Positions 1 through 64,000 of a stretch of 64,000 nucleotides of DNA are shown in pieces. The notes under the pieces are model-generated. The model was not told where the DNA came from and searched no databases. It saw only the letters and a program-made list of their open reading frames with translations. Each line of letters opens with the position of its first letter. Within the stretch, counting starts at the first letter, position 1. The stretch is taken from the NCBI GenBank assembly GCA_017303575.1, contig JAFLCL010000015.1, positions 1-64,000 of the forward strand. The letters run 5' to 3'. The translations under genes were made by a program, and so were the position numbers. The stretch comes from Deltaproteobacteria bacterium. Its GTDB lineage: Bacteria; Myxococcota_A; Polyangia; Polyangiales; Sandaracinaceae.

Positions 1-230
1 CGATGACCGATGGCGACACCACGCTGCGCCGAGGCCGCGTGCGCGACGAACGTCGTGTGAGCCAGGCCCGCGCCGCGCGCGACGTCGAGCGCAGGTCCGC
101 TGGCGATCTCCTGCAGGGCGAGCACGTCCGCGTCGAGCGCGCGCGCGATGCCGGCGATGGCCTCGACGCGTGCGCCCTGGCGCGCCGAGAGACGTTGGAC
201 GTTGAAGCTGGCGACGCGGAGCGTGGTCAT
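1..230 (-). CDS. Endonuclease/exonuclease/phosphatase family protein, N-terminal part (gene runs off the window)
   Basis: Reading leftwards from the ATG at 230 the frame stays open to base 1 and gives about 76 residues. The start MTTLRVASFNVQRL followed by LDADVLALQEI is the typical beginning of the EEP fold: the Asn of SFNVQ and the Glu of LQE are the first two metal and phosphate contacts of this family (DNase I, exonuclease III, sphingomyelinase-like phosphodiesterases). The substrate cannot be told from the N-terminus. No signal peptide is seen, so it is probably cytoplasmic. About 240 bases with no convincing gene separate it from the next gene upstream. Confidence 0.82.
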   Translation of the reverse strand, partial: MTTLRVASFNVQRLSARQGARVEAIAGIARALDADVLALQEIASGPALDVARGAGLAHTTFVAHAASAQRGVAIGH

Positions 231-468
231 GCCGCCAGCAACGGCAGCGATGGCCGCGCGATTTCGCCCGCAACGCGGATGACGCAACGATGACCCGCGC
301 CTCCAGCCGGCGCGCCAGACCGCGCAGCGTCGCACCGAGACGCCCGTGCCAGTCCGCGACGCGACCCCCTGGCGATCACGCCGTCGAGCACTCGGCGCGA
401 CCGAGGCACGAGACCGTCCCTCTCATGCGTGACGTGTACGCGACGCATGCATGCGCGTCACGCGATCG

Positions 469-1566
469 TCAGTACACGCCGCCTGCGACGCGATCGAGCT
501 GGGCGTCGAGCGCGGCGTAGAGATCCTCGTTGCCGTTCTGCACGAAGCCCTCGAGGGCGCGCGCGCAGTCGGGGACGCGCTCGATGAACGAGAAGATCTC
601 GCGCGGATCCGCGAGCGACTCGGCGTACTGGCCGTAGCCGAGCTTCTGGAGGTAGCGGCCGTTCAACACCTGCTCGAACTGACCGCGCACCGGCACGCTG
701 AGCATCGGCTTGTGGAGGTACACGGCCTCGCCCATCAGCGTGAAACCACCACCCGCGATCACGGCCTTGGACGTCGCGAGATCCTCGATGAACGTCGTCT
801 CGCTGAACGGTCGGTACGTGAGGTTGCCCTCGACCTCGTCGGTCTTGATCGAGCGACGCATGCCGTAGATGCGGCACGGCAGGCCCGTGCTCGCGAGCGT
901 CTTGGCGAGCGCGTCGTTGCCCTCGGCGGTCTGGTAGACGAGCAGGTGCCCGCCCGCGCCACGCTGCGCGAGGCCCTGGGCCGCGAGGATCTCGGGCCGC
1001 AGGATCGGCTTCACGAGCGTCGTCTTGTCCTTCCTGATCTCGGGGAAGAAGAACGTCGTGATGATGTAGTGCTCGGCGAAGGGCAGCTTGCTCTTCACGA
1101 GCGCCTTGCTGATCTCGAAGTCCGCGCGGTGTCCTTCGATCACGTCGTCGGGGATCGAGCAGCGGTTGAGGATCTGCATGTTGTCGATCGACAGGATCGG
1201 CAGCCGATGCGCCTGACCGTAGAAGTACGTCCAGCTCTCGAAGTCGCTGATCACGAGCTCGGGACGAAAGTCCGAGATGAGCTCGAAGTACTTCGCGATC
1301 TGCGCAGGGATCGCGAGGCTGCCGCCGAGCACGTTCTCGAAGAACGTGCGCGCGCGCTGCACCTCGTTGTCCTCGTAGACGATGTGAAGACCGCGGATGC
1401 GGTTCACCGCGCTCTTCTCGCCGAAGCGCTTCTCGAGGAAGTCGACGGCGCGACCCGACGCGATGATCTCCACCTCGTGCCCGAGCTCGAAGAGGCGCTC
1501 GAGCACGACGCGCGAGCGCATCGCGTGGCCCATGCCTTCACCCACGACGCCGTAGAGGATCCTCAT
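469..1566 (-). CDS. MJ1255/VC2487-type glycosyltransferase
   Basis: The 365-residue product begins MRILYGVVGEGMGHAMRS, the Gly-rich nucleotide-sugar loop of GT-B transferases related to MurG and GT28, and has a late GGGFTLMGEAVYLHKPML segment (residues about 270-290) matching the donor-binding region of the same fold. Length and layout fit the MJ1255/VC2487 family (about 340-370 residues), predicted to move a sugar from a nucleotide donor to a lipid or glycan. There is no membrane segment, so it should act on the cytoplasmic face. The acceptor is unknown and no other glycan gene lies beside it. It is transcribed away from the lipoprotein gene at 1659, leaving a 92-base divergent gap. Confidence 0.85.
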   Translation of the reverse strand: MRILYGVVGEGMGHAMRSRVVLERLFELGHEVEIIASGRAVDFLEKRFGEKSAVNRIRGLHIVYEDNEVQRARTFFENVLGGSLAIPAQIAKYFELISDFRPELVISDFESWTYFYGQAHRLPILSIDNMQILNRCSIPDDVIEGHRADFEISKALVKSKLPFAEHYIITTFFFPEIRKDKTTLVKPILRPEILAAQGLAQRGAGGHLLVYQTAEGNDALAKTLASTGLPCRIYGMRRSIKTDEVEGNLTYRPFSETTFIEDLATSKAVIAGGGFTLMGEAVYLHKPMLSVPVRGQFEQVLNGRYLQKLGYGQYAESLADPREIFSFIERVPDCARALEGFVQNGNEDLYAALDAQLDRVAGGVY

Positions 1567-1658
1567 GGCTCGGATGGTAACGGAGCACGCTCTCTCGAAC
1601 GAAGGGTGGCGAGCGCCGTGCGTGCGACCTACCGTTCCGCCTCCCTCGGAGCCACCTG

Positions 1659-2459
1659 ATGCCCATGACCCAGCGAGACCTCACCGCGCTCCTCACGGTC
1701 TTCCTCGCGGCGTGCGGGGGCGACGTCGTATCGAGCGATGCCGCGCCCGACCTCGACGCTCGGAGCGAGTCCGTGCTCGACGCGGCCGTTGCCGAAGACG
1801 CACCCCCGGGCGTCGACGCGACCCTCCCCGACGACGTCCCTCGGCAGCCCATCGGCGCGGGTGCGCGCTACTGCGAGCTGCTGCTCGCGTTCGCAGGCGG
1901 CGCGAGCGTCCGCGTGGAGGTGTGGGGAACGCAGACCCTCAACGACTGCCCGATGAGCGACTGGGACGCGATCGACACGGACGCCGTGCGCGCCTCGAGC
2001 GGTGCGACCGTGGTCCTCCGAAACGGCCCGCGGTACTGGCTCCCGGACCGCACGAGCGGCGAGATCCCCGACCGCACGCCGATCTACTTCGGCACGCTGC
2101 TGATGCAGCAGCTGGCCTCGATCGAGCTGCCCGCCGGTGGGATCTCGTCCATGCCGTACACGGAGCGCACGATCCTGCGCGACACGCGCTTCGAGGTCGA
2201 CGCAGGTCGCGAGGTCTACGAGCTGCTCTCCCCCGACGGCTCGATCTACGTGATGCAGTCCTACGCGCAGATCGTCGATCCCACGCTCGGCGCCGACGAC
2301 CTGAGCGGCCTCGCGACGCGGCTCACACTGCCGATGGGCTGGAGCTACCGCGCACGAACGCTCGAGACGCCGCTGGTCGTCGACACCCCAGGCATGGCCA
2401 CCGTCCTCCAGGACGATCTCCAGAATTCCTACTCACGCTACGTCGACGGCAGCCCCTGA
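1659..2459 (+). CDS. Putative lipoprotein of unknown function
   Basis: 266 residues. A short hydrophobic segment ends in FLAACGG, a lipobox, and is followed by about 45 residues rich in Asp, Ala, Pro and Val, the linker seen after many lipobox cysteines in this window. The remaining 200 residues hold no motif I recognise; a stretch near residues 195-215 (SIYVMQSYAQIVDPTL) looks like the conserved heart of a small secreted domain also seen in unrelated secreted proteins, but I cannot name it. Start chosen because GGAG lies seven bases upstream of the ATG; a second ATG is two codons later. Probably outer-membrane anchored. Confidence 0.75.
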   Translation: MPMTQRDLTALLTVFLAACGGDVVSSDAAPDLDARSESVLDAAVAEDAPPGVDATLPDDVPRQPIGAGARYCELLLAFAGGASVRVEVWGTQTLNDCPMSDWDAIDTDAVRASSGATVVLRNGPRYWLPDRTSGEIPDRTPIYFGTLLMQQLASIELPAGGISSMPYTERTILRDTRFEVDAGREVYELLSPDGSIYVMQSYAQIVDPTLGADDLSGLATRLTLPMGWSYRARTLETPLVVDTPGMATVLQDDLQNSYSRYVDGSP

Positions 2460-2489
2460 CACGTCTCGAGGCTCGCGCTCGCGCTCGCA

Positions 2490-2545
2490 CCGAGAAGCAA
2501 TCGATTCACGGGCTGAAGGGACGCGGTGGTGGGGTCCAGGGCGAG
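2490..2545 (+). repeat. Dispersed intergenic repeat, copy A
   Basis: This stretch just after the lipoprotein gene matches the reverse complement of 55836-55894 with a 2-base gap and only a few mismatches over about 57 bases. Its core runs from CAATCGATTCACG through GAAGGGACGCGGTGGTGG to GGTCCAGGGCGAG. Both copies lie directly downstream of a plus-strand gene. Function unknown; candidates are a dispersed terminator, a REP-like element or a decayed mobile unit. Confidence 0.75.
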
Positions 2546-2548
2546 GGG

Positions 2549-2740
2549 GAGCTTCGAGGGACCGGAGGTCCCGCGACCCTGGCCAACTCAGAGACCGAGA
2601 AGGAATCGGCTCTTTGGGGCGCCTTGCGGCGGGGGAGCGCAGCTCCCCCTGGAGCAGGAGTCGAGTCGAGGAGCGAAGCGACGAGGCGAGCGACGGGGAG
2701 CTCGAGGGGCCAGAGGTCCCTCGACCCTGGCCAACTCAGT
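2549..2740 (+). repeat. Direct repeat pair in the 2460-2735 gap
   Basis: Two copies of a roughly 40-base unit, at about 2549-2591 and 2698-2740, share the ending GACCCTGGCCAACTCAG (preceded by GC in copy 1, TC in copy 2) and an upstream gggacc/ggtccc-type inverted repeat. The second copy runs into the stop codon of the minus-strand gene that ends at 2736. Between them lies a GC-rich hairpin (2631-2649). The gap otherwise holds no gene. Confidence 0.7.
2631..2649. terminator. GC-rich hairpin between convergent genes
   Basis: Perfect 7-base stem GGGGGAG/CTCCCCC with a 5-base loop, placed between the convergent ends of the genes at 1659 and 2736. There is no T-run, so intrinsic termination is possible but not certain. 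Confidence 0.4.
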
Positions 2741-3737
2741 ACGAGAGATCGCGTCGCACCGCCGACAACACCACGAGGCCTGCCTCCGACGCGGCCCCGA
2801 CGTCGTGCTCGAGCTGGGTGAGGCGCGCCTCGAGCGCGGGGATCCAGTCGTCGCAGGTGACGAAGGGCGCGTGGTCACACTCGATCGACGACACGAGCTC
2901 GTCGCGGAACGCGGCCGGCACGTCACGAAGATCACCGCGTAGCGCGCGCAGCGTGTCGCGAAGGTCCTCGAGGCCTTCGGCACCATCGAGCACGCTCCAC
3001 TCGAGCCACGGGCCCCACGGAGCTCCGTACGCGAGCGCGCGTTCCTCGTCTGCGTCGTAGACGCCCCGCTCGCGAAAGGCGCGTTCGAGGAGCGCGGGCG
3101 GTGGGCTCGCGAAGTCGATCGCCAAGAGCGGCCCGCCGAGCGCGAGCACCTCGGAGCCATCGGCCGGCCTGCTCTCGCGATGAAAGTCCGCCACGGCGTC
3201 GAGGACCGCGGTCCACGATCCGAGTGAGAGATCGAAGCGCGGATCCGAGAAACGCACGATCTCCTCGTCGGGGAGGAACCGATCCTCTTCGTCGCGCTCG
3301 TTCGGGACCAGGGTGTCGAGTCGGCGCATGGCCTGGCGGAGGAGCTCGAGCTCGCTCTCGACGATGGGCTCGGGCGCTTCGAGCTGGAGCAGGCGCTGAA
3401 GGCGCATCGTTCGCCGCACGAACACAGTCTCTGCCCACGCCGACACGTCGCGCGGATCGAGCGAGAGCGCCTCGAGGTCCGCGATCGCAGCGGCGTGCGA
3501 GGTTCCCCGGAGCGCCTCGAGGGCGCGCGCGCGGCAAGCCGTCGCGGCCACCACATCGAGCGGCGTCGTGCTGTCTCGCGCAGAGCGCGAGGGAACCCGC
3601 GAGAGCAGCGCGGAGGCCTCGCGGTACGCCTCTTCCAGGACCCGCGCGCCTGCCGCTTCGAGCGCCTCGAGCGCGGCGCGCGTGATGGCGTGAGCCTCGT
3701 GAGTGTAGCGAGCCACCGCGGGCTGGAGCCGGAGCAT
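2736..3737 (-). CDS. Hypothetical protein, mostly helical
   Basis: 333 residues from the ATG at 3737. The frame stays open far upstream, but that part lies inside the plus-strand SDR gene and has the composition of an antisense shadow, so the start was set at MLRLQPAVARYTHEAH. A GTG a few codons earlier is also possible. The protein is rich in Glu, Leu, Arg and Ala, has no signal peptide or membrane segment, and carries several Trp/Phe-Asp pairs near the middle (FDLSLGSWTAVLDAV). I recognise no family. It is divergent from the SDR gene across a gap of about 135 bases. Confidence 0.62.
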   Translation of the reverse strand: MLRLQPAVARYTHEAHAITRAALEALEAAGARVLEEAYREASALLSRVPSRSARDSTTPLDVVAATACRARALEALRGTSHAAAIADLEALSLDPRDVSAWAETVFVRRTMRLQRLLQLEAPEPIVESELELLRQAMRRLDTLVPNERDEEDRFLPDEEIVRFSDPRFDLSLGSWTAVLDAVADFHRESRPADGSEVLALGGPLLAIDFASPPPALLERAFRERGVYDADEERALAYGAPWGPWLEWSVLDGAEGLEDLRDTLRALRGDLRDVPAAFRDELVSSIECDHAPFVTCDDWIPALEARLTQLEHDVGAASEAGLVVLSAVRRDLSY

Positions 3738-3872
3738 GGGGCGAGTGTGCACCTCCACCCATTCGCCGTGCAGGCGTAACGGCCTCTCCGCGGAGGGGCT
3801 CGCCACGGGCGCCACCGCCGAGCGGGCACGCGCCCTTGGCGGAGCGCGCGATCGGCCCCAGGACCCCGCACC

Positions 3873-4829
3873 GTGCTCGATGCCCTCCTCGATCGCTCCA
3901 TCCTCCTGTCCTTCGACCGGACGGGCTTTCGTCGCCATGCGCGTCGCTTCGTCCCTGGCGAGCTCGACGTGCGCGGCGAGGGCAGCACAGCGATCGTCAC
4001 GGGCGCGAGCTCCGGTCTCGGCCTCGCGATCGCCGAGGGTCTGCTCGCGCGCGGCCTCGACGTGATCCTCGCGGTGCGCGATCTCGCGAAGGGTGTGCGT
4101 GTGCGGCAGGGCCTGGGCGCGCTCTCGGCGCGGGCGCGTGTGATGCGGCTCGAGCTCGGTGACCTCGGGTCGGTGCGGAGCTTCGCGCACGCGCTCGAGG
4201 GCACGCGCGTCGATGTGCTGGTCCACAACGCAGGTGCCCTCCTCGATCGACACGAGCTCACCGGGGACGGCCTCGAGACGACGACGGCGGTGCACCTCGT
4301 CGGCCCCACGCTCCTCTCGCATCTCCTCTGGCCCGCGCTCTCACGTTCCCCCGACGCGCGGCTCGTGCACGTGAGCTCGGGCGGCATGTACGGCGTGGCG
4401 CTCGACGTGGACGCGCTCTTCGACGCGCGCGCGGAGCCTGCCTTCGACGGCGTCCGACGCTACGCGCTCGCCAAGCGCGCGCAGGTGGTGATGACCGAAG
4501 AGATCGCACGACGATGCGCGGGCTCGGTGGTGACCGCGAGCGCGATGCACCCCGGCTGGGCCGACACGCCCGGCGTGCGAACGTCCTTGCCTCGCTTCTA
4601 CGCGCTCACGCGCCCCTTCTTGCGCACCCCGGCCGAGGGCGCCGACACAGCGCTCTTCCTCGCGCTCGCCGCGCGCGGCCGCGAGGCCAACGGACGCTTC
4701 TACTTCGATCGCGCGCCTGCTCGCACACATCTCCGCGCCCAGACGATCGAGCGAGAGGGAGAGCGAGCGCGGCTCTGGGATCGAGTCGCGAAGATCGCAG
4801 GCCTGCCCGAGGATGCGTTCCGCGCGTGA
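3873..4829 (+). CDS. Short-chain dehydrogenase/reductase (DHRS12-like)
   Basis: 318 residues. TGASSGLG at about 43-50 is the NAD(P)-binding loop, HNAG at about 118-121 is the NNAG-equivalent, and the catalytic set is Ser168/169 (HVSSG), Tyr197 and Lys201 (RYALAK). About 35 residues precede the Rossmann fold, as in the DHRS12-like SDRs, which act on lipophilic or unknown carbonyl substrates. HPGWADTPGV near residue 230 is the usual PG motif after the active site. There is no signal peptide. It is a single gene with its own divergent promoter region. The substrate is not predictable from sequence. Confidence 0.88.
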   Translation: MLDALLDRSILLSFDRTGFRRHARRFVPGELDVRGEGSTAIVTGASSGLGLAIAEGLLARGLDVILAVRDLAKGVRVRQGLGALSARARVMRLELGDLGSVRSFAHALEGTRVDVLVHNAGALLDRHELTGDGLETTTAVHLVGPTLLSHLLWPALSRSPDARLVHVSSGGMYGVALDVDALFDARAEPAFDGVRRYALAKRAQVVMTEEIARRCAGSVVTASAMHPGWADTPGVRTSLPRFYALTRPFLRTPAEGADTALFLALAARGREANGRFYFDRAPARTHLRAQTIEREGERARLWDRVAKIAGLPEDAFRA

Positions 4830-4844
4830 ACGCTCACGGGATCG

Positions 4845-6449
4845 TCAGGGCGTCGCGGTGACCTCGACGAGGCCGATGCGCACCTCGGCGATGTCGTTGT
4901 CGTCGGCGTAGAGGCCCGCGATCACGAGCACCCCTGCGCCGTCGCGCCACGCGGTGTTGGCCGACCAGGCAGCGAGCGTGTAGTCGGTGAGCGCATCGAC
5001 GCGGTACTCGTGCGGCACGACGCCCTCGTACCGGATCGTGCTGCGCAGCGTGTCCGCGATCTGAGCGATCGGCCGCACGTGGATGCCCTCCGCATCCTCG
5101 ACGACGAGCACCACACCACCAGGCCACGTCTCGAGCGACACACCCAGCGGCGCCAGCGGCTCCGTGATCGTGAGCGCGGGCAGGACGGTGCAGGGCTCGA
5201 GCCCCGAGCCCGATGCTGCACAGGTCACCGTGCGCAGCACGACGTCCGCACCATCACAGGTGGCGATCACGTAGTTGCCCGCGCGCACGACGTTGCGATC
5301 GGCGAGGCCAGGCGCGCAGGACGAAGGTGTGTCGAGCTCGAACGCCGCGGCCATCAACGATTCGTCGCCGACGAGGCGCACGAAACGAACGGTGCCCGCA
5401 CCGGAGCGCACGAGGTACGAGCGGAAGCTGCCCACAGCGTCCACGCGACCACGATCCGTCGGCTCCAGCGTGACGCGCGCCACGTCCATGCCCGCGCCCG
5501 GGCCGTTCGTCTGGATCTCCGAGACACCGTCGTCGACGACGCGAAAGCCCCACGCAGGCCCCTGGCCCATGGGTCCGAAGCCAGTCGCGATGAAGGCGCG
5601 GCCAGGAATGCGCTGCGTCCTGTTCCCGCCTCCGTTCATCGGCGCGGTAGCGCCGTTGCCGCGCGCGAACCGTGCGAACGTATCGGGGTACGTCGGCGAG
5701 GCGAAGGGATCGTTGGTCAGCCAGAGGTACGCTGGCTGGCCGTCGGGCATCGGCTCCGCAGCGACGGTCGCCGACTCGGCGCCGTCGAGCATGACGAGCG
5801 CCGTGCGCGGCGACTCGAGGCCGCGGTGATCGACGTCGATGCGCGTCGGCACGCCGCGCTCGGTGCCGTCGCGCTGCATCGTCGCGACGTGCGAGACCCA
5901 GAGCCCCTCTGAAGACGCATCCTCGACGACGATCGCGACGTCCATCAGACCCTCGTCGACGGAGAGGGTGAGTGGGCTCTCGGGGGCCTCCGGATCGACG
6001 ACCACGAAGGAGCCCACGCGCGTGGTGCTGGCGACCGATGCTCCGAGCGCGACGGCGCCTACTTCCGCGGCATCGACGTCGGGCTGCTCGGCGCAGCCAC
6101 CCGCCACGCACACGCCACCAGCGCACTGCGTGTCGGACGTGCACGTCGTCTGGCAGCGCGCGTTCACGCAGAGAGAGAACGTGGGATCGCCGCAGTCTTC
6201 CACGCGCACGCACGAGTCGTCGGGAGCCGTGGAGCACGCGCGCGTTCCGTCAGCGGCGGCGATGCAGCGACGTCCCTCGCCGCACTGCGACGCCGACGTG
6301 CATGCCGTACGACATCGGCCGACGCTGCAGGTGAGCGACGCGGGGCACTCCGCGCTCGACGTGCACCGCGCTCCGAGCGACACGCGCGTCTCGCAGCCGA
6401 GCATCACCACGCCGACGAGCAGGCCCACCACGACGATCGATGCGCGCAT
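4845..6449 (-). CDS. Cys-rich surface lipoprotein
   Basis: 534 residues. The N-terminus MRASIVVVGLLVGVVMLGC gives a lipobox at Cys19. Residues about 25-130 are Cys-rich, with repeating units of the type CTSSAECP...CSVGRCRTAC and CTSDTQCAGGVCVAGGC, a disulfide-knot pattern common in myxobacterial lipoproteins. The remaining 400 residues look beta-rich, with many Thr-Val-Asp-Gly turns and no named motif; a beta-propeller or jelly-roll is possible. It is probably outer-membrane anchored with the Cys-rich part near the membrane. It converges on the SDR gene with 15 bases between the stops. Confidence 0.8.
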   Translation of the reverse strand: MRASIVVVGLLVGVVMLGCETRVSLGARCTSSAECPASLTCSVGRCRTACTSASQCGEGRRCIAAADGTRACSTAPDDSCVRVEDCGDPTFSLCVNARCQTTCTSDTQCAGGVCVAGGCAEQPDVDAAEVGAVALGASVASTTRVGSFVVVDPEAPESPLTLSVDEGLMDVAIVVEDASSEGLWVSHVATMQRDGTERGVPTRIDVDHRGLESPRTALVMLDGAESATVAAEPMPDGQPAYLWLTNDPFASPTYPDTFARFARGNGATAPMNGGGNRTQRIPGRAFIATGFGPMGQGPAWGFRVVDDGVSEIQTNGPGAGMDVARVTLEPTDRGRVDAVGSFRSYLVRSGAGTVRFVRLVGDESLMAAAFELDTPSSCAPGLADRNVVRAGNYVIATCDGADVVLRTVTCAASGSGLEPCTVLPALTITEPLAPLGVSLETWPGGVVLVVEDAEGIHVRPIAQIADTLRSTIRYEGVVPHEYRVDALTDYTLAAWSANTAWRDGAGVLVIAGLYADDNDIAEVRIGLVEVTATP

Positions 6450-6510
6450 CGACGTGTCCTATCACGCGACACGATCGCGTCCTTCCCCGTCTCGAACGCG
6501 CGCGGCTAGC

Positions 6511-7095
6511 ATGGCGCGCATGCCCGCCGCGCCCACTGATCACCGCTCCTTCGCCACGCGCACCGACCTCGATGGGTGGCTCCGCGATCATCACGCGAAG
6601 GAGACCGAGCTGTGGGTGCGCGTCTTCAAGAAGGGCTCGGGGATACCCTCCGTGACCTGGGAGGACCTCGTGATCGTCGGCCTCACGTGGGGCTGGATCG
6701 ACGGGCTCAAGAAGTCGCTCGACGACACGTCGTTCCTCCAGCGCATGACGCCGCGACGACCGAAGTCGGGGTGGTCGAAGAAGAACTGCGAGCACGTCGA
6801 GCGCCTGATCGCGGAGGGTGTGATGCAGCCCTCGGGTCTCGCGCACGTCGAGGCCGCGAAGAAGGACGGACGCTGGGACCAGGCCTACGCGGGCGCCGCC
6901 GAGATGGTGATCCCCGAGGACTTCCTGAAGGCGCTGAAGAAGAGCGCTGCGGCGAAGAAGACGTACGCCACGCTCAACCGCACGAACCTCTTCACGATCT
7001 ATCACCGACTCCACACCGCCAAGACGCCGGAGACGCGCGCGAGCCGCATCGCGAAAATCATCGAGACCCTCGCCCGTGGCGAGCGCTTCCACTGA
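6511..7095 (+). CDS. YdeI/OmpD-associated family protein
   Basis: 195 residues if the ATG at 6511 is used; a second ATG three codons later fits equally well. The frame is open upstream, but that part is antisense to the lipoprotein at 4845. HHAKETELWVRVFKKGSG, VGLTWGWIDGLKKSLD and RPKSGWSKKNCEHVERL are the characteristic blocks of the YdeI/OmpD-associated family, cytoplasmic proteins of unclear biochemistry, and the tail KTPETRASRIAKIIETLARGE is the usual family end. The gene is convergent with the IgGFc-domain lipoprotein, separated by a 267-base repeat-rich gap. Confidence 0.88.
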   Translation: MARMPAAPTDHRSFATRTDLDGWLRDHHAKETELWVRVFKKGSGIPSVTWEDLVIVGLTWGWIDGLKKSLDDTSFLQRMTPRRPKSGWSKKNCEHVERLIAEGVMQPSGLAHVEAAKKDGRWDQAYAGAAEMVIPEDFLKALKKSAAAKKTYATLNRTNLFTIYHRLHTAKTPETRASRIAKIIETLARGERFH

Positions 7096-7362
7096 TGTCG
7101 CATCATCGACGGCAGACCCGCGGAAGCCTGCTCCGGAGCGCCGCGCCGGGGTTGGGGCCCCGGCGCGGAACGCGAAGCGGGGGTGAGACGCAGCGGAGCG
7201 AAGCGCAGCGAAGTCGAACCCCGCGGGAGTGGGGCCCTGTTTCCGCTCGGCGAAACTGGGCGAGGGGTGCCGGCGATCGGACACCGCGCGCAGCGACGAA
7301 GTCGCGAGCACGGGGAGAACCCGCCTCGCGATGCGACGAACGCAGTGAGGAGCAGCGCCTGG
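7096..7362. repeat. Repeat-rich intergenic gap with a long hairpin
   Basis: 267 bases with no gene. It contains short repeated words (GCAGCGGAGCGAAGCGCAGCGAAG and similar CGA/GCG words) and one strong inverted repeat at 7141-7168. The composition resembles the gap at 2460-2735. It separates two convergent genes. Confidence 0.55.
7141..7168. terminator. 11-base-pair GC hairpin between convergent genes
   Basis: CCGCGCCGGGG pairs perfectly with CCCCGGCGCGG across a 6-base loop. It lies between the stop codons of the YdeI-family gene and the IgGFc-domain gene and could end transcription from both sides. No T-run follows on either strand. Confidence 0.5.
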
Positions 7363-9264
7363 CTAGAAGAGAATGTTGATGGGCTCGAGGTTCAGGCCCG
7401 CGGGCGTCGCGTAGCTCGTGAAGCTGCCGAGGCCGTACGTGATGATCCCGAACGCTCCCTCTGCGGTCATCGTGTGCGTGCCACCCGAGAGCGGGACGAC
7501 GCCGATCTCGCTCGCGCCGATCGTGCGGAACGAAGCGGAGACCGGCGTCCCGTCCACGAGGATCGGGAGGCCCGGCGGCCGCGTGACGAGCACGTAGTTC
7601 TGGCCGTTGGTGCTCGTGTTGTACGAGGTGGGCAGGATGAACGTGTAGTCCTCGCGGAACTGCTCGCTCGGCACGAGCAGCGTGAGCGCGGGATCGCCGC
7701 GCGCTTCCTCGGGCACCGAGGCGAACTGACCGCGGAGGTACTGCGCGACCATCACGCCGGCGGACGCCGACACACGGAACGGCGCCGACGCCTCGAACTC
7801 CAGGTACTCACCGGCGTTGAGCGTGCGGCTGCCCGACGCGCCCTCGAGCGTGACGGCGGTGTCGCTCGTGCCCGCGATCACGCGCACGACGTTCTGACCC
7901 ATCGTCGAGCCATCGCCCATCGGCGCACCGACGTAGTCGCGGCCGAGCGTCTCGATCGGAGGCATCTGCTCCTCGATGTGATCACAGGCCTGCGCGAAGT
8001 ACGGCAGGTACGCGCACGTGTGACCGCCGAAGACGGAGATCGCGCGATCGGCGACGATGCGTGTGCCCGTGAGGTCGTAGTCCGCCTCGTTGCAGCCGAA
8101 GCGCGCGCCGTCGCTCATCGTGACCTCGCGGTAGCCGGGTCGACCCGATGCGCACGTGGGCGGAGGCTCGGCGAGCACGAGCGCGACCTCTCCCTGCTGG
8201 AGCGTGATGACGAAGGATCGACCCCGTCCCGTGCGCGGGATGCGCCCATCGCTCGAGCCCGCGACGTTGCCCGTCGTGGAGATCGAGACGGTCGTGGTGC
8301 CGGGCTGGATGCCCACGATCGCGATGTAGCCCGGCTGCGCGAACGCTTGGCTCGTGCCCCCGCCGAACGGATCCTCGATGATGTCGACGATCGACAGGGG
8401 GGCGTAGGTCGCCGCGACGTAGTTGCCGGTGAGCACGTGCGCCGGAAGGAGCAGCGACGCGTCGTTCGTGTACGAGAAGGTGCCGCCCACCGAGTACTCG
8501 AAGGGATTGAACTGCGACACGATCACGGGCGCGTCGGAGAGCAGTCGGTACGCGCCGTTGGCGACGAAGCTCTGCCAGCCCGAGCTCGGCACGTTGAACG
8601 ACTGACCGTCGACCCACGGCAGCACCACGTCCTGGATGCCGTGCGCCGCGATCGTGCCGCTCCACGTCATCGAGCCGCCGCGCGTGACGCGCACGTTCGC
8701 AGGGACGTCGTTGGGGTTCGCGATGACGACGCGGAAGTCAAACGTCGTGGGGCTCAGCTCCTGCGTGTTGGGCAGCGGCACGGCGAAGTACTCGCAGCCG
8801 ACGTTCGAGCTGGTGCGCTCGGCATCGGCGCACATGTCGGCGCAGAAGCCGTCGCCGCCGCACTCGACCGACCAGTCACCACAGTCGCGGCCGTACGTGA
8901 AGCCGGTGCCCTCGCTGTTGCAGACCTCGGACACGGTGCCGCTGCAGCGACGCTCGCCGGGTCGGCACGTCACGCAGCCCAGGCGTGGGTCGCACTGCTC
9001 GGGGCAGACCATCTCGTTCATGCGCGTCATGCCGTCGGCGCCGCACGTGTAGAGCGTGGTGCCGAAGCAGCCTTGCTGATCGGGGAAGCATCGGAACGGC
9101 GTGAACGCATCGACGTTGAGCGGAACGCCGGTGTCGGTGCCGCTGCCCGGGCCGCTGTCGCCGCGTGAAGGTCTGCGTTCGCCGCAGCCCGTGCAGGCGA
9201 GGCCCATGCAGACGAAGAACGCGAGGAGCGCGAGCGCGTGGCGGGAGACGAAGCGGGTGGCCAT
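7363..9264 (-). CDS. IgGFc-binding-domain lipoprotein with Cys-rich head
   Basis: 633 residues from the ATG at 9264, where MATRFVSRHALALLAFF begins a signal peptide that ends in ACTGCGE. Earlier in-frame starts lie inside the divergent gene at 9377. A Gly/Ser/Asp linker leads to about 120 residues of paired cysteines (CFPDQQGC, CRPGERRCSGTVSEVC). From about residue 165 to the end the protein matches the IgGFc-binding N-terminal domain, with marks such as VSQFNPFEY, SNDASLLLPAH-like SYTNDASLLLPAHVL and GGHTCAYLP. In animals this domain occurs in Fc-gamma-binding mucins; in bacteria it is a common secreted adhesion-like domain of unproven ligand. Probably exposed on the cell surface. Confidence 0.87.
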   Translation of the reverse strand: MATRFVSRHALALLAFFVCMGLACTGCGERRPSRGDSGPGSGTDTGVPLNVDAFTPFRCFPDQQGCFGTTLYTCGADGMTRMNEMVCPEQCDPRLGCVTCRPGERRCSGTVSEVCNSEGTGFTYGRDCGDWSVECGGDGFCADMCADAERTSSNVGCEYFAVPLPNTQELSPTTFDFRVVIANPNDVPANVRVTRGGSMTWSGTIAAHGIQDVVLPWVDGQSFNVPSSGWQSFVANGAYRLLSDAPVIVSQFNPFEYSVGGTFSYTNDASLLLPAHVLTGNYVAATYAPLSIVDIIEDPFGGGTSQAFAQPGYIAIVGIQPGTTTVSISTTGNVAGSSDGRIPRTGRGRSFVITLQQGEVALVLAEPPPTCASGRPGYREVTMSDGARFGCNEADYDLTGTRIVADRAISVFGGHTCAYLPYFAQACDHIEEQMPPIETLGRDYVGAPMGDGSTMGQNVVRVIAGTSDTAVTLEGASGSRTLNAGEYLEFEASAPFRVSASAGVMVAQYLRGQFASVPEEARGDPALTLLVPSEQFREDYTFILPTSYNTSTNGQNYVLVTRPPGLPILVDGTPVSASFRTIGASEIGVVPLSGGTHTMTAEGAFGIITYGLGSFTSYATPAGLNLEPINILF

Positions 9265-9376
9265 CGCGCCATCGTACGGGATCACGCGGACGCGATCCTC
9301 CGAGACGCGCGCGCGGCCGAGAAAGGGCCCGACGAACGCTCGCGGGGCCCACCCCTTTCCCGTATCCTCGCGCGCC

Positions 9377-10033
9377 GTGAACGAAGGCCGCCTCGCCCGT
9401 GCCCACGCGATCGTCGCGACCGTACCGCTCCTGTTCTGGGGCGCGTTCCACGTGTGGGAGCAGTGGGCGGTGTTCCGCGGCCGACTCGCGTGGCTCGTGC
9501 GCATGCGCTCGACCTCGACCGGCCTCGGTCTCGCCGCGGAGATCGCGCTCGGTGTGCTGCCACTCGTCGTGTGGGCCGTGCTCCACGTGCGCGCGCGTGT
9601 GGTCGGCGAGCGGCTGCCCGGCACAGCACGCGAGAGCGACGAGCCGCTCGGCAAGGGCCTCGGCTTCCTCGGCCCCTGGGCGAGCAGCATCGCGATCGTG
9701 TTCCTCCTCTGGCACGTCGCCTGGCTCTGGGGCGCGAAGATCATGGGCGCCTCGCCGGTCGAGCTCTACGACGCGATGCAGCGCACGCTCGGCCTGCCCT
9801 GGGCGCTGGTGATGAACGCCATCGGTCTCGCGGCCGTCGCCTGGCACCTCGCCGCTGCGCTGCCCGACGGTCTCGAGGCCGCCGGCCTCGTCTCGAGCCC
9901 CGAGGGACGACGCTCGACGCGCATCGTCACGCTGGTGATCGGTCTCTGCCTGTTCGTCCTCAGCGCCCAGCTGACCGGGTGGCTCGGCACCGGGACCGGC
10001 ACCTTCTGGCCGATCCACGTCGTCCCGGGCTGA
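9377..10033 (+). CDS. Cytochrome b558-like membrane anchor (SdhC-like)
   Basis: 218 residues with a GTG start at 9377. It has five hydrophobic segments, around residues 8-28, 45-65, 92-115, 132-155 and 170-190. Histidines sit in or next to four of them (AFHVWEQW, VLHVR, WHVAWLW, WHLAAA), the spacing expected for a di-heme b subunit of succinate dehydrogenase or fumarate reductase of the b558 type, which passes electrons between quinone and the flavoprotein. The flavoprotein and iron-sulfur subunits are not in the window, so this copy is an orphan here. The start codon sets it close to the divergent lipoprotein gene at 9264. Confidence 0.72.
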   Translation: MNEGRLARAHAIVATVPLLFWGAFHVWEQWAVFRGRLAWLVRMRSTSTGLGLAAEIALGVLPLVVWAVLHVRARVVGERLPGTARESDEPLGKGLGFLGPWASSIAIVFLLWHVAWLWGAKIMGASPVELYDAMQRTLGLPWALVMNAIGLAAVAWHLAAALPDGLEAAGLVSSPEGRRSTRIVTLVIGLCLFVLSAQLTGWLGTGTGTFWPIHVVPG

Positions 10034-10084
10034 GTCGCGGGGCCACCCCGGAAACGGCCCAAAACGCGCGGGAAAAATGCCCTT

Positions 10085-10113
10085 TTGACAGGGCGGACGT
10101 CGCCTCGTAGTTT
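10085..10113 (+). promoter_or_regulatory. Sigma70-like promoter for the GNAT-like gene
   Basis: A perfect TTGACA at 10085-10090 is followed after exactly 17 bases by TAGTTT at 10108-10113. The predicted start of transcription would be near 10120, about 60 bases before the ATG at 10183. In such a GC-rich gap a perfect -35 hexamer stands out. Confidence 0.6.
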
Positions 10114-10182
10114 TCCGCGCTTTTTCGCCGGCCCTGCGACCCATTCACGCGTCGCACCCGCGCGCCCGAGGACTCCGAATCC

Positions 10183-11076
10183 ATGGCCAAAGTCGCCGTC
10201 GCCGCCGCCCCGCTCCCCGTCGTGGAGGAGCTGCACTTCAAGAGCGAGAGCGCTTACCTCTGTCTCCTCGTCAACCGACGCATCGGTCTCATCCGCGTCA
10301 TCGACTTCCGCTCGGGCGCCCTGCCCGCCAAGCGCTTGTTCATCCAGAACGTGGCGAAGCGCGAGGGCATCGAGAAGGTGATCCTGCTCGTCGAGAAGGA
10401 CGAGGTCTCGAGCTGGACGCGCGTGGGCTTCGTGCGCGAGGGAACGATCCCCGGCTTCTACAAGCGCTCGGACGGTCACCTCGTCGGCTGCGTGATCGGT
10501 GATCGCACGGCCTCGATCGAGGTGAACGACGAGGGCCAGAAGCTCGCCGAGCGCACGGTCAACGCCGCGAAGAAGAACGCGCGCGAGGTGCCCGAGGTGC
10601 TCACGAACGTCGCCATCGAGGTCGCCGACGAGACCGACGCGCTCGATGCGCGCGACGGCGTGTGGAAGAAGCCGAACGGCGCGCTCTCGGGCTTCGATGC
10701 CTTCGGTCGCGAGGCCGAGCGCTGCTTCGTCTCGGCGACCGCGAAGAAGGGCAAGCCCGTCTGGATCTCGGCCGAGTACCAGGACTGCTTCGGCCACGCG
10801 CTCGTCGAGACGCTGCGCACGCCCACCGACGATCTCGACGTGCTCGGCCTCACCGGCGGCCTCCGCAACCTCTGCGAGGACCTCAAGGAGCGCGGCATCG
10901 TGAGCGCGTTCACGTTCGCGCCGTCCGACGACATCGGCATCGCCACGGCCTACGTCGCCGCCGGCTTCCGCAAGACGGGCGTGCTCGCGCGCGGCAGTCA
11001 CCACAACGGCGAGCGACGCGACGCGATCCTCTGGACGCGCAAGCTCGCGAACCCGGGCGGCGAAGAAGTCGAGTGA
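10183..11076 (+). CDS. GNAT-like protein resembling beta-lysine N-acetyltransferase
   Basis: 297 residues, no signal peptide. Residues about 85-110 (SSWTRVGFVREGTIPGFY) closely resemble the acceptor segment of AblB-type beta-lysine N6-acetyltransferases, and the C-terminal half (residues 215-285) has a second GNAT-like beta-alpha pattern ending in AAGFRKTGVLARGSHHNG. A lysine 2,3-aminomutase partner (AblA), expected if this made acetyl-beta-lysine as an osmolyte, is not nearby, so the substrate may differ. The gene has a clear promoter upstream. It could be a degenerate tandem-GNAT protein. Confidence 0.6.
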   Translation: MAKVAVAAAPLPVVEELHFKSESAYLCLLVNRRIGLIRVIDFRSGALPAKRLFIQNVAKREGIEKVILLVEKDEVSSWTRVGFVREGTIPGFYKRSDGHLVGCVIGDRTASIEVNDEGQKLAERTVNAAKKNAREVPEVLTNVAIEVADETDALDARDGVWKKPNGALSGFDAFGREAERCFVSATAKKGKPVWISAEYQDCFGHALVETLRTPTDDLDVLGLTGGLRNLCEDLKERGIVSAFTFAPSDDIGIATAYVAAGFRKTGVLARGSHHNGERRDAILWTRKLANPGGEEVE

Positions 11077-11102
11077 GCACAGCGGGCCGCGAGGCCCCGC
11101 GC

Positions 11103-12047
11103 TCACGTAGCGATCGAGAAGCCGCCCCACGTGCGGAGGGCGCGAACGAGCACGTCGAAGTCCCCGATCTCGCCGATCTCGAAGCGCTCGATGCCCGTCG
11201 ATCGGAAGATGCCTTCCTTCGCTCCCACGCGATGGATCGAGAGGAATCCATCGACGACGGTGATGCGATCGATCGCGTCGCGGGTGAGCACCTCGTCGTC
11301 GATGGACACGCGCCCTTCGCCCACGCGCAGCGTCTTCTTGCCGGCGCGGAAGCTGGCGTGCCCGTCCTTCTCTTTCTCGGCCTTCGCGCGCTCCCATCGA
11401 ATGGCGCTCCAGCGGGTGATCACGGCGCTCGCGAAGATCCAGTGCTCGCTCTCCTGCGCCCACATCCCGCGGTCGTGACGCATGCCGCTGATCTCGAGGA
11501 GAGGGCGATCCGACGCGTCGCGGAAGGTGACCGTGTAGGTCGTGCCCTCGTAGCCGCCGCCGCTGCTCGCGCTGTTCTCTCGCTCGCGCACGAACAGCAC
11601 CGCCGCGTCGCGGAACCGCATCGCCGCATCGTGACGACGGATCCCGATGGCGGTGTGCTCGTGCACGCCCTCGGTCCCGATGTACGTCGCGCACGGCCGT
11701 CGTCGGGAGAGCGCCCAGAGCCCCGCGAGCGCGGCGAGGCCGAGCACCACGCACGGGATCACGGGATCGATCTGCACGTCGAGCGCACCGAGGAGCGCGA
11801 CCAGCCCCAGGCCGCCGAAGAAGCCGATCATCGCCGCGACCAGCGAGAGGCCCAGCGCGATCATGCGTCGCTGCTTGGCGGGCAGCGGACGCGGGCCGCG
11901 CGTCGTCTGGTTCGACCACGCGCTCACCACGTCACCGATCATCGGATCGGGCCGAATCGGGTACGCGGCGTCGATCACGGCGCGACCGAGGTGGTCGGGC
12001 CAGCTGGGCGCAGGCGCCGCGCGATAGCTCTCGGGATGGCTGTCCAC
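11103..12047 (-). CDS. Hypothetical membrane protein with two membrane segments
   Basis: 314 residues with a GTG start at 12047. A soluble head of about 60 residues is followed by two adjacent hydrophobic segments (about 62-85, MIALGLSLVAAMIGFFGGLGL, and 93-113). The C-terminal 200 residues are soluble and rich in beta-strand patterns (TYTVTFRDASDRPLLEISG, SIDDEVLTRDAIDRITVVDG), resembling a PH-like domain, but I cannot name it. It converges with the gene at 10183 and is divergent from 12110. A longer open frame on the same strand is an antisense shadow of other genes. Confidence 0.6.
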   Translation of the reverse strand: MDSHPESYRAAPAPSWPDHLGRAVIDAAYPIRPDPMIGDVVSAWSNQTTRGPRPLPAKQRRMIALGLSLVAAMIGFFGGLGLVALLGALDVQIDPVIPCVVLGLAALAGLWALSRRRPCATYIGTEGVHEHTAIGIRRHDAAMRFRDAAVLFVRERENSASSGGGYEGTTYTVTFRDASDRPLLEISGMRHDRGMWAQESEHWIFASAVITRWSAIRWERAKAEKEKDGHASFRAGKKTLRVGEGRVSIDDEVLTRDAIDRITVVDGFLSIHRVGAKEGIFRSTGIERFEIGEIGDFDVLVRALRTWGGFSIAT

Positions 12048-12109
12048 ACGAAGAGGATAGGTCAGCCCTCCCCAACCACGAGCCCCCCGCGTTAGTCTCG
12101 CGCCGCCCC

Positions 12110-13696
12110 ATGGTCGCCCGCGTCACAGGTCGCCTCGCCATCCCCGATCGCGACGTCTACGCGAACCTCCTCCGCGACACGCGCGGCCTGCGTCGCGATC
12201 AAGCCTCCGCGCGCGACGCCTGGTACTCGGCGCTCCCGTGGGAACGGAAGGAAGAGACGCTCTTCGAGCTCGAGGCATTGCTCAAGGGCATCGCGTGCTT
12301 CGGCAACCCGCGGAACCATCCGGGGCAGCCCGATGCACGCAGCGCCGTCGCGCAGGACTTCCACGAGCACCTGCGCATCCTCCGCGACGCGAGCTCACGC
12401 GTGGTGCAGCTCACGCGACAGCTCCTCGGCGACAAGGAGCGCGCGTACACGTTCACGCGCTACCTCGAGAGCGTCTTGCCCGAGGACTCGGCGCGCGGGC
12501 GGCTCATCCAGGAGCAGCTCACGCAGGACACGCCCGAAGAGGCGCTGCTCCTGCTCCGCAACGCCTTCGGCCACTTCCTCGATCTGAGCGAAGGCCTCCT
12601 GCGCCTCGGTCGCATCTCGAACCGCATCCACAGCGCCTACCACGGTGTGCTCGTGCGCGAGGTCGGTCGCAACACGTTCTTCAACCCGCTCATGGCGCTC
12701 GAGTTCCGACAGGAGTTCGATCGTATCCGCTCGGTCGAGGTGCTCGATGCCCTGCACTCGATCGAGAGCGAGAGCGGTCACCGCGTCTGCGCGCTCACGT
12801 TCCTGACGCTCTTCCGCGGTCTTCGTTATCTCTCGCTGATCGACCAGTACGCCGCCGAGCCCGCCGCCACGCGCCGCGCGTACGTCGTGCTCGCCGCGCT
12901 CCGCAGCGACGTCCGCACGCTCACCCGCTACCTCGCACGACGCGCCGCCGAGGCGATGGCCGACGGCTTCGAGAGCGAGCTCCTCTCGCTCACCGCGCCC
13001 GAGCTCCTGCGCAGCTACGACGGTCTGGCCGGCGAGGCGTATGGCCTCGTGCGCCTGCGCGGCACGCTCGAGAACCTCGCGAACACCCTGCGCGTGGAGA
13101 TCCGCCGCACGTTCGATCACGATCTTCCCTCGCTCGAGGCGAAGATCGGCGAGCGCGAGCTCGGCCCGCAGATGGTGATCGCGTCGGCCCAAGCGCGGGC
13201 GTCGTTGCACCACGCGATCATCACGCTGTGCGACGAGCTCCGGCCCGGCCTCGTGCCCGAGCTCGAGAAGGACACCACCGCACGACGCGCCGCGAGCGAG
13301 CGCCTGCGCCGCGAGATCTGGATGTTCCAGCGCATCCTCAAGGCCTTCCTCGCCATGAGCGAGAGCTCGCGCGCCGACCCCGATCAGTGGGTGAGCCCCG
13401 CGAGCTTCCAGTTCGTGCGCGACTTCCTCGGCCACTTCCGCGCGATCGGCTACCAGCTGATCCGCAGCCACGACTACGAACGCCTCGATCCCTTCCTCAA
13501 GGCGCTCGACGAGCTTCGCGACGTCGACCTCGTCGAGGGTGCACGCATCCGCAGCGCGATCGAGGAGGGCGCGGCGTTCTCGGACTTCCTGGGCGTCCTC
13601 TTCGAGCGCGTGTCGAACCGAGCCGAGCTCCAGGGCGTGCCCTTCGATCGTCAGGCCGCCGCCGAGATGCTGAAGATCTACCTCGGCCGAACCTGA
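12110..13696 (+). CDS. Large helical hypothetical protein
   Basis: 528 residues, acidic and basic residues evenly mixed, strongly alpha-helical by pattern, without signal peptide or membrane segment. No motif was recognised. Repeated Arg-Glu-Leu heptads (FQFVRDFLGHFRAIGYQLIR, ELLRSYDGLAGEAYGLVRLR) suggest long helical bundles. Its TGA at 13694-13696 abuts the stop of the convergent toxin gene directly, forming TGATCA. It may be lineage-specific. Confidence 0.72.
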   Translation: MVARVTGRLAIPDRDVYANLLRDTRGLRRDQASARDAWYSALPWERKEETLFELEALLKGIACFGNPRNHPGQPDARSAVAQDFHEHLRILRDASSRVVQLTRQLLGDKERAYTFTRYLESVLPEDSARGRLIQEQLTQDTPEEALLLLRNAFGHFLDLSEGLLRLGRISNRIHSAYHGVLVREVGRNTFFNPLMALEFRQEFDRIRSVEVLDALHSIESESGHRVCALTFLTLFRGLRYLSLIDQYAAEPAATRRAYVVLAALRSDVRTLTRYLARRAAEAMADGFESELLSLTAPELLRSYDGLAGEAYGLVRLRGTLENLANTLRVEIRRTFDHDLPSLEAKIGERELGPQMVIASAQARASLHHAIITLCDELRPGLVPELEKDTTARRAASERLRREIWMFQRILKAFLAMSESSRADPDQWVSPASFQFVRDFLGHFRAIGYQLIRSHDYERLDPFLKALDELRDVDLVEGARIRSAIEEGAAFSDFLGVLFERVSNRAELQGVPFDRQAAAEMLKIYLGRT

Positions 13697-14098
13697 TCAG
13701 ACCTCGAGGACGACGAGCTCCGGGTCGAGAGCTCGCAGATCGTCCGGATCGCTCGTCAACACGGCTTGCCTCCGGGAACGAGCGCAGACGACGACGGACG
13801 CGTCGACGACGTCCGAACCCGCACGGGCCGCGAGCAATCGACCGATCGCGCGCGCAGCGATGTCGTCCAGCGACACCGGCTCGTAGTCCGACGTCGCGAG
13901 GAAGCGGGCCAATCGCACCTGCTTGCCCGGGTCACGGAAGACCTGCGCGAGCACGCCTGAGGGAACCGAGAGCCGGGCACCGAGATCGAGCGCCTCGCGC
14001 AACAGAATCGCGGCGTTGCGATCACCGCGCTCGATCGCGATCAGCCCGCCCGCATCGAGCGTCAGGCCCTCGCTCCCGCGGACCGCACGACGCTTCAT
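13697..14098 (-). CDS. PIN-domain toxin of a VapBC-like pair
   Basis: 133 residues. LTLDAGGLIAIERGD (first Asp at 15) is the opening of a PIN domain, SDVVDASVVVCA (about residues 94-105) gives the middle acidic site and VLTSDPDDL near 115 the last, so the four acidic residues of a VapC-type Mg-dependent ribonuclease are in place. It is translated with the upstream antitoxin through an ATGA overlap at 14095-14098. Targets of such toxins are usually RNAs such as tRNA; not known here. Confidence 0.85.
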   Translation of the reverse strand: MKRRAVRGSEGLTLDAGGLIAIERGDRNAAILLREALDLGARLSVPSGVLAQVFRDPGKQVRLARFLATSDYEPVSLDDIAARAIGRLLAARAGSDVVDASVVVCARSRRQAVLTSDPDDLRALDPELVVLEV

Positions 14099-14352
14099 GG
14101 GCGCTTCCGTCGCGTGACACCGACCGCCGCGAGAGAGCGACGTGCCCGCGCTCGCTCGAGGGCGGTCGGAGGTCCGCCAGACTCCTCCAGGATCTCGTCC
14201 AGCACGTCACGCAGCCGCAGCTCGCGCGCGTGCGCTGCGATGGCATCCGCTGCGAACGCGCTCACGGACGTCGCTGCGCCCCGCCGCACCGCAGCCTTCG
14301 CGAGCGCGAGCGTCTCGGGCGGGAGGCTGATGGCGATCTTCACAGCGGTCAT
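14095..14352 (-). CDS. Ribbon-helix-helix antitoxin
   Basis: 85 residues. MTAVKIAISLPPETLALAKAAV is the beta-strand plus first helix of a ribbon-helix-helix DNA-binding domain and SVSAFAADAIAAHARE the second helix; the Arg-rich tail would bind the toxin. It is the first gene of the pair and its stop overlaps the toxin start. Such antitoxins neutralise the PIN ribonuclease and repress their own promoter; repeated TACCG-type words just upstream of the ATG (about 14351-14370) could be that operator. Confidence 0.82.
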   Translation of the reverse strand: MTAVKIAISLPPETLALAKAAVRRGAATSVSAFAADAIAAHARELRLRDVLDEILEESGGPPTALERARARRSLAAVGVTRRKRP

Positions 14353-14437
14353 ACCGCCAGAATACCGGCCGACTGCGGGCCCGCAAGGCCCGCGCGGAGA
14401 AGAGAAGCGCGGAGAGGAGAAGGCGCGGCGCGGCGAG

Positions 14438-15265
14438 TCAGATCGCGATCGACCCGGAGAACACGTGGCGCGCGGGCCCCGTCATCTGGATGCGCTCCTC
14501 GCGCGCGCCGACGACGATCTCGAGCACGCCGCCCGGCAGGTGCACGTCGATCGGCTCGCCACGACGCGCGCGACCGGTCTCGACCGCAGCGACCGCCGCC
14601 GCGCACGCACCGGTCCCGCACGCCTCGGTCCAGCCCGCGCCGCGCTCGTACACGTGAAGCGTCATCGCGCTGCGAGCGCCCTCGCGCATGCGCGCGAAGC
14701 CCACGTTCGCCTTCTTCGGAAAGCGCGGATCGTCTTGGATCGCGGGACCGAGCGCGAGGCGCGCCTCACCGACGTCGTCGAAGAGCACGGCATGTGGGTT
14801 CCCCATCGACACGGCGGTGACGTGGACCATGCGGTCGAGCGCGCGCATCGGCGCATCGATCATCGGCCCATCCGCGCGCACGGGGATCTCGTCGAGCACG
14901 AGGCTGGCGGCGCGCATCGAGACGCTCACGATCGCGGACGCGCCCTGCGAGGAGACGACGTGCGCGCGGTGGGCGCCCGCATCCGTCGCGATCTGCAGGG
15001 GCTCGTGGCCCGCGCCGCGCCGCGCGAAGTGGAAGGCCACGCAGCGCAGGCCATTGCCGCACATCTCGGCGGTGCTCCCGTCTGCGTTGACGACGCGCAT
15101 CGCGGGCTCGGGCTCGCCGACGAACAGCACGCCATCGGCGCCCACGCCGCGGTGGCGATCACAGATCGCGATCACCTCGGGGATCGAGAGCGCGCTCTTC
15201 GGGAGATCGACGACCACGAAGTCGTTGCCGAGGCCCTCGTACTTCTCGAACGCGACCGTTCGCAT
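14438..15265 (-). CDS. dapF: Diaminopimelate epimerase
   Basis: 275 residues, the normal family length. It converts LL- to meso-diaminopimelate, the last epimerisation before lysine and the precursor for peptidoglycan cross-links. The two catalytic cysteines are Cys69 (AEMCGNGLRC) and Cys216 (TEACGTGAC), each inside its family motif. The start at 15265 was chosen because MRTVAFEKYEGLGNDF is the standard N-terminus; the frame extends upstream only as an antisense shadow of the STAND gene. No other lysine or cell-wall gene is adjacent. Cytoplasmic. Confidence 0.97.
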   Translation of the reverse strand: MRTVAFEKYEGLGNDFVVVDLPKSALSIPEVIAICDRHRGVGADGVLFVGEPEPAMRVVNADGSTAEMCGNGLRCVAFHFARRGAGHEPLQIATDAGAHRAHVVSSQGASAIVSVSMRAASLVLDEIPVRADGPMIDAPMRALDRMVHVTAVSMGNPHAVLFDDVGEARLALGPAIQDDPRFPKKANVGFARMREGARSAMTLHVYERGAGWTEACGTGACAAAVAAVETGRARRGEPIDVHLPGGVLEIVVGAREERIQMTGPARHVFSGSIAI

Positions 15266-15382
15266 GGACCCCTTGTGCGCCGGGCGCCCGCGAATGTCGA
15301 GATCGCGCGTGCTCGACCTCGCCGACCTGCCGGCGCTCTGACCTCCACGGCTGGCCTGCACCCGTGCGAGCATGCGACCTCG

Positions 15383-17980
15383 ATGTCGTCCCGAGACGTG
15401 ATCGTCGGTCGTGAGCGAGAGATCGAGGCCTTCACCCGCGCGGTGGAAGGCGGCGCGCGCCTCTTGACCGTCACGGGGCCGGGCGGCGTGGGGAAGTCGC
15501 GCCTCGTGCACGAAGCGCTGACCGCGCTCCGCGAGTCCCACGCCGACATGGTGCCCGTGGTCGAGTGCGCGCTCGGCGAGACCTCGACGCTCGAGGGGCT
15601 CGTCGATCGTGTGGTCGACGCGCTCGGGGGCGCGGGCGCGCGTCGCAAGGACATCACGCGCCTCTTCGCGCAGCGCGCGCCCGTCGTGGTCGTCCTCGAT
15701 CCCTTCGATCGCCTGGTGCCTCACGCGACGCTGCTCTCGGAGTGGCTGCGCGGAACGCCCGCGTTGAGCTTCGTCGCGGTGAGCCGGCAGGTGCTGCGGG
15801 TGCCCGAAGAGGTGGTGCTCGAGGTGCCCGCGATCACCGACGAGGCGAGCGCCGTCGCGCTGTTCTCCGCGATCGCCGAGCGCCACCGTCCCGGCTTCAC
15901 GCTGGGCGAGGCCGATCGCGCCGCCGCGGCAGCGATCGTCCACGAGCTCGATGGCCTTCCGCTCGCCATCGAGCTCGCGGCCTCGCGCATGACGGTGATG
16001 AGCCCACAAGCGCTGCTCCATCGCTTGCGCAGTCACCTCCAGACCAAGGGTCGCTTCGAGGTCCTTCGCCGCGGCGGAGCGGACGGTGCGCGGCACCAGG
16101 CGCTCGAGGCCTCGATCGCGTGGAGCATCGATCTGCTCGGGACACCCGCGCGCGAGACGCTCGCGCAGTGCACGGTGTTCCGCGGTGGCTTCACGATCGA
16201 AGCGGCCGAGGCCGTCGTGCAGCTCGGGGGCGCGAACACCGACGTGCTCGATCTGCTGCAGAGCCTGCGCGAACGATCGCTGCTCACCGTGACCGAGCCC
16301 TCGGGCGATGGCGAGCTCCGGCTTCACCTCGGGCAGAGCGTGCGTGCGTTCGTGGAGCCTTCGCTCACCGAAGCCGAGCGCGACGCTGCGGAGGATCGAC
16401 ACGCGCGCCACTACGTGGAGCGTGCCGAGGCCTGGGGCGCGCAAGGCCGCGAGCGCGACGGCTGGCGCGCGCGCGCGAAGATCGCCGCCGAGCGCGACAA
16501 CCTCCTGGCCGTGGTCGAGCGCATCCTCGGTCGACCGAACGTCAGCTCACGAAGCGCCGACCGTGCGCTCCGCGCCCTCGTGACGCTGGGGCCCGTGCTC
16601 CTCAAGGAGGGCTCGCTCGAGATCACGCACAGCCACCTCGAGCGCGGCCTCGCGATCGCTCAGGGATCGGGCGCAGATCCGCGTCTCCAAGCGCGCGCCC
16701 TGCTCCTGCGCGCCGAGGTGAAGACGCGCGTGGGGGACGTGACGGGTGCGGAGCGCGATCTCGCGGAGGCGATGGTCCTCGCGCACCACACCACGCTCCG
16801 CGACGTGGAGGGTCGAGCGCTCGTCCTCGCGGCGCGACTCGCCATCCAGCGTCGCGACACGGCGCGCGCGGGCCTCGTGCTCGATCGTGCACAAGAGCTC
16901 GCTCGCGAGCACAAGGACGAGCCGCTCGCCGTCGCGTGCCTCGCGGCGCGGGGCTCGCAGCTCGTTCACGCGCGCGACCTCGCGGGCGCGGAGCTGCACT
17001 TCGAAGAAGGGCTCGCGCGCGCCCGTCGCAGCTCGGACGCCTCGGCCGACATCGCGTTCTCTCGGCGGCTCGCGTACCTCGATCTCGCGGCAGGGCGTGT
17101 GGCCGAGGCGCGCGAACGCCTCGAGCAGGCGGCCAAGCTCGCGGAGCGCGAGCACGAGCCTCGCGCCGCGATCTTCGGATGCTTGCCGCTCGCGGTGGCG
17201 CGCGCGCTCGAGGGCGGAGCGACGGAGCGCTTCGTCTCGTCGATGTCGCTGCTCGACGAAGCCGCGCGCGGCGCCAACGACGGAGGCCTCGTCTCGTTCG
17301 AGCCCGTCGTCCGCGGCTTCCTCGGCATCCTCCACGCCGCGCGAGGTGAGCGCGGCGAGGCACGCCTCCTCTTGGGCGAGGTCACGAGCGCGGAGCCCGG
17401 CTCGTCGATCGCCGATCTCGAGATCCTCTTTCTGCTCGGGCTCGCGCGGATCGAGTCGCACGCGAACCGACGTGAGGCCGCGAAGAAGCTGGTGACGCGC
17501 GCGCTCGGTCGCGCAGACGCCGCGATCGACGGCGCGCTCGTCGCGTTCCTCGGCGAGGACCCGCTCGCGCTCGACAGCGCGCAGCGATCACCGCTCGTCT
17601 CGCTGCTGCTGCTCGTGCGCGCGAGCGCGACGCCGCTCGGCAGCGTGCCTCCGCCTCCCGACACGCGACCGAGCCTCACGCTGGGCCCTGCTGCCACGTG
17701 GTTTCGCGTCGCGAGCGAGCCGCGCGTGGATCTCTCGCGCCGCAAGCCGCTGCGCCTGATCCTCGATCGTCTCTCGCGCCCCGAAGACAAGCCAAACCTC
17801 GCGTGGGACGAGCTCCTCGAGGCGGGCTGGCCGGGTGAGCGCATGCGCGCGGACGCCGGCGCGCACCGCGTGCGCGTGGCGGTCTCGACGCTGCGCAAGA
17901 TGGGGCTGCGCGACGTGCTCCGCACCGAGGACACCGGCTACCGGATCGACCCTGCGTACGAGATCCAGCGAACCGAGTGA
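15383..17980 (+). CDS. STAND-type NTPase with C-terminal winged-helix domain
   Basis: 865 residues from ATG 15383. Residues 1-300 form an AAA/NB-ARC-like ATPase: Walker A GPGGVGKS at 32-39, Walker B VVVVLD at 101-106 and the GLPLAIELAA GxP motif near 195. Residues about 380-740 are a helical, TPR-like array of repeated Ala/Leu/Arg helices. The last 95 residues (about 770-865, ending LRTEDTGYRIDPAYE) look like an OmpR-type winged helix with GYRI wing. STAND proteins act as ligand-gated switches; the DNA-binding end suggests a transcription regulator. Usual bacterial STAND regulators (SARP/AfsR, MalT) carry the DNA-binding domain at the N-terminus or as LuxR-type at the C-terminus, so this order is less usual. 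Target genes unknown. Confidence 0.8.
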   Translation: MSSRDVIVGREREIEAFTRAVEGGARLLTVTGPGGVGKSRLVHEALTALRESHADMVPVVECALGETSTLEGLVDRVVDALGGAGARRKDITRLFAQRAPVVVVLDPFDRLVPHATLLSEWLRGTPALSFVAVSRQVLRVPEEVVLEVPAITDEASAVALFSAIAERHRPGFTLGEADRAAAAAIVHELDGLPLAIELAASRMTVMSPQALLHRLRSHLQTKGRFEVLRRGGADGARHQALEASIAWSIDLLGTPARETLAQCTVFRGGFTIEAAEAVVQLGGANTDVLDLLQSLRERSLLTVTEPSGDGELRLHLGQSVRAFVEPSLTEAERDAAEDRHARHYVERAEAWGAQGRERDGWRARAKIAAERDNLLAVVERILGRPNVSSRSADRALRALVTLGPVLLKEGSLEITHSHLERGLAIAQGSGADPRLQARALLLRAEVKTRVGDVTGAERDLAEAMVLAHHTTLRDVEGRALVLAARLAIQRRDTARAGLVLDRAQELAREHKDEPLAVACLAARGSQLVHARDLAGAELHFEEGLARARRSSDASADIAFSRRLAYLDLAAGRVAEARERLEQAAKLAEREHEPRAAIFGCLPLAVARALEGGATERFVSSMSLLDEAARGANDGGLVSFEPVVRGFLGILHAARGERGEARLLLGEVTSAEPGSSIADLEILFLLGLARIESHANRREAAKKLVTRALGRADAAIDGALVAFLGEDPLALDSAQRSPLVSLLLLVRASATPLGSVPPPPDTRPSLTLGPAATWFRVASEPRVDLSRRKPLRLILDRLSRPEDKPNLAWDELLEAGWPGERMRADAGAHRVRVAVSTLRKMGLRDVLRTEDTGYRIDPAYEIQRTE

Positions 17981-17992
17981 TCGACGGGGTCG

Positions 17993-18925
17993 CTAGCGCT
18001 TCAGCGTAGCCTTCGCCGCGACGGCCTCGTCCACCGCACGCGCGTGGGCGGCGCGGTCTTCGGCCGTCAGCACGCGCACGACGACGCTCGCGGCCGCGAG
18101 CCCGAACGTCCCGGTGACGAACGACGCCGAGCCGTCGATGCGCGCGCGCTTGTCGCAGGTGTAGACGCCGTTGTCCTTGTTGGGACAGACGCACACGAAG
18201 CCCTGTCCGTCGTCGTACGAGATCGGCGCGGGCACCGCCTGCTGCTCGTCCGAGAACACAGCGGTGATGCCCGTCGCCGTGCCGCGCTCGACGGCCAGAC
18301 CGTACTGCTTGCGCAGGATGCCGCGTACGTCCCGCGCGAGGCCGCAGCCTTCGGTGTCCGCCAGGTCCGAGACACGGACGCGCGTGGGATCGAGGCGACC
18401 CGCTGCGCCCATCGAGCTCACCACCGGAATCCCTCGCGCGAGGCACTGCGAGAGCAGGTGCGCCTTGGCAGAGATCGAGTCGATGGCATCGACGACGAAG
18501 TCGATCGGGCCACCCAGCACGGCGTCACCGAGGTGCGTGTCCGCCTTGGTGGCCTCGTAGAACTCGAGCACTGGGACGATCGTCGACGTCGGAGAGATCA
18601 AGCGAAGTCGCTCCGCCATGATCTCTGCCTTCGCCTTCCCGACGTTGCCCTTCATCGCGTGCAGCTGTCGGTTGGTGTTGGTCACGCACACGTCGTCGAA
18701 GTCGACGAGCCCCAGCGTGCCGACGGCGCTGCGCGCGAGCGCCTCGGCCGCGAACGAGCCCACGCCGCCCATCCCGAAGATCATCACGCGCGCCGACATC
18801 AAGCGATGCAGGCCCGGCTCGGTGAAGAGGCGCGCGGCGCGATCGAAGCGGCGGTGCGTCTTGTGCGCAGGCTCCGCGTGCACGGAGGTGCTCGCGGGAG
18901 ACGTGTCGGCCATGGGGAGCGGCAT
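17993..18925 (-). CDS. tcdA: tRNA threonylcarbamoyladenosine dehydratase
   Basis: 310 residues from ATG 18925 (a second ATG, 18913, is four codons later). It belongs to the E1-like ThiF/MoeB fold; GMGGVGSFAAEALARS carries the nucleotide loop, and LVDFDDVCVTNTNRQ and VVDAIDSISAK are the next family blocks. TcdA uses ATP to cyclise t6A37 of tRNAs to ct6A, improving decoding of ANN codons. The separation from the STAND gene (convergent, 12 bases) suggests its own promoter, in the 100-base gap with the divergent gene at 19027. Confidence 0.92.
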   Translation of the reverse strand: MPLPMADTSPASTSVHAEPAHKTHRRFDRAARLFTEPGLHRLMSARVMIFGMGGVGSFAAEALARSAVGTLGLVDFDDVCVTNTNRQLHAMKGNVGKAKAEIMAERLRLISPTSTIVPVLEFYEATKADTHLGDAVLGGPIDFVVDAIDSISAKAHLLSQCLARGIPVVSSMGAAGRLDPTRVRVSDLADTEGCGLARDVRGILRKQYGLAVERGTATGITAVFSDEQQAVPAPISYDDGQGFVCVCPNKDNGVYTCDKRARIDGSASFVTGTFGLAAASVVVRVLTAEDRAAHARAVDEAVAAKATLKR

Positions 18926-19026
18926 CGCGCAGTGATAGCAGGACTCGTCGGCGCGCCCTAAGCTCCGCGCATGCTCGTACGAGCCCTTCGTCGTCTCGGC
19001 GTGGTCCCGATGTCGAGAACGTTCTG

Positions 19027-20205
19027 ATGCATCGCGCCTCGCTCGTACCGTCGCTGCTCGTGCTCGCGGGCTGCTCGCTCGATCTCGATCGGCTGCGAAC
19101 GCGCGACGTGGGCACCGAAGCGCTCGACGTGGGCGCGGCCCTCGACACGCCGACCTCGCCGCTCGACGCAGCGGCCGACGATGCCCCGTCCCCACGCGAC
19201 ACGCTCGGGGTGCTTCGCACCCATCCGGCCGGCAGCATGCAAGCGTTCACCGTGGCGCGCGACGACGCTGGCGCGTGGCTCGTCTACGGCGGCGCGGCGA
19301 CCGTCGTCACCGAGGTGTCGCGCTCCGAGTGCGAAGCGCACGCCGGGCGCGATCACGTCACGGCGTTCGACACCAAGCTCCTCGCCGTCGCCGACCTCGA
19401 CGACGACGGAGACCTCGACGTGGTGGCAGCCAACGGGGACGGGTTCGTGCCGATCCACTCGCAGCCAGATCGCGCGCTCTCCCTCGGCGTGCTCACCCCG
19501 CACGGGGTCGGGCAGGTGACGGCGATCGACGTGGGGCACTTCGGCGGCGATGCCTCGATCGACCTCGTCCTCTTCGGTGCGGTACGGGAGACGGCGCTCT
19601 ACACGCAACAGGCAGGGCGGTTCCTCGTCGGCAGCCCAGTCGCCGCCGCGCCGATGGACGCCACCATCCTCGACGGCGCGGTCCTCGACCAGAACGGAGA
19701 CGGCATCGACGACCTCGTCCGCCTCCTCTCGCGCGCGACGCCTTCGGGATCGAGCCTGGAGTACTTCCAGGCGACGAGCGCGGGAACGTTCGGCGCCCCT
19801 GCGTACCAGGGCGTGGGAACGACGCGGCGCCTGCGAGCGTTCGACCGCGCGTCGAGCGCGGCGTCGGGCACCAACGACGAGGTCTTCATCACGACGGCCG
19901 ACGGCACCGATCGCTGGGACATCCCACCGACGACACGAACGGTGCGCGACGTCGCTTTCGCCGACGTCCATGCGGGGGCTCCCGACGAGCTCGTCGTCGC
20001 CTATGCCGACGGTGTCGTCAGCGTCTACGACGTCGGAACACCGGCGGAGCTGACGCACTGGCAGAGCGTCGAGCTCGACGGCCCGGACACATCCCTCGAT
20101 GCCCTCGTCGCGCTCGACCTCGACCTCGATGGCTCCGACGAGATCTTCGTGAGCGCCGGCGAAGCGATCGTGATCCTGGGCCTTCGTCCCGCCGACTGCC
20201 CCTGA
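19027..20205 (+). CDS. FG-GAP/VCBS-repeat lipoprotein
   Basis: 392 residues. MHRASLVPSLLVLAGCS is a short lipoprotein signal, followed by an Asp/Ala/Pro linker. The body contains calcium-binding FG-GAP/VCBS motifs: VADLDDDGDLDVVAANGDG, VLDQNGDGIDDLVRLL and LDLDLDGSDEIFVS, the DxDxDG loop of integrin-like beta-propeller blades. Such proteins usually form seven-bladed propellers on the surface; ligand unknown. Convergent with the TatD gene, 33 bases between stops. Confidence 0.82.
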   Translation: MHRASLVPSLLVLAGCSLDLDRLRTRDVGTEALDVGAALDTPTSPLDAAADDAPSPRDTLGVLRTHPAGSMQAFTVARDDAGAWLVYGGAATVVTEVSRSECEAHAGRDHVTAFDTKLLAVADLDDDGDLDVVAANGDGFVPIHSQPDRALSLGVLTPHGVGQVTAIDVGHFGGDASIDLVLFGAVRETALYTQQAGRFLVGSPVAAAPMDATILDGAVLDQNGDGIDDLVRLLSRATPSGSSLEYFQATSAGTFGAPAYQGVGTTRRLRAFDRASSAASGTNDEVFITTADGTDRWDIPPTTRTVRDVAFADVHAGAPDELVVAYADGVVSVYDVGTPAELTHWQSVELDGPDTSLDALVALDLDLDGSDEIFVSAGEAIVILGLRPADCP

Positions 20206-20238
20206 CTGCGCCACCGACGCGGAGAGGGCTGCGCCGCA

Positions 20239-21024
20239 TCACGGGCCGAACAGTCGCACGGCGTTGGCCCCGATGGACGTGACGAGCACCTCTGACGGCT
20301 CGTCCCGCAGCGTCACGAGCGCATCGAGCACGGCGACGAGCTGCCCCGGCTCGCCGGTGCGGGAGGGCGAGCCGTGAACGTACGTGCCGGGCGCGTCGGT
20401 CTCGAGCAAGAGGCGTTCGATCGGCACGACTCGCGCGGCCTCCTTGGGGCGCTTCGCGCGCGGCCACGTGATCGACGGACCGATCCCGAAGAAGAAGCCG
20501 AGCGCGCTCCACCGCGGCACGAGCGCCGCCGGCCCTCCGAACGCATGCAGCACGGCGCCGTGAGGACGTGGTCCGAGCGCCTCGAAGAACGCGAGCGCGT
20601 GGCCCATCGCGTCGAGCACGTGCACGACGAGCGGCAGACCCAGCGCGTCCGCCACCTCCACGTGGGCTCGCACGATCTCCGACTGCCGAACGAGCGAGAC
20701 CCCGCTCTCCTTCGCGATGGCGCCGTCGAAGCCGCACTCACCGATCGCGACAGCTCCGTAGAGGCGCGCCGCAGCCGCCAGATCCGCGAGGCCATCGGCC
20801 AGATCCGCGTCGGCGAGCTCGGGCAGGCACTGGGGATGGATGCCGATCGCGATCGACACCGACGCATGACGCTCGGCGAGGGCGGCCAGCGTCGGCCACT
20901 GCCGCGGCTCGACGCCAGGCACCAGCACCCGCGTCACCCCGCGGTCCCGTGCGCGCGAGAGCGCACCCTCGACGTCGTCGCCGAGCGGCGGAGCGTCGAG
21001 GTGGCAGTGCGTGTCGAAGAGCAT
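20239..21024 (-). CDS. TatD family metal-dependent hydrolase
   Basis: 261 residues. The full metal set is present: DTHCHLD at the N-terminus, AIGIHPQ, GECGFD, VVHVLD, VLHAFGG and ETDAPG (about residue 218). TatD proteins are TIM-barrel deoxyribonucleases or deacylases that act on DNA ends or misincorporated aminoacyl groups. It lies 19 bases downstream of the fumarase gene on the same strand, so the two may be cotranscribed, with no known functional tie. Cytoplasmic. Confidence 0.93.
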   Translation of the reverse strand: MLFDTHCHLDAPPLGDDVEGALSRARDRGVTRVLVPGVEPRQWPTLAALAERHASVSIAIGIHPQCLPELADADLADGLADLAAAARLYGAVAIGECGFDGAIAKESGVSLVRQSEIVRAHVEVADALGLPLVVHVLDAMGHALAFFEALGPRPHGAVLHAFGGPAALVPRWSALGFFFGIGPSITWPRAKRPKEAARVVPIERLLLETDAPGTYVHGSPSRTGEPGQLVAVLDALVTLRDEPSEVLVTSIGANAVRLFGP

Positions 21025-21043
21025 CAGCGCGTATCGAGGAGCA

Positions 21044-22699
21044 TCAGCCCGTGACGGGCAGCTTCTTCGCAGGCTCGACTGCCTTGCCTGTCAGCGCCGC
21101 GAAGAAGTCGTTGCCCTTGTCGTCGACCACGATGAACGCGGGGAAATCGACGACGTCGATCTTCCACACAGCCTCCATGCCGAGCTCCGGATACTCGAGC
21201 ACTTCGACCTTCTTGATGCAGTCCTGCGCGAGACGCGCCGCCGGGCCACCGATCGATCCCAGGTAGAAGCCGCCGTGCTTCTTGCACGCCTCGGTGACCT
21301 GCAAAGAGCGATTGCCCTTCGCGAGCATCACCAGGCTGCCCCCTGCCGCCTGGAACGCATCGACGTAGCTGTCCATGCGCCCGGCCGTCGTGGGACCGAA
21401 GCTGCCCGAGGCCATACCCTGAGGCGTCTTGGCGGGACCTGCGTAGTAGACGCAGTGATTCTTCAGGTACTCGGGCAGGCCCTGTCCAGCGTCCAATCGC
21501 TCCTGGATCTTGGCGTGCGCGATGTCGCGCGCGACGACCATCGGGCCCGTCAGCGACAGGCGTGTCTTGATCGGATGCTTCGAGAGGAGCTGTCGAATCT
21601 CGCTCATCGGGCGGGTGAGATCGATCTTCACCACGTCACCGTCGAGCTCGTCGTGCGTCGTGTCCGGCAGGTACTTCGCCGGATCGGACTCGAGCTCTTC
21701 GAGGAAGACTCCGTCCCTCGTGATCTTCCCCAGCGCCTGACGATCCGCGGAGCAGCTCACGGCGATGGCGACGGGGCAACTGGCACCATGGCGCGGGAGC
21801 CGAATCACGCGGACGTCGTGACAGAAGTACTTGCCGCCGAACTGCGCGCCGATGCCGAGCGTCTGCGTGAGCGCGAGCACCTCCGCCTCGAGCTCCACGT
21901 CACGAAAGCCACGCCCCATCGCGTTGCCGGTCGAGGGCAGTGTGTCGAGGTAGCGCGCCGACGCGTACTTCGCGGTCTTGAGCGCGTACTCGGCGCTCGT
22001 TCCGCCCACGACGATCGCGAGGTGGTAGGGCGGGCAGGCCGCCGTGCCGAGAGACTTGAGGTTCTTCTCCAGAAACGCTCGCATCGACTTGGGGTTCAAG
22101 AGCGCTTTGGTCTCTTGGTAGAGATAGCTCTTGTTCGCCGAGCCACCGCCCTTGGCCATGAAGAGGAACTTGTAGGCCTCGCCGTCGGTCGCGTAGAGCT
22201 CGATCTGGGCAGGCAGGTTGTCGCCCGTGTTCTTCTCGTTCCACATGTCGAGCGGCGCCAGCTGCGAATAGCGGAGGTTGAGCGTTCGGTAGGCGCGCGC
22301 GATCCCGCGAGAGAGCGCAGCCTCGTCCTGGCCAGGCGTCAAGACGTGCTGACCACGCTTGCCCATGACGATCGCCGTGCCCGTGTCCTGGCACATCGGG
22401 AGCACGCCACCTGCCGCGATGTTCGCGTTCTTGAGGAGATCGAGCGCGACGAAACGATCGTTGGGCGACGCCTCGGGGTCCTCGAGGATCTTCTTGAGCT
22501 GCGCGAGGTGACCGGGCCGGAGCTTGTGCGCGATGTCGCGCATCGCCTCGTACGCGAGGACCTCGAGCGCTTCGGGCGCGACCTCGAGGAACGTGCGGGC
22601 GCCGGCCTCGAAGGTGCGGATGTGCTCGCTGGTGATCTTCCGGTACGGGGTCTCGTCCTTGCCGAGAGGCAGGATCTCCTGGAACACGATCTCCGACAT
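21044..22699 (-). CDS. fumA: Class I (iron-sulfur) fumarate hydratase
   Basis: 551 residues, the family length. It interconverts fumarate and malate in the TCA cycle using an oxygen-sensitive [4Fe-4S] cluster. Cluster-ligand candidates are the cysteines in MCQDTGTA (about residue 102), ACPPYH (about 221) and VSCSADR (about 315); GGGSANKS and GKPVTG-like KLPVTG at the end are standard blocks. A strong AAGGAG lies seven bases before the ATG. It sits 83 bases downstream of the MopE block on the same strand, and may have its own promoter. Cytoplasmic. Confidence 0.96.
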
Positions 22700-22782
22700 C
22701 GATGGACTCCTTGCGACGCGCGCAGCCTACTCGATCGGCTCGAGCAGACCGCCTCGAGTTCGCGTGCAGCGGGCGCGCGTGA

Positions 22783-25700
22783 TCAGAAGGGCCGAGTCGA
22801 GAACACGATGGGGTCGCCGTTGCCCGGAGAGCCGTACGAGACGCCGCCGAGCACACCCGCGGAGGCGACCGCGCCTCCGATGACGTTCGTACCGTCGGCC
22901 CGTGCGGCGAGGCAGAGGGGCTCGAGCGCATGGGTCGACGCGATGCGGGCGAACTCGATCAAGGTTCCCGTGTTCCCGATGCGCGCGAAGTACGGGCTCA
23001 CGATGCCATCGGTCGGGATCGGCGCCCCCGCGAAGGTGCCACCGCCCGTGGTCCCGAACACCAACCGCAGGTTGCCGGTCGCGTCGTAGCGGATGCGACG
23101 GATCCCTTCGACGAGCGACACGGTCCCTGCGTGACCCACGGCCCACGCGACGGTGCTGCTCGTGTAGTCGACCGCGCCGACGAAGCCGCCTTCGCTCGCG
23201 CCGATGAGCGTCGTCGAGCCGACGGTGGTGCTCGTGGTGTAGCGGCCCGAGAACGCCCAGCGCGCAGGCCCGACACGCACGTCGGTGATCCCTTCGTCGC
23301 TCGGCGTGGCGATGGCGACCGAGTGCGCGCATCCCGAGAGCGCCCCGCTGCAGCGCAGGAGCCAGCCGTCGTTGTTGCCGCCGGCCGTGAACGTGCGGCC
23401 GCCGAAGGTCCAGCTCGACCCGCTGTAGATGCCGCCGAGGAAGTAGTCGCCGTCGGAGTCGCGGTGCGCGAGCGCCTCGATGCTCTGGAAGCCCGTGCCG
23501 CCCACGAGATCCGCGTCGAGCGTTGCTCCGTCACTCCCCGCGAGGACGACGACGAAGCCGTCGTCCGATCCACTGAGGGGAGCGACGACGCCGGGCGCGA
23601 GATCCGACGCGACGTAGCCGCCGACGTAGACCGTCGCGCCCGAATTCGACACGTCGAGCGCGCGCGCATCGGCACCCGTCGTCGTGGCGAGGAGGCGGCT
23701 CCAGCTCAACGCGCCCGTGCTCGTGGAGAGCGACAGCACCATGGGATGTGCAGGCGCGGTGACCGACGCGATCGTCGTCGTGTCGAATCGGAGATCACCC
23801 GCGCCGCCTGCGCTCCCCGCGATGAAGACCGAGCTGCCGCGCACCACGAGCCGCAGCGCGATCACGTTCACCGACGTGGTGCCATTGAGGTTGTGCACCC
23901 AGCGGATCGCACCCGCGGGATCGAACGACACGACGAGGGCGCCGAACGCTGCCGTGGTGTACGTCGTCGAGGCCAACAACGTCTCGGTCGAGTAGCCCGC
24001 GAGCACGTACGCGTTGCCCGACGCGTCGACGTCCACGTCCATCGCGGTGAGGAAGTAGTCGAGGCGAGGCGTGTCGTCCCCGATGGTCCCCCAGCCGACC
24101 GCCCACCGAACGGAGGGACACGAGGCCGCCATCGTCTCGCAGCCATCGCCTCCCGTGCCGAGATCGCCGTTGCAGTCGAGGTAGCCCGGTTCGCAGCCGA
24201 GCGCGCCGCAGAGGCCGGCCACGCAGACACCGCTCGCGCGAGGCTCGCTGCATGCACGCCCGCACACGCCGCAGTGGAGCGGATTGGTGCTCGTCGATGT
24301 CTCGCAGCCCGTGCCGTGCAGGCCATCGCAGTCACCGAAGCCCGGGCTGCACCCGATCACCTCGCAGCCGCCCACGGCGCACGTCCAGCTCGCGTTCATG
24401 CCCGTGCACGCTCGACCACACACTCGGCAGCTCGAGAGCGTCGCCCCGTCGGTCTCGCAGCCGTTGGCGTCGATCGCGTCGCAGTTCAGCCGACTGCCGG
24501 TGCAGCTCTCCACGCGACAGGTCGAGCTCACACAACGCCAGCCCGCCCCGAGCCCCGTGCACTCGCGCGCACACGCGCCGCAGTGACGCACGTCGGTCGA
24601 GAGGTCGGTCTCGCACGATCCGTTCATGTCGCAGTCACCACGACCGGGCAGGCAACCGCCCGTCGGCTCACACACGCGACTGAGAGCATTGCAGCGCGTC
24701 ATCGCCGGACATGCGTCGCCGCAGCGCGCGCAGTGCGCGTCGGTGCCGAGGGTCGTCTCGCAGCCGTCACCGACCTCGAGCGATCCGTTGCAGTCGTCGC
24801 GCCCCTCGCGACACGCGACGCCACACGACTCGCTCACGCAGATCGGCACGGTCCCTGCGACCGGCGTGGGGCACACCACGCCGCACGCGCCGCAGTTCGA
24901 AGGATCCGCGGTCACGTCCGCCTCGCACCCGTTGCCCGCGAGGCCATCGCAGTCCGCCGTGGGCGCGTCGCACGTCAGCACGTCACGACAGCGCCCCGCG
25001 ATGCATGCGCGCGGCGTGTCGATCGAAGTGCAGCTCTCGGCCCCGAGCTCTTCGTCGACGCGTCCGTCGCAGTCCTCGTCGCGCTCGTTGCATCGCTCGC
25101 TCATCGTCGGGTGTCGATCGACGTCCGCGTCGTCGCAGTCGCCGGCACGCTCGAGGTAGCCGGGCGTGCTCCCGCAACCGAAGATCACGCCGCTCGCGTC
25201 GCTGCCCCAGCCGTCGCCATCGGCGTCGCGGAAGTAGCTCGTCTGCGCGACGCCCTCGTCGATCGACGCGTCGCAGTCGTTGTCGCGCCCATCGCAGATC
25301 TCGCTCGCTCCGGGACCGCTCGCGCTCGAGCGGTCGTCGCAGTCCGCGCGGTCCATCGCAGGCCGAGGCGTGCACGCCGCATCGGGTCGTCCATCGAGAT
25401 CGTCGTCCTCGAGATCGCCCGCAGTGATCACGTAGTCGGCTGCGCCGTTGCAGTCGTCGTCGATCCCGTTGCAGAGCTCGGCCTGCGCGGGGTGGCGAGC
25501 GCGATCGTCGTCGTCGCAGTCCGTGCCGAGCAGCGAGTACGTGCCCGAGGGACGCGCACACGAGCGTGTCTCGCGCGCGGGATCGCCGAAGCCGTCGCCG
25601 TCGACATCCTCGTACCAGCTCACGACGTCGGGGACGTCCGCGGGGTCGGGCGTTCCGTCGCAGTCGTTGTCGATGCCGTCGCACGCCTCGAAGAGTGAGG

Positions 25701-26451
25701 GGCTGCGCAGCGCGCTCGTGTCGTCGCAGTCGTCGTCGAGCGTCGAGACTCCGCCGCTCGTCGCGCACGCGGTGCTCGCCGTGCTCGGGTCGCCGTGACC
25801 GTCTCCGTCGAGGTCGCGGTAGACGACGACGAGCACCCCTTCGTCGATCCGTCCGTCGCAGTCGTCGTCGATGGCGTTGCAGACCTCGCTGCCCTCGGGG
25901 CTCGCGCCGCGCACCGCGTCGTTGCAGTCCTCGCCACAGACGCTGCCGTTGCAGCACTGCGCGTCGATGAACCCATCGCCGTCTCCATCGCGCCCGCCCA
26001 AGGTCGATGGGTCACAGTCCTCGTCCACACCGGATGCGTCACACTGCTCGCGGGCGCCGGGGTGGGTCGTGCCGACCGCGTCGTCGCAGTCGTCACCGAG
26101 CGGCATGCCGCGCGCGTCGAGGCAGCTCAGCGCCGCGTGACCGTCCGCGTCCGCGTCGAGCGCGCGGTGCGCACATCCGCGAAGCTCCTCGGAGCAGACG
26201 TCGGTCGTGCACGCGATCGTGTCGTCACAGTCGAGCGCGATGCCGCGCACGCACCGCCCGCCCTCGCAGCGGCTCTCTCCGTTGCACACGAGCCCGTCCT
26301 CACAGTCCTCGTCGAGCGAGCACGAGGGCGCGGCGTCCAGACCCGCGTCCTCGCGCGACACCGACGCGTCGACGTCGGGCGAGCCGCCGCAGCCCGCGAT
26401 GCACGCGAGAGCAGACACGACGATCACTTGCCAGAACGCCCTCGAGCTCAT
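22783..26451 (-). CDS. MopE-like DCDD lipoprotein with beta-propeller-like C-terminus
   Basis: 1222 residues. The signal ends in ACIAGCGG; an Asp/Ala linker follows. Residues about 40-470 hold a Cys-rich unit (CNGESRCEGGRC) and six units of the MopE putative metal-binding pattern DC(D/N)D...C(N/D)..D.DCDG..DE, in the same order as in its two upstream paralogues. Residues about 470-770 hold five or six knots of the type DCDG..NGCE...HCG.CGR.C. From about 778 to 1222 the protein is beta-rich, with repeated GNAYVLAGY, SVFIAGSAG and ATVYVGGY blade-like motifs of an SBBP-type propeller. MopE of Methylococcus is a copper-binding surface protein; metal binding here is inferred. Third gene of an operon; GGAGG precedes the ATG. 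Confidence 0.86.
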   Translation of the reverse strand: MSSRAFWQVIVVSALACIAGCGGSPDVDASVSREDAGLDAAPSCSLDEDCEDGLVCNGESRCEGGRCVRGIALDCDDTIACTTDVCSEELRGCAHRALDADADGHAALSCLDARGMPLGDDCDDAVGTTHPGAREQCDASGVDEDCDPSTLGGRDGDGDGFIDAQCCNGSVCGEDCNDAVRGASPEGSEVCNAIDDDCDGRIDEGVLVVVYRDLDGDGHGDPSTASTACATSGGVSTLDDDCDDTSALRSPSLFEACDGIDNDCDGTPDPADVPDVVSWYEDVDGDGFGDPARETRSCARPSGTYSLLGTDCDDDDRARHPAQAELCNGIDDDCNGAADYVITAGDLEDDDLDGRPDAACTPRPAMDRADCDDRSSASGPGASEICDGRDNDCDASIDEGVAQTSYFRDADGDGWGSDASGVIFGCGSTPGYLERAGDCDDADVDRHPTMSERCNERDEDCDGRVDEELGAESCTSIDTPRACIAGRCRDVLTCDAPTADCDGLAGNGCEADVTADPSNCGACGVVCPTPVAGTVPICVSESCGVACREGRDDCNGSLEVGDGCETTLGTDAHCARCGDACPAMTRCNALSRVCEPTGGCLPGRGDCDMNGSCETDLSTDVRHCGACARECTGLGAGWRCVSSTCRVESCTGSRLNCDAIDANGCETDGATLSSCRVCGRACTGMNASWTCAVGGCEVIGCSPGFGDCDGLHGTGCETSTSTNPLHCGVCGRACSEPRASGVCVAGLCGALGCEPGYLDCNGDLGTGGDGCETMAASCPSVRWAVGWGTIGDDTPRLDYFLTAMDVDVDASGNAYVLAGYSTETLLASTTYTTAAFGALVVSFDPAGAIRWVHNLNGTTSVNVIALRLVVRGSSVFIAGSAGGAGDLRFDTTTIASVTAPAHPMVLSLSTSTGALSWSRLLATTTGADARALDVSNSGATVYVGGYVASDLAPGVVAPLSGSDDGFVVVLAGSDGATLDADLVGGTGFQSIEALAHRDSDGDYFLGGIYSGSSWTFGGRTFTAGGNNDGWLLRCSGALSGCAHSVAIATPSDEGITDVRVGPARWAFSGRYTTSTTVGSTTLIGASEGGFVGAVDYTSSTVAWAVGHAGTVSLVEGIRRIRYDATGNLRLVFGTTGGGTFAGAPIPTDGIVSPYFARIGNTGTLIEFARIASTHALEPLCLAARADGTNVIGGAVASAGVLGGVSYGSPGNGDPIVFSTRPF

Positions 26452-26472
26452 GTGCCTCCGCGAGCTGCGCGA

Positions 26473-31733
<5,261 letters not shown>

Positions 31734-31734
<1 letters not shown>

Positions 31735-33299
31735 CAGCAGCCTCCCGTCGACTCACACCCGTTGACCGCGTTGCCATCGCAGTCGAAACGTCCCTCGACA
31801 CACCCCACCACACGACAGGCCCCGGCGATGCACGCCTGCTCCTGGAAGGTCATCGTGGGACGACAGTCGTTCGAGGCGGGCGCCTCGTCGATGGCGGAGT
31901 CGCAGTCGTCGTCGATGCCGCCGCGTCCCATCACGCAGCGCTCGGCCGCGCCCGGATAGCGGTTCGGATCACGATCATCGCAGTCGCCTCCGCGCGGCGT
32001 GTAGCCGGGGGGCGGCACGCATCCGACGACCACGCCACCGGCGCCTCCGCCATAGCCGTCGCCGTCCTCGTCGCGGAAGTACGCGAAGCTCGCGACCATC
32101 TCGTCCACCGATCCATCGCAGTCGTTGTCGCGTCCATCGCACAGCTCGGCGCCACCGGGCCCGCTCGAAGAGTCGCGATCGTCGCAGTCCGCGGGCACTG
32201 GCGTCGGCGTGCAGCGCGAGTCCGCGATGCGATCGAGGTCGTCGTCCTCGAGATCGCCCGGCGCGATCTCGAAGTCGGCGAGGCCGTTGCAGTCGTCGTC
32301 GCGACCGTTGCAGCGCTCGGCCTGCGCGGGGCTCACTGACGCGAGCGTGTCGTTGCAATCCGTCGCGTAGAGCGACCAGCGGCCCGTCGGGATGGCGCAC
32401 GAGACCGTCGATCGCGACGACGTGCCGAAGCCGTCTCCGTCTTCGTCCGCGTACCACGTCGCGGTGACCGTCGAGTCCGCAGGATCCGGTACGCCGTCGC
32501 AGTCGTTGTCGACGGTGTCGCAGATCTCCGGCAGATCGGGGCTGCGCAACGCGCTGGTGTCGTCGCAGTCGTCGGGCAGCGTGGAGAAGCCGGCGCGCGT
32601 GCCGCACGCCGTCATCGGCGCCATCGGATCGCCGTGCCCGTCGCCGTCCGCGTCGCGGTAGCCCATGACGAGCACACCTTCGTCGATGCGCGTGTCGCAG
32701 TCGTCGTCCGAGCCGTTGCAGACCTCGGTCGCCATCGGGTTCGCGCTACGCGAGGCGTCGTTGCAGTCGTCGCCACACGCCGAGCCGTTGCAGCAGCGCG
32801 CGTCCTGGAAGCCGTCGCCGTCGACGTCGGGACCGAACGTCGTCGCGTCGCAGTCTTCGTCGACGGTCATCGGACGATCGCAGAGCTCGGGCGCGCCGGG
32901 GTTCACCGTCGCGACGGCGTCGTCGCAGTCCTCACCGAACGGCATGCCGCGCGCATCGAGACAGTCGGCGTCGAACACCCCGTCGCCGTCGACGTCGGGT
33001 GGGCGGTTCACGCAGCGACGCAGCTCTTCCGAGCAGAAGTCCGTCGTGCAGTCCAGCATGTCGTCGCAGCGCATCGGGCTGCCCGCGACGCAGAGCCCCT
33101 CCTCGCTGCACGTCTCGTCGCCGTTGCACGCGAGCCCGTCCGCGCACTCGCGATCCTCGCGACACTCGGGGGCTGCATCGAGCGAGGGATCGAAGGCGTC
33201 GGGCGTGAATGCATCGTCGGGCGTCGTGCCCCCGCCGCAACCCGTGGAGCCCGAGACCATGAAGAGAAGGACGGCACAGAAGCGAAGTCTCGACATCAT
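31734..33299 (-). CDS. Short MopE-like DCDD lipoprotein
   Basis: 521 residues from ATG 33299 (second ATG at 33296). Signal ends SGSTGCGGG. It has the Cys head, then the same six DC(D/N)D...DCDG..DE units as the two downstream paralogues, and stops right after a single FDCDGNAVNGCESTGGC knot, as if the longer C-terminal arrays had been cut off. Each unit would present aspartates for Ca2+ or Cu+ style ligands; which metal is not shown by sequence. First of the three MopE genes; its TGA overlaps the next ATG (TGATG). The 52-base gap to the CAP-domain gene upstream allows cotranscription with it. Confidence 0.85.
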
Positions 33300-33351
33300 C
33301 TCGGCAGGGTAACCGAGTCGGCAGCGCGTCGGACAGGTCCCGACCAACGCC

Positions 33352-34002
33352 TCACTGGAAGTTCTGCACCGCCCACACGTCTCCACCCGGCGTCGTGTAG
33401 AAGCCGCACGCGACGCGCGAGAAGCGATCGTTCGTCATGTTGAGGTAGTGGCCGTGCTCGCTGAACGGCTCGCCCGGGCCCTCGTCCCACATCTGCTGCA
33501 GGCATCCGCTGATCGTCTGCGGCACCGATCCCCAGCCCGGACACTCGTTCTGGCCGTAGCCGCCCCCGCAGATCCCGTCACGAAACCCAGCGTGGGGCCC
33601 GCGCCCTTCGCTGTCGTACTGCGCCATCTGATCGGCGCACGCCTCGCCCTCGCGCCAGCGCTGGAGCGGCGGCAGATGCTGGCACTCGCAACGAAACTGG
33701 TTGATGCGTCGCACGCAGTCCTCGGCGGGATCACCCGTCGAGGCCATGACGCTCGGCATGCAGCCCGCGATCGGCGCCATCAGCGGCGTGCCCATCGTGC
33801 AGTCGCCGAGCGGCGCGATGAACGCGTCGGGGCTCGACGACATGAACGCGTCGTCACCGGGCGCGACGGGCGAGTCGCTCGTGCTCGATGCGGCGTCGAC
33901 CGAGGGCGCGCCTGCGGCGTCCTCGTCGCTCGATCGCAGCGTGCCGTCGCACGCAGAGAGAGAAAGGAGAAGAAGCGCGGTCCCGAGGTGCCGTGAGCGC
34001 AT
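33352..34002 (-). CDS. CAP-domain (SCP/PR-1-like) lipoprotein
   Basis: 216 residues from ATG 34002. Lipobox LSLSACDG, then an Asp/Ala/Ser/Pro linker of about 45 residues. The CAP fold is marked by CVRRINQFRCECQHLPPLQR, GRGPHAGF, GQNECPGW and the late HGHYLNMTNDRFSRVACGF, which is the usual GHY/N..N..... position of the second active-site-like His. CAP proteins are secreted and bind sterols, lipids or peptides; enzymatic activity is rare. First gene of the MopE block on this strand and divergent from the beta-oxidation operon. Confidence 0.85.
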   Translation of the reverse strand: MRSRHLGTALLLLSLSACDGTLRSSDEDAAGAPSVDAASSTSDSPVAPGDDAFMSSSPDAFIAPLGDCTMGTPLMAPIAGCMPSVMASTGDPAEDCVRRINQFRCECQHLPPLQRWREGEACADQMAQYDSEGRGPHAGFRDGICGGGYGQNECPGWGSVPQTISGCLQQMWDEGPGEPFSEHGHYLNMTNDRFSRVACGFYTTPGGDVWAVQNFQ

Positions 34003-34069
34003 CCCCCGAGCGTACACGAGCCGCGTGTGCGTTCGGGCACGCGCCCCGAAACCGCGCCGAAAGATGGGG

Positions 34070-34098
34070 TTGACCCCGCCCCGACGGGCCAGGATTAT
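34070..34098 (+). promoter_or_regulatory. Candidate sigma70-like promoter of the MFE-2 operon
   Basis: TTGACC at 34070-34075 and GATTAT at 34093-34098, with a 17-base spacer, lie 90 to 120 bases upstream of the MFE-2 start. The -10 box overlaps the inverted repeat described separately. Confidence 0.5.
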
Positions 34099-34113
34099 TT
34101 CGCGCACGAAATA
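34096..34113. promoter_or_regulatory. Perfect inverted repeat at the MFE-2 promoter, operator candidate
   Basis: TATTTCG-CGCA-CGAAATA is a perfect 7-base inverted repeat with a 4-base centre, AT-rich arms in a GC-rich gap, overlapping the -10 box and likely start site. Repressors of beta-oxidation genes (TetR-type FadR relatives) bind such palindromes; no regulator gene is next to it. Confidence 0.55.
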
Positions 34114-34188
34114 TCCGCCCGCGAAGTGTTGGGATCGCGTCCGACACGCGGGCCGAAGACCGAAACCCGGAACCGGAAGAGGCAGGCG

Positions 34189-37100
34189 ATGAGCGAGCTC
34201 AGGTACGACGGCAAGGTCGCGGTGGTCACCGGTGCAGGCAACGGCCTCGGCCGCGCGCATGCGCTCGCGTTCGCGAAGCGCGGCGCGAAGGTCGTGGTGA
34301 ACGACCTCGGCGGCAGCCACACCGGCGAGGGCAAGTCGGCGACGGCGGCCGACAAGGTCGTCGCCGAGATCGAGGCGATGGGCGGCAAGGCCGTCGCGAA
34401 CCACGACTCGGTCGAGAACGGCGAGGCGATCGTGAAGACCGCGATGGACGCCTTCGGTCGCATCGACGTGCTCGTGAACAACGCCGGCATCCTCCGCGAC
34501 GTCAGCTTCGCGAAGATGACCGAGCAGGACTGGAACCTCATCGACAAGGTCCACGTCTACGGCGCGTTCAAGTGCAGCCACGCGGTGTGGCCGATCATGC
34601 GCGATCAGAAGTTCGGTCGAATCCTCTTCACCTCGAGCGCAGCCGGCCTCTACGGCAACTTCGGTCAGGCCAACTACTCGATGGCCAAGCTCGGCCTGGT
34701 CGGCCTGATGCAGACGCTCGCGATCGAAGGCAAGAAGAACAACGTCTTCGCGAACGCCATCGCGCCCGTAGCGGGCTCGCGCATGACGGAGACGGTCCTT
34801 CCGCAAGATCTGCTCGATGCGCTGAAGCCCGAATACGTCACCGAGCTCGTCATGTGGCTCTGCAACGAGAAGTGCGAAGAGACCGGCGGCACGTTCGAGG
34901 TCGGCGGCGGCTTCTACGGCAAGCTGCGCTGGGAGCGCACGAAGGGCCGTGTGTTCCGGCTCGGTCGACCGGTGAGCGCGGAGGACATCCAGGCCGGCTG
35001 GGGCGACGTCACCAACTTCGAGGGCGCGACACACCCGCAGAACATCACCGCCGCGCTCGAGCCGATCATGGACAACGTGAAGGCCGGCCCGAGCAAGGGT
35101 GGCAATCAGTTCGTCGACGTCGATCAGGCGCTCGGATACCAGTTCCCCGAGATGACGTCGCGCTACGACGAGCGCGATCTGGCGCTCTACGCGCTCGGCG
35201 TCGGCGCCGCGGAGGATCCCCTCGATGCCAATGACCTCAAGCTCGTCTACGAGCTCAATGGCGAGGGCTTCGTGGGCCTGCCGACGTACGGCGTGGTGCC
35301 GGCGATCAACTGCATCTTCGAGCTCGGCAAGCAGGGCAAGACGGCGCCGGGCATGAACTACGGCCTCGACCGCGTGCTCCACGGCGAGCAGTACCTCGAG
35401 GTGCTGCGCCCCTTGCCGCCCAAGGCCAAGCTCACGCACAAGGCCACGATCAAGAGCATCTACGACAAGGGCAGTGAAGGCGGAAAGAAGGGCGGCGCCG
35501 TCGTCATCACCGCGTTCGAGAGCAAGGACGAGTCGGGTGAGGTGCTCTTCCGGAACGAGGTGTCGACCTTCGTGAAGGGCGCGGGCGGCTGGGGTGGTGA
35601 TCGCGGCCCGGACGAGAAGAACCTGAATGCCAGTCCGGATCGCGCCCCGGACAAGAGCGTCGAGCAGAAGATCCACCAGAACCAGGCCTTGCTCTATCGC
35701 CTCTCGGGCGACTGGAATCCCCTGCACGCCGATCCCTCGTTCGCCAAGGCGTTCGGCTTCGAGAAGCCGATCCTGCATGGTCTGTGCACGTTCGGCTACG
35801 CGGCTCGCCACGTGATCTCGAGCTTCGCGCCCAAGGGCGACGCGCGCCTCTTCAAGAGCATCAAGGTCCGCTTCGCCGATCCGGTGCTCCCGGGCGAGAC
35901 GATCGTCACCGAGATGTGGAAGGACAGCGAGACGAAGATCCTCTTCCGCGTGAAGAGCAAGGATCGCGACAAGGTCGTGATCTCCAATGGCGCCGTCGAG
36001 CTCTACACCGAGATCCCGAAGCCCAAGGCGAAGCCGGCTGCTGCCGCGGCGAGCGCGGGCGGTGGGCCCGTGGTGCCGAATTCGACCGATGTCTTCGCGG
36101 GCATCTCTGCCTTCCTCACGAAGGAAGCGGGCACGGGCGACCGCATCAAGACGGTCTTCCAGTTCAAGCTGAAGAACCCGGACGCCACGTGGACGATCGA
36201 TCTCTCGAGCGGCAATGGCTCGGTCGCTCAGGGCGAGAGCGCCCCGCCCGGCTGCACACTCGAGATCAGCGACGCGGACTTCATGGACATGTGCACCGGC
36301 AAGGCCGATGCGATGAAGCTCTTCACCGGTGGCAAGCTCAAGATCACCGGCAACATCATGGCCAGTCAGAAGCTCGACTTCCTCAAGAAGGTCGACCCGA
36401 ACGACGTGATGGCCTCGGCGCAGAAGCGCAGCGGTGGAAGCGCGGGCGCGGCGGCGGCTGCGACGAGCGCAGAGCCCACCAGCACGGACGTCTTCGGCGG
36501 CATCGCGAAGTACCTCGCGAAGACCGGTGGTCAGGGCGACAAGATCAAGACCGTCTTCCAGTTCAAGCTGAAGAACCCCGACGCGACGTGGACCATCGAC
36601 CTCGCCAGCGGTGACGGAAAGGTCGGTCAGGGCGAGACGGCGGCGCCGGGCTGCACGCTCGAGATCAGCGACGCGGACTTCATGGACATGTGCACCGGCA
36701 AGGCCGATGCGATGAAGCTCTTCACCGGCGGCAAGCTGAAGATCACCGGCAACATCATGGCCAGTCAGAAGCTCGACTTCCTCCGCAAGGTGGATCCGAG
36801 CGACGTGCTGGCGGCCATGAAGGAGCGTGGCGGTGGAGGCGGCGCAGCAGCCGCTCCGGCAGCGCCCGCGGCCTCCGCAGAGCCCACCAGCACCGATGTG
36901 TTCGGCGGCATCTCGAAGTACCTCGCGAAGACCGGCGGTCAGGGCGACAAGATCAAGACGGTCTTCCAATTCAAGCTCAAGAGCCCCGATGCCGTGTGGA
37001 CCATCGACCTCTCGGGTGGCGACGGAAAGGTCGGTCAGGGCGAGACGGCACCTCCCGGCTGCACGCTCGAGATCAGCGACGCGGACTTCATGGACATGTG

Positions 37101-37638
37101 CACCGGCAAGGCCGACGCCATGAAGCTCTTCAGCGGCGGCAAGCTGAAGATCACCGGCAACATCATGGCCAGTCAGAAGCTCGACTTCCTCCGCAAGGTC
37201 GACCCGAACGACGTGCTCGCGTCGATGAAGGAGCGCGTGGGCTCGGCGTCGGCGGGCGGCGGTGGCGGAGGGGCGGCGAAGCCCGCACCCGCATCGAGCG
37301 CTGGCGGCGGCGCGAGCAAGGCCAAGGACATCGCGAAGAAGATCGGCGAGCGCATGGCCGCGAACGCGAACCTCGCGAGCGAGGTCGGCGCGCTCATCGA
37401 GCTGCGCGTGAAGGACCCCGAGGCGATCTTCACCGTCGACCTCAAGAACGGACCGGGCGGCATCAAGGAGGGCAAGGCCGACAAGCCCGACGCGATCCTG
37501 ACGGTGGCCGACGCGGATCTCGTGACGCTCACCACGGGCGCCGAGTCGCTCAAGAGCCTCTACCAGCACGGCAAGGTGCGAGTCGACGGCGACGCGAAGG
37601 TCGTCCGCAAGCTCGCCTTCCTCGAGAAGATCGGCTGA
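34189..37638 (+). CDS. MFE-2-type multifunctional beta-oxidation enzyme with four SCP2 domains
   Basis: 1149 residues from ATG 34189 (AGAGG upstream). Residues 1-300 are a D-3-hydroxyacyl-CoA dehydrogenase of the SDR family (VVTGAGNGLGRAHALAF, Tyr/Lys in NYSMAKLG); about 320-460 and 480-610 are the two hot-dog halves of an enoyl-CoA hydratase 2, the second holding YRLSGDWNPLHADPSFA with its catalytic Asp and His. SCP2 domains follow at about 631-746, 763-880, 898-1014 and 1043-1149. Human HSD17B4 has the same order but one SCP2 domain. Domains 1-3 are nearly identical in DNA; the fourth is diverged. Cytoplasmic. Confidence 0.93.
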   Translation: MSELRYDGKVAVVTGAGNGLGRAHALAFAKRGAKVVVNDLGGSHTGEGKSATAADKVVAEIEAMGGKAVANHDSVENGEAIVKTAMDAFGRIDVLVNNAGILRDVSFAKMTEQDWNLIDKVHVYGAFKCSHAVWPIMRDQKFGRILFTSSAAGLYGNFGQANYSMAKLGLVGLMQTLAIEGKKNNVFANAIAPVAGSRMTETVLPQDLLDALKPEYVTELVMWLCNEKCEETGGTFEVGGGFYGKLRWERTKGRVFRLGRPVSAEDIQAGWGDVTNFEGATHPQNITAALEPIMDNVKAGPSKGGNQFVDVDQALGYQFPEMTSRYDERDLALYALGVGAAEDPLDANDLKLVYELNGEGFVGLPTYGVVPAINCIFELGKQGKTAPGMNYGLDRVLHGEQYLEVLRPLPPKAKLTHKATIKSIYDKGSEGGKKGGAVVITAFESKDESGEVLFRNEVSTFVKGAGGWGGDRGPDEKNLNASPDRAPDKSVEQKIHQNQALLYRLSGDWNPLHADPSFAKAFGFEKPILHGLCTFGYAARHVISSFAPKGDARLFKSIKVRFADPVLPGETIVTEMWKDSETKILFRVKSKDRDKVVISNGAVELYTEIPKPKAKPAAAAASAGGGPVVPNSTDVFAGISAFLTKEAGTGDRIKTVFQFKLKNPDATWTIDLSSGNGSVAQGESAPPGCTLEISDADFMDMCTGKADAMKLFTGGKLKITGNIMASQKLDFLKKVDPNDVMASAQKRSGGSAGAAAAATSAEPTSTDVFGGIAKYLAKTGGQGDKIKTVFQFKLKNPDATWTIDLASGDGKVGQGETAAPGCTLEISDADFMDMCTGKADAMKLFTGGKLKITGNIMASQKLDFLRKVDPSDVLAAMKERGGGGGAAAAPAAPAASAEPTSTDVFGGISKYLAKTGGQGDKIKTVFQFKLKSPDAVWTIDLSGGDGKVGQGETAPPGCTLEISDADFMDMCTGKADAMKLFSGGKLKITGNIMASQKLDFLRKVDPNDVLASMKERVGSASAGGGGGGAAKPAPASSAGGGASKAKDIAKKIGERMAANANLASEVGALIELRVKDPEAIFTVDLKNGPGGIKEGKADKPDAILTVADADLVTLTTGAESLKSLYQHGKVRVDGDAKVVRKLAFLEKIG
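36078..37230 (+). repeat. Three tandem near-identical SCP2-coding repeats
   Basis: The same DNA block, for example GACGCGGACTTCATGGACAT, starts at 36271, 36670 and 37078, giving periods of 399 and 408 bases. Between 36252 and 36383 the three copies differ at only a few bases. Linkers between copies are Ala/Gly-rich and vary in length. Confidence 0.9.
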
Positions 37639-37693
37639 CCGCCGACTCCGAACCACGAAATCGAATCAGACCCAATCCATCAGGAGTACCCAC

Positions 37694-38875
37694 ATGGGAC
37701 GAAGAGTGAACGTGATCGGCGTCGGCATGGTGAAGTTCCAGAAGCCGGGCGCGAGCGACGACTACAACGTGATGGCCGCCAAGGCGATCCGGGAGGCGAT
37801 GAAAGACTCGGGCGTGAAGTTCGAAGACGTGGAGCAGGCGTATGCCGGCTACGTCTACGGCGACTCCACGTGCGGTCAGCGCGCCGTCTACGAGGTGGGC
37901 CTCACGGGCATCCCCGTCGTGAACGTGAACAACAACTGCTCCACCGGCTCGACGGCGCTCTTCCTCGCGCGCCAGGCCGTCGAGGGAGGCCTGGCCGAGT
38001 GCGTGCTCGCCGTCGGCTTCGAGCAGATGCAGAAGGGCGCGCTCGTCGCCCAGTGGAACGACCGCACGAACCCGCTCGATCGTCACGCGAACGTGATGAA
38101 CGAAGAGCAGGGCGTGACGGGCGCGCCGGGCGCCGCGCAGATGTTCGGCGGCGCGGGACGCGAGTACCGCTGGAAGTACGGCACCAAGCGCGAGACATTC
38201 GCGAAGGTCGCGGAGAAGGCGCGCAAGCACGCGGCGAAGAACCCGTACGCCCTCTTCCAGGAGACGTACTCGGTCGACGAGATCCTCGCCTCGCCCGAGG
38301 TCTTCGATCCGCTCACGCGCTACCAGTGCTGCCCGCCCACGTGCGGCGCCGCCGCGGCGATCCTCTGTTCGGACGAGTTCGCCAAGAAGCACGGCATCGC
38401 GAATCCTGTGTGGGTCGCCGGTCAGGCGATGACGACCGACTACAGCTCGAGCTTCGATGCGCACTCGATGATCAAGATGGTCGGCTTCGACATGACGAAG
38501 GCCGCGGCCGACAAGGTCTATGCGCAGTCGGGCCTGGGGCCGAAGGACGTGCAGGTCGTCGAGCTCCACGACTGCTTCACGACCAATGAAGTCCTCACGT
38601 ACGAGGGCCTCGGGCTCGCGAACGAGGGCGAGGCCGAGAAGATGATCTGGGACGGCGACAACACCTTCGGGGGCAAGTGGGTCACGAACCCGTCGGGCGG
38701 ACTCCTCTCGAAGGGCCACCCGCTCGGCGCCACCGGCCTCGCGCAGTGCACCGAGCTCGTCTGGCAGCTCCGCGGAACCGCGGGGGATCGTCAGGTCCCG
38801 AACGCGAAGGTCGCGCTCCAGCACAACCTCGGCCTCGGTGGAGCCTGCGTGGTGACGATGTACCGCCGCGACTGA
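37694..38875 (+). CDS. SCP-x-type thiolase (lipid-transfer thiolase)
   Basis: 393 residues with CAGGAG upstream. VNNNCSTGSTALFLA holds the acyl-accepting Cys (about residue 94), VVELHDCFTTNE and LSKGHPLGATG the catalytic His sites, and the C-terminal ALQHNLGLGGACVV the usual CxG. SCP-x thiolases cleave 3-oxoacyl-CoA, including branched or sterol side-chain intermediates. It is 55 bases after the MFE-2 gene and is the next step of the same cycle, so the two form an operon. The own SCP2 domain of animal SCP-x is absent here; the neighbour has four. Confidence 0.93.
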   Translation: MGRRVNVIGVGMVKFQKPGASDDYNVMAAKAIREAMKDSGVKFEDVEQAYAGYVYGDSTCGQRAVYEVGLTGIPVVNVNNNCSTGSTALFLARQAVEGGLAECVLAVGFEQMQKGALVAQWNDRTNPLDRHANVMNEEQGVTGAPGAAQMFGGAGREYRWKYGTKRETFAKVAEKARKHAAKNPYALFQETYSVDEILASPEVFDPLTRYQCCPPTCGAAAAILCSDEFAKKHGIANPVWVAGQAMTTDYSSSFDAHSMIKMVGFDMTKAAADKVYAQSGLGPKDVQVVELHDCFTTNEVLTYEGLGLANEGEAEKMIWDGDNTFGGKWVTNPSGGLLSKGHPLGATGLAQCTELVWQLRGTAGDRQVPNAKVALQHNLGLGGACVVTMYRRD

Positions 38876-38902
38876 CACGCTCGAGCCATCTCCACGAAGA
38901 GC

Positions 38903-38937
38903 ACGAGCTCCGCATGGTTCCGACCTGCGGAGCTCGT
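38903..38937 (+). terminator. Terminator after the beta-oxidation operon
   Basis: ACGAGCTCCGCA pairs perfectly with TGCGGAGCTCGT over 12 bases with an 11-base loop, 28 bases after the thiolase stop, followed by the pyrimidine-rich CTCCTTTCTG. Good candidate for a rho-independent terminator, although the T-run is short. Confidence 0.6.
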
Positions 38938-39056
38938 CTCCTTTCTGCGCTCGGCCTGCGGGCCCCCTCGCCACGCGACGCGAGGGTAGCGTCCTGTTGT
39001 CACGCTGACGCTCATCGATCCTGTGCTGCATCTCGTGTCATGCGAGTCTGCGCACC

Positions 39057-39548
39057 ATGACCAGAGCCTTCTTCTTCGCGCTCGCGATCGTGACCGCGAT
39101 CGACGTGAGCGGCTGCTGCTGCTGCTTCGGCGGTGACTGGTCGCAGTTCGCACCCCCGACGACCGACGACGCAGGCGCGGAGGCCGAGGCGCGTCGCCAC
39201 TACGTGGCGCAGGCGCAGGCGCTCCTCGCGCAGCTGGCCGAAGATGCGGGCGGCGCGAGCGGATGCACGAGCGGGGTCGCCGACTTCGCCGCCAGGGTCA
39301 CGGTGGCCGTGATCTCGCGAGGACACGCCGGCTCCGACTCGGCCGCGCAGGTCCAGATCGATCCCGCCGCGTGCTTCACGCGCGTCGTGGTGCTCGTCGT
39401 GCTCACCGAAGGGGTGTGGCACGCGGTGTCGATGGTCGCCGACGCGATCGATGGGCGCACCGTCGCGCTCGGCACCGACCCCGGCTACCTGCTTCAGATC
39501 GACGTGGGGGGCGGTGACTCAGACTTCGGCTCGGACGAGATGTTCTGA
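39057..39548 (+). CDS. Small lipoprotein with a poly-Cys lipobox
   Basis: 163 residues. Hydrophobic N-terminus ends in DVSGCCCCFGG; the first Cys is likely lipidated and the three others may be lipidated too or form disulfides. The remaining domain is Ala/Asp/Val-rich with two further Cys (CTSGVADF, AACFTRVVVLVV). No family recognised. The next gene (the kinase) starts 65 bases after its stop on the same strand. Confidence 0.6.
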   Translation: MTRAFFFALAIVTAIDVSGCCCCFGGDWSQFAPPTTDDAGAEAEARRHYVAQAQALLAQLAEDAGGASGCTSGVADFAARVTVAVISRGHAGSDSAAQVQIDPAACFTRVVVLVVLTEGVWHAVSMVADAIDGRTVALGTDPGYLLQIDVGGGDSDFGSDEMF

Positions 39549-39612
39549 CGCCACGCGGGGGCCGAGAGCGGATGCCCTCAAGCTCGCAGGGATCACGTCC
39601 GATGAGTCGTCG

Positions 39613-41496
39613 ATGGCTCTCGTCGCCACACGTGCCACACGTGCGTCCGTGTCCTCGAAACCGCGACCTGCCCCGGTCGCGTCGAGTGTCCTCGGTCTGT
39701 GCGGTCGCGTGCTCGGTAGCTACCGGCTGATCACCGAGCTCGGGCAGGGCGGCATGGGCACCGTGTACTACGCGGAGCACGTGTCCCTGCCACGTCGGGC
39801 GGCGGTGAAGGTGCTCGGCGACGACGTCGCGCGTGATCCGGATCTCGTGGCTCGCTTCTTCGACGAGGCACGCGCGGCCAATCGCATCCGACATCCGGCC
39901 ATCGTCGACGTCATGGACCTCGGCGAGAGCGATGGCGTCCACTTCCTCGTGATGGAGCTGCTCGAGGGCGAGACGCTGGGCGCTCGCCTCGAGCGCGTCG
40001 AGCGCATGCGTCCCGCGGAGGTCGTCGCGCTCTTCGGCCAGGCGTGCGACGCGCTCGAGGCCGCGCACGAGCGCGGGATCGTCCACCGTGACCTCAAGCC
40101 AGAAAACCTCTTCCTCGCGCGCCATGCCGACGGCGAACGCGTGAAGATCCTCGACTTCGGGATCGCGAAGCTGATCGGCCACGGTGACGTTCGGCGCACG
40201 CGCACGGGCCTCGTGCTCGGGACACCGACGTACATGTCACCGGAGCAGTGCGTGGGCGCGCGCTGTCTCGACGCGCGCAGCGACGTGTACTCGATCGGCG
40301 TGGTGCTGTTCGAGACGTTGACGGGACGGCCCCCGTTCATGTCGGACTCCGCCGGTCAGCTGATCGTCTCGCACGCGTGCGAGGTACCGCCCACGCTGCG
40401 ATCGATCGACGCGACGATCCCCGAGGGCCTCGACGAGCTCGTCGCGCGCACCCTGTCGAAGTCGCCCGACGACCGACCCGGCTCCATGCGCGAGCTGCGG
40501 CTCGCGCTCGAGGCCGCGCTGACCCCCAAGGTCGCGACGCACTTGAGCGGTGCTCTCCGCGGCGCGCGCACGACCAAAGAAGAGGTCGAGCGCATCGAGA
40601 TCGCGCAGACACGCGCGGTGGGCACCCGCCTCCGCGAGATCATCCGCGAGAGGCTCGAGCGAGATCGCCTGCCACTTCCCTCGATGCCTCGCGTCGTGCT
40701 GCGCGCGCTCGATCTCGTGCGCGACGAGTCGGTGGGCCTCGGTCGGGTGGCCGCCGAGCTGGAGGGCGATCCACTGGTGGTGCCCGCGGTGCTCAAGCTC
40801 GCGAACAGTGCGGCCCTCGGGGGCGCGTCGCGGATCACGAGCCTCGAGGCAGCGGTCACGCGCATCGGCGCGAGGCGCCTCAAGACGCTCTTGACGGAGT
40901 GTGCCGCGCGCGAGGTGTTCCGATCGCGCGATCCCGCCGTGGCGAGGGCGTTCCACGCGATCTGGAGCCACTGCATCGCTGTCGGCACGTTGGGGCGTGC
41001 GCTCGCGCGCGGCGAGCCCGTGGCCGGAGACGAGGTCCACCTCGCGGGGCTCCTCCACGACGTGGGCAAGCCCGTCGTCGGCGCGCTCTTGCTCGACACG
41101 GAACGCCAGCTGCTGCGCCAGCTGGGTGTGCCCGTGATGGGTGAGTCGCTGTGGCTGAAGATCATCGACGCGTGCCACGTGGATGTCGGCACCGCGATCG
41201 CGAAGAAGTGGGCACTGCCCGAGCCGATCGCGGCCATGGTGGGGCGGACGCACGATCCCGCTGGGGCGCCCGACGCGATCGAGAGCTGGCTCGGCTACGG
41301 ACACCGACTCGCCGAGCAACGCGCGCTCGGCGCGAGCCCGACGCCCAACGACGACCTCGAGGTCCGTCTCGTCGAGGCGCGACGCGCACGCGGCGGCACC
41401 GTCGAGCGTGAAGACGCCGCGGTCGAGTCACTCATCGAGATCCTCGGCACACGCCCGCGCGCCAAGCGAGACGTGACGCGCACCAAGCGTGGCTGA
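39613..41496 (+). CDS. Ser/Thr protein kinase fused to an HDOD domain
   Basis: 627 residues from ATG 39613; the start is the least certain point. Kinase: GQGGMGTVY at 44-52, Lys66 (AVKVL), HRDLKPEN at 158-165, DFG at 181-183, TPTYMSPEQ at 204-212. From about 340 to 560 is an HDOD domain: PLPSMPRVVLRALDLV, DPLVVPAVLKLANSA, and LAGLLHDVGKPVV at about 477-489. HDOD domains are HD-GYP relatives that mostly lack phosphodiesterase activity and act as signalling scaffolds. A PknB-like kinase with an HDOD tail suggests a signal protein that phosphorylates and scaffolds at once. No transmembrane segment, so cytoplasmic. Confidence 0.9.
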   Translation: MALVATRATRASVSSKPRPAPVASSVLGLCGRVLGSYRLITELGQGGMGTVYYAEHVSLPRRAAVKVLGDDVARDPDLVARFFDEARAANRIRHPAIVDVMDLGESDGVHFLVMELLEGETLGARLERVERMRPAEVVALFGQACDALEAAHERGIVHRDLKPENLFLARHADGERVKILDFGIAKLIGHGDVRRTRTGLVLGTPTYMSPEQCVGARCLDARSDVYSIGVVLFETLTGRPPFMSDSAGQLIVSHACEVPPTLRSIDATIPEGLDELVARTLSKSPDDRPGSMRELRLALEAALTPKVATHLSGALRGARTTKEEVERIEIAQTRAVGTRLREIIRERLERDRLPLPSMPRVVLRALDLVRDESVGLGRVAAELEGDPLVVPAVLKLANSAALGGASRITSLEAAVTRIGARRLKTLLTECAAREVFRSRDPAVARAFHAIWSHCIAVGTLGRALARGEPVAGDEVHLAGLLHDVGKPVVGALLLDTERQLLRQLGVPVMGESLWLKIIDACHVDVGTAIAKKWALPEPIAAMVGRTHDPAGAPDAIESWLGYGHRLAEQRALGASPTPNDDLEVRLVEARRARGGTVEREDAAVESLIEILGTRPRAKRDVTRTKRG

Positions 41497-41580
41497 GCGG
41501 GATCCCCTGCGAATAGACAACGCGCACCCTTCGCATCGGCACGCCGGTCGCGCATGCTCGCCGCCAACGGAGGAGCGCGC

Positions 41581-42270
41581 ATGAGCAAAGGAACGATCAT
41601 CGTCTGTGGACACGGCCCCGGCATCTCGGAGGCCGTCGCACGTCGGTTCGGCAAGGAGGGCTACGCCGTCGCGCTGGTCGCGCGGAACGCCGATCGCGTG
41701 ACGGCAGCAGCGGAGGCGCTGACGAAGGAGGGGATCACGGCGCGGGCCTTTCCCACCGACCTCGGACAGCTCGACATGGTGCGCGGGATGATCCGGGACG
41801 TGAAGAAGGCGCTCGGCCCCACCACCGTCATCCACTGGAACGCACTCTCGTTCGGCGCGAGCGATCTGACCAAGGACGCCGTCGAGTCGCTCGATGCGGT
41901 CCTCCACGTGAGCGTGCACGGCATGATCGCCGCGACCCAGGAGGCGCTCCCCGACCTCGAGGCCGCCAAGGGCTCACTGCTCGTGACGGGAGGAGGCTTC
42001 TGCTTCTACGACCCCAAAGTCGACGGCTTCGCAGTGCAGGTCGGCGCGATGGGCGTCGCCATCGGAAAAGCCGCCCAGCACAAGGCGACGGGCCTGCTCC
42101 ACGTGGCGCTCGCGCCGCGGGGCGTCTACGTCGGCGAGGTCGTGGTCATGGGCTCGGTGAAGGGCACGCCGTGGGATCAGGGCCAGGCCACGCTCGAGGC
42201 GTCGACGGTCGCGCAGCGATTCTGGGATCTGCACACCTCGCGCGCAGAAGCGACGACGAACGTCAGCTGA
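41581..42270 (+). CDS. Atypical short-chain dehydrogenase/reductase
   Basis: 229 residues. The start is supported by GGAGGAG five bases before the ATG; longer in-frame starts lack this. CGHGPGIS at about 9-16 is a variant of the TGxxxGIG loop, and FPTDL and LHVSVHG match later SDR blocks. In the catalytic part the usual Tyr-x-x-x-Lys is missing: only Gly-Ala-Met-Gly-Val-Ala-Ile-Gly-Lys is seen near residue 160, so the Tyr position is not filled. It may bind a nucleotide without normal SDR catalysis. Its stop overlaps the convergent GreA/GreB-like gene in TCAGCTGA. Confidence 0.7.
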   Translation: MSKGTIIVCGHGPGISEAVARRFGKEGYAVALVARNADRVTAAAEALTKEGITARAFPTDLGQLDMVRGMIRDVKKALGPTTVIHWNALSFGASDLTKDAVESLDAVLHVSVHGMIAATQEALPDLEAAKGSLLVTGGGFCFYDPKVDGFAVQVGAMGVAIGKAAQHKATGLLHVALAPRGVYVGEVVVMGSVKGTPWDQGQATLEASTVAQRFWDLHTSRAEATTNVS

Positions 42271-42769
42271 TCTCTTCGATCTCCCACAGGCGTGTCTTGC
42301 CGGCGACGAGCAGCTCGACCTCGTCGCCTGCCTGTCTTCCAGTGATGGCTCGACCCGCGGGCGACGCAGGCGTCAGCACGGTGATGGCGAGGCCGTCGAT
42401 GACCAACTCGGTGCCGCCGCCTTGCGCGGACACGAAGAACACGCGCGGCTCGTCGTCGACGCGCGCGCGCACGAGGCAGCCGATGCCGATCTTGGCGTCG
42501 GGCTCGAACCGGCGCACTGGCACCGTCGTGAAGCGACTGGCCTCTTCGGCCAATTGCTCCGTGCGCATCGCCTGACCACGCGCGACGTAGCTCTGTTCCG
42601 TCGCGCGCATGTCTTTGTCGCCCTCGCTCCGGTTCTCCTCGTGCGTGGCGCCCTTGCGGGTGTCCTCGGCCACGCTCGCCATGGCAGCCAGCGCGTCCGC
42701 CAGCGCCTTGGACAACGCCGAGTGAACTCTCTCCTTGTCGGGGAGCACGACTTTCTTCTTCGTGGCCAT
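42263..42769 (-). CDS. GreA/GreB-like transcription factor
   Basis: 168 residues from ATG 42769, with GGAGTGAGG upstream. An N-terminal helical, coiled-coil part (ERVHSALSKALADALAAM, EQSYVARGQAMRTEQLAEE) is followed by the globular C-terminal domain with VRRFEPDAKIGIGCLVRARVDDEP and AGRAITGRQAGDEVEL, the FKBP-like fold of GreA/GreB and Rnk. The acidic tip of the coiled coil (Asp-Lys-Asp in EGDKDMRAT) may project into the RNA polymerase channel as in GreA. It is the last gene of the run from 44125; spacing to the lipocalin is only four bases. Confidence 0.82.
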   Translation of the reverse strand: MATKKKVVLPDKERVHSALSKALADALAAMASVAEDTRKGATHEENRSEGDKDMRATEQSYVARGQAMRTEQLAEEASRFTTVPVRRFEPDAKIGIGCLVRARVDDEPRVFFVSAQGGGTELVIDGLAITVLTPASPAGRAITGRQAGDEVELLVAGKTRLWEIEEIS

Positions 42770-42773
42770 GGCC

Positions 42774-43235
42774 TCACTCCGTGCGGAACCACGCGCCACA
42801 GCGCGCAGCCTCCGCGCGTGACGCAGCGCGCTCGACGAGCGCGTCGATGCCCGATTGTCCACGCGAGCGCGTGTAGACGTCCATGCCTTCCGGCGTCACG
42901 CGGAAGCTCGCGCGAGAGAACCACGTGATGGCCCACTGGCCGTCCGGGTCCACCTCGAGAAAGCGCCAGTCGCTCGAGATCCACGCGAGCCAGCCTTCAC
43001 CACGCCACCTCACGCGTGCGTCGACGGCGGTGGGTCCACCGGTCAGCCGATCACGACCGGCGATCTCCTTGGTGCGTCCGCGCGCGTCCTCGTAGCGCAC
43101 GATGTCCCGCCAGGTCGCGTCGCCGAGATCGACGTACTCGACGCGCGCACCACGCTTTCCATTCCAGAAGGGCAACGTCGTCGCGACGATGTGCCAGTGA
43201 CCCAGCATCTCGGGCAGTGAAGGGGCCGACGACAT
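42774..43235 (-). CDS. Lipocalin-like protein
   Basis: 153 residues. LGHWHIVATTLPFWNGKRG resembles the start of lipocalins (G-x-W) and SSDWRFLEVDPDGQWAITW the typical WxVxxxDxxYxxA strand; a beta-barrel is likely, binding small hydrophobic ligands as in Blc. No signal peptide is visible, unlike the lipoprotein Blc. It is two bases downstream of the lipoprotein at 43238 and four bases before the GreA/GreB-like gene, so all three look like an operon. Moderate confidence. Confidence 0.65.
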   Translation of the reverse strand: MSSAPSLPEMLGHWHIVATTLPFWNGKRGARVEYVDLGDATWRDIVRYEDARGRTKEIAGRDRLTGGPTAVDARVRWRGEGWLAWISSDWRFLEVDPDGQWAITWFSRASFRVTPEGMDVYTRSRGQSGIDALVERAASRAEAARCGAWFRTE

Positions 43236-43237
43236 GG

Positions 43238-44125
43238 CTACTCGCAGCCCACGCGCGTGTCGTCGAACGCCAGATCGTCGAAGAAGGAGTCGTACGGCGT
43301 CGGCGGCATCTGGTAGTTGCGCCACCCGAGCGCCACGCGGTCGAACTCGTCCATGGCCGCCCCCGTGGTGCCCGCGCCTCGGTCGAGCGCGATGGACGTG
43401 ACCTCCGCACCATCGATGAAGAATCGATAGCTCTGGGTGGTCCAGTCCACCTGCCACTCGGCACAATGCCAGTCTCCATCGTACGTGCGGTAATCGTACG
43501 ACGAGCCCGCACAGCAGCTGTCGTCGGGGATGTTGTAGAGGAATTGGTGCGCGCCCGAGCCGCCGATCACGGTGTCGACGACGCGCGCCTCGCCGCCGCC
43601 GATCAACGCCAACATCGTGTTGTGTACGACGCCCGACGTCGGCACGTACGCCGGCGCCTCCACCCGATAGAACACTCGGCCCCAGTGCACCCCGCGGTGC
43701 TCACCGAGCGATGCGAGCGAGTGCTCGGCGCGACGCTGACCATCGATCGCGAGCGCCGAGCGCAGCGCGCGGGTGCCGCCGTGCGCGGAGAGCTCCGAGA
43801 CCGCTGGCTCGGTGTCTTCGTCCTGCCAACCGAACGCCACACTCCAGCCCTCGGGCAACGTGCCAGGGCTCGCAGACTCGAAGTCCTCGCAGAAGAGGTA
43901 GTCGTGCGCCGCACAGCCACTGCCAGCGCTCGCTGCATCCGTGGCGACCGGCGTGTCCTCGCGCGAGCCTCCCGCGTCTGATGGCAGAGCATCCGCGGCG
44001 CTCTCGTCGGCGTCGAGACCAAGCGCGTCGCGTCGCGTGCCCGCGTCGTCCTCGACGAGGGTCCCCGTACACCCGAAGACCCCGAGGGCCGTGATGGCGA
44101 GCGCTCGACGAGCCGTTCGTTCCAT
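43238..44125 (-). CDS. Lipoprotein with concanavalin/LamG-like C-terminal domain
   Basis: 295 residues from ATG 44125 (another ATG 24 bases earlier). VFGCTG is the lipobox, followed by about 50 Asp/Ala/Ser/Gly residues. The body has CEDFESASPGTLPEGWSV and a long beta-rich stretch with SYRFFIDGAEVTSIALDR and DSFFDDLAFDDTRVGC, typical of concanavalin-like (LamG/polysaccharide lyase-like) folds that bind sugars. No catalytic motif was recognised. First gene of the three-gene run on the minus strand and divergent from the FG-GAP protein at 44203. Confidence 0.68.
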   Translation of the reverse strand: MERTARRALAITALGVFGCTGTLVEDDAGTRRDALGLDADESAADALPSDAGGSREDTPVATDAASAGSGCAAHDYLFCEDFESASPGTLPEGWSVAFGWQDEDTEPAVSELSAHGGTRALRSALAIDGQRRAEHSLASLGEHRGVHWGRVFYRVEAPAYVPTSGVVHNTMLALIGGGEARVVDTVIGGSGAHQFLYNIPDDSCCAGSSYDYRTYDGDWHCAEWQVDWTTQSYRFFIDGAEVTSIALDRGAGTTGAAMDEFDRVALGWRNYQMPPTPYDSFFDDLAFDDTRVGCE

Positions 44126-44202
44126 GCGTGAGTCGAGCAGCGCGGGCATCGGGCCGAGTGTGCGACTCACGCGTCGGACGTGTCGAGGTGTATCGTCGCG
44201 CG

Positions 44203-46500
44203 ATGCACCAGCGCTCAGACCTCGCGCTTCTGTTCTCGATCGTGGCCCTCGCGTCGAGCCTCGCGGCCTGCGACTGCGACGGCGGCGGCACGATGCCCGA
44301 GTGCGACACCAGCTCGGACTGCGACCCGGGCGAGCGCTGCGTGAACATGCGCTGTGTGGAGGGCACGGACGGCGGGGGTCCCGACGACGACGCCTTCTCG
44401 ACGATCGATGCCCCGATCCCCGCACGCGACTCGGCGCTGCCCGCGTGCGGCGCCGGCGAGCGCTGCGAGGGAGATGCGCGCTGCTTGGACGGCGCGTGTG
44501 TGCCTTGGGGCGACGGCCAGTTCGATCCGATGTGCGAGCGCAGCGCCTCGCCCGGCGCGGTCATCCCCCAGCTCCAATGCACGTTCACCGTGGCGCCCGA
44601 GGGCGACCCCTACCCCGACGCGATCGCGCTCTTGCACACGCCGCTCGTCGCGGACTTCGGCATCACGGAGAACCCCGACATCCCGTCGCGTCCCTCGATC
44701 GTCGCGGTCGGTCGCGTGACGTACGTCGAGGGCGTCCCGCGCGTGTGCGACGGCGAAGGCTTCCTCCGCATCATCGACGGCGCGACCTGCCGCGTGCAGG
44801 GAACGATGCCCGCGAGCGATGAGCTCCTGAACTCGCCCGTCACGCCTGCGATCGGTGATCTCGACGGCGACGGAACGCCCGAGATCGTCGCCGCGCGACA
44901 CCTCGGAGGTCTCGTCGCGTACTCGGTCGCGATCGACGGTACGCTCACGCGCCTCTGGAACAGCACGCTGGCCGATGGCACCACCGACGATCGACTCGGG
45001 TCCACAGAGTGCCAGTGGGGCGCCGTCTCGCTCTACGACATCGACGACGACGGTCGGCCCGAGTCGTTCTTCGAGGGGGGCGTGTGGGATCCGATGGGAC
45101 GACGCATCACGACGATCCCGGGATGGGTCCACGTCGCGCACGGAGCACCGCTGGTCGGCGGAGATTTCGACGGCGACGGTCGCTTCGAGGTCGTGCAACA
45201 CAATGGACGTTGGGAGTACGACTCGACGAGCCGCACGTTCCTGCTCGAGGCCGCCTTCTCCGGTGGCGCAGGCGCGGGCTACGCGGCCGTGGCGGACTTC
45301 GGAGACTTCCCCGGTGTGCGCGGTGACGTCGTGGGGGCGCCCGAGATGGTGGTCAGTCAGACCGGCCTCGGTCGTGTCGGGGTCTACACGCTCGACGGCG
45401 AGCCGATCCACGTCTTCTCCGCATCCCCCGGCTCGGGCGGTGGTCCGCCGACCATCGCCGACTTCGACGGTGACGGCGGTCCGGAGATCGGCGTCGCGTT
45501 CGGCGGAGCCTACGAGGTGTTCGACGTGGCCTCGCGCGATACGAGGGTGTGGTCTCGACCTTCGCAGGACATGTCGAGCCGGCGGACCGGCTCGTCGGTC
45601 TTCGACTTCAACGCCGATGGCCGCGCCGAGGTGGTCTACGGCGACGAGTGCTTCGTGCGCATCTACGACGGTCGCGACGGAACCGTGTTGTTCTCGCAGC
45701 CTCGCTTCAGCTCCACGTGGACGGAGAATCCGATCGTCGCCGACGTCGACGGGGACGGCTCCGCCGAGATGGTCGTGGGCATGAGCGGGCCGTGCAATCC
45801 AGGCTACTGCCCGGCGACCGATCCCATCCACGAGGGCCTACGCTGCGACTCGCCCGACGACTGCGTGAGCGGCACGTGCACGGGCGGCTTCTGCGAGTGC
45901 GCCGCACCGACGGACTGCGGTGCTGGATACCAGTGCTCGGCGACGCGCTGCATCGCGACGCACGAGGCCTGTGTGGCCGAGCTGCGTGTCTATCGCGACG
46001 GGCGCGACGGCTGGGCCGGCTCGCGCCGGATCTGGAACCAGCACGCCTATCACGTGACCAACGTGAACGACGACGGCACCGTGCCGCGCACGAGCGAGAT
46101 GGGAGACAACTGGTCCACTCCGGGCCTCAACAACTTCCGACAGAACGTGCAGGGAACCCTCGGCGACGGCGGCCCCGACCTCACGATCCGCTCGGTGTCC
46201 GCCGTGTGTCTCGCCGACGACCGCACGCGCATGGAGGCCACGCTCTGCAACCGAGGCACGGTGTTCCTCGACACCGGCCTTCAGGTCGTCTTCGATCAGA
46301 TCGTCGGCGCCGATCGCACGCGCCTCTGTGATCTGCGCACCACCGAGCCCGTGGCGCCCGGCGTGTGCACGACGGTCAGCTGCGAGGCGGACGTGCCTGC
46401 GGATGGGGTGTTCGAGGCGACGGCCGACGAGCGCGCGCTCGTCGTCGAGTGCCACGAGGACAACAACGCAGCGCGAAGCATGGCGGACTGCATCCTGTGA
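44203..46500 (+). CDS. FG-GAP-repeat lipoprotein with Cys-rich head
   Basis: 765 residues from ATG 44203. Lipobox SSLAACDC, then Cys pairs (CDTSSDCDPGERCVNMRC) and a Gly/Asp linker. The middle holds FG-GAP loops: IGDLDGDGTPEIVAARH, LYDIDDDGRPESFF, GGDFDGDGRFEVV, IADFDGDGGPEIGVAF, FDFNADGRAEVVYGD and VADVDGDGSAEMVVG, that is at least six blades of an integrin-type beta-propeller. The C-terminal part is Cys-rich with another knot near residue 545. Probably a surface ligand-binding propeller. Overlaps the next GTG by four bases (GTGA). Confidence 0.84.
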   Translation: MHQRSDLALLFSIVALASSLAACDCDGGGTMPECDTSSDCDPGERCVNMRCVEGTDGGGPDDDAFSTIDAPIPARDSALPACGAGERCEGDARCLDGACVPWGDGQFDPMCERSASPGAVIPQLQCTFTVAPEGDPYPDAIALLHTPLVADFGITENPDIPSRPSIVAVGRVTYVEGVPRVCDGEGFLRIIDGATCRVQGTMPASDELLNSPVTPAIGDLDGDGTPEIVAARHLGGLVAYSVAIDGTLTRLWNSTLADGTTDDRLGSTECQWGAVSLYDIDDDGRPESFFEGGVWDPMGRRITTIPGWVHVAHGAPLVGGDFDGDGRFEVVQHNGRWEYDSTSRTFLLEAAFSGGAGAGYAAVADFGDFPGVRGDVVGAPEMVVSQTGLGRVGVYTLDGEPIHVFSASPGSGGGPPTIADFDGDGGPEIGVAFGGAYEVFDVASRDTRVWSRPSQDMSSRRTGSSVFDFNADGRAEVVYGDECFVRIYDGRDGTVLFSQPRFSSTWTENPIVADVDGDGSAEMVVGMSGPCNPGYCPATDPIHEGLRCDSPDDCVSGTCTGGFCECAAPTDCGAGYQCSATRCIATHEACVAELRVYRDGRDGWAGSRRIWNQHAYHVTNVNDDGTVPRTSEMGDNWSTPGLNNFRQNVQGTLGDGGPDLTIRSVSAVCLADDRTRMEATLCNRGTVFLDTGLQVVFDQIVGADRTRLCDLRTTEPVAPGVCTTVSCEADVPADGVFEATADERALVVECHEDNNAARSMADCIL

Positions 46501-46958
46501 CCTCCTCCGCGAGCACGACTGCGACGAAGCGCGGACTGGCACGCTCACTCCCCCTCACCCTGGTACTCACACTCACGACCTCGGGCTGCGGGGGCGCACA
46601 GCGCACCGAGGCCACGAGCGGGATGTCGTGCGCGGTCGGCTCCTGGACCGGCAGCGGCGACGACGAGGGCGGCACGCACTGGGACTTCACCTTGTCGCTC
46701 CGCGAGGCGGGCCCGGATCTCGTCGGGGCCTTCCACTGGATGGGCAGTGACGGATCCGTGGGAGACGAGCAGATCCGCGGGCGGGTCGACTGCCAGGCGC
46801 GCACCCTCGACTGGCAGGGTGAGTCGGCGAGCGGAGGCACCGAGACGATGGACATCATCACGGCGCACTACACTGGCACCTTCGACTCGGACTTCCGCTC
46901 CTTCTCCGCGACCTGGGTCGGAGGGACGCCAGGCACGCTGCGCGGAGCACGTCCGTGA
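46497..46958 (+). CDS. Small lipoprotein, GTG start, coupled to upstream gene
   Basis: 153 residues. The GTG at 46497 overlaps the upstream TGA as GTGA, so coupled translation is expected. VTSSASTTATKRGLARSLPL gives a signal peptide; TTSGCGGA is the lipobox. The domain after it has SWTGSGDDEGG, FTLSLREAGPDLVGAFHWMG and CQARTLDWQGES, beta-rich; no family recognised. Confidence 0.7.
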   Translation: MTSSASTTATKRGLARSLPLTLVLTLTTSGCGGAQRTEATSGMSCAVGSWTGSGDDEGGTHWDFTLSLREAGPDLVGAFHWMGSDGSVGDEQIRGRVDCQARTLDWQGESASGGTETMDIITAHYTGTFDSDFRSFSATWVGGTPGTLRGARP

Positions 46959-46991
46959 CGCTGCCTCGCTCGCGTGCGTCGATCTGAAACG

Positions 46992-47759
46992 TCAGCGACG
47001 TCGCTTCGTCGGTCGGCGCGCGGGGGCGAGGTCCTTGGCGATCTCGCGGGCCATCTTTGCGATGTCCTTCGACGGAGCCGAAGGCGCGAGCGCGGTGAGC
47101 GCGGGGACGTGGGTGCGATCGAAGAAGGGGTCGCCCTCGATGAGCACGTCGAGCCACGCGTCGGGGTCCTTCGTGCGTGAGAGCGCGCGCAGCGCGAGGG
47201 TGCAGCTCTCGCCCGAGCCGTGGATCATCGCCTGCCGCACGAGCTCCTTCGGGTAGCTGCTCTTGCTCCGCGCGAGCTCGCGATCGAGGACCTTCGTGAG
47301 CGCCTCCTCCGGACCGTCGAGCTCGGCGAGCAGCGCACCGACGTCGAACGTGACCGGCCACGCGAGCAGCATGAGGGTCGCGATCATCTCCGCCACGCGC
47401 GGGTCGCGACGCGCGAGCTTCGGGCGGAGCGCGTGCGCGATCGACATCTCCTGCAGCGGCAGCGATCGGGTCCGGTCGATCGACCCCGCGTAGCGCGCGA
47501 TCGCGTCGTGATCCTCGAGGCTCGCCGTCGAGAGGGACGTGTCGCTCTCGGGCGCGTCCTCGACGAAGCCGGACGCGAGGAGCGCACGCGCGCGGTTGGC
47601 GAGCCCGACGAACGCACGCATCGACGTCTCGAACGTCGCGACCTTCGGCGCGAGAGAGCCGCGTCGCTCGAGCAGCGTCGCCCCCGCGAGACCGAGCGCG
47701 ATCGGCGCACCGCGGAGCGGCTCGAAGGAGCGGTAGGGAACGTCTGCGGCGTGCGACAC
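46992..47759 (-). CDS. Hypothetical helical protein, GTG start
   Basis: 255 residues from GTG 47759 ([17 protein letters not shown]). The frame is open upstream only as an antisense of the acsA start. The sequence is helical with Leu/Ala/Arg and a tail of Lys and Arg; an array of helices around residues 100-220 could be HEAT-like, but no motif was recognised. No signal peptide. Divergent from acsA across about 100 bases. Confidence 0.6.
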
Positions 47760-47822
47760 GCGGCGTCCTCTATCATGCGGAGACGGGGAACGCGGCGACG
47801 GGAACGAGGAGAGCGCGCGGGG

Positions 47823-47851
47823 TTCACAACGGGCGCGAACGGAACGACAAT
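47823..47851 (+). promoter_or_regulatory. Weak promoter-like pair upstream of acsA
   Basis: TTCACA at 47823-47828 and GACAAT at 47846-47851 are 17 bases apart, but the second box is only nine bases before the ATG at 47861. If used, the message would be leaderless or nearly so. Match is moderate. Confidence 0.25.
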
Positions 47852-47860
47852 CGCCGCCCC

Positions 47861-49837
<1,977 letters not shown>

Positions 49838-49865
49838 CTCTGTTTCCCGCGCCTCCGGCGCTCGA

Positions 49866-49886
49866 TGCGGGGGCTCGACCCCCGCA
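49866..49886 (+). terminator. First GC hairpin after acsA
   Basis: TGCGGGGG-CTCGA-CCCCCGCA, a perfect 8-base stem 29 bases after the acsA stop. No T-run. One of a tandem pair. Confidence 0.45.
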
Positions 49887-49900
49887 CCCCCATCGCGATC

Positions 49901-49921
49901 GGCGGGGGACGAGCCCCCGCC
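49901..49921 (+). terminator. Second GC hairpin after acsA
   Basis: GGCGGGGG-ACGAG-CCCCCGCC, a perfect 8-base stem, 15 bases after the first hairpin and in front of the convergent small lipoprotein stop. Could end transcription from both sides. Confidence 0.45.
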
Positions 49922-49936
49922 CTACCCAGACCTGCG

Positions 49937-50239
49937 TCACTCCGTGATCGGAGGCAGGTCTCGCGCCTCGACGCAGTGCACCGAGCTGCCCGGGAAGCCG
50001 CCGCACACGACGCGCTGGTTCTGGCAGCTCGCGACCCACGAGGAGTTGCCGCCCGGATCCTCGGCGAACTCCTCGATCGTGATGTCGCGCGCGCGGCACC
50101 CGAGGTAGCCGGCGGCGAAGTGCTGGTAGCGATTGCCGGCACCGCCGCGGCCGCCGTAGACCACCGTCGACGTGCAGCCGAGGACGAGCGAGGACGCGAG
50201 GAACACGAGCGTGACGAGAGCCCAGGAAGACGTGCGCAT
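49937..50239 (-). CDS. Small Cys-rich lipoprotein
   Basis: 100 residues. MRTSSWALVTLVFLASSLVLGC ends in a lipobox; the remaining 78 residues hold five further Cys, Gly/Tyr clusters (YGGRGGAGNRYQHF) and an acidic patch. No family known. Its start shares CATG with the alternative ATG of the divergent hydrolase gene (50238), so the two starts touch. Confidence 0.68.
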   Translation of the reverse strand: MRTSSWALVTLVFLASSLVLGCTSTVVYGGRGGAGNRYQHFAAGYLGCRARDITIEEFAEDPGGNSSWVASCQNQRVVCGGFPGSSVHCVEARDLPPITE

Positions 50240-50255
50240 GGCAGCACTCTATCCG

Positions 50256-51188
50256 ATGAAGGACGTCCTTCGCGCGCTCGCGTGGAGCTCCCTGTGCGTC
50301 CTCTCGATCCTGGCCGCAGCGTGTGTCGAGCCCGCGCGTGTCGTGCGCTCCCCGGATGCATCCGCCGCCGCCCTCGACGACGTCGCCTCGCTCGGTGAGG
50401 ACGGCCCATACGGCGTGCGGCTCGTGCCTCGCGCGGTGCGAGTGCGTGTCGACGAGCGCATCGACGTCGACGTCTTCGTGCCGGTCGAGGTCGACGGATC
50501 GAACGCACGCGCGCGTCCCGTCGCGGTGTTCGTGCACGGCGGGCTCGTCGCGCCCGAACGCTACGCGTGGCTCGCTGTGCACCTCGCGTCGCGCGGCTTC
50601 GTCGTGCTCGTGCCCTCGCATGCGCTCGATCTCGCGTTCTTCGAGCAAGGCAACGCGATCGAGGCGCTCGTCGCGCTGCGCAGGCGCGCCGCCGATCCCT
50701 CCGATGCGCTCTTCGGCACGATGGACGATCGACCCGCGGCGATCCTCGGTCACAGCCTCGGTGGTGTGGTGTCGGCGTCGCTGTGGGACGAGCGTCCCGA
50801 CGACTTCGACGAGCTGGTCTTGCTCGCGAGCTATCCGTCGGGCTCGACGCTGCGTCCTCGATCGCAGGGGCGAGCCCTCTCGATCGTCGGCAGCGCGGAC
50901 GCGCGCGTGTCCATCACGCAGACGCGCGAGGGCGTGCGCGCGCTCGCCACGAGCGGGCGGCCCGCGGAGCTCGTGGTGATCGACGGGATGAACCACATGC
51001 AGGTGGCGGACGACGTGAGCGCGAGCGAGTCCGAGGCCGCAGGCACGCCGAGCATCGACGAGGCGACCGCGCGCGACCGCGTCGCGTGGATGATCGACGC
51101 GCTCCTCTTTCCGCGCACCGGCGGCTCGTTCGAGCCCCTCGACGACGACAGCCGCTGGCCACCGGGCGTCGGTCGAGGTGCGCCGTGA
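50256..51188 (+). CDS. Alpha/beta hydrolase lipoprotein
   Basis: 310 residues. The ATG at 50256 (MKDVLRALAWSSLCVLSILAAACVEP) was chosen because it gives a compact lipoprotein signal; an earlier ATG at 50238 is possible. After an Asp/Ala linker the hydrolase part shows AVFVHGGLVAPERY (oxyanion region), GHSLGG with the nucleophilic Ser (about residue 167) and DGMNHMQV with the catalytic His near 249. Resembles dienelactone or chlorophyllase-like serine hydrolases; substrate unknown. Its stop overlaps the next GTG by four bases. Confidence 0.85.
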   Translation: MKDVLRALAWSSLCVLSILAAACVEPARVVRSPDASAAALDDVASLGEDGPYGVRLVPRAVRVRVDERIDVDVFVPVEVDGSNARARPVAVFVHGGLVAPERYAWLAVHLASRGFVVLVPSHALDLAFFEQGNAIEALVALRRRAADPSDALFGTMDDRPAAILGHSLGGVVSASLWDERPDDFDELVLLASYPSGSTLRPRSQGRALSIVGSADARVSITQTREGVRALATSGRPAELVVIDGMNHMQVADDVSASESEAAGTPSIDEATARDRVAWMIDALLFPRTGGSFEPLDDDSRWPPGVGRGAP

Positions 51189-51778
51189 ACCGTGTCCTCG
51201 GCGCCGTCGCGTCGCTCGGGCTCGCTCTGTTCTTCGTCTCGCGAAGTGCGGCACAGGCGATGCCGATCGACCTGCGTGAAGGAGAGCTCGCCGCGTCCGT
51301 GGGGATGCCGCTCGAGGTCAACGTGGCGCACGCGCTCACGCTCCCCATCCCGCTCACGGTCGGGGCCACGGGCCTACCGCTCGTGGGCGGAGCGTCGTTG
51401 TCCATCGGCGTGCGGCCGGTGCTGACGCGCTTCGCGGATCATCGGTTGATCCTCGTCACGTCCGTGGGCGCGTTGGTGCTCACGACCGATGGCGTCGACG
51501 CGGGCGCGCGCGCGGATGTGGGCCTTCAGCTGGTGTTCACGACGGCGCGCACGTCCGCGCTCGACGTGCTCTTCGCGCTCACGCCTGCGGTCGACGTCGC
51601 AGTGACGGGCGGAACGCACGATGCGTGGCGACTTCGTGCGGGCTTGTCGGGCGCATTCGGTCTGTCGTTCCCGCGAGGGTCGCTCTGGCTGGCTGGGGAT
51701 CTGGGGACGACGATCGACGACCTCGGGTCGCCCACCATTCGGGGTGGTGGTCAGTTGATCGGCAGTCTTCGACTCTGA
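51185..51778 (+). CDS. Secreted beta-rich protein, possible small outer-membrane barrel
   Basis: 197 residues from GTG 51185, coupled by GTGA overlap to the hydrolase stop. Signal peptide ends at ARSAAQAM-like SRSAAQAMP. The mature part is built of alternating hydrophobic strands with Gly turns (GVRPVLTRFADHRLILVTSVG, ADVGLQLVFTT), compatible with a beta-barrel, but without a named family. It is convergent with the DUF3570 gene, four bases apart. Confidence 0.68.
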   Translation: MNRVLGAVASLGLALFFVSRSAAQAMPIDLREGELAASVGMPLEVNVAHALTLPIPLTVGATGLPLVGGASLSIGVRPVLTRFADHRLILVTSVGALVLTTDGVDAGARADVGLQLVFTTARTSALDVLFALTPAVDVAVTGGTHDAWRLRAGLSGAFGLSFPRGSLWLAGDLGTTIDDLGSPTIRGGGQLIGSLRL

Positions 51779-51782
51779 CCTG

Positions 51783-53063
51783 CTACCAGAAGGCGGTCTG
51801 GAAGCCGAGCGTGCCCATGTGGATCTCGAGGGAGTTCGAGCGGCCGTAGTACGTGTAGCCGAGCTCGACGTAGCCGCTGCGGTCGCTGGGCTGGCCCTGT
51901 CGATCGTAGAAGTAGCGGAAGCTGGCAGAGACCTCGTGGAGGTCGAGGGCAGCGAGGTCCGAGTCGGCGGTCCGGTACATGCGGAGCGCCGAGCTGCGCG
52001 GGAGCTCGTTCGCCCAGAAATAAGGCGCTCCCTGCGAGTGGAACCGGTAGCTGCCGCGGAGCCAGAAGTCGTCCGTGAGGTACTGCGTGACGGTCCCTTC
52101 GGCGGAGTGCGCCACGACGCCGTAGTCGTCGAGGTACAGGCGATAGGCGGCTTGAAGGTACGTCCGCGAGTCGGGGACCGCCTGCGCCAGGCGGGCGCTC
52201 GCCGCCGCCCGCAGCCGCGACGGCGGAAAGAGGTCTGCGGTGCGCCCTCCGTCGCGCACGGTCCCATCGGTGAGTGGAACGGAGTTCCACGGCGTCTGGA
52301 TGTGACCGATCTGTCCAGTCAGCCCGACACTGACCGCCAGCGTCGTCGTCTCCGAGAGCAACTGACTGAGCGTGCCATTGGCCGACAGCGTCAGTCGCTC
52401 CGTGAGCCCCAGATCGGTACCATTGTATTGAACGGGATCGAAGATGTCGACGATTGCATCCACGCCCAGGATCAGCTGGGCATTGTCGTCTGCCAGATCG
52501 AGCGAGATGCCGAGGCCGCCATTGCCAGCCTTCAGCTCCTCTTCCACGTGCGCGCCCCAGCGCAGGAAATACCGCGTGTCGTTGCCGTCGGGGATCGTCG
52601 TCGTGACGTCGAGCGTGAACGACTCGTTGTCGCGCGACGCCGTCGAGACCGCGTCCAGCGCATCGGTCGAGGCCGACGTGAGGATGTCGATCGGGAGGTA
52701 GACGTCGTGCGTGATGCCTTCGCGGTGGGTGATGTGCGTGTAGATCACGGGGTTCGCGATGAACACGAACTCCGAGCCGCGCCCGCTCGCGTCGATCTCC
52801 GCCTGCGACTGGTAGCCGCGTCCCGTCTGGTGGAACACCGAGAGGCGCGCGCCGAAGCGATCGATGCGCAGGTCCGGATCGGGCAGCGGGTTGCCATCGG
52901 GCTGAGCGAACGCGTCGATCGAGAGGACCCCGTTCGGCGGAGGCGTCTCCTCGATCGACTGACCCGTGACGAGCGAGCTCACGCCGAGCGTGATCGACGA
53001 GACGCCCGCGCCGAGGAGCGCGAGCGACGCGACGACACGCGACCTGTGCGACCAGCGGGACAT
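51783..53063 (-). CDS. DUF3570 family protein (predicted outer-membrane barrel)
   Basis: 426 residues from ATG 53063. A signal peptide (VVASLALLGAGVSSITLG) precedes QSIEETPPPNGVLSIDAF. The body is long alternating strands ending in GYVELGYTYYGRSNSLEIHMGTLGFQTAFW, with a terminal aromatic residue as in outer-membrane barrels. DUF3570 proteins are often found with the small DUF4266 lipoprotein and with ApbE flavin transferase; the latter is absent here. Starts one base after the DUF4266 stop, so one operon. Confidence 0.9.
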   Translation of the reverse strand: MSRWSHRSRVVASLALLGAGVSSITLGVSSLVTGQSIEETPPPNGVLSIDAFAQPDGNPLPDPDLRIDRFGARLSVFHQTGRGYQSQAEIDASGRGSEFVFIANPVIYTHITHREGITHDVYLPIDILTSASTDALDAVSTASRDNESFTLDVTTTIPDGNDTRYFLRWGAHVEEELKAGNGGLGISLDLADDNAQLILGVDAIVDIFDPVQYNGTDLGLTERLTLSANGTLSQLLSETTTLAVSVGLTGQIGHIQTPWNSVPLTDGTVRDGGRTADLFPPSRLRAAASARLAQAVPDSRTYLQAAYRLYLDDYGVVAHSAEGTVTQYLTDDFWLRGSYRFHSQGAPYFWANELPRSSALRMYRTADSDLAALDLHEVSASFRYFYDRQGQPSDRSGYVELGYTYYGRSNSLEIHMGTLGFQTAFW

Positions 53064-53064
53064 C

Positions 53065-53301
53065 TCAATTCCCGCAGCCGCACCCACCACCGGCCGCCAC
53101 CCCATCACCGCCAGCCGCACCTTCGCGACTGTTCCGCAGCTTGCGGATCGACCGCGTGAGCAGGCCATCGCTCGAGGCCATCGCGGGATCGGAGACCACG
53201 CCGCGCGCGTAGCGAGGCACGACCACGCACCCCTCGAGCGCGACGAGCGCGAGCGCGAGGACGACGACGAACGAAGCGAAGCGCGTCTTTCGGGACGACA
53301 T
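53065..53301 (-). CDS. DUF4266 small lipoprotein
   Basis: 78 residues. MSSRKTRFASFVVVLALALVALEGC is a lipoprotein signal; the body VVVPRYARGVVSDPAMASSDGLLT is the DUF4266 block, and the end GGGCGCGN is the characteristic Cys-Gly tail of this family, whose role is unknown. Partner of DUF3570 (stop and start one base apart). Confidence 0.88.
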   Translation of the reverse strand: MSSRKTRFASFVVVLALALVALEGCVVVPRYARGVVSDPAMASSDGLLTRSIRKLRNSREGAAGGDGVAAGGGCGCGN

Positions 53302-54004
53302 GGGCCGCGACCGTAGCAGGCCCCACGACCCCCGCGCAGTCACCCCGCGGAGGTCGCGCTGAGCGCCGGAGCGAGATGAAACCGAGTGGACGGGTCGCGC
53401 GGGCGGGGGCCTCCGCTCCGCGTGTCGTCTCCGCGCCGACGCTGCGCTGCGACCCCCGCCCGCGCGCCCCTCGCGTCGTCTCCTTCTCACCCGCAAGCCA
53501 GACGCGGGCCCATGCGAGCTCGAGGCGGCCGCGGCGCATCGGCGCCACGAACGAACGGCCCGCGTCGCCTCGCGCTCAGAGCGCGCCTCAGCTCATTTCG
53601 GCCGGGCGGCGCCGTGTGTCGAGCGAGGCATACCGACATCCCACGCCAACCGGGGGCGTCGCCGTGGCGTCTCACGAGGAACGACACGACCGGTCCGAGC
53701 GGCCTCGGTGGGTCCGCAGCGAAATGTCGACGTCGAGCTCGTCACCACGAGATCCGAGTTGCACGACGGCCGTGCGGCCGAAGCCGTTCTGTGGGAGTGC
53801 CGTCAGGTGCCCGCAATAGGGTCCCATCGCGAGGTCGGCTTCTTCGCTGTGGCGCGGAGCAACAAGTTCCGTGATTCCAGTCGTTACATCTGGCCGTCGA
53901 GGGCTGATCGGCGATCGATCGAATCGCCGATTCCTCACTCTCGGCGACATCTGCCATTCAGCACACATCGCAAACCACGAGGGTCGCCGAGTCCGTGAGG
54001 TGGA
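53302..54004. other. 703-base stretch without a supported gene
   Basis: Several short open frames exist on both strands but have shadow-like composition (Arg/Ser/Pro rich), no start-site signal and no domain. The stretch is AT-richer after about 53700. At 53907-53931 it holds a perfect inverted repeat (ATCGGCGAT/ATCGCCGAT around CGATCGA). It may hold promoters for the DUF4266 operon, a small RNA or a decayed gene. Confidence 0.6.
53907..53931. promoter_or_regulatory. Perfect 9-base inverted repeat in the gene-free gap
   Basis: ATCGGCGAT and ATCGCCGAT pair perfectly across the 7-base centre CGATCGA, itself a palindrome, so the 25 bases are a full palindrome-like element. Could be an operator or a DNA-bending site. 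Confidence 0.4.
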
Positions 54005-54697
54005 TCAATCGGTGTCGCGGCCTTCCCAGGCGAGCATCGTGATCAGGGCGCCTCGCACGTCGCCCCACGCGGCGGGGAGGTCGTCGAGGACGCCCTCGCA
54101 GCGGTCGGCGCCGACGCGGGAGCAGGTCCAGGCGATGAGCTCGCGCTCGCTGTCGACGACGCGGCCGCTCGGGAGGTGGAAGCGGCGGCTGTCGGGGTCG
54201 ACTGTCGTGCCGTTCGGGTAGCGCCAGGTTCCATCACCTGTGCGCGCTGTCTCGCCCGTGGGGTAGAGGAGCTGGCGGCCGACGCCCGTGAAGCGGCGGC
54301 CGCTCGGGTAGACCCACGACGTCGCCGAGCGGATGCGGCGGCCGTTCGGCCACTCGTCGACCTCGCCGAGGTTGCCGGCGCGGCAGACCGCGAGACGCGT
54401 GCCGTCGATCTGAGCGAGGTCTTCGTCGCCGACGGCGGCCGCGAGCGCGTACATCGTGGTCATGCGCATGCAGTCATCGGATGGGCGCGCGATGGCGAAG
54501 AGCGTGCGCAGATCGGCGATGCCGCCGCACGTCGTCCGCTCGAGCGCTGCCAGATTGGGCGCGTCGAGCCCTCGGAGCCGCGCCAAGATGCGCGTGCGAC
54601 GGACGGCTTGGCAGTCGATCGACTGCGCGTGTGCCGCGCTGACGGAGATCGACGGAACGGCGAGGATGGAGAGCGTGAGGGCGAGGACGAGGCGCAT
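54005..54697 (-). CDS. Secreted protein with tandem YPNG-type repeats
   Basis: 230 residues from ATG 54697. Signal peptide (LALTLSILAVPSISVSAAHAQS). The N-terminal half has Cys (IDCQAV, TTCGGIAD, DDCMRM). From about residue 118 to 185 there are five short repeats of a Y/W/L-P-N/S/T-G-(R/T/E) type: WPNGRRI, YPSGRRF, YPTGETA, YPNGTTV, LPSGRVV, which resemble MORN-like beta-hairpin units. Role unknown; periplasmic or secreted. Confidence 0.72.
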   Translation of the reverse strand: MRLVLALTLSILAVPSISVSAAHAQSIDCQAVRRTRILARLRGLDAPNLAALERTTCGGIADLRTLFAIARPSDDCMRMTTMYALAAAVGDEDLAQIDGTRLAVCRAGNLGEVDEWPNGRRIRSATSWVYPSGRRFTGVGRQLLYPTGETARTGDGTWRYPNGTTVDPDSRRFHLPSGRVVDSERELIAWTCSRVGADRCEGVLDDLPAAWGDVRGALITMLAWEGRDTD

Positions 54698-54830
54698 GGG
54701 CGCCTCGGACGTTCGGCCGCCGATCCCATTCATCGAGCAACGCGTGATCTCACGTGGGCGCCCGTGGCCCGGCCTGGGTCGTGCGCACCGTGCTTGACGC
54801 CGTGTGGCCGGGGAACGCATGAAGGGGCCC

Positions 54831-55748
54831 ATGTCCATCCTCGATCGGGTCGGCGAGACGCCGATGGTCGCGCTCCAGACCGGCCTTCCCGCGGACGATC
54901 CGCGCAGCGCGGGCATCCGCCTCTTCGGCAAGCTCGAGGGCAACAACCCCGCGGGCAGCGTCAAGGATCGACCCGCGAAGTTCATGATCCTCGGCGCCGA
55001 GGCACGCGGCACGATCGGACCGGGCGCGCGCCTCGTCGAGCCGACGAGCGGCAACACGGGCATCGCGCTCGCCATGATCGCGACGGCGCGCGGCTACCCG
55101 ATCTCGCTCGTCATGCCCGAGAGCGCGACGGCGGAGCGCGTGAAGCTCATGCGCGCGTTCGGAGCGGACGTGGTGCTCACGCCGAGCGCGGGATCCATGG
55201 AGGCGGCGATCGACAAGGCCCGCGAGATGGTGGAACGCGAAGGCTTCGTCATGCTCGACCAGTTCTCCAACCCGGACAATTGGCGCGCCCACGAGGAGAC
55301 GACGGGCCCCGAGATCTGGCGCGACACGAACGGCGAGGTCACGCACTTCGTGTCGGCGATGGGCACGACTGGCACCATCATGGGTGTCAGTCGCGCGCTC
55401 CGCGCGCATGCCGCCGCAGCGGGCAAGACGGTGCGTATCCTCGGCTGTCGCCCCACGGAGGGCTCGTGCATCCCCGGCATTCGCCGGTGGCCCGAGGCGT
55501 ATCTGCCGAAGATCTACGACAGCCAGTGGGTCGACGAGCACGTGGACGTCGACCAGAACGCGGCGGAGATCGAGGCGCGCCGGCTGGGACGCAAAGAAGG
55601 CGTGCTCGTGGGCATGAGCGCAGCGGGCGCTGTGTGGGCGGCCCGCCTCACGTGCAAGCGGCTCTTCGATCGCGGCGAGACTGGCACCGTGGTGTGCATT
55701 CTCTGTGATCGCGGTGATCGGTATCTGTCGTCGACGTTGTTCGACTGA
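54831..55748 (+). CDS. cysM: Cysteine synthase B-type PLP enzyme
   Basis: 305 residues if ATG 54831 is used (AAGG upstream; MSILDRVGETPMVAL aligns with the family start). ATG 54819 and GTG 54804 are alternatives. NPAGSVKDRPAKFM holds the PLP lysine, TSGNTGIALAM the substrate-binding loop and GTTGTIMG the phosphate cup. It joins sulfide or thiosulfate to O-acetylserine. NPAGSVKDRPA fits CysM better than CysK. Followed by the dispersed repeat copy B. Cytoplasmic. Confidence 0.92.
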   Translation: MSILDRVGETPMVALQTGLPADDPRSAGIRLFGKLEGNNPAGSVKDRPAKFMILGAEARGTIGPGARLVEPTSGNTGIALAMIATARGYPISLVMPESATAERVKLMRAFGADVVLTPSAGSMEAAIDKAREMVEREGFVMLDQFSNPDNWRAHEETTGPEIWRDTNGEVTHFVSAMGTTGTIMGVSRALRAHAAAAGKTVRILGCRPTEGSCIPGIRRWPEAYLPKIYDSQWVDEHVDVDQNAAEIEARRLGRKEGVLVGMSAAGAVWAARLTCKRLFDRGETGTVVCILCDRGDRYLSSTLFD

Positions 55749-55792
55749 GAGAGCGAGAGAGAATCCCCGCTTCGAGTCGGGCCGCGGCGGAG

Positions 55793-55853
55793 GGGGGTCC
55801 GATGCTCAAACATCCTCGGCCTTCGGCCTGCGGAGCTCGCCCTGGACCCCCCA
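55793..55853. terminator. Long GC stem after cysM
   Basis: GGGGGGTCC near 55792-55801 can pair with GGACCCCCC near 55844-55853; the second arm lies inside repeat copy B. Boundaries are uncertain by a base or two. A terminator is possible. Confidence 0.35.
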
Positions 55854-55894
55854 CCACCGCGTCCCTTCAGGTCGTGAATCGATTGTTTCGCGGT
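55836..55894 (-). repeat. Dispersed intergenic repeat, copy B
   Basis: On the minus strand this reads as copy A (2490-2545): AATCGATTCACG, then GAAGGGACGCGGTGGTGG, then GGTCCAGGGCGAG, with a 2-base insertion and a few mismatches. It follows cysM and precedes the OsmC gene. Two copies in one 64 kb window suggest more elsewhere in the genome. Confidence 0.75.
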
Positions 55895-55930
55895 CTCTGA
55901 CTCGGGGGCCGGTTGGAAGACGAGGTTCGT

Positions 55931-56365
55931 ATGGCGAAGCCGATGACCGTGGCGATGCACAGGATCGGGACTGCGGCGTTCCGCGCCGTGGCGGGCAGTG
56001 GCGGAGAGGTCGTCATCGACGGCTCACCGGACATCGGCGGCGAGGGACGCGGCATGCGTCCGATGGAGATTCTCCTGACGGCGATCGCCAGCTGCGCGTC
56101 GATGGACATCGTCCACATCCTGCGGAAGCAGGGTGAGCCGCTCGACGACCTCGAGGTGCATGCGGAGGGAGATCGCAAGGACGCGACGCCCGCGCCGTAC
56201 ACGGCAGTTCGCCTCCGCTTCGTCGCGCACGGCAAGGCGGGAGAGAGGCCGCTCGATGCACACAAGGTCACCCGCGCGGTGGGCCTCGGTGTCGAGAAGT
56301 ACTGTTCGGTGTCGGCGTCGCTCGACCCGGCGATCCAGGTGACCTGGACCGCCGAGGTGCGCTGA
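55931..56365 (+). CDS. OsmC family peroxiredoxin-like protein
   Basis: 144 residues from ATG 55931. The two active cysteines lie in IASCASMDI (about residue 57) and EKYCSVSAS (about 121), the normal pair of OsmC/Ohr organic hydroperoxide reductases, which use lipoyl or thiol donors. GGEGRGMRPMEILL is the usual YTPxEL-like region. The 55913 TTG gives a longer N-terminus that lacks support. Cytoplasmic, oxidative-stress protection. Convergent with the L,D-transpeptidase-like gene. Confidence 0.9.
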   Translation: MAKPMTVAMHRIGTAAFRAVAGSGGEVVIDGSPDIGGEGRGMRPMEILLTAIASCASMDIVHILRKQGEPLDDLEVHAEGDRKDATPAPYTAVRLRFVAHGKAGERPLDAHKVTRAVGLGVEKYCSVSASLDPAIQVTWTAEVR

Positions 56366-56368
56366 CTG

Positions 56369-58537
56369 TCAGAGGTTCTCGTCGGCGGCTGCGCTCGCGG
56401 TCGCGTCGGCCTGGGCGCTTCGCGGGAGCGGGCGCATGCCGCCGGGTGCTTCTTGCACCGAGCCGAGCACGTTGCCGCGGAGCACGTTCACGTCGATGGG
56501 CGGCGTGAGCTCGTAGCGATAACCACGCGAGCGGATGCGGAGCTGGACGGGGCCGTTGGGTGAGCGCGCGCGGCGCGAATAGAGCACCTGCATCGAGCCG
56601 TGACGCACGTGGTTCCGGTGCGCGAGCAGGAAGCCACTGAGGCGCACCGACAAGTGGTTGTAGAGACGGTGACAGCCGTGGCTCGTGCCGCGGAGGATCG
56701 AGCCGTAGCTGACCGAGCCGTGGGCGCGCACGCCCTCGTCGTAGAGCGTGGGCGGCGCGGGCTCGCCTGTGTCGGTGGTGCCACGGCCGGGGATGACGCG
56801 GTGGTGCATCACCATCGCGAGGCCATACGCGCTTCGATAGCTCGGACCGAAGAGCGAGGTGTTCGGCACGTAGCGACCACGCGGGCCGCGACGCACGAGC
56901 TCGTCGTCGGGGGTGGACGGCGGCGGGAGCCACGCCGGCGCGGCGACGACGTCACGCCAGAGACGAGGACCTTCGGGTGACTCCTTGTAGCGGAGGCCGA
57001 TGCCACCGCTGCTCGAGCGCTCGGGCTTCCAGCCGCCGATCGTCGTGGGCCAGCGCACGAGGGCGACCTCGCTGGATCCATCACGCGCGAAGAGCGTGAG
57101 CGTCGGGCGCACGCGCACCGGCTGACTGCGACGACGACCCTCGGACGTGTAGGGATACTCGAACCAGACGTCTCCGCGGTCGATCTCTGCACGGAGCTCC
57201 ATGTGCGTCGCGTGGTAGCGAGGGCGCGCCGGCAGCTCCACGGCGACGCGACTGACACTCTGCGGATTGGCACCTCGATTGGCACCTTCGAAGAACGTGA
57301 CGACGGCCTCGGGGGAGGTCCAGCCGAGGGCCCGCGCTGCGCGCTCCGTCGCGGGAGAGATCCAGTCGGGCGCGCCGTTCGGGAGCGGCTCGTGACCGAC
57401 GGGATTGCGCATCTCGATCGGGTCGAGCGTGCGACCGAGCACAGTGCCCCACTCGTTGCGGGCCGAGCCGTCTTCGATGACGGCGCTCGCGTCCACGACG
57501 CGCTCGCGCAGGGTACGGAGGACGGCGCGAAAGTCGGCCTCGCGCGTGTCCTCGGCGAGCGCCGTGCGGCTCGCGGCGTCGAGCGTGCCGGCGGCGACGA
57601 CGACGTGCATGCGCTGGCTCACCGCGAGCGCCATCGCCGTGCGGGTGTCGAAGATGCCGCGCGCGTAGCGACGCTCGTCGAGGAGCTCGTCGCAGATCAA
57701 GTGATCCTGGAGGGACTCGATGCCGCGGAGGATCGTGCGCTCGCGGAGGAACTGCCTCAGCGACTGCTCGCGATCGGTGCGGCCTGCGAGCGACTCGATG
57801 TCGGGAAGGCCGAGGCGGGCCCGCTCACGCTCGAAGTAGAGGCCGTGGTAGCGGACCTGCCGCTGACGCGTCCGCTGCTCGGCGACGGTGGTGGTCCACG
57901 TTCGCAGGGTGCCGGTCATCGCGAGGAGCGACGTGTCGTCGATCGCGGCGTGGCAGGCGTGGCGCTCGTCGTCCGACAGGCGCGCGGCGAGCACGCGGAA
58001 CGTGGGCGAGATGCCGAAGAGCTCGAGGTAGTGCTCGGGATCGACGTCTTCCGGGAGCGCGTCCCAGTCCTCGTCGGCGAGCGCGAGGTAGGTCGCGCGG
58101 TAGGGCGGGATGCCTGCCTCGCCGAGCGACGGATCTTCGTCGAACACGTGCGGCGCGTACGCGCTCGACAGATCGATCACCGTGAGACCGCGGGCCTCTG
58201 CATCGCTCGCGCAGAGACGCTCGGTGAGGCGACCGTCGACGTAGACGGGCACGCGCTCGCACCCGCCGGGAGGATCGGTCGCGGGATCGACAAAAGCCGC
58301 GCTCGGCGTGTGGAGCGAGGACGTCAGCGTCTCGTCGCTGCTGCGCGGGAGCAGCGAGAGCGTGTCGCTCGAGCCGCACGAAGGCAGCATCGCGACGACG
58401 AGAGGCGAGACGAGGGCCGCGACCGCCATGGGCCAGCTGATCGACGAACGGGACGAGCGGTGTGCGAGAGGTCGACGAGTCTCGAGTGGATTTGGAGGCT
58501 CATCGACCTTGCGAGAACGAGCGTTCGAGTGGCCCAT
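56369..58537 (-). CDS. Long lipoprotein with L,D-transpeptidase (YkuD-like) active site
   Basis: 722 residues. A basic N-terminus (residues 1-35), a hydrophobic segment and AMLPSCGSS make a lipoprotein signal. Residues about 60-500 are an unknown helical region. HGSVSYGSILRGTSHGCHRL near residues 640-660 carries His and the SHGCxR triad (Ser/His-Gly-Cys-x-Arg) of YkuD transpeptidases, which join peptidoglycan peptides or attach lipoproteins to it. The length, mostly N-terminal, is far above usual YkuD proteins (about 300 residues). No cell-wall gene adjacent except dapF 40 kb away. Confidence 0.8.
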   Translation of the reverse strand: MGHSNARSRKVDEPPNPLETRRPLAHRSSRSSISWPMAVAALVSPLVVAMLPSCGSSDTLSLLPRSSDETLTSSLHTPSAAFVDPATDPPGGCERVPVYVDGRLTERLCASDAEARGLTVIDLSSAYAPHVFDEDPSLGEAGIPPYRATYLALADEDWDALPEDVDPEHYLELFGISPTFRVLAARLSDDERHACHAAIDDTSLLAMTGTLRTWTTTVAEQRTRQRQVRYHGLYFERERARLGLPDIESLAGRTDREQSLRQFLRERTILRGIESLQDHLICDELLDERRYARGIFDTRTAMALAVSQRMHVVVAAGTLDAASRTALAEDTREADFRAVLRTLRERVVDASAVIEDGSARNEWGTVLGRTLDPIEMRNPVGHEPLPNGAPDWISPATERAARALGWTSPEAVVTFFEGANRGANPQSVSRVAVELPARPRYHATHMELRAEIDRGDVWFEYPYTSEGRRRSQPVRVRPTLTLFARDGSSEVALVRWPTTIGGWKPERSSSGGIGLRYKESPEGPRLWRDVVAAPAWLPPPSTPDDELVRRGPRGRYVPNTSLFGPSYRSAYGLAMVMHHRVIPGRGTTDTGEPAPPTLYDEGVRAHGSVSYGSILRGTSHGCHRLYNHLSVRLSGFLLAHRNHVRHGSMQVLYSRRARSPNGPVQLRIRSRGYRYELTPPIDVNVLRGNVLGSVQEAPGGMRPLPRSAQADATASAAADENL

Positions 58538-58652
58538 GAGCCGTGATCGTGAGTGCCAGTCGACCCACGCGCAAGAATGCGACGCGTCAACCGAGCGCGA
58601 CGAAATGCGTCAATTCAGGGCGAACCACGACAGTCGTGTCGCGGTGTGGCGC

Positions 58653-59333
58653 TCACTCGCCACGATCGCCGCGCGCACGTTCCGACTCTGCATCGCAGTG
58701 GACGCGCCACTCGTCGAGCGTCGGATCCGCCGATCCGACCGCGGTGCTCGCGCACGCCCCGAAGGCCTGGACGGCGCGCTCGCGCATCGGTCGAGAGGCG
58801 TTGTCGAGCGCCGATCGCATCGCCGACGAGAGCGACGCGTCGTCACGCACCGACGTGGGCAGCGGCATCGCCTCGAGGCGCTCGGCGAGGGCCACGAGCG
58901 TCGCGCCGGTGATGGTTCGGGCCACCACGTGGGCCGCCAGCACGCGCGTGCCGAGGTTCTGCATCGCCTCCCAGAGCGCACGAATTCCCTGCGCGGTGGC
59001 GTTCATCCAGCCCGCGAGCCGACCCTCGACGTAGCGGCCGACGTCGGCGGCAGGCATGTCGGCTTCTGCGACGGGCAGGGGTCGCGACAGCAGCTCACGC
59101 GCTTGGTGGAGCACCGGCTCGAGCGCGGGGTCGTCGGCGTCGACCGACGCTGGAGGCTCCGGCAACGTCACGCCCTCGAGCACGAAGCGCGGGACGTCGT
59201 CGTCCTCGAGCGCGGCCTCCCCGCTCAGGCGGCGCCCGCTCTGCGCGACGGGCGGGGTGCTCCCACCGCAGCCCGCGAGGACGAGCACGAACGCGGCGAG
59301 GAGACACGCCGCCTGAGACCGACGCGCGTTCAG
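58653..59333 (-). CDS. Lipoprotein probably starting at CTG
   Basis: 226 residues if translation begins at CTG 59333, which overlaps the TGA of the TPR gene as CTGA. No ATG, GTG or TTG gives the signal sequence in this frame; from CTG it reads LNARRSQAACLLAAFVLVLAGC, a full lipoprotein signal with a lipobox. Internal ATGs would lose it. The body (about 200 residues) is helical with Ala/Leu and one disulfide pair near the C-terminus (ACASTAVG, HCDAES); no family recognised. Coupled translation after the TPR gene is likely. Confidence 0.62.
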   Translation of the reverse strand: MNARRSQAACLLAAFVLVLAGCGGSTPPVAQSGRRLSGEAALEDDDVPRFVLEGVTLPEPPASVDADDPALEPVLHQARELLSRPLPVAEADMPAADVGRYVEGRLAGWMNATAQGIRALWEAMQNLGTRVLAAHVVARTITGATLVALAERLEAMPLPTSVRDDASLSSAMRSALDNASRPMRERAVQAFGACASTAVGSADPTLDEWRVHCDAESERARGDRGE

Positions 59334-61228
59334 GTTTCCATCTCGGCGCGGAGCTCGCGGAAGGAGGACTTGGTGTCGGCGTCGAGGCCAGGCAGCTGCA
59401 AGAGACAGTGCGCCAGCGGCTGTGCGACGCACGCGAGCTCGATGGGGGATGCGGCGGGTCGGATGAGCCCGTAGAGCAGCCCCTCGGCGTGCGGGCGCGC
59501 GACGGGATCCACGTTCGCGAGCGCGGTGAGCGCGACCATGCCGGCCGTGGTGATCCAGTCCGGCGGGCCGAAGATCATCGACTCGAGCGCGCGCTTGCGC
59601 ACCGACTCTTCCCAGCCTTCGTCGATGAACGCGAGCGTGAGCGCGCACGCGACCTGACAGCGGAACCACCAGTCCGGCAGCTTGAACGGCGAGGGCGCGG
59701 GCTTGCCATCAGGCAACACGGCGCGCGGAAGCGGCGGGAAGATCACCATCAGCGAGAGGATCTCGTTGGCCTTCTCGAACGTGAGCTCCTTCGCGGTGCG
59801 TCGCGCGAGCTCGGCCCACGTCGGACCGTGGAAGCGCGTGGCGGCCAGACGCGCGATCGCGATCGCCGCTTTCTCCTGCGCAGGCGGCAGCACCGGCTTG
59901 GTCGAGGCGCCCTCGTACTTGAAGAGCTCGTAGACGGTCTTCTGCGCGGGAAGGCGCGGATCGGGCTGCGGGATGCCGCCGATCTCGACATCCACCGCGA
60001 GGCCGAGCTCGACGAACTGCGCGGCGGCACAGCGGATCGCGCTCGGGGCCTCGAGCGAGCTGATCTGCAGCTTGAGCGGCTGCTTCTTCATCTCCTCGAT
60101 GCCCTTCTGCTTCACCTGCTCGCGGATCGCGTCGACGGCACCGAGCACCGACTCGGGGCGACGCGGGAGAAAGCCGAGGTAGGGAGTGATCGCCAGCGCG
60201 AGCGCACGCGCACGGCCCTTGGTGTCCGTCTCCGCGAGGATCTCGAGCGCGTTGCGCGCGGACTTGTCACCGCTCTTGGCGTACTGCGCGTAGAGCTTGG
60301 ACGGCTTGGCCCATGCGTTCTCGGGCTCTTTGCCGAGCACCCACTCGTACTGGGCGATCGCGTCGTCGGGGCGCCCGAGATCGAGCGAGAGATCGCCCAT
60401 GTCGAGGCGCACCGCGACGTCGTCTGGCTGCTTCGACATCGCCTCTTCGAAGCGCGCGTGCGCTTCCTTCAGCTCGCCGCGGTCGCGGTGCACGCCGGCG
60501 AGGAACACCGACGACAGGTAGCTCGGGCGCTTCTCGTGCTCCTCTTTCGCGACCGCGAGCGCCTCGTCGAGCTTGCGCGACATGCGCAGCGCGCGAGAGA
60601 GCGCAAAGCTCAGCGGCGAGCTCGTCGGGTGCTTGTCGCGCATGCGGCGCGCGGCGGCGGCGATGCGCTCGGCGACGCCACGTCCGTTGGCCACCCCGAG
60701 CTCCGTCGAGACGAGGCGCTGGAGGCCGAGATCGAAGAGGCGCGCGGCGACCTGCGGGTCGAGTTTGGCGATCGCGGCGTCGTCGAGCCACGAGTCGAGC
60801 CACTCGCCGAACGGGAGATCGGGACGCACGGCCACGACCTGCACGAGCAGCTCGAGCGCCTCGACGAGCTTGCCGCTCTTCTTGAGGAAGATCGCGCGCA
60901 GCGCGACGACACCGAAGTAGGTCGTCCCCTCGAGGGGGACGAGCGAGAGCGGGTCGGGGGAAGCCTCGAAGAGCGCGTCGCAGAGGGCGAGCTGATCGGG
61001 ATCGTTGGGCTGCAGCGCGAGCGCGAACGCGCAGTGCAGCGCCGCGTGCTTGGCATCACCGGCCGCGAGGACCTTGCGCGCGATCGCTCGATCCTCGGCG
61101 GGCGTCGGCGTTCCGGGGCCCATCTCTGCGCAGCGGTGCTCGGCCCCCTGTGCAGCGCGCGCTCCGCTCGGCGCGGGCGCAGCGGCCGGAGTCGAGGGGC
61201 GCGGTCGGTTCTCGTCGGAGCTGGACAT
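59330..61228 (-). CDS. TPR-rich cytoplasmic protein
   Basis: 632 residues. The N-terminal 35 residues are Pro/Ala/Ser-rich; about 45-330 holds tetratricopeptide-like pairs such as AGDAKHAALHCAFALALQPNDPDQ, SRKLDEALAVAKEEHEKRPSY and GRPDDAIAQYEWVLGKEPENAW. The C-terminal 300 residues are helical, ending in PLAHCLLQLPGLDADTKSSF. No catalytic motif; scaffolding role likely. Overlaps the CTG-start gene by four bases. Confidence 0.8.
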   Translation of the reverse strand: MSSSDENRPRPSTPAAAPAPSGARAAQGAEHRCAEMGPGTPTPAEDRAIARKVLAAGDAKHAALHCAFALALQPNDPDQLALCDALFEASPDPLSLVPLEGTTYFGVVALRAIFLKKSGKLVEALELLVQVVAVRPDLPFGEWLDSWLDDAAIAKLDPQVAARLFDLGLQRLVSTELGVANGRGVAERIAAAARRMRDKHPTSSPLSFALSRALRMSRKLDEALAVAKEEHEKRPSYLSSVFLAGVHRDRGELKEAHARFEEAMSKQPDDVAVRLDMGDLSLDLGRPDDAIAQYEWVLGKEPENAWAKPSKLYAQYAKSGDKSARNALEILAETDTKGRARALALAITPYLGFLPRRPESVLGAVDAIREQVKQKGIEEMKKQPLKLQISSLEAPSAIRCAAAQFVELGLAVDVEIGGIPQPDPRLPAQKTVYELFKYEGASTKPVLPPAQEKAAIAIARLAATRFHGPTWAELARRTAKELTFEKANEILSLMVIFPPLPRAVLPDGKPAPSPFKLPDWWFRCQVACALTLAFIDEGWEESVRKRALESMIFGPPDWITTAGMVALTALANVDPVARPHAEGLLYGLIRPAASPIELACVAQPLAHCLLQLPGLDADTKSSFRELRAEMET

Positions 61229-61333
61229 GGCGGCGGAGGATGCAGAAACGAGCCCTCGATGTCACGCCGCGCTGGGGGCCCGCTGCCCGATCGTGCGGAG
61301 AACGCCGGCCCGATCGTCTGGTACCCTCGGGCG

Positions 61334-63328
61334 ATGCGCTCTTTCGTTCGATGGGCCGCGCTGCTCGCGCTGATCTCCGTGCCGACGCTCGGCTGCGACC
61401 CCGCGCCCACAGGACGCCCCGACGGAGGACGCAGCGACGCCTACGACGGTCCCGGCGACCTCGACGGTGACACGATCAGCGACGAGCACGAGGGAGGATC
61501 GGAGGGTCGCGACACCGACGGCGACGGCACGCTCGACTCGCTCGATCCCGACAGCGACGGCGACGGTGTCTCGGACGCGGACGAGGCCGGCGACGCAGAC
61601 CTCACGACGCCACCGATCGACTCGGACGGCGATCGCCTCCCCGACTTCGAGGATCCGGACTCGGACAACAACGGCATCCCCGACGCGAGCGAGGAGCCGA
61701 CCGATCGCGACATGGACGGTCGCGTCAACCGCATCGACCTCGACGACGACGGCGACCGATTGCCCGACGCGCGCGAGCTACGCGGCATGGTGAGCCCGCC
61801 GCTCGACAGCGACGCCGACGGCATCGCCGACTACCTCGACGTCGACAGCGACGGGGACACGATCGACGACGGAGACGATCTCGATCTCGACACCGACATG
61901 GACGGGACGCTCGACTTCCTCGACCTCGACAGTGACGCCGACGGAATCCCCGACGCGATCGAGGCGGGCGACATGGATCTCGCCACGCCGCCGGTGGACA
62001 CCGACATGGACACGATCGCGGACTTCCGCGATCCCGACAGCGATGGCGACGGGCTCTCGGATCTCGCGGAGGACTCGATCCACCGCACCTCGCCGACGTC
62101 GGCCGACACCGACATGGACGGCGTGAGCGATCTGATCGAGACCGCTGCGGGAACGGACGCGACCGACATGACGGACAGTCCGCGCACGCGCGGCGACTTC
62201 GTGTTCGTGGTGCCGTACATGGGGGCGCCCGATCCGACGCGGGACACGCTCGCCTTCCGCACGAGCATCCAGTTCGCCGACATCTACTTCCTCTTCGACA
62301 AGTCGGGCTCGATGGCAGGAGAGATCGCGGCGCTGCGCACGGCAGTCGGCACGATCATGGCAGACCTCACGTGCATGGACTTCGGCGTGCCCTGCACGCG
62401 CGACTCCGAGTGCGCCGCAGGTCAGGTGTGTGGCCTCACCGGCAGCTGCATCGAAGATCCCGGCATCGCGTCGTGCGTGACGAGCCCGTGGACCGGCGGC
62501 GGTTGGTACATCGGCAATTACACGAACACACGCTCGCTCCAGGCCGATCCCGCCGCGACCTCGGCCGCGCTCGGGTTCTCGACGGATGGCAGCACCGAGT
62601 CGCTCTACCGTGCGGTGTGGGGCGTCGCCGATCCTGCGGGCGCACCGGGGACCGAGGGGGGCTGCACGGGTCCGGGCGCGGGCACGATCGGCTGTCCCGC
62701 GTTCCGCGAAGAGGCGGTGCGCATCCTCGTTGCGTTCACCGACGAGGACAGCGACGGCACCGAGACCGCGGCACAGGCGGCGGCAGCGCTGACGGCCAAC
62801 GACATCACGATGATCGGCGTGTGGAGCGGCACCGCAGGCGCGGGCGCGCGCAGCGATCTCGTCGACGTCGTGCGCGAGTCCGGCTCGGTGGACCGAAGCG
62901 GCAACCCGCTCGTGTTCGACGGTGCCGATTCGTCGGTCGTGCCGGTGGTGACCTCCGCGATCAACGAGATCGTCGAGGGCGTGCCCCTTCGCGCGACGAT
63001 CGAGGCGAGCGACGAGCCCGGCGATGCGGGCGACGCGCTCCAGTTCATCGACTACCTCGAGACCAACACCGTCGCGGCCGACTGCGCGAGCGTGCCGACC
63101 GAGGACACCGACGCGGACGGTCGCGGCGATGCCTTCCCGGCAGTCACGCCGGGCACGCGCATCTGCTGGGACGTCGTGCCCGTCATGAACACGACGGTGA
63201 TGCCCGACGTCGTTCCGCTCGTGTTCGAGGCACGGCTCACGGTGCGCGGCGACGGCTCGCCGCTCGACGCGCGCCGCGTCTACTTCCTCGTGCCCCCGCG
63301 TCCGCCCGAGATCGAAGTCCCCGACTGA
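61334..63328 (+). CDS. Lipoprotein with thrombospondin type 3 repeats and a VWA domain
   Basis: 664 residues from ATG 61334. Lipobox PTLGCDP. Residues about 35-280 hold ten or more DxDxDGxxD calcium loops (DSDGDGVSDADEAGD, DTDGDGTLDSLDPD, DSDADGIADYLD), a TSP3-type array. Residues about 300-560 are a VWA domain with the MIDAS motif DKSGSM near residue 318; a Cys pair insert (CTRDSECAAGQVCGLTGSC) sits inside. TSP3 plus VWA suggests Ca2+-stiffened surface adhesion. The gene is divergent from the TPR gene. Confidence 0.85.
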   Translation: MRSFVRWAALLALISVPTLGCDPAPTGRPDGGRSDAYDGPGDLDGDTISDEHEGGSEGRDTDGDGTLDSLDPDSDGDGVSDADEAGDADLTTPPIDSDGDRLPDFEDPDSDNNGIPDASEEPTDRDMDGRVNRIDLDDDGDRLPDARELRGMVSPPLDSDADGIADYLDVDSDGDTIDDGDDLDLDTDMDGTLDFLDLDSDADGIPDAIEAGDMDLATPPVDTDMDTIADFRDPDSDGDGLSDLAEDSIHRTSPTSADTDMDGVSDLIETAAGTDATDMTDSPRTRGDFVFVVPYMGAPDPTRDTLAFRTSIQFADIYFLFDKSGSMAGEIAALRTAVGTIMADLTCMDFGVPCTRDSECAAGQVCGLTGSCIEDPGIASCVTSPWTGGGWYIGNYTNTRSLQADPAATSAALGFSTDGSTESLYRAVWGVADPAGAPGTEGGCTGPGAGTIGCPAFREEAVRILVAFTDEDSDGTETAAQAAAALTANDITMIGVWSGTAGAGARSDLVDVVRESGSVDRSGNPLVFDGADSSVVPVVTSAINEIVEGVPLRATIEASDEPGDAGDALQFIDYLETNTVAADCASVPTEDTDADGRGDAFPAVTPGTRICWDVVPVMNTTVMPDVVPLVFEARLTVRGDGSPLDARRVYFLVPPRPPEIEVPD

Positions 63329-63385
63329 TCGAAGTCCGCGAGTGATCCCCGCGGGGCTCTCGCTCGGAGAGGAAGGAGGAGTGCC

Positions 63386-64000
63386 ATGTCGATCGAAGCT
63401 TCACGACGGCCACGATTCCTCGGGCTCGCCCCCGATGCGGTGAGCGCGGCGCTGTTCTTGTGCGGCGTGGCGACGAGCCTCGGCACGGCGTCGCTCGGCG
63501 TGAGACCCCGCGGAACCTCCGAGGACGCGATGCTGTCGGCCTACGAGCGCGCGAGCTGGCAGATCAGCCCGGAGGGAGGCGGTCTCTCGAGCGTGCTCTA
63601 CCTCGGTCACCTGGTGGGGCCGATGCTGGTGCTCGCGGCCCTGGTCCATGCGCGCGCGAGACACCGAGAGCAGCACGAGCTCGACTCGGTCGCGATGGAC
63701 ACCGACGTGCTGCCGCCGGCTGCGGGCGAGGACGCCCCGCGAACGCTGCATCGGATCTCGATCGTGCTCCCGCGCGCCGAGGCGCTCGCGATCCTCGAGC
63801 GCGCGCGCACCAAACCGGCCGAGGCGCATCGCGCGATCGACGCGCTCGCGGAGGCGATCGAGCGCGCAGGTGAGCTCGAGCACGTCGATCGGGTGCTCGA
63901 TGCCTCGGAGGACGCGAGCGTGGTCGTGCGTGAGCGCTCGAGCCTCGAGCGCCGAGTGGCCGCGAGCGCCGGCATCGGCGCAGAGCTCACCAGCTACCGC
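63386..64000 (+). CDS. Membrane protein, 5' part (gene runs off the window)
   Basis: The ATG at 63386 has a strong GGAAGGAGGA six bases upstream; 205 residues are seen before the edge. Two hydrophobic segments, around residues 16-37 (AVSAALFLCGVATSLGTASL) and 70-87 (VLYLGHLVGPMLVLAALVHA), flank a short loop; from residue about 115 the sequence is a soluble helical part rich in Ala, Glu and Arg. It resembles DUF1517-type membrane proteins only loosely. Function unknown. Confidence 0.6.
   Translation, partial: MSIEASRRPRFLGLAPDAVSAALFLCGVATSLGTASLGVRPRGTSEDAMLSAYERASWQISPEGGGLSSVLYLGHLVGPMLVLAALVHARARHREQHELDSVAMDTDVLPPAAGEDAPRTLHRISIVLPRAEALAILERARTKPAEAHRAIDALAEAIERAGELEHVDRVLDASEDASVVVRERSSLERRVAASAGIGAELTSYR

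Follow-up and report, generated by a model that had tools for sequence, protein, structure and literature searches.

A predicted soluble Ser/Thr kinase-HDOD fusion protein conserved within Myxococcota

The window (the whole 64,000-nucleotide stretch of DNA analyzed here) contains a gene encoding a signaling protein, soluble as judged from its sequence, in which a PknB-like Ser/Thr kinase domain and an HDOD domain are joined in one chain (Table 1). The fusion family is conserved but patchy within Myxococcota, and our tentative preference is to regard the protein as a soluble one-protein switch, with the kinase as the input and the HDOD domain as the output. The two parts are each known, while their combination is apparently undescribed. 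A literature search retrieved no paper coupling HDOD with a protein kinase domain or a serine threonine kinase, none of the HDOD papers, judged by title, points to a kinase fusion, and NCBIfam contains no model spanning both domains.

Domain composition and conserved residues

The region 39613-41493 translates as one uninterrupted 627-aa frame, closed by a TGA stop codon (41494-41496). An in-frame ATG is also present upstream (at 39451), but the start at 39613 is supported by the same-genus orthologue, which begins with a matching MALxATRA. No strongly hydrophobic membrane span was found in the protein (top 19-residue mean 1.34).

Table 1. Features of the kinase-HDOD fusion gene (positions in the window)
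Feature	Position	Strand	Basis or remark
Whole gene, kinase-HDOD fusion, 627 aa	39613..41496	+	Single open frame; orthologues in at least 10 genomes
PknB-like Ser/Thr kinase domain, residues 37-292	39721..40488	+	Pfam PF00069, 156.9 bits; catalytic motifs all intact
Activation-loop T196-R-T198	40198..40206	+	T196 invariant in 11 fusions; aligns with PknB VTQT segment
Variable linker, residues 293-354	40489..40674	+	Low conservation, variable length
HDOD domain covering the entire profile, residues 355-549	40675..41259	+	Pfam PF08668, 127.5 bits; structure model; homology to 3HC1
LLHDVGK, residues 480-486, HD dyad H482-D483	41050..41070	+	HD replaced by RD in one orthologue (L073)
E497-R498, subfamily signature	41101..41106	+	Residue table of clade versus other HDODs

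The window originates from a Myxococcota assembly (9.4 Mb) in which HDOD matches occur in four frames, with a kinase on the 39613-41496 frame only. This assembly is fragmented (540 contigs), which would favor the reading that two genes were joined by chance or by assembly; its probability is practically nil, since it is refuted by the orthologues. At least 10 other genomes carry the same fusion in one open frame (36-73% identity), and a frame split, which the preliminary description had named as a possible refutation, is therefore excluded. Moreover, the kinase and HDOD halves are both under purifying selection: comparison with the orthologue of the same-genus genome G001 gave pN/pS values of 0.28 for the kinase and 0.32 for the HDOD domain, versus 0.67 for the N-terminus and 0.80 for the C-terminal tail.

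The kinase motifs had initially been described as all intact, which is borne out by the motif table and by the Pkinase match (cut-off 31.7 bits), covering positions 1-255 of the 263-position profile. The protein contains a GQGGMGTV glycine loop, K66, E85, HRDLKPEN, DFG, and SPEQ, and the catalytic residues K66, E85, D160, N165, and D181 are invariant in all 11 aligned fusions. PknB is the closest solved structure to this domain (E 5e-53); the threonines of its VTQT segment are known phosphorylation sites. Pfam detected no PASTA repeats in the fusion protein, and the model of the PASTA-domain PknB/Stk1 family (NF033483) scored 300 bits versus a cut-off of 450, the match being limited to the kinase.

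The HDOD match spans the entire profile (1-196 of 196) and lies far above its cut-off (22.9 bits). Sequence comparison likewise pairs the region with solved HDOD structures, 3HC1 being the nearest (E 7e-16). Together these results exclude that it is only a weak helical match, and the assignment of the C-terminal half as an HDOD domain with LLHDVGK holds. Residue H453 is kept in 11 of the 12 fusions, H482-D483 in 11-12, and H522 in all 12. In the orthologue from G083 (L073), the HD site is degenerate, with LLRDIGR in place of LLHDVGK and WEES in place of WxHC, and therefore HDOD catalysis would not be essential family-wide. Judged from these residues, most fusions but not all keep the site intact; catalysis may occur, and would not be required across the fusion family. 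Two hallmarks of related proteins are absent: those of HD-GYP c-di-GMP phosphodiesterases (no GYP in the sequence, and HD lost in one orthologue) and, by Pfam, the Response_reg match of HDOD response regulators. Residue E497 occurs in 26 of 26 members of the HDOD clade described below; it does not figure among the residues common in 82 other HDODs. R421/R422 of the window protein are not conserved.

A structure model built from a four-row alignment is usable over the HDOD domain (residues 361-570, blocks mostly pLDDT 70-87) and poor over most of the kinase (residues 121-310, block means 24-47), and for this reason no inter-domain contact is claimed. Within the linker, residues 322-349 are predicted as a single long helix that continues into the HDOD domain (block pLDDT 52-69).

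Distribution and origin of the fusion

The fused genes number 13 in 11 Myxococcota genomes when both genes of G458 and of G046 are included, at least 10 of these genomes being other than that of the window. Full-length relatives are present in G001, G006, G008, G035, G017, G091 (same contig as L036), G046 (two), G083, G404, and G458 (two; genome of L037), and are absent from the same-family genomes G002, G003, and G007. A full-length profile (E <= 1e-130) recovered the fusion in 6 of 379 Myxococcota genomes, including the window's own and G373, in which it is truncated. A further scan, centered on locus L062, again fell within Myxococcota and gave the hits of G035, G006, and G017 once more. 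In G373 the kinase frame continues until contig C109 ends (match 3944-5077; locus taken ends at 5078), and the HDOD that matches it begins at one end of contig C33; with both parts at contig ends, this is probably one fused gene split by assembly.

The other long HDOD proteins checked, about 40 of Myxococcota and about 40 drawn from Planctomycetota and Acidobacteriota (about 80 in all), lack a kinase. Most of these bear REC or unrecognized N-terminal regions instead, in agreement with the earlier view of Pkinase-HDOD as an unusual architecture, which may also occur elsewhere than in the Myxococcota and the draws surveyed. Two HDOD proteins of 760-790 aa (L285 4264-6630 (+) and L137 1097-3382 (+)) carry about 500 N-terminal residues without a Pfam family; L137 falls in the fused clade of the HDOD tree, and L285 is near that clade by score. 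In the plasmid collection, no record spanned 80% of the fusion query, and the HDOD matches were mostly labeled HDOD, none being labeled Ser/Thr kinase; the four inspected are stand-alone proteins of about 275 aa.

A tree of 108 HDOD domains placed the 12 fused rows, that of the window among them, together in one clade of 26 (SH-aLRT 99), the remaining 14 members of which are non-fused. A closer tree of this clade, whose base it does not resolve and some of whose inner branches are weakly supported, did not reject a single fused group (AU p 0.57). The fused kinases formed one group (SH-aLRT 94, not starred) in a tree of 64 kinases; the group consisted of ten rows without G006 and G008, and it was set against background kinases picked by similarity and not from a full kinome. 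Because the fused HDODs fall in one clade, the fused kinases form one group, and the approximately 80 other long HDODs are kinase-free, one single ancient fusion is the simplest and likely reading of the sequences. The single HDOD clade and single kinase group, with one origin not rejected, further suggest that the two halves have stayed together.

Gene neighborhoods of fused and stand-alone HDODs

Six of the 14 non-fused clade HDODs have a REC-REC gene immediately upstream (L102, L103, L104, L182, L183, and L192), the REC-REC identity being backed by Pfam for three of the six loci. About 40 other HDOD loci, each 4-6 kb long, showed no double-receiver gene adjoining HDOD. At L104 a CheA-type gene comes next after the REC-REC/HDOD pair, and the stand-alone HDOD lies within a large chemosensory/REC gene cluster with CheA (7773-18994). 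As regards the fused genes, those of G006 and G008 sit between two histidine-kinase/REC hybrid genes, multi-REC genes of G083 are located at least 2 kb from the fused gene, and one fused gene of G046 has just upstream of it a stand-alone HDOD gene that belongs to the same clade.

The neighbors of the fused gene in the window encode an MFE-2/SCP2-like protein, a lipid-transfer thiolase, a small Cys-rich protein, and an SDR. In the MFE-2-like protein (34189-37635, +), SDR, hydratase, and MaoC domains precede an unusually long SCP2 tail, made up of four SCP2-type sterol-carrier domain matches, and an alkyl-sulfatase-C-like end. The Cys-rich ORF (39057-39548, +; 163 aa, GCCCCFGG), probably a lipoprotein, ends 64 bases upstream of the fused gene and matched no family. 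In the window the SDR gene (41554-42267, +) follows the fused gene on its downstream side, and in G001 it lies upstream (L093 6400-7086 (+), 68% identity), which is a local rearrangement. Further away, two adjoining genes (26476-33386, -) contain six-fold MopE-type metal-binding repeat matches, one of them also having ASH/Hydin-like Ig domains.

A conserved operon partner was considered and rejected. Comparison of the orthologues' neighborhoods, as proposed in the preliminary description, revealed genes shared with the same-genus G001 and not with other genera, and because of this lack of conservation no partner was identified. Nor does anything tie the gene to c-di-GMP, motility, or predation, the processes suggested there; its neighbors in the window are lipid-metabolism-like and surface-protein genes, with no motility genes among them.

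Possible role of the HDOD domain and relation to known systems

According to the switch reading, some cytosolic cue or partner would cause the kinase to dimerize and autophosphorylate at T196, perhaps also at T198, and phosphorylation of the kinase, linker, or HDOD domain would alter HDOD binding; alternatively, HDOD-bound partners would be brought to the kinase. On this view, a single HDOD output module once served by a two-component input would have come under a PknB-like kinase. The intact kinase motifs and the presence of T196 in all 11 aligned fusions are in favor of this reading, as are the purifying selection on both halves, the single HDOD clade and kinase group, the REC-REC genes in front of six non-fused clade members, and the histidine-kinase/REC hybrids beside the fused genes of G006 and G008; the degenerate HD site of G083 and the lack of gene neighbors shared between genera count against it. 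We infer that the kinase is active, that its activation loop is phosphorylated, and that the signal passes from it to the HDOD domain as the output. What leads us to prefer this direction is the analogy to REC-linked HDODs and to the REC-REC neighbors of the closest relatives. These neighbors are encoded by genes separate from the HDOD, so that adjacency does not show which is the input and which the output. The fusion looks like a rewired version of known signaling parts. It is a speculative possibility that a single fusion event in Myxococcota made a REC-REC-served HDOD module Ser/Thr-kinase-driven, thereby creating a new class of Hanks-type kinase/HDOD (possibly second-messenger) cross-over.

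C-terminal sensor domains (PASTA and others) are common on bacterial Ser/Thr kinases. The HDOD domain might likewise sense a small molecule (e.g., c-di-GMP or another nucleotide) or a protein, and switch the kinase, then the output, on or off; we rate this serious rival as rather unlikely. The modeled helix 322-349, leading from the linker into the HDOD domain, would be compatible with it, and SadB of Pseudomonas fluorescens, composed of YbaK and HDOD domains, is a reported c-di-GMP binder (PMC6543031), though whether YbaK or HDOD is its binding domain is unsettled. What speaks against a sensory role is that receiver proteins, as a rule inputs, are encoded alongside relatives of the clade.

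Docking and hydrolysis are both less likely. It is improbable that the HDOD domain recruits kinase substrates or scaffolds complexes, neither sensing nor signaling itself: an Arg pair of the Pseudomonas HDOD protein PSPTO_4229, needed for its overexpression phenotype, makes predicted protein contacts (PMC11813219), and the HD site of one fused orthologue (L073) is degenerate, but H453, H482, D483, and H522 are near-invariant in the other fusions, which points to a conserved pocket, more than a generic docking surface would call for. The retention of H453, H482-D483, and H522 in nearly all of the 12 fusions could indicate a working metal-dependent phosphohydrolase or phosphodiesterase under kinase control, and the HDOD domain of DVU0330, with HD kept, is weakly active on bis-pNPP (PMC4114195). 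Such an enzyme is nevertheless very improbable, given the lack of a GYP motif, the LLRDIGR and WEES sequences of L073, the description of HDOD as non-catalytic (PMC6543031), and the example of GsmR, which is devoid of phosphatase or phosphodiesterase activity (PMC4114195).

The fusion has some general interest, since HDOD is a common bacterial signaling domain, here linked to an easily assayed kinase. Belonging to a clade whose relatives are encoded alongside receivers, it offers a direct way to ask what role HDOD plays when the input changes, and it enlarges the already large kinase repertoire of myxobacteria by a domain partner that is apparently uncatalogued; its practical weight is modest.

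Among known systems, the kinase half resembles PknB-type Hanks-type kinases, being an RD kinase whose activation-loop threonines occupy the corresponding positions and having PknB nearest among solved structures, but it carries a C-terminal HDOD domain in place of PASTA repeats. Some HDOD proteins have been linked to motility or c-di-GMP, with no kinase fusion among them (PMC6543031, PMC11813219, PMC4114195). The fusion shares a full-length HDOD domain with the stand-alone HDOD proteins, the response regulators GsmR and DVU0330, MmoQ, and SadB, being homologous to 3HC1, 3M1T, 3I7A, and MmoQ, and it has the HD dyad in common with DVU0330; it differs from them in having a Ser/Thr kinase instead of REC or YbaK and in belonging to a distinct clade with the E497 signature. 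The REC-REC and HDOD gene pairs of Myxococcota represent the same HDOD clade, in which, in contrast to the fusion, the HDOD is encoded by a separate gene behind a double receiver and has no kinase domain.
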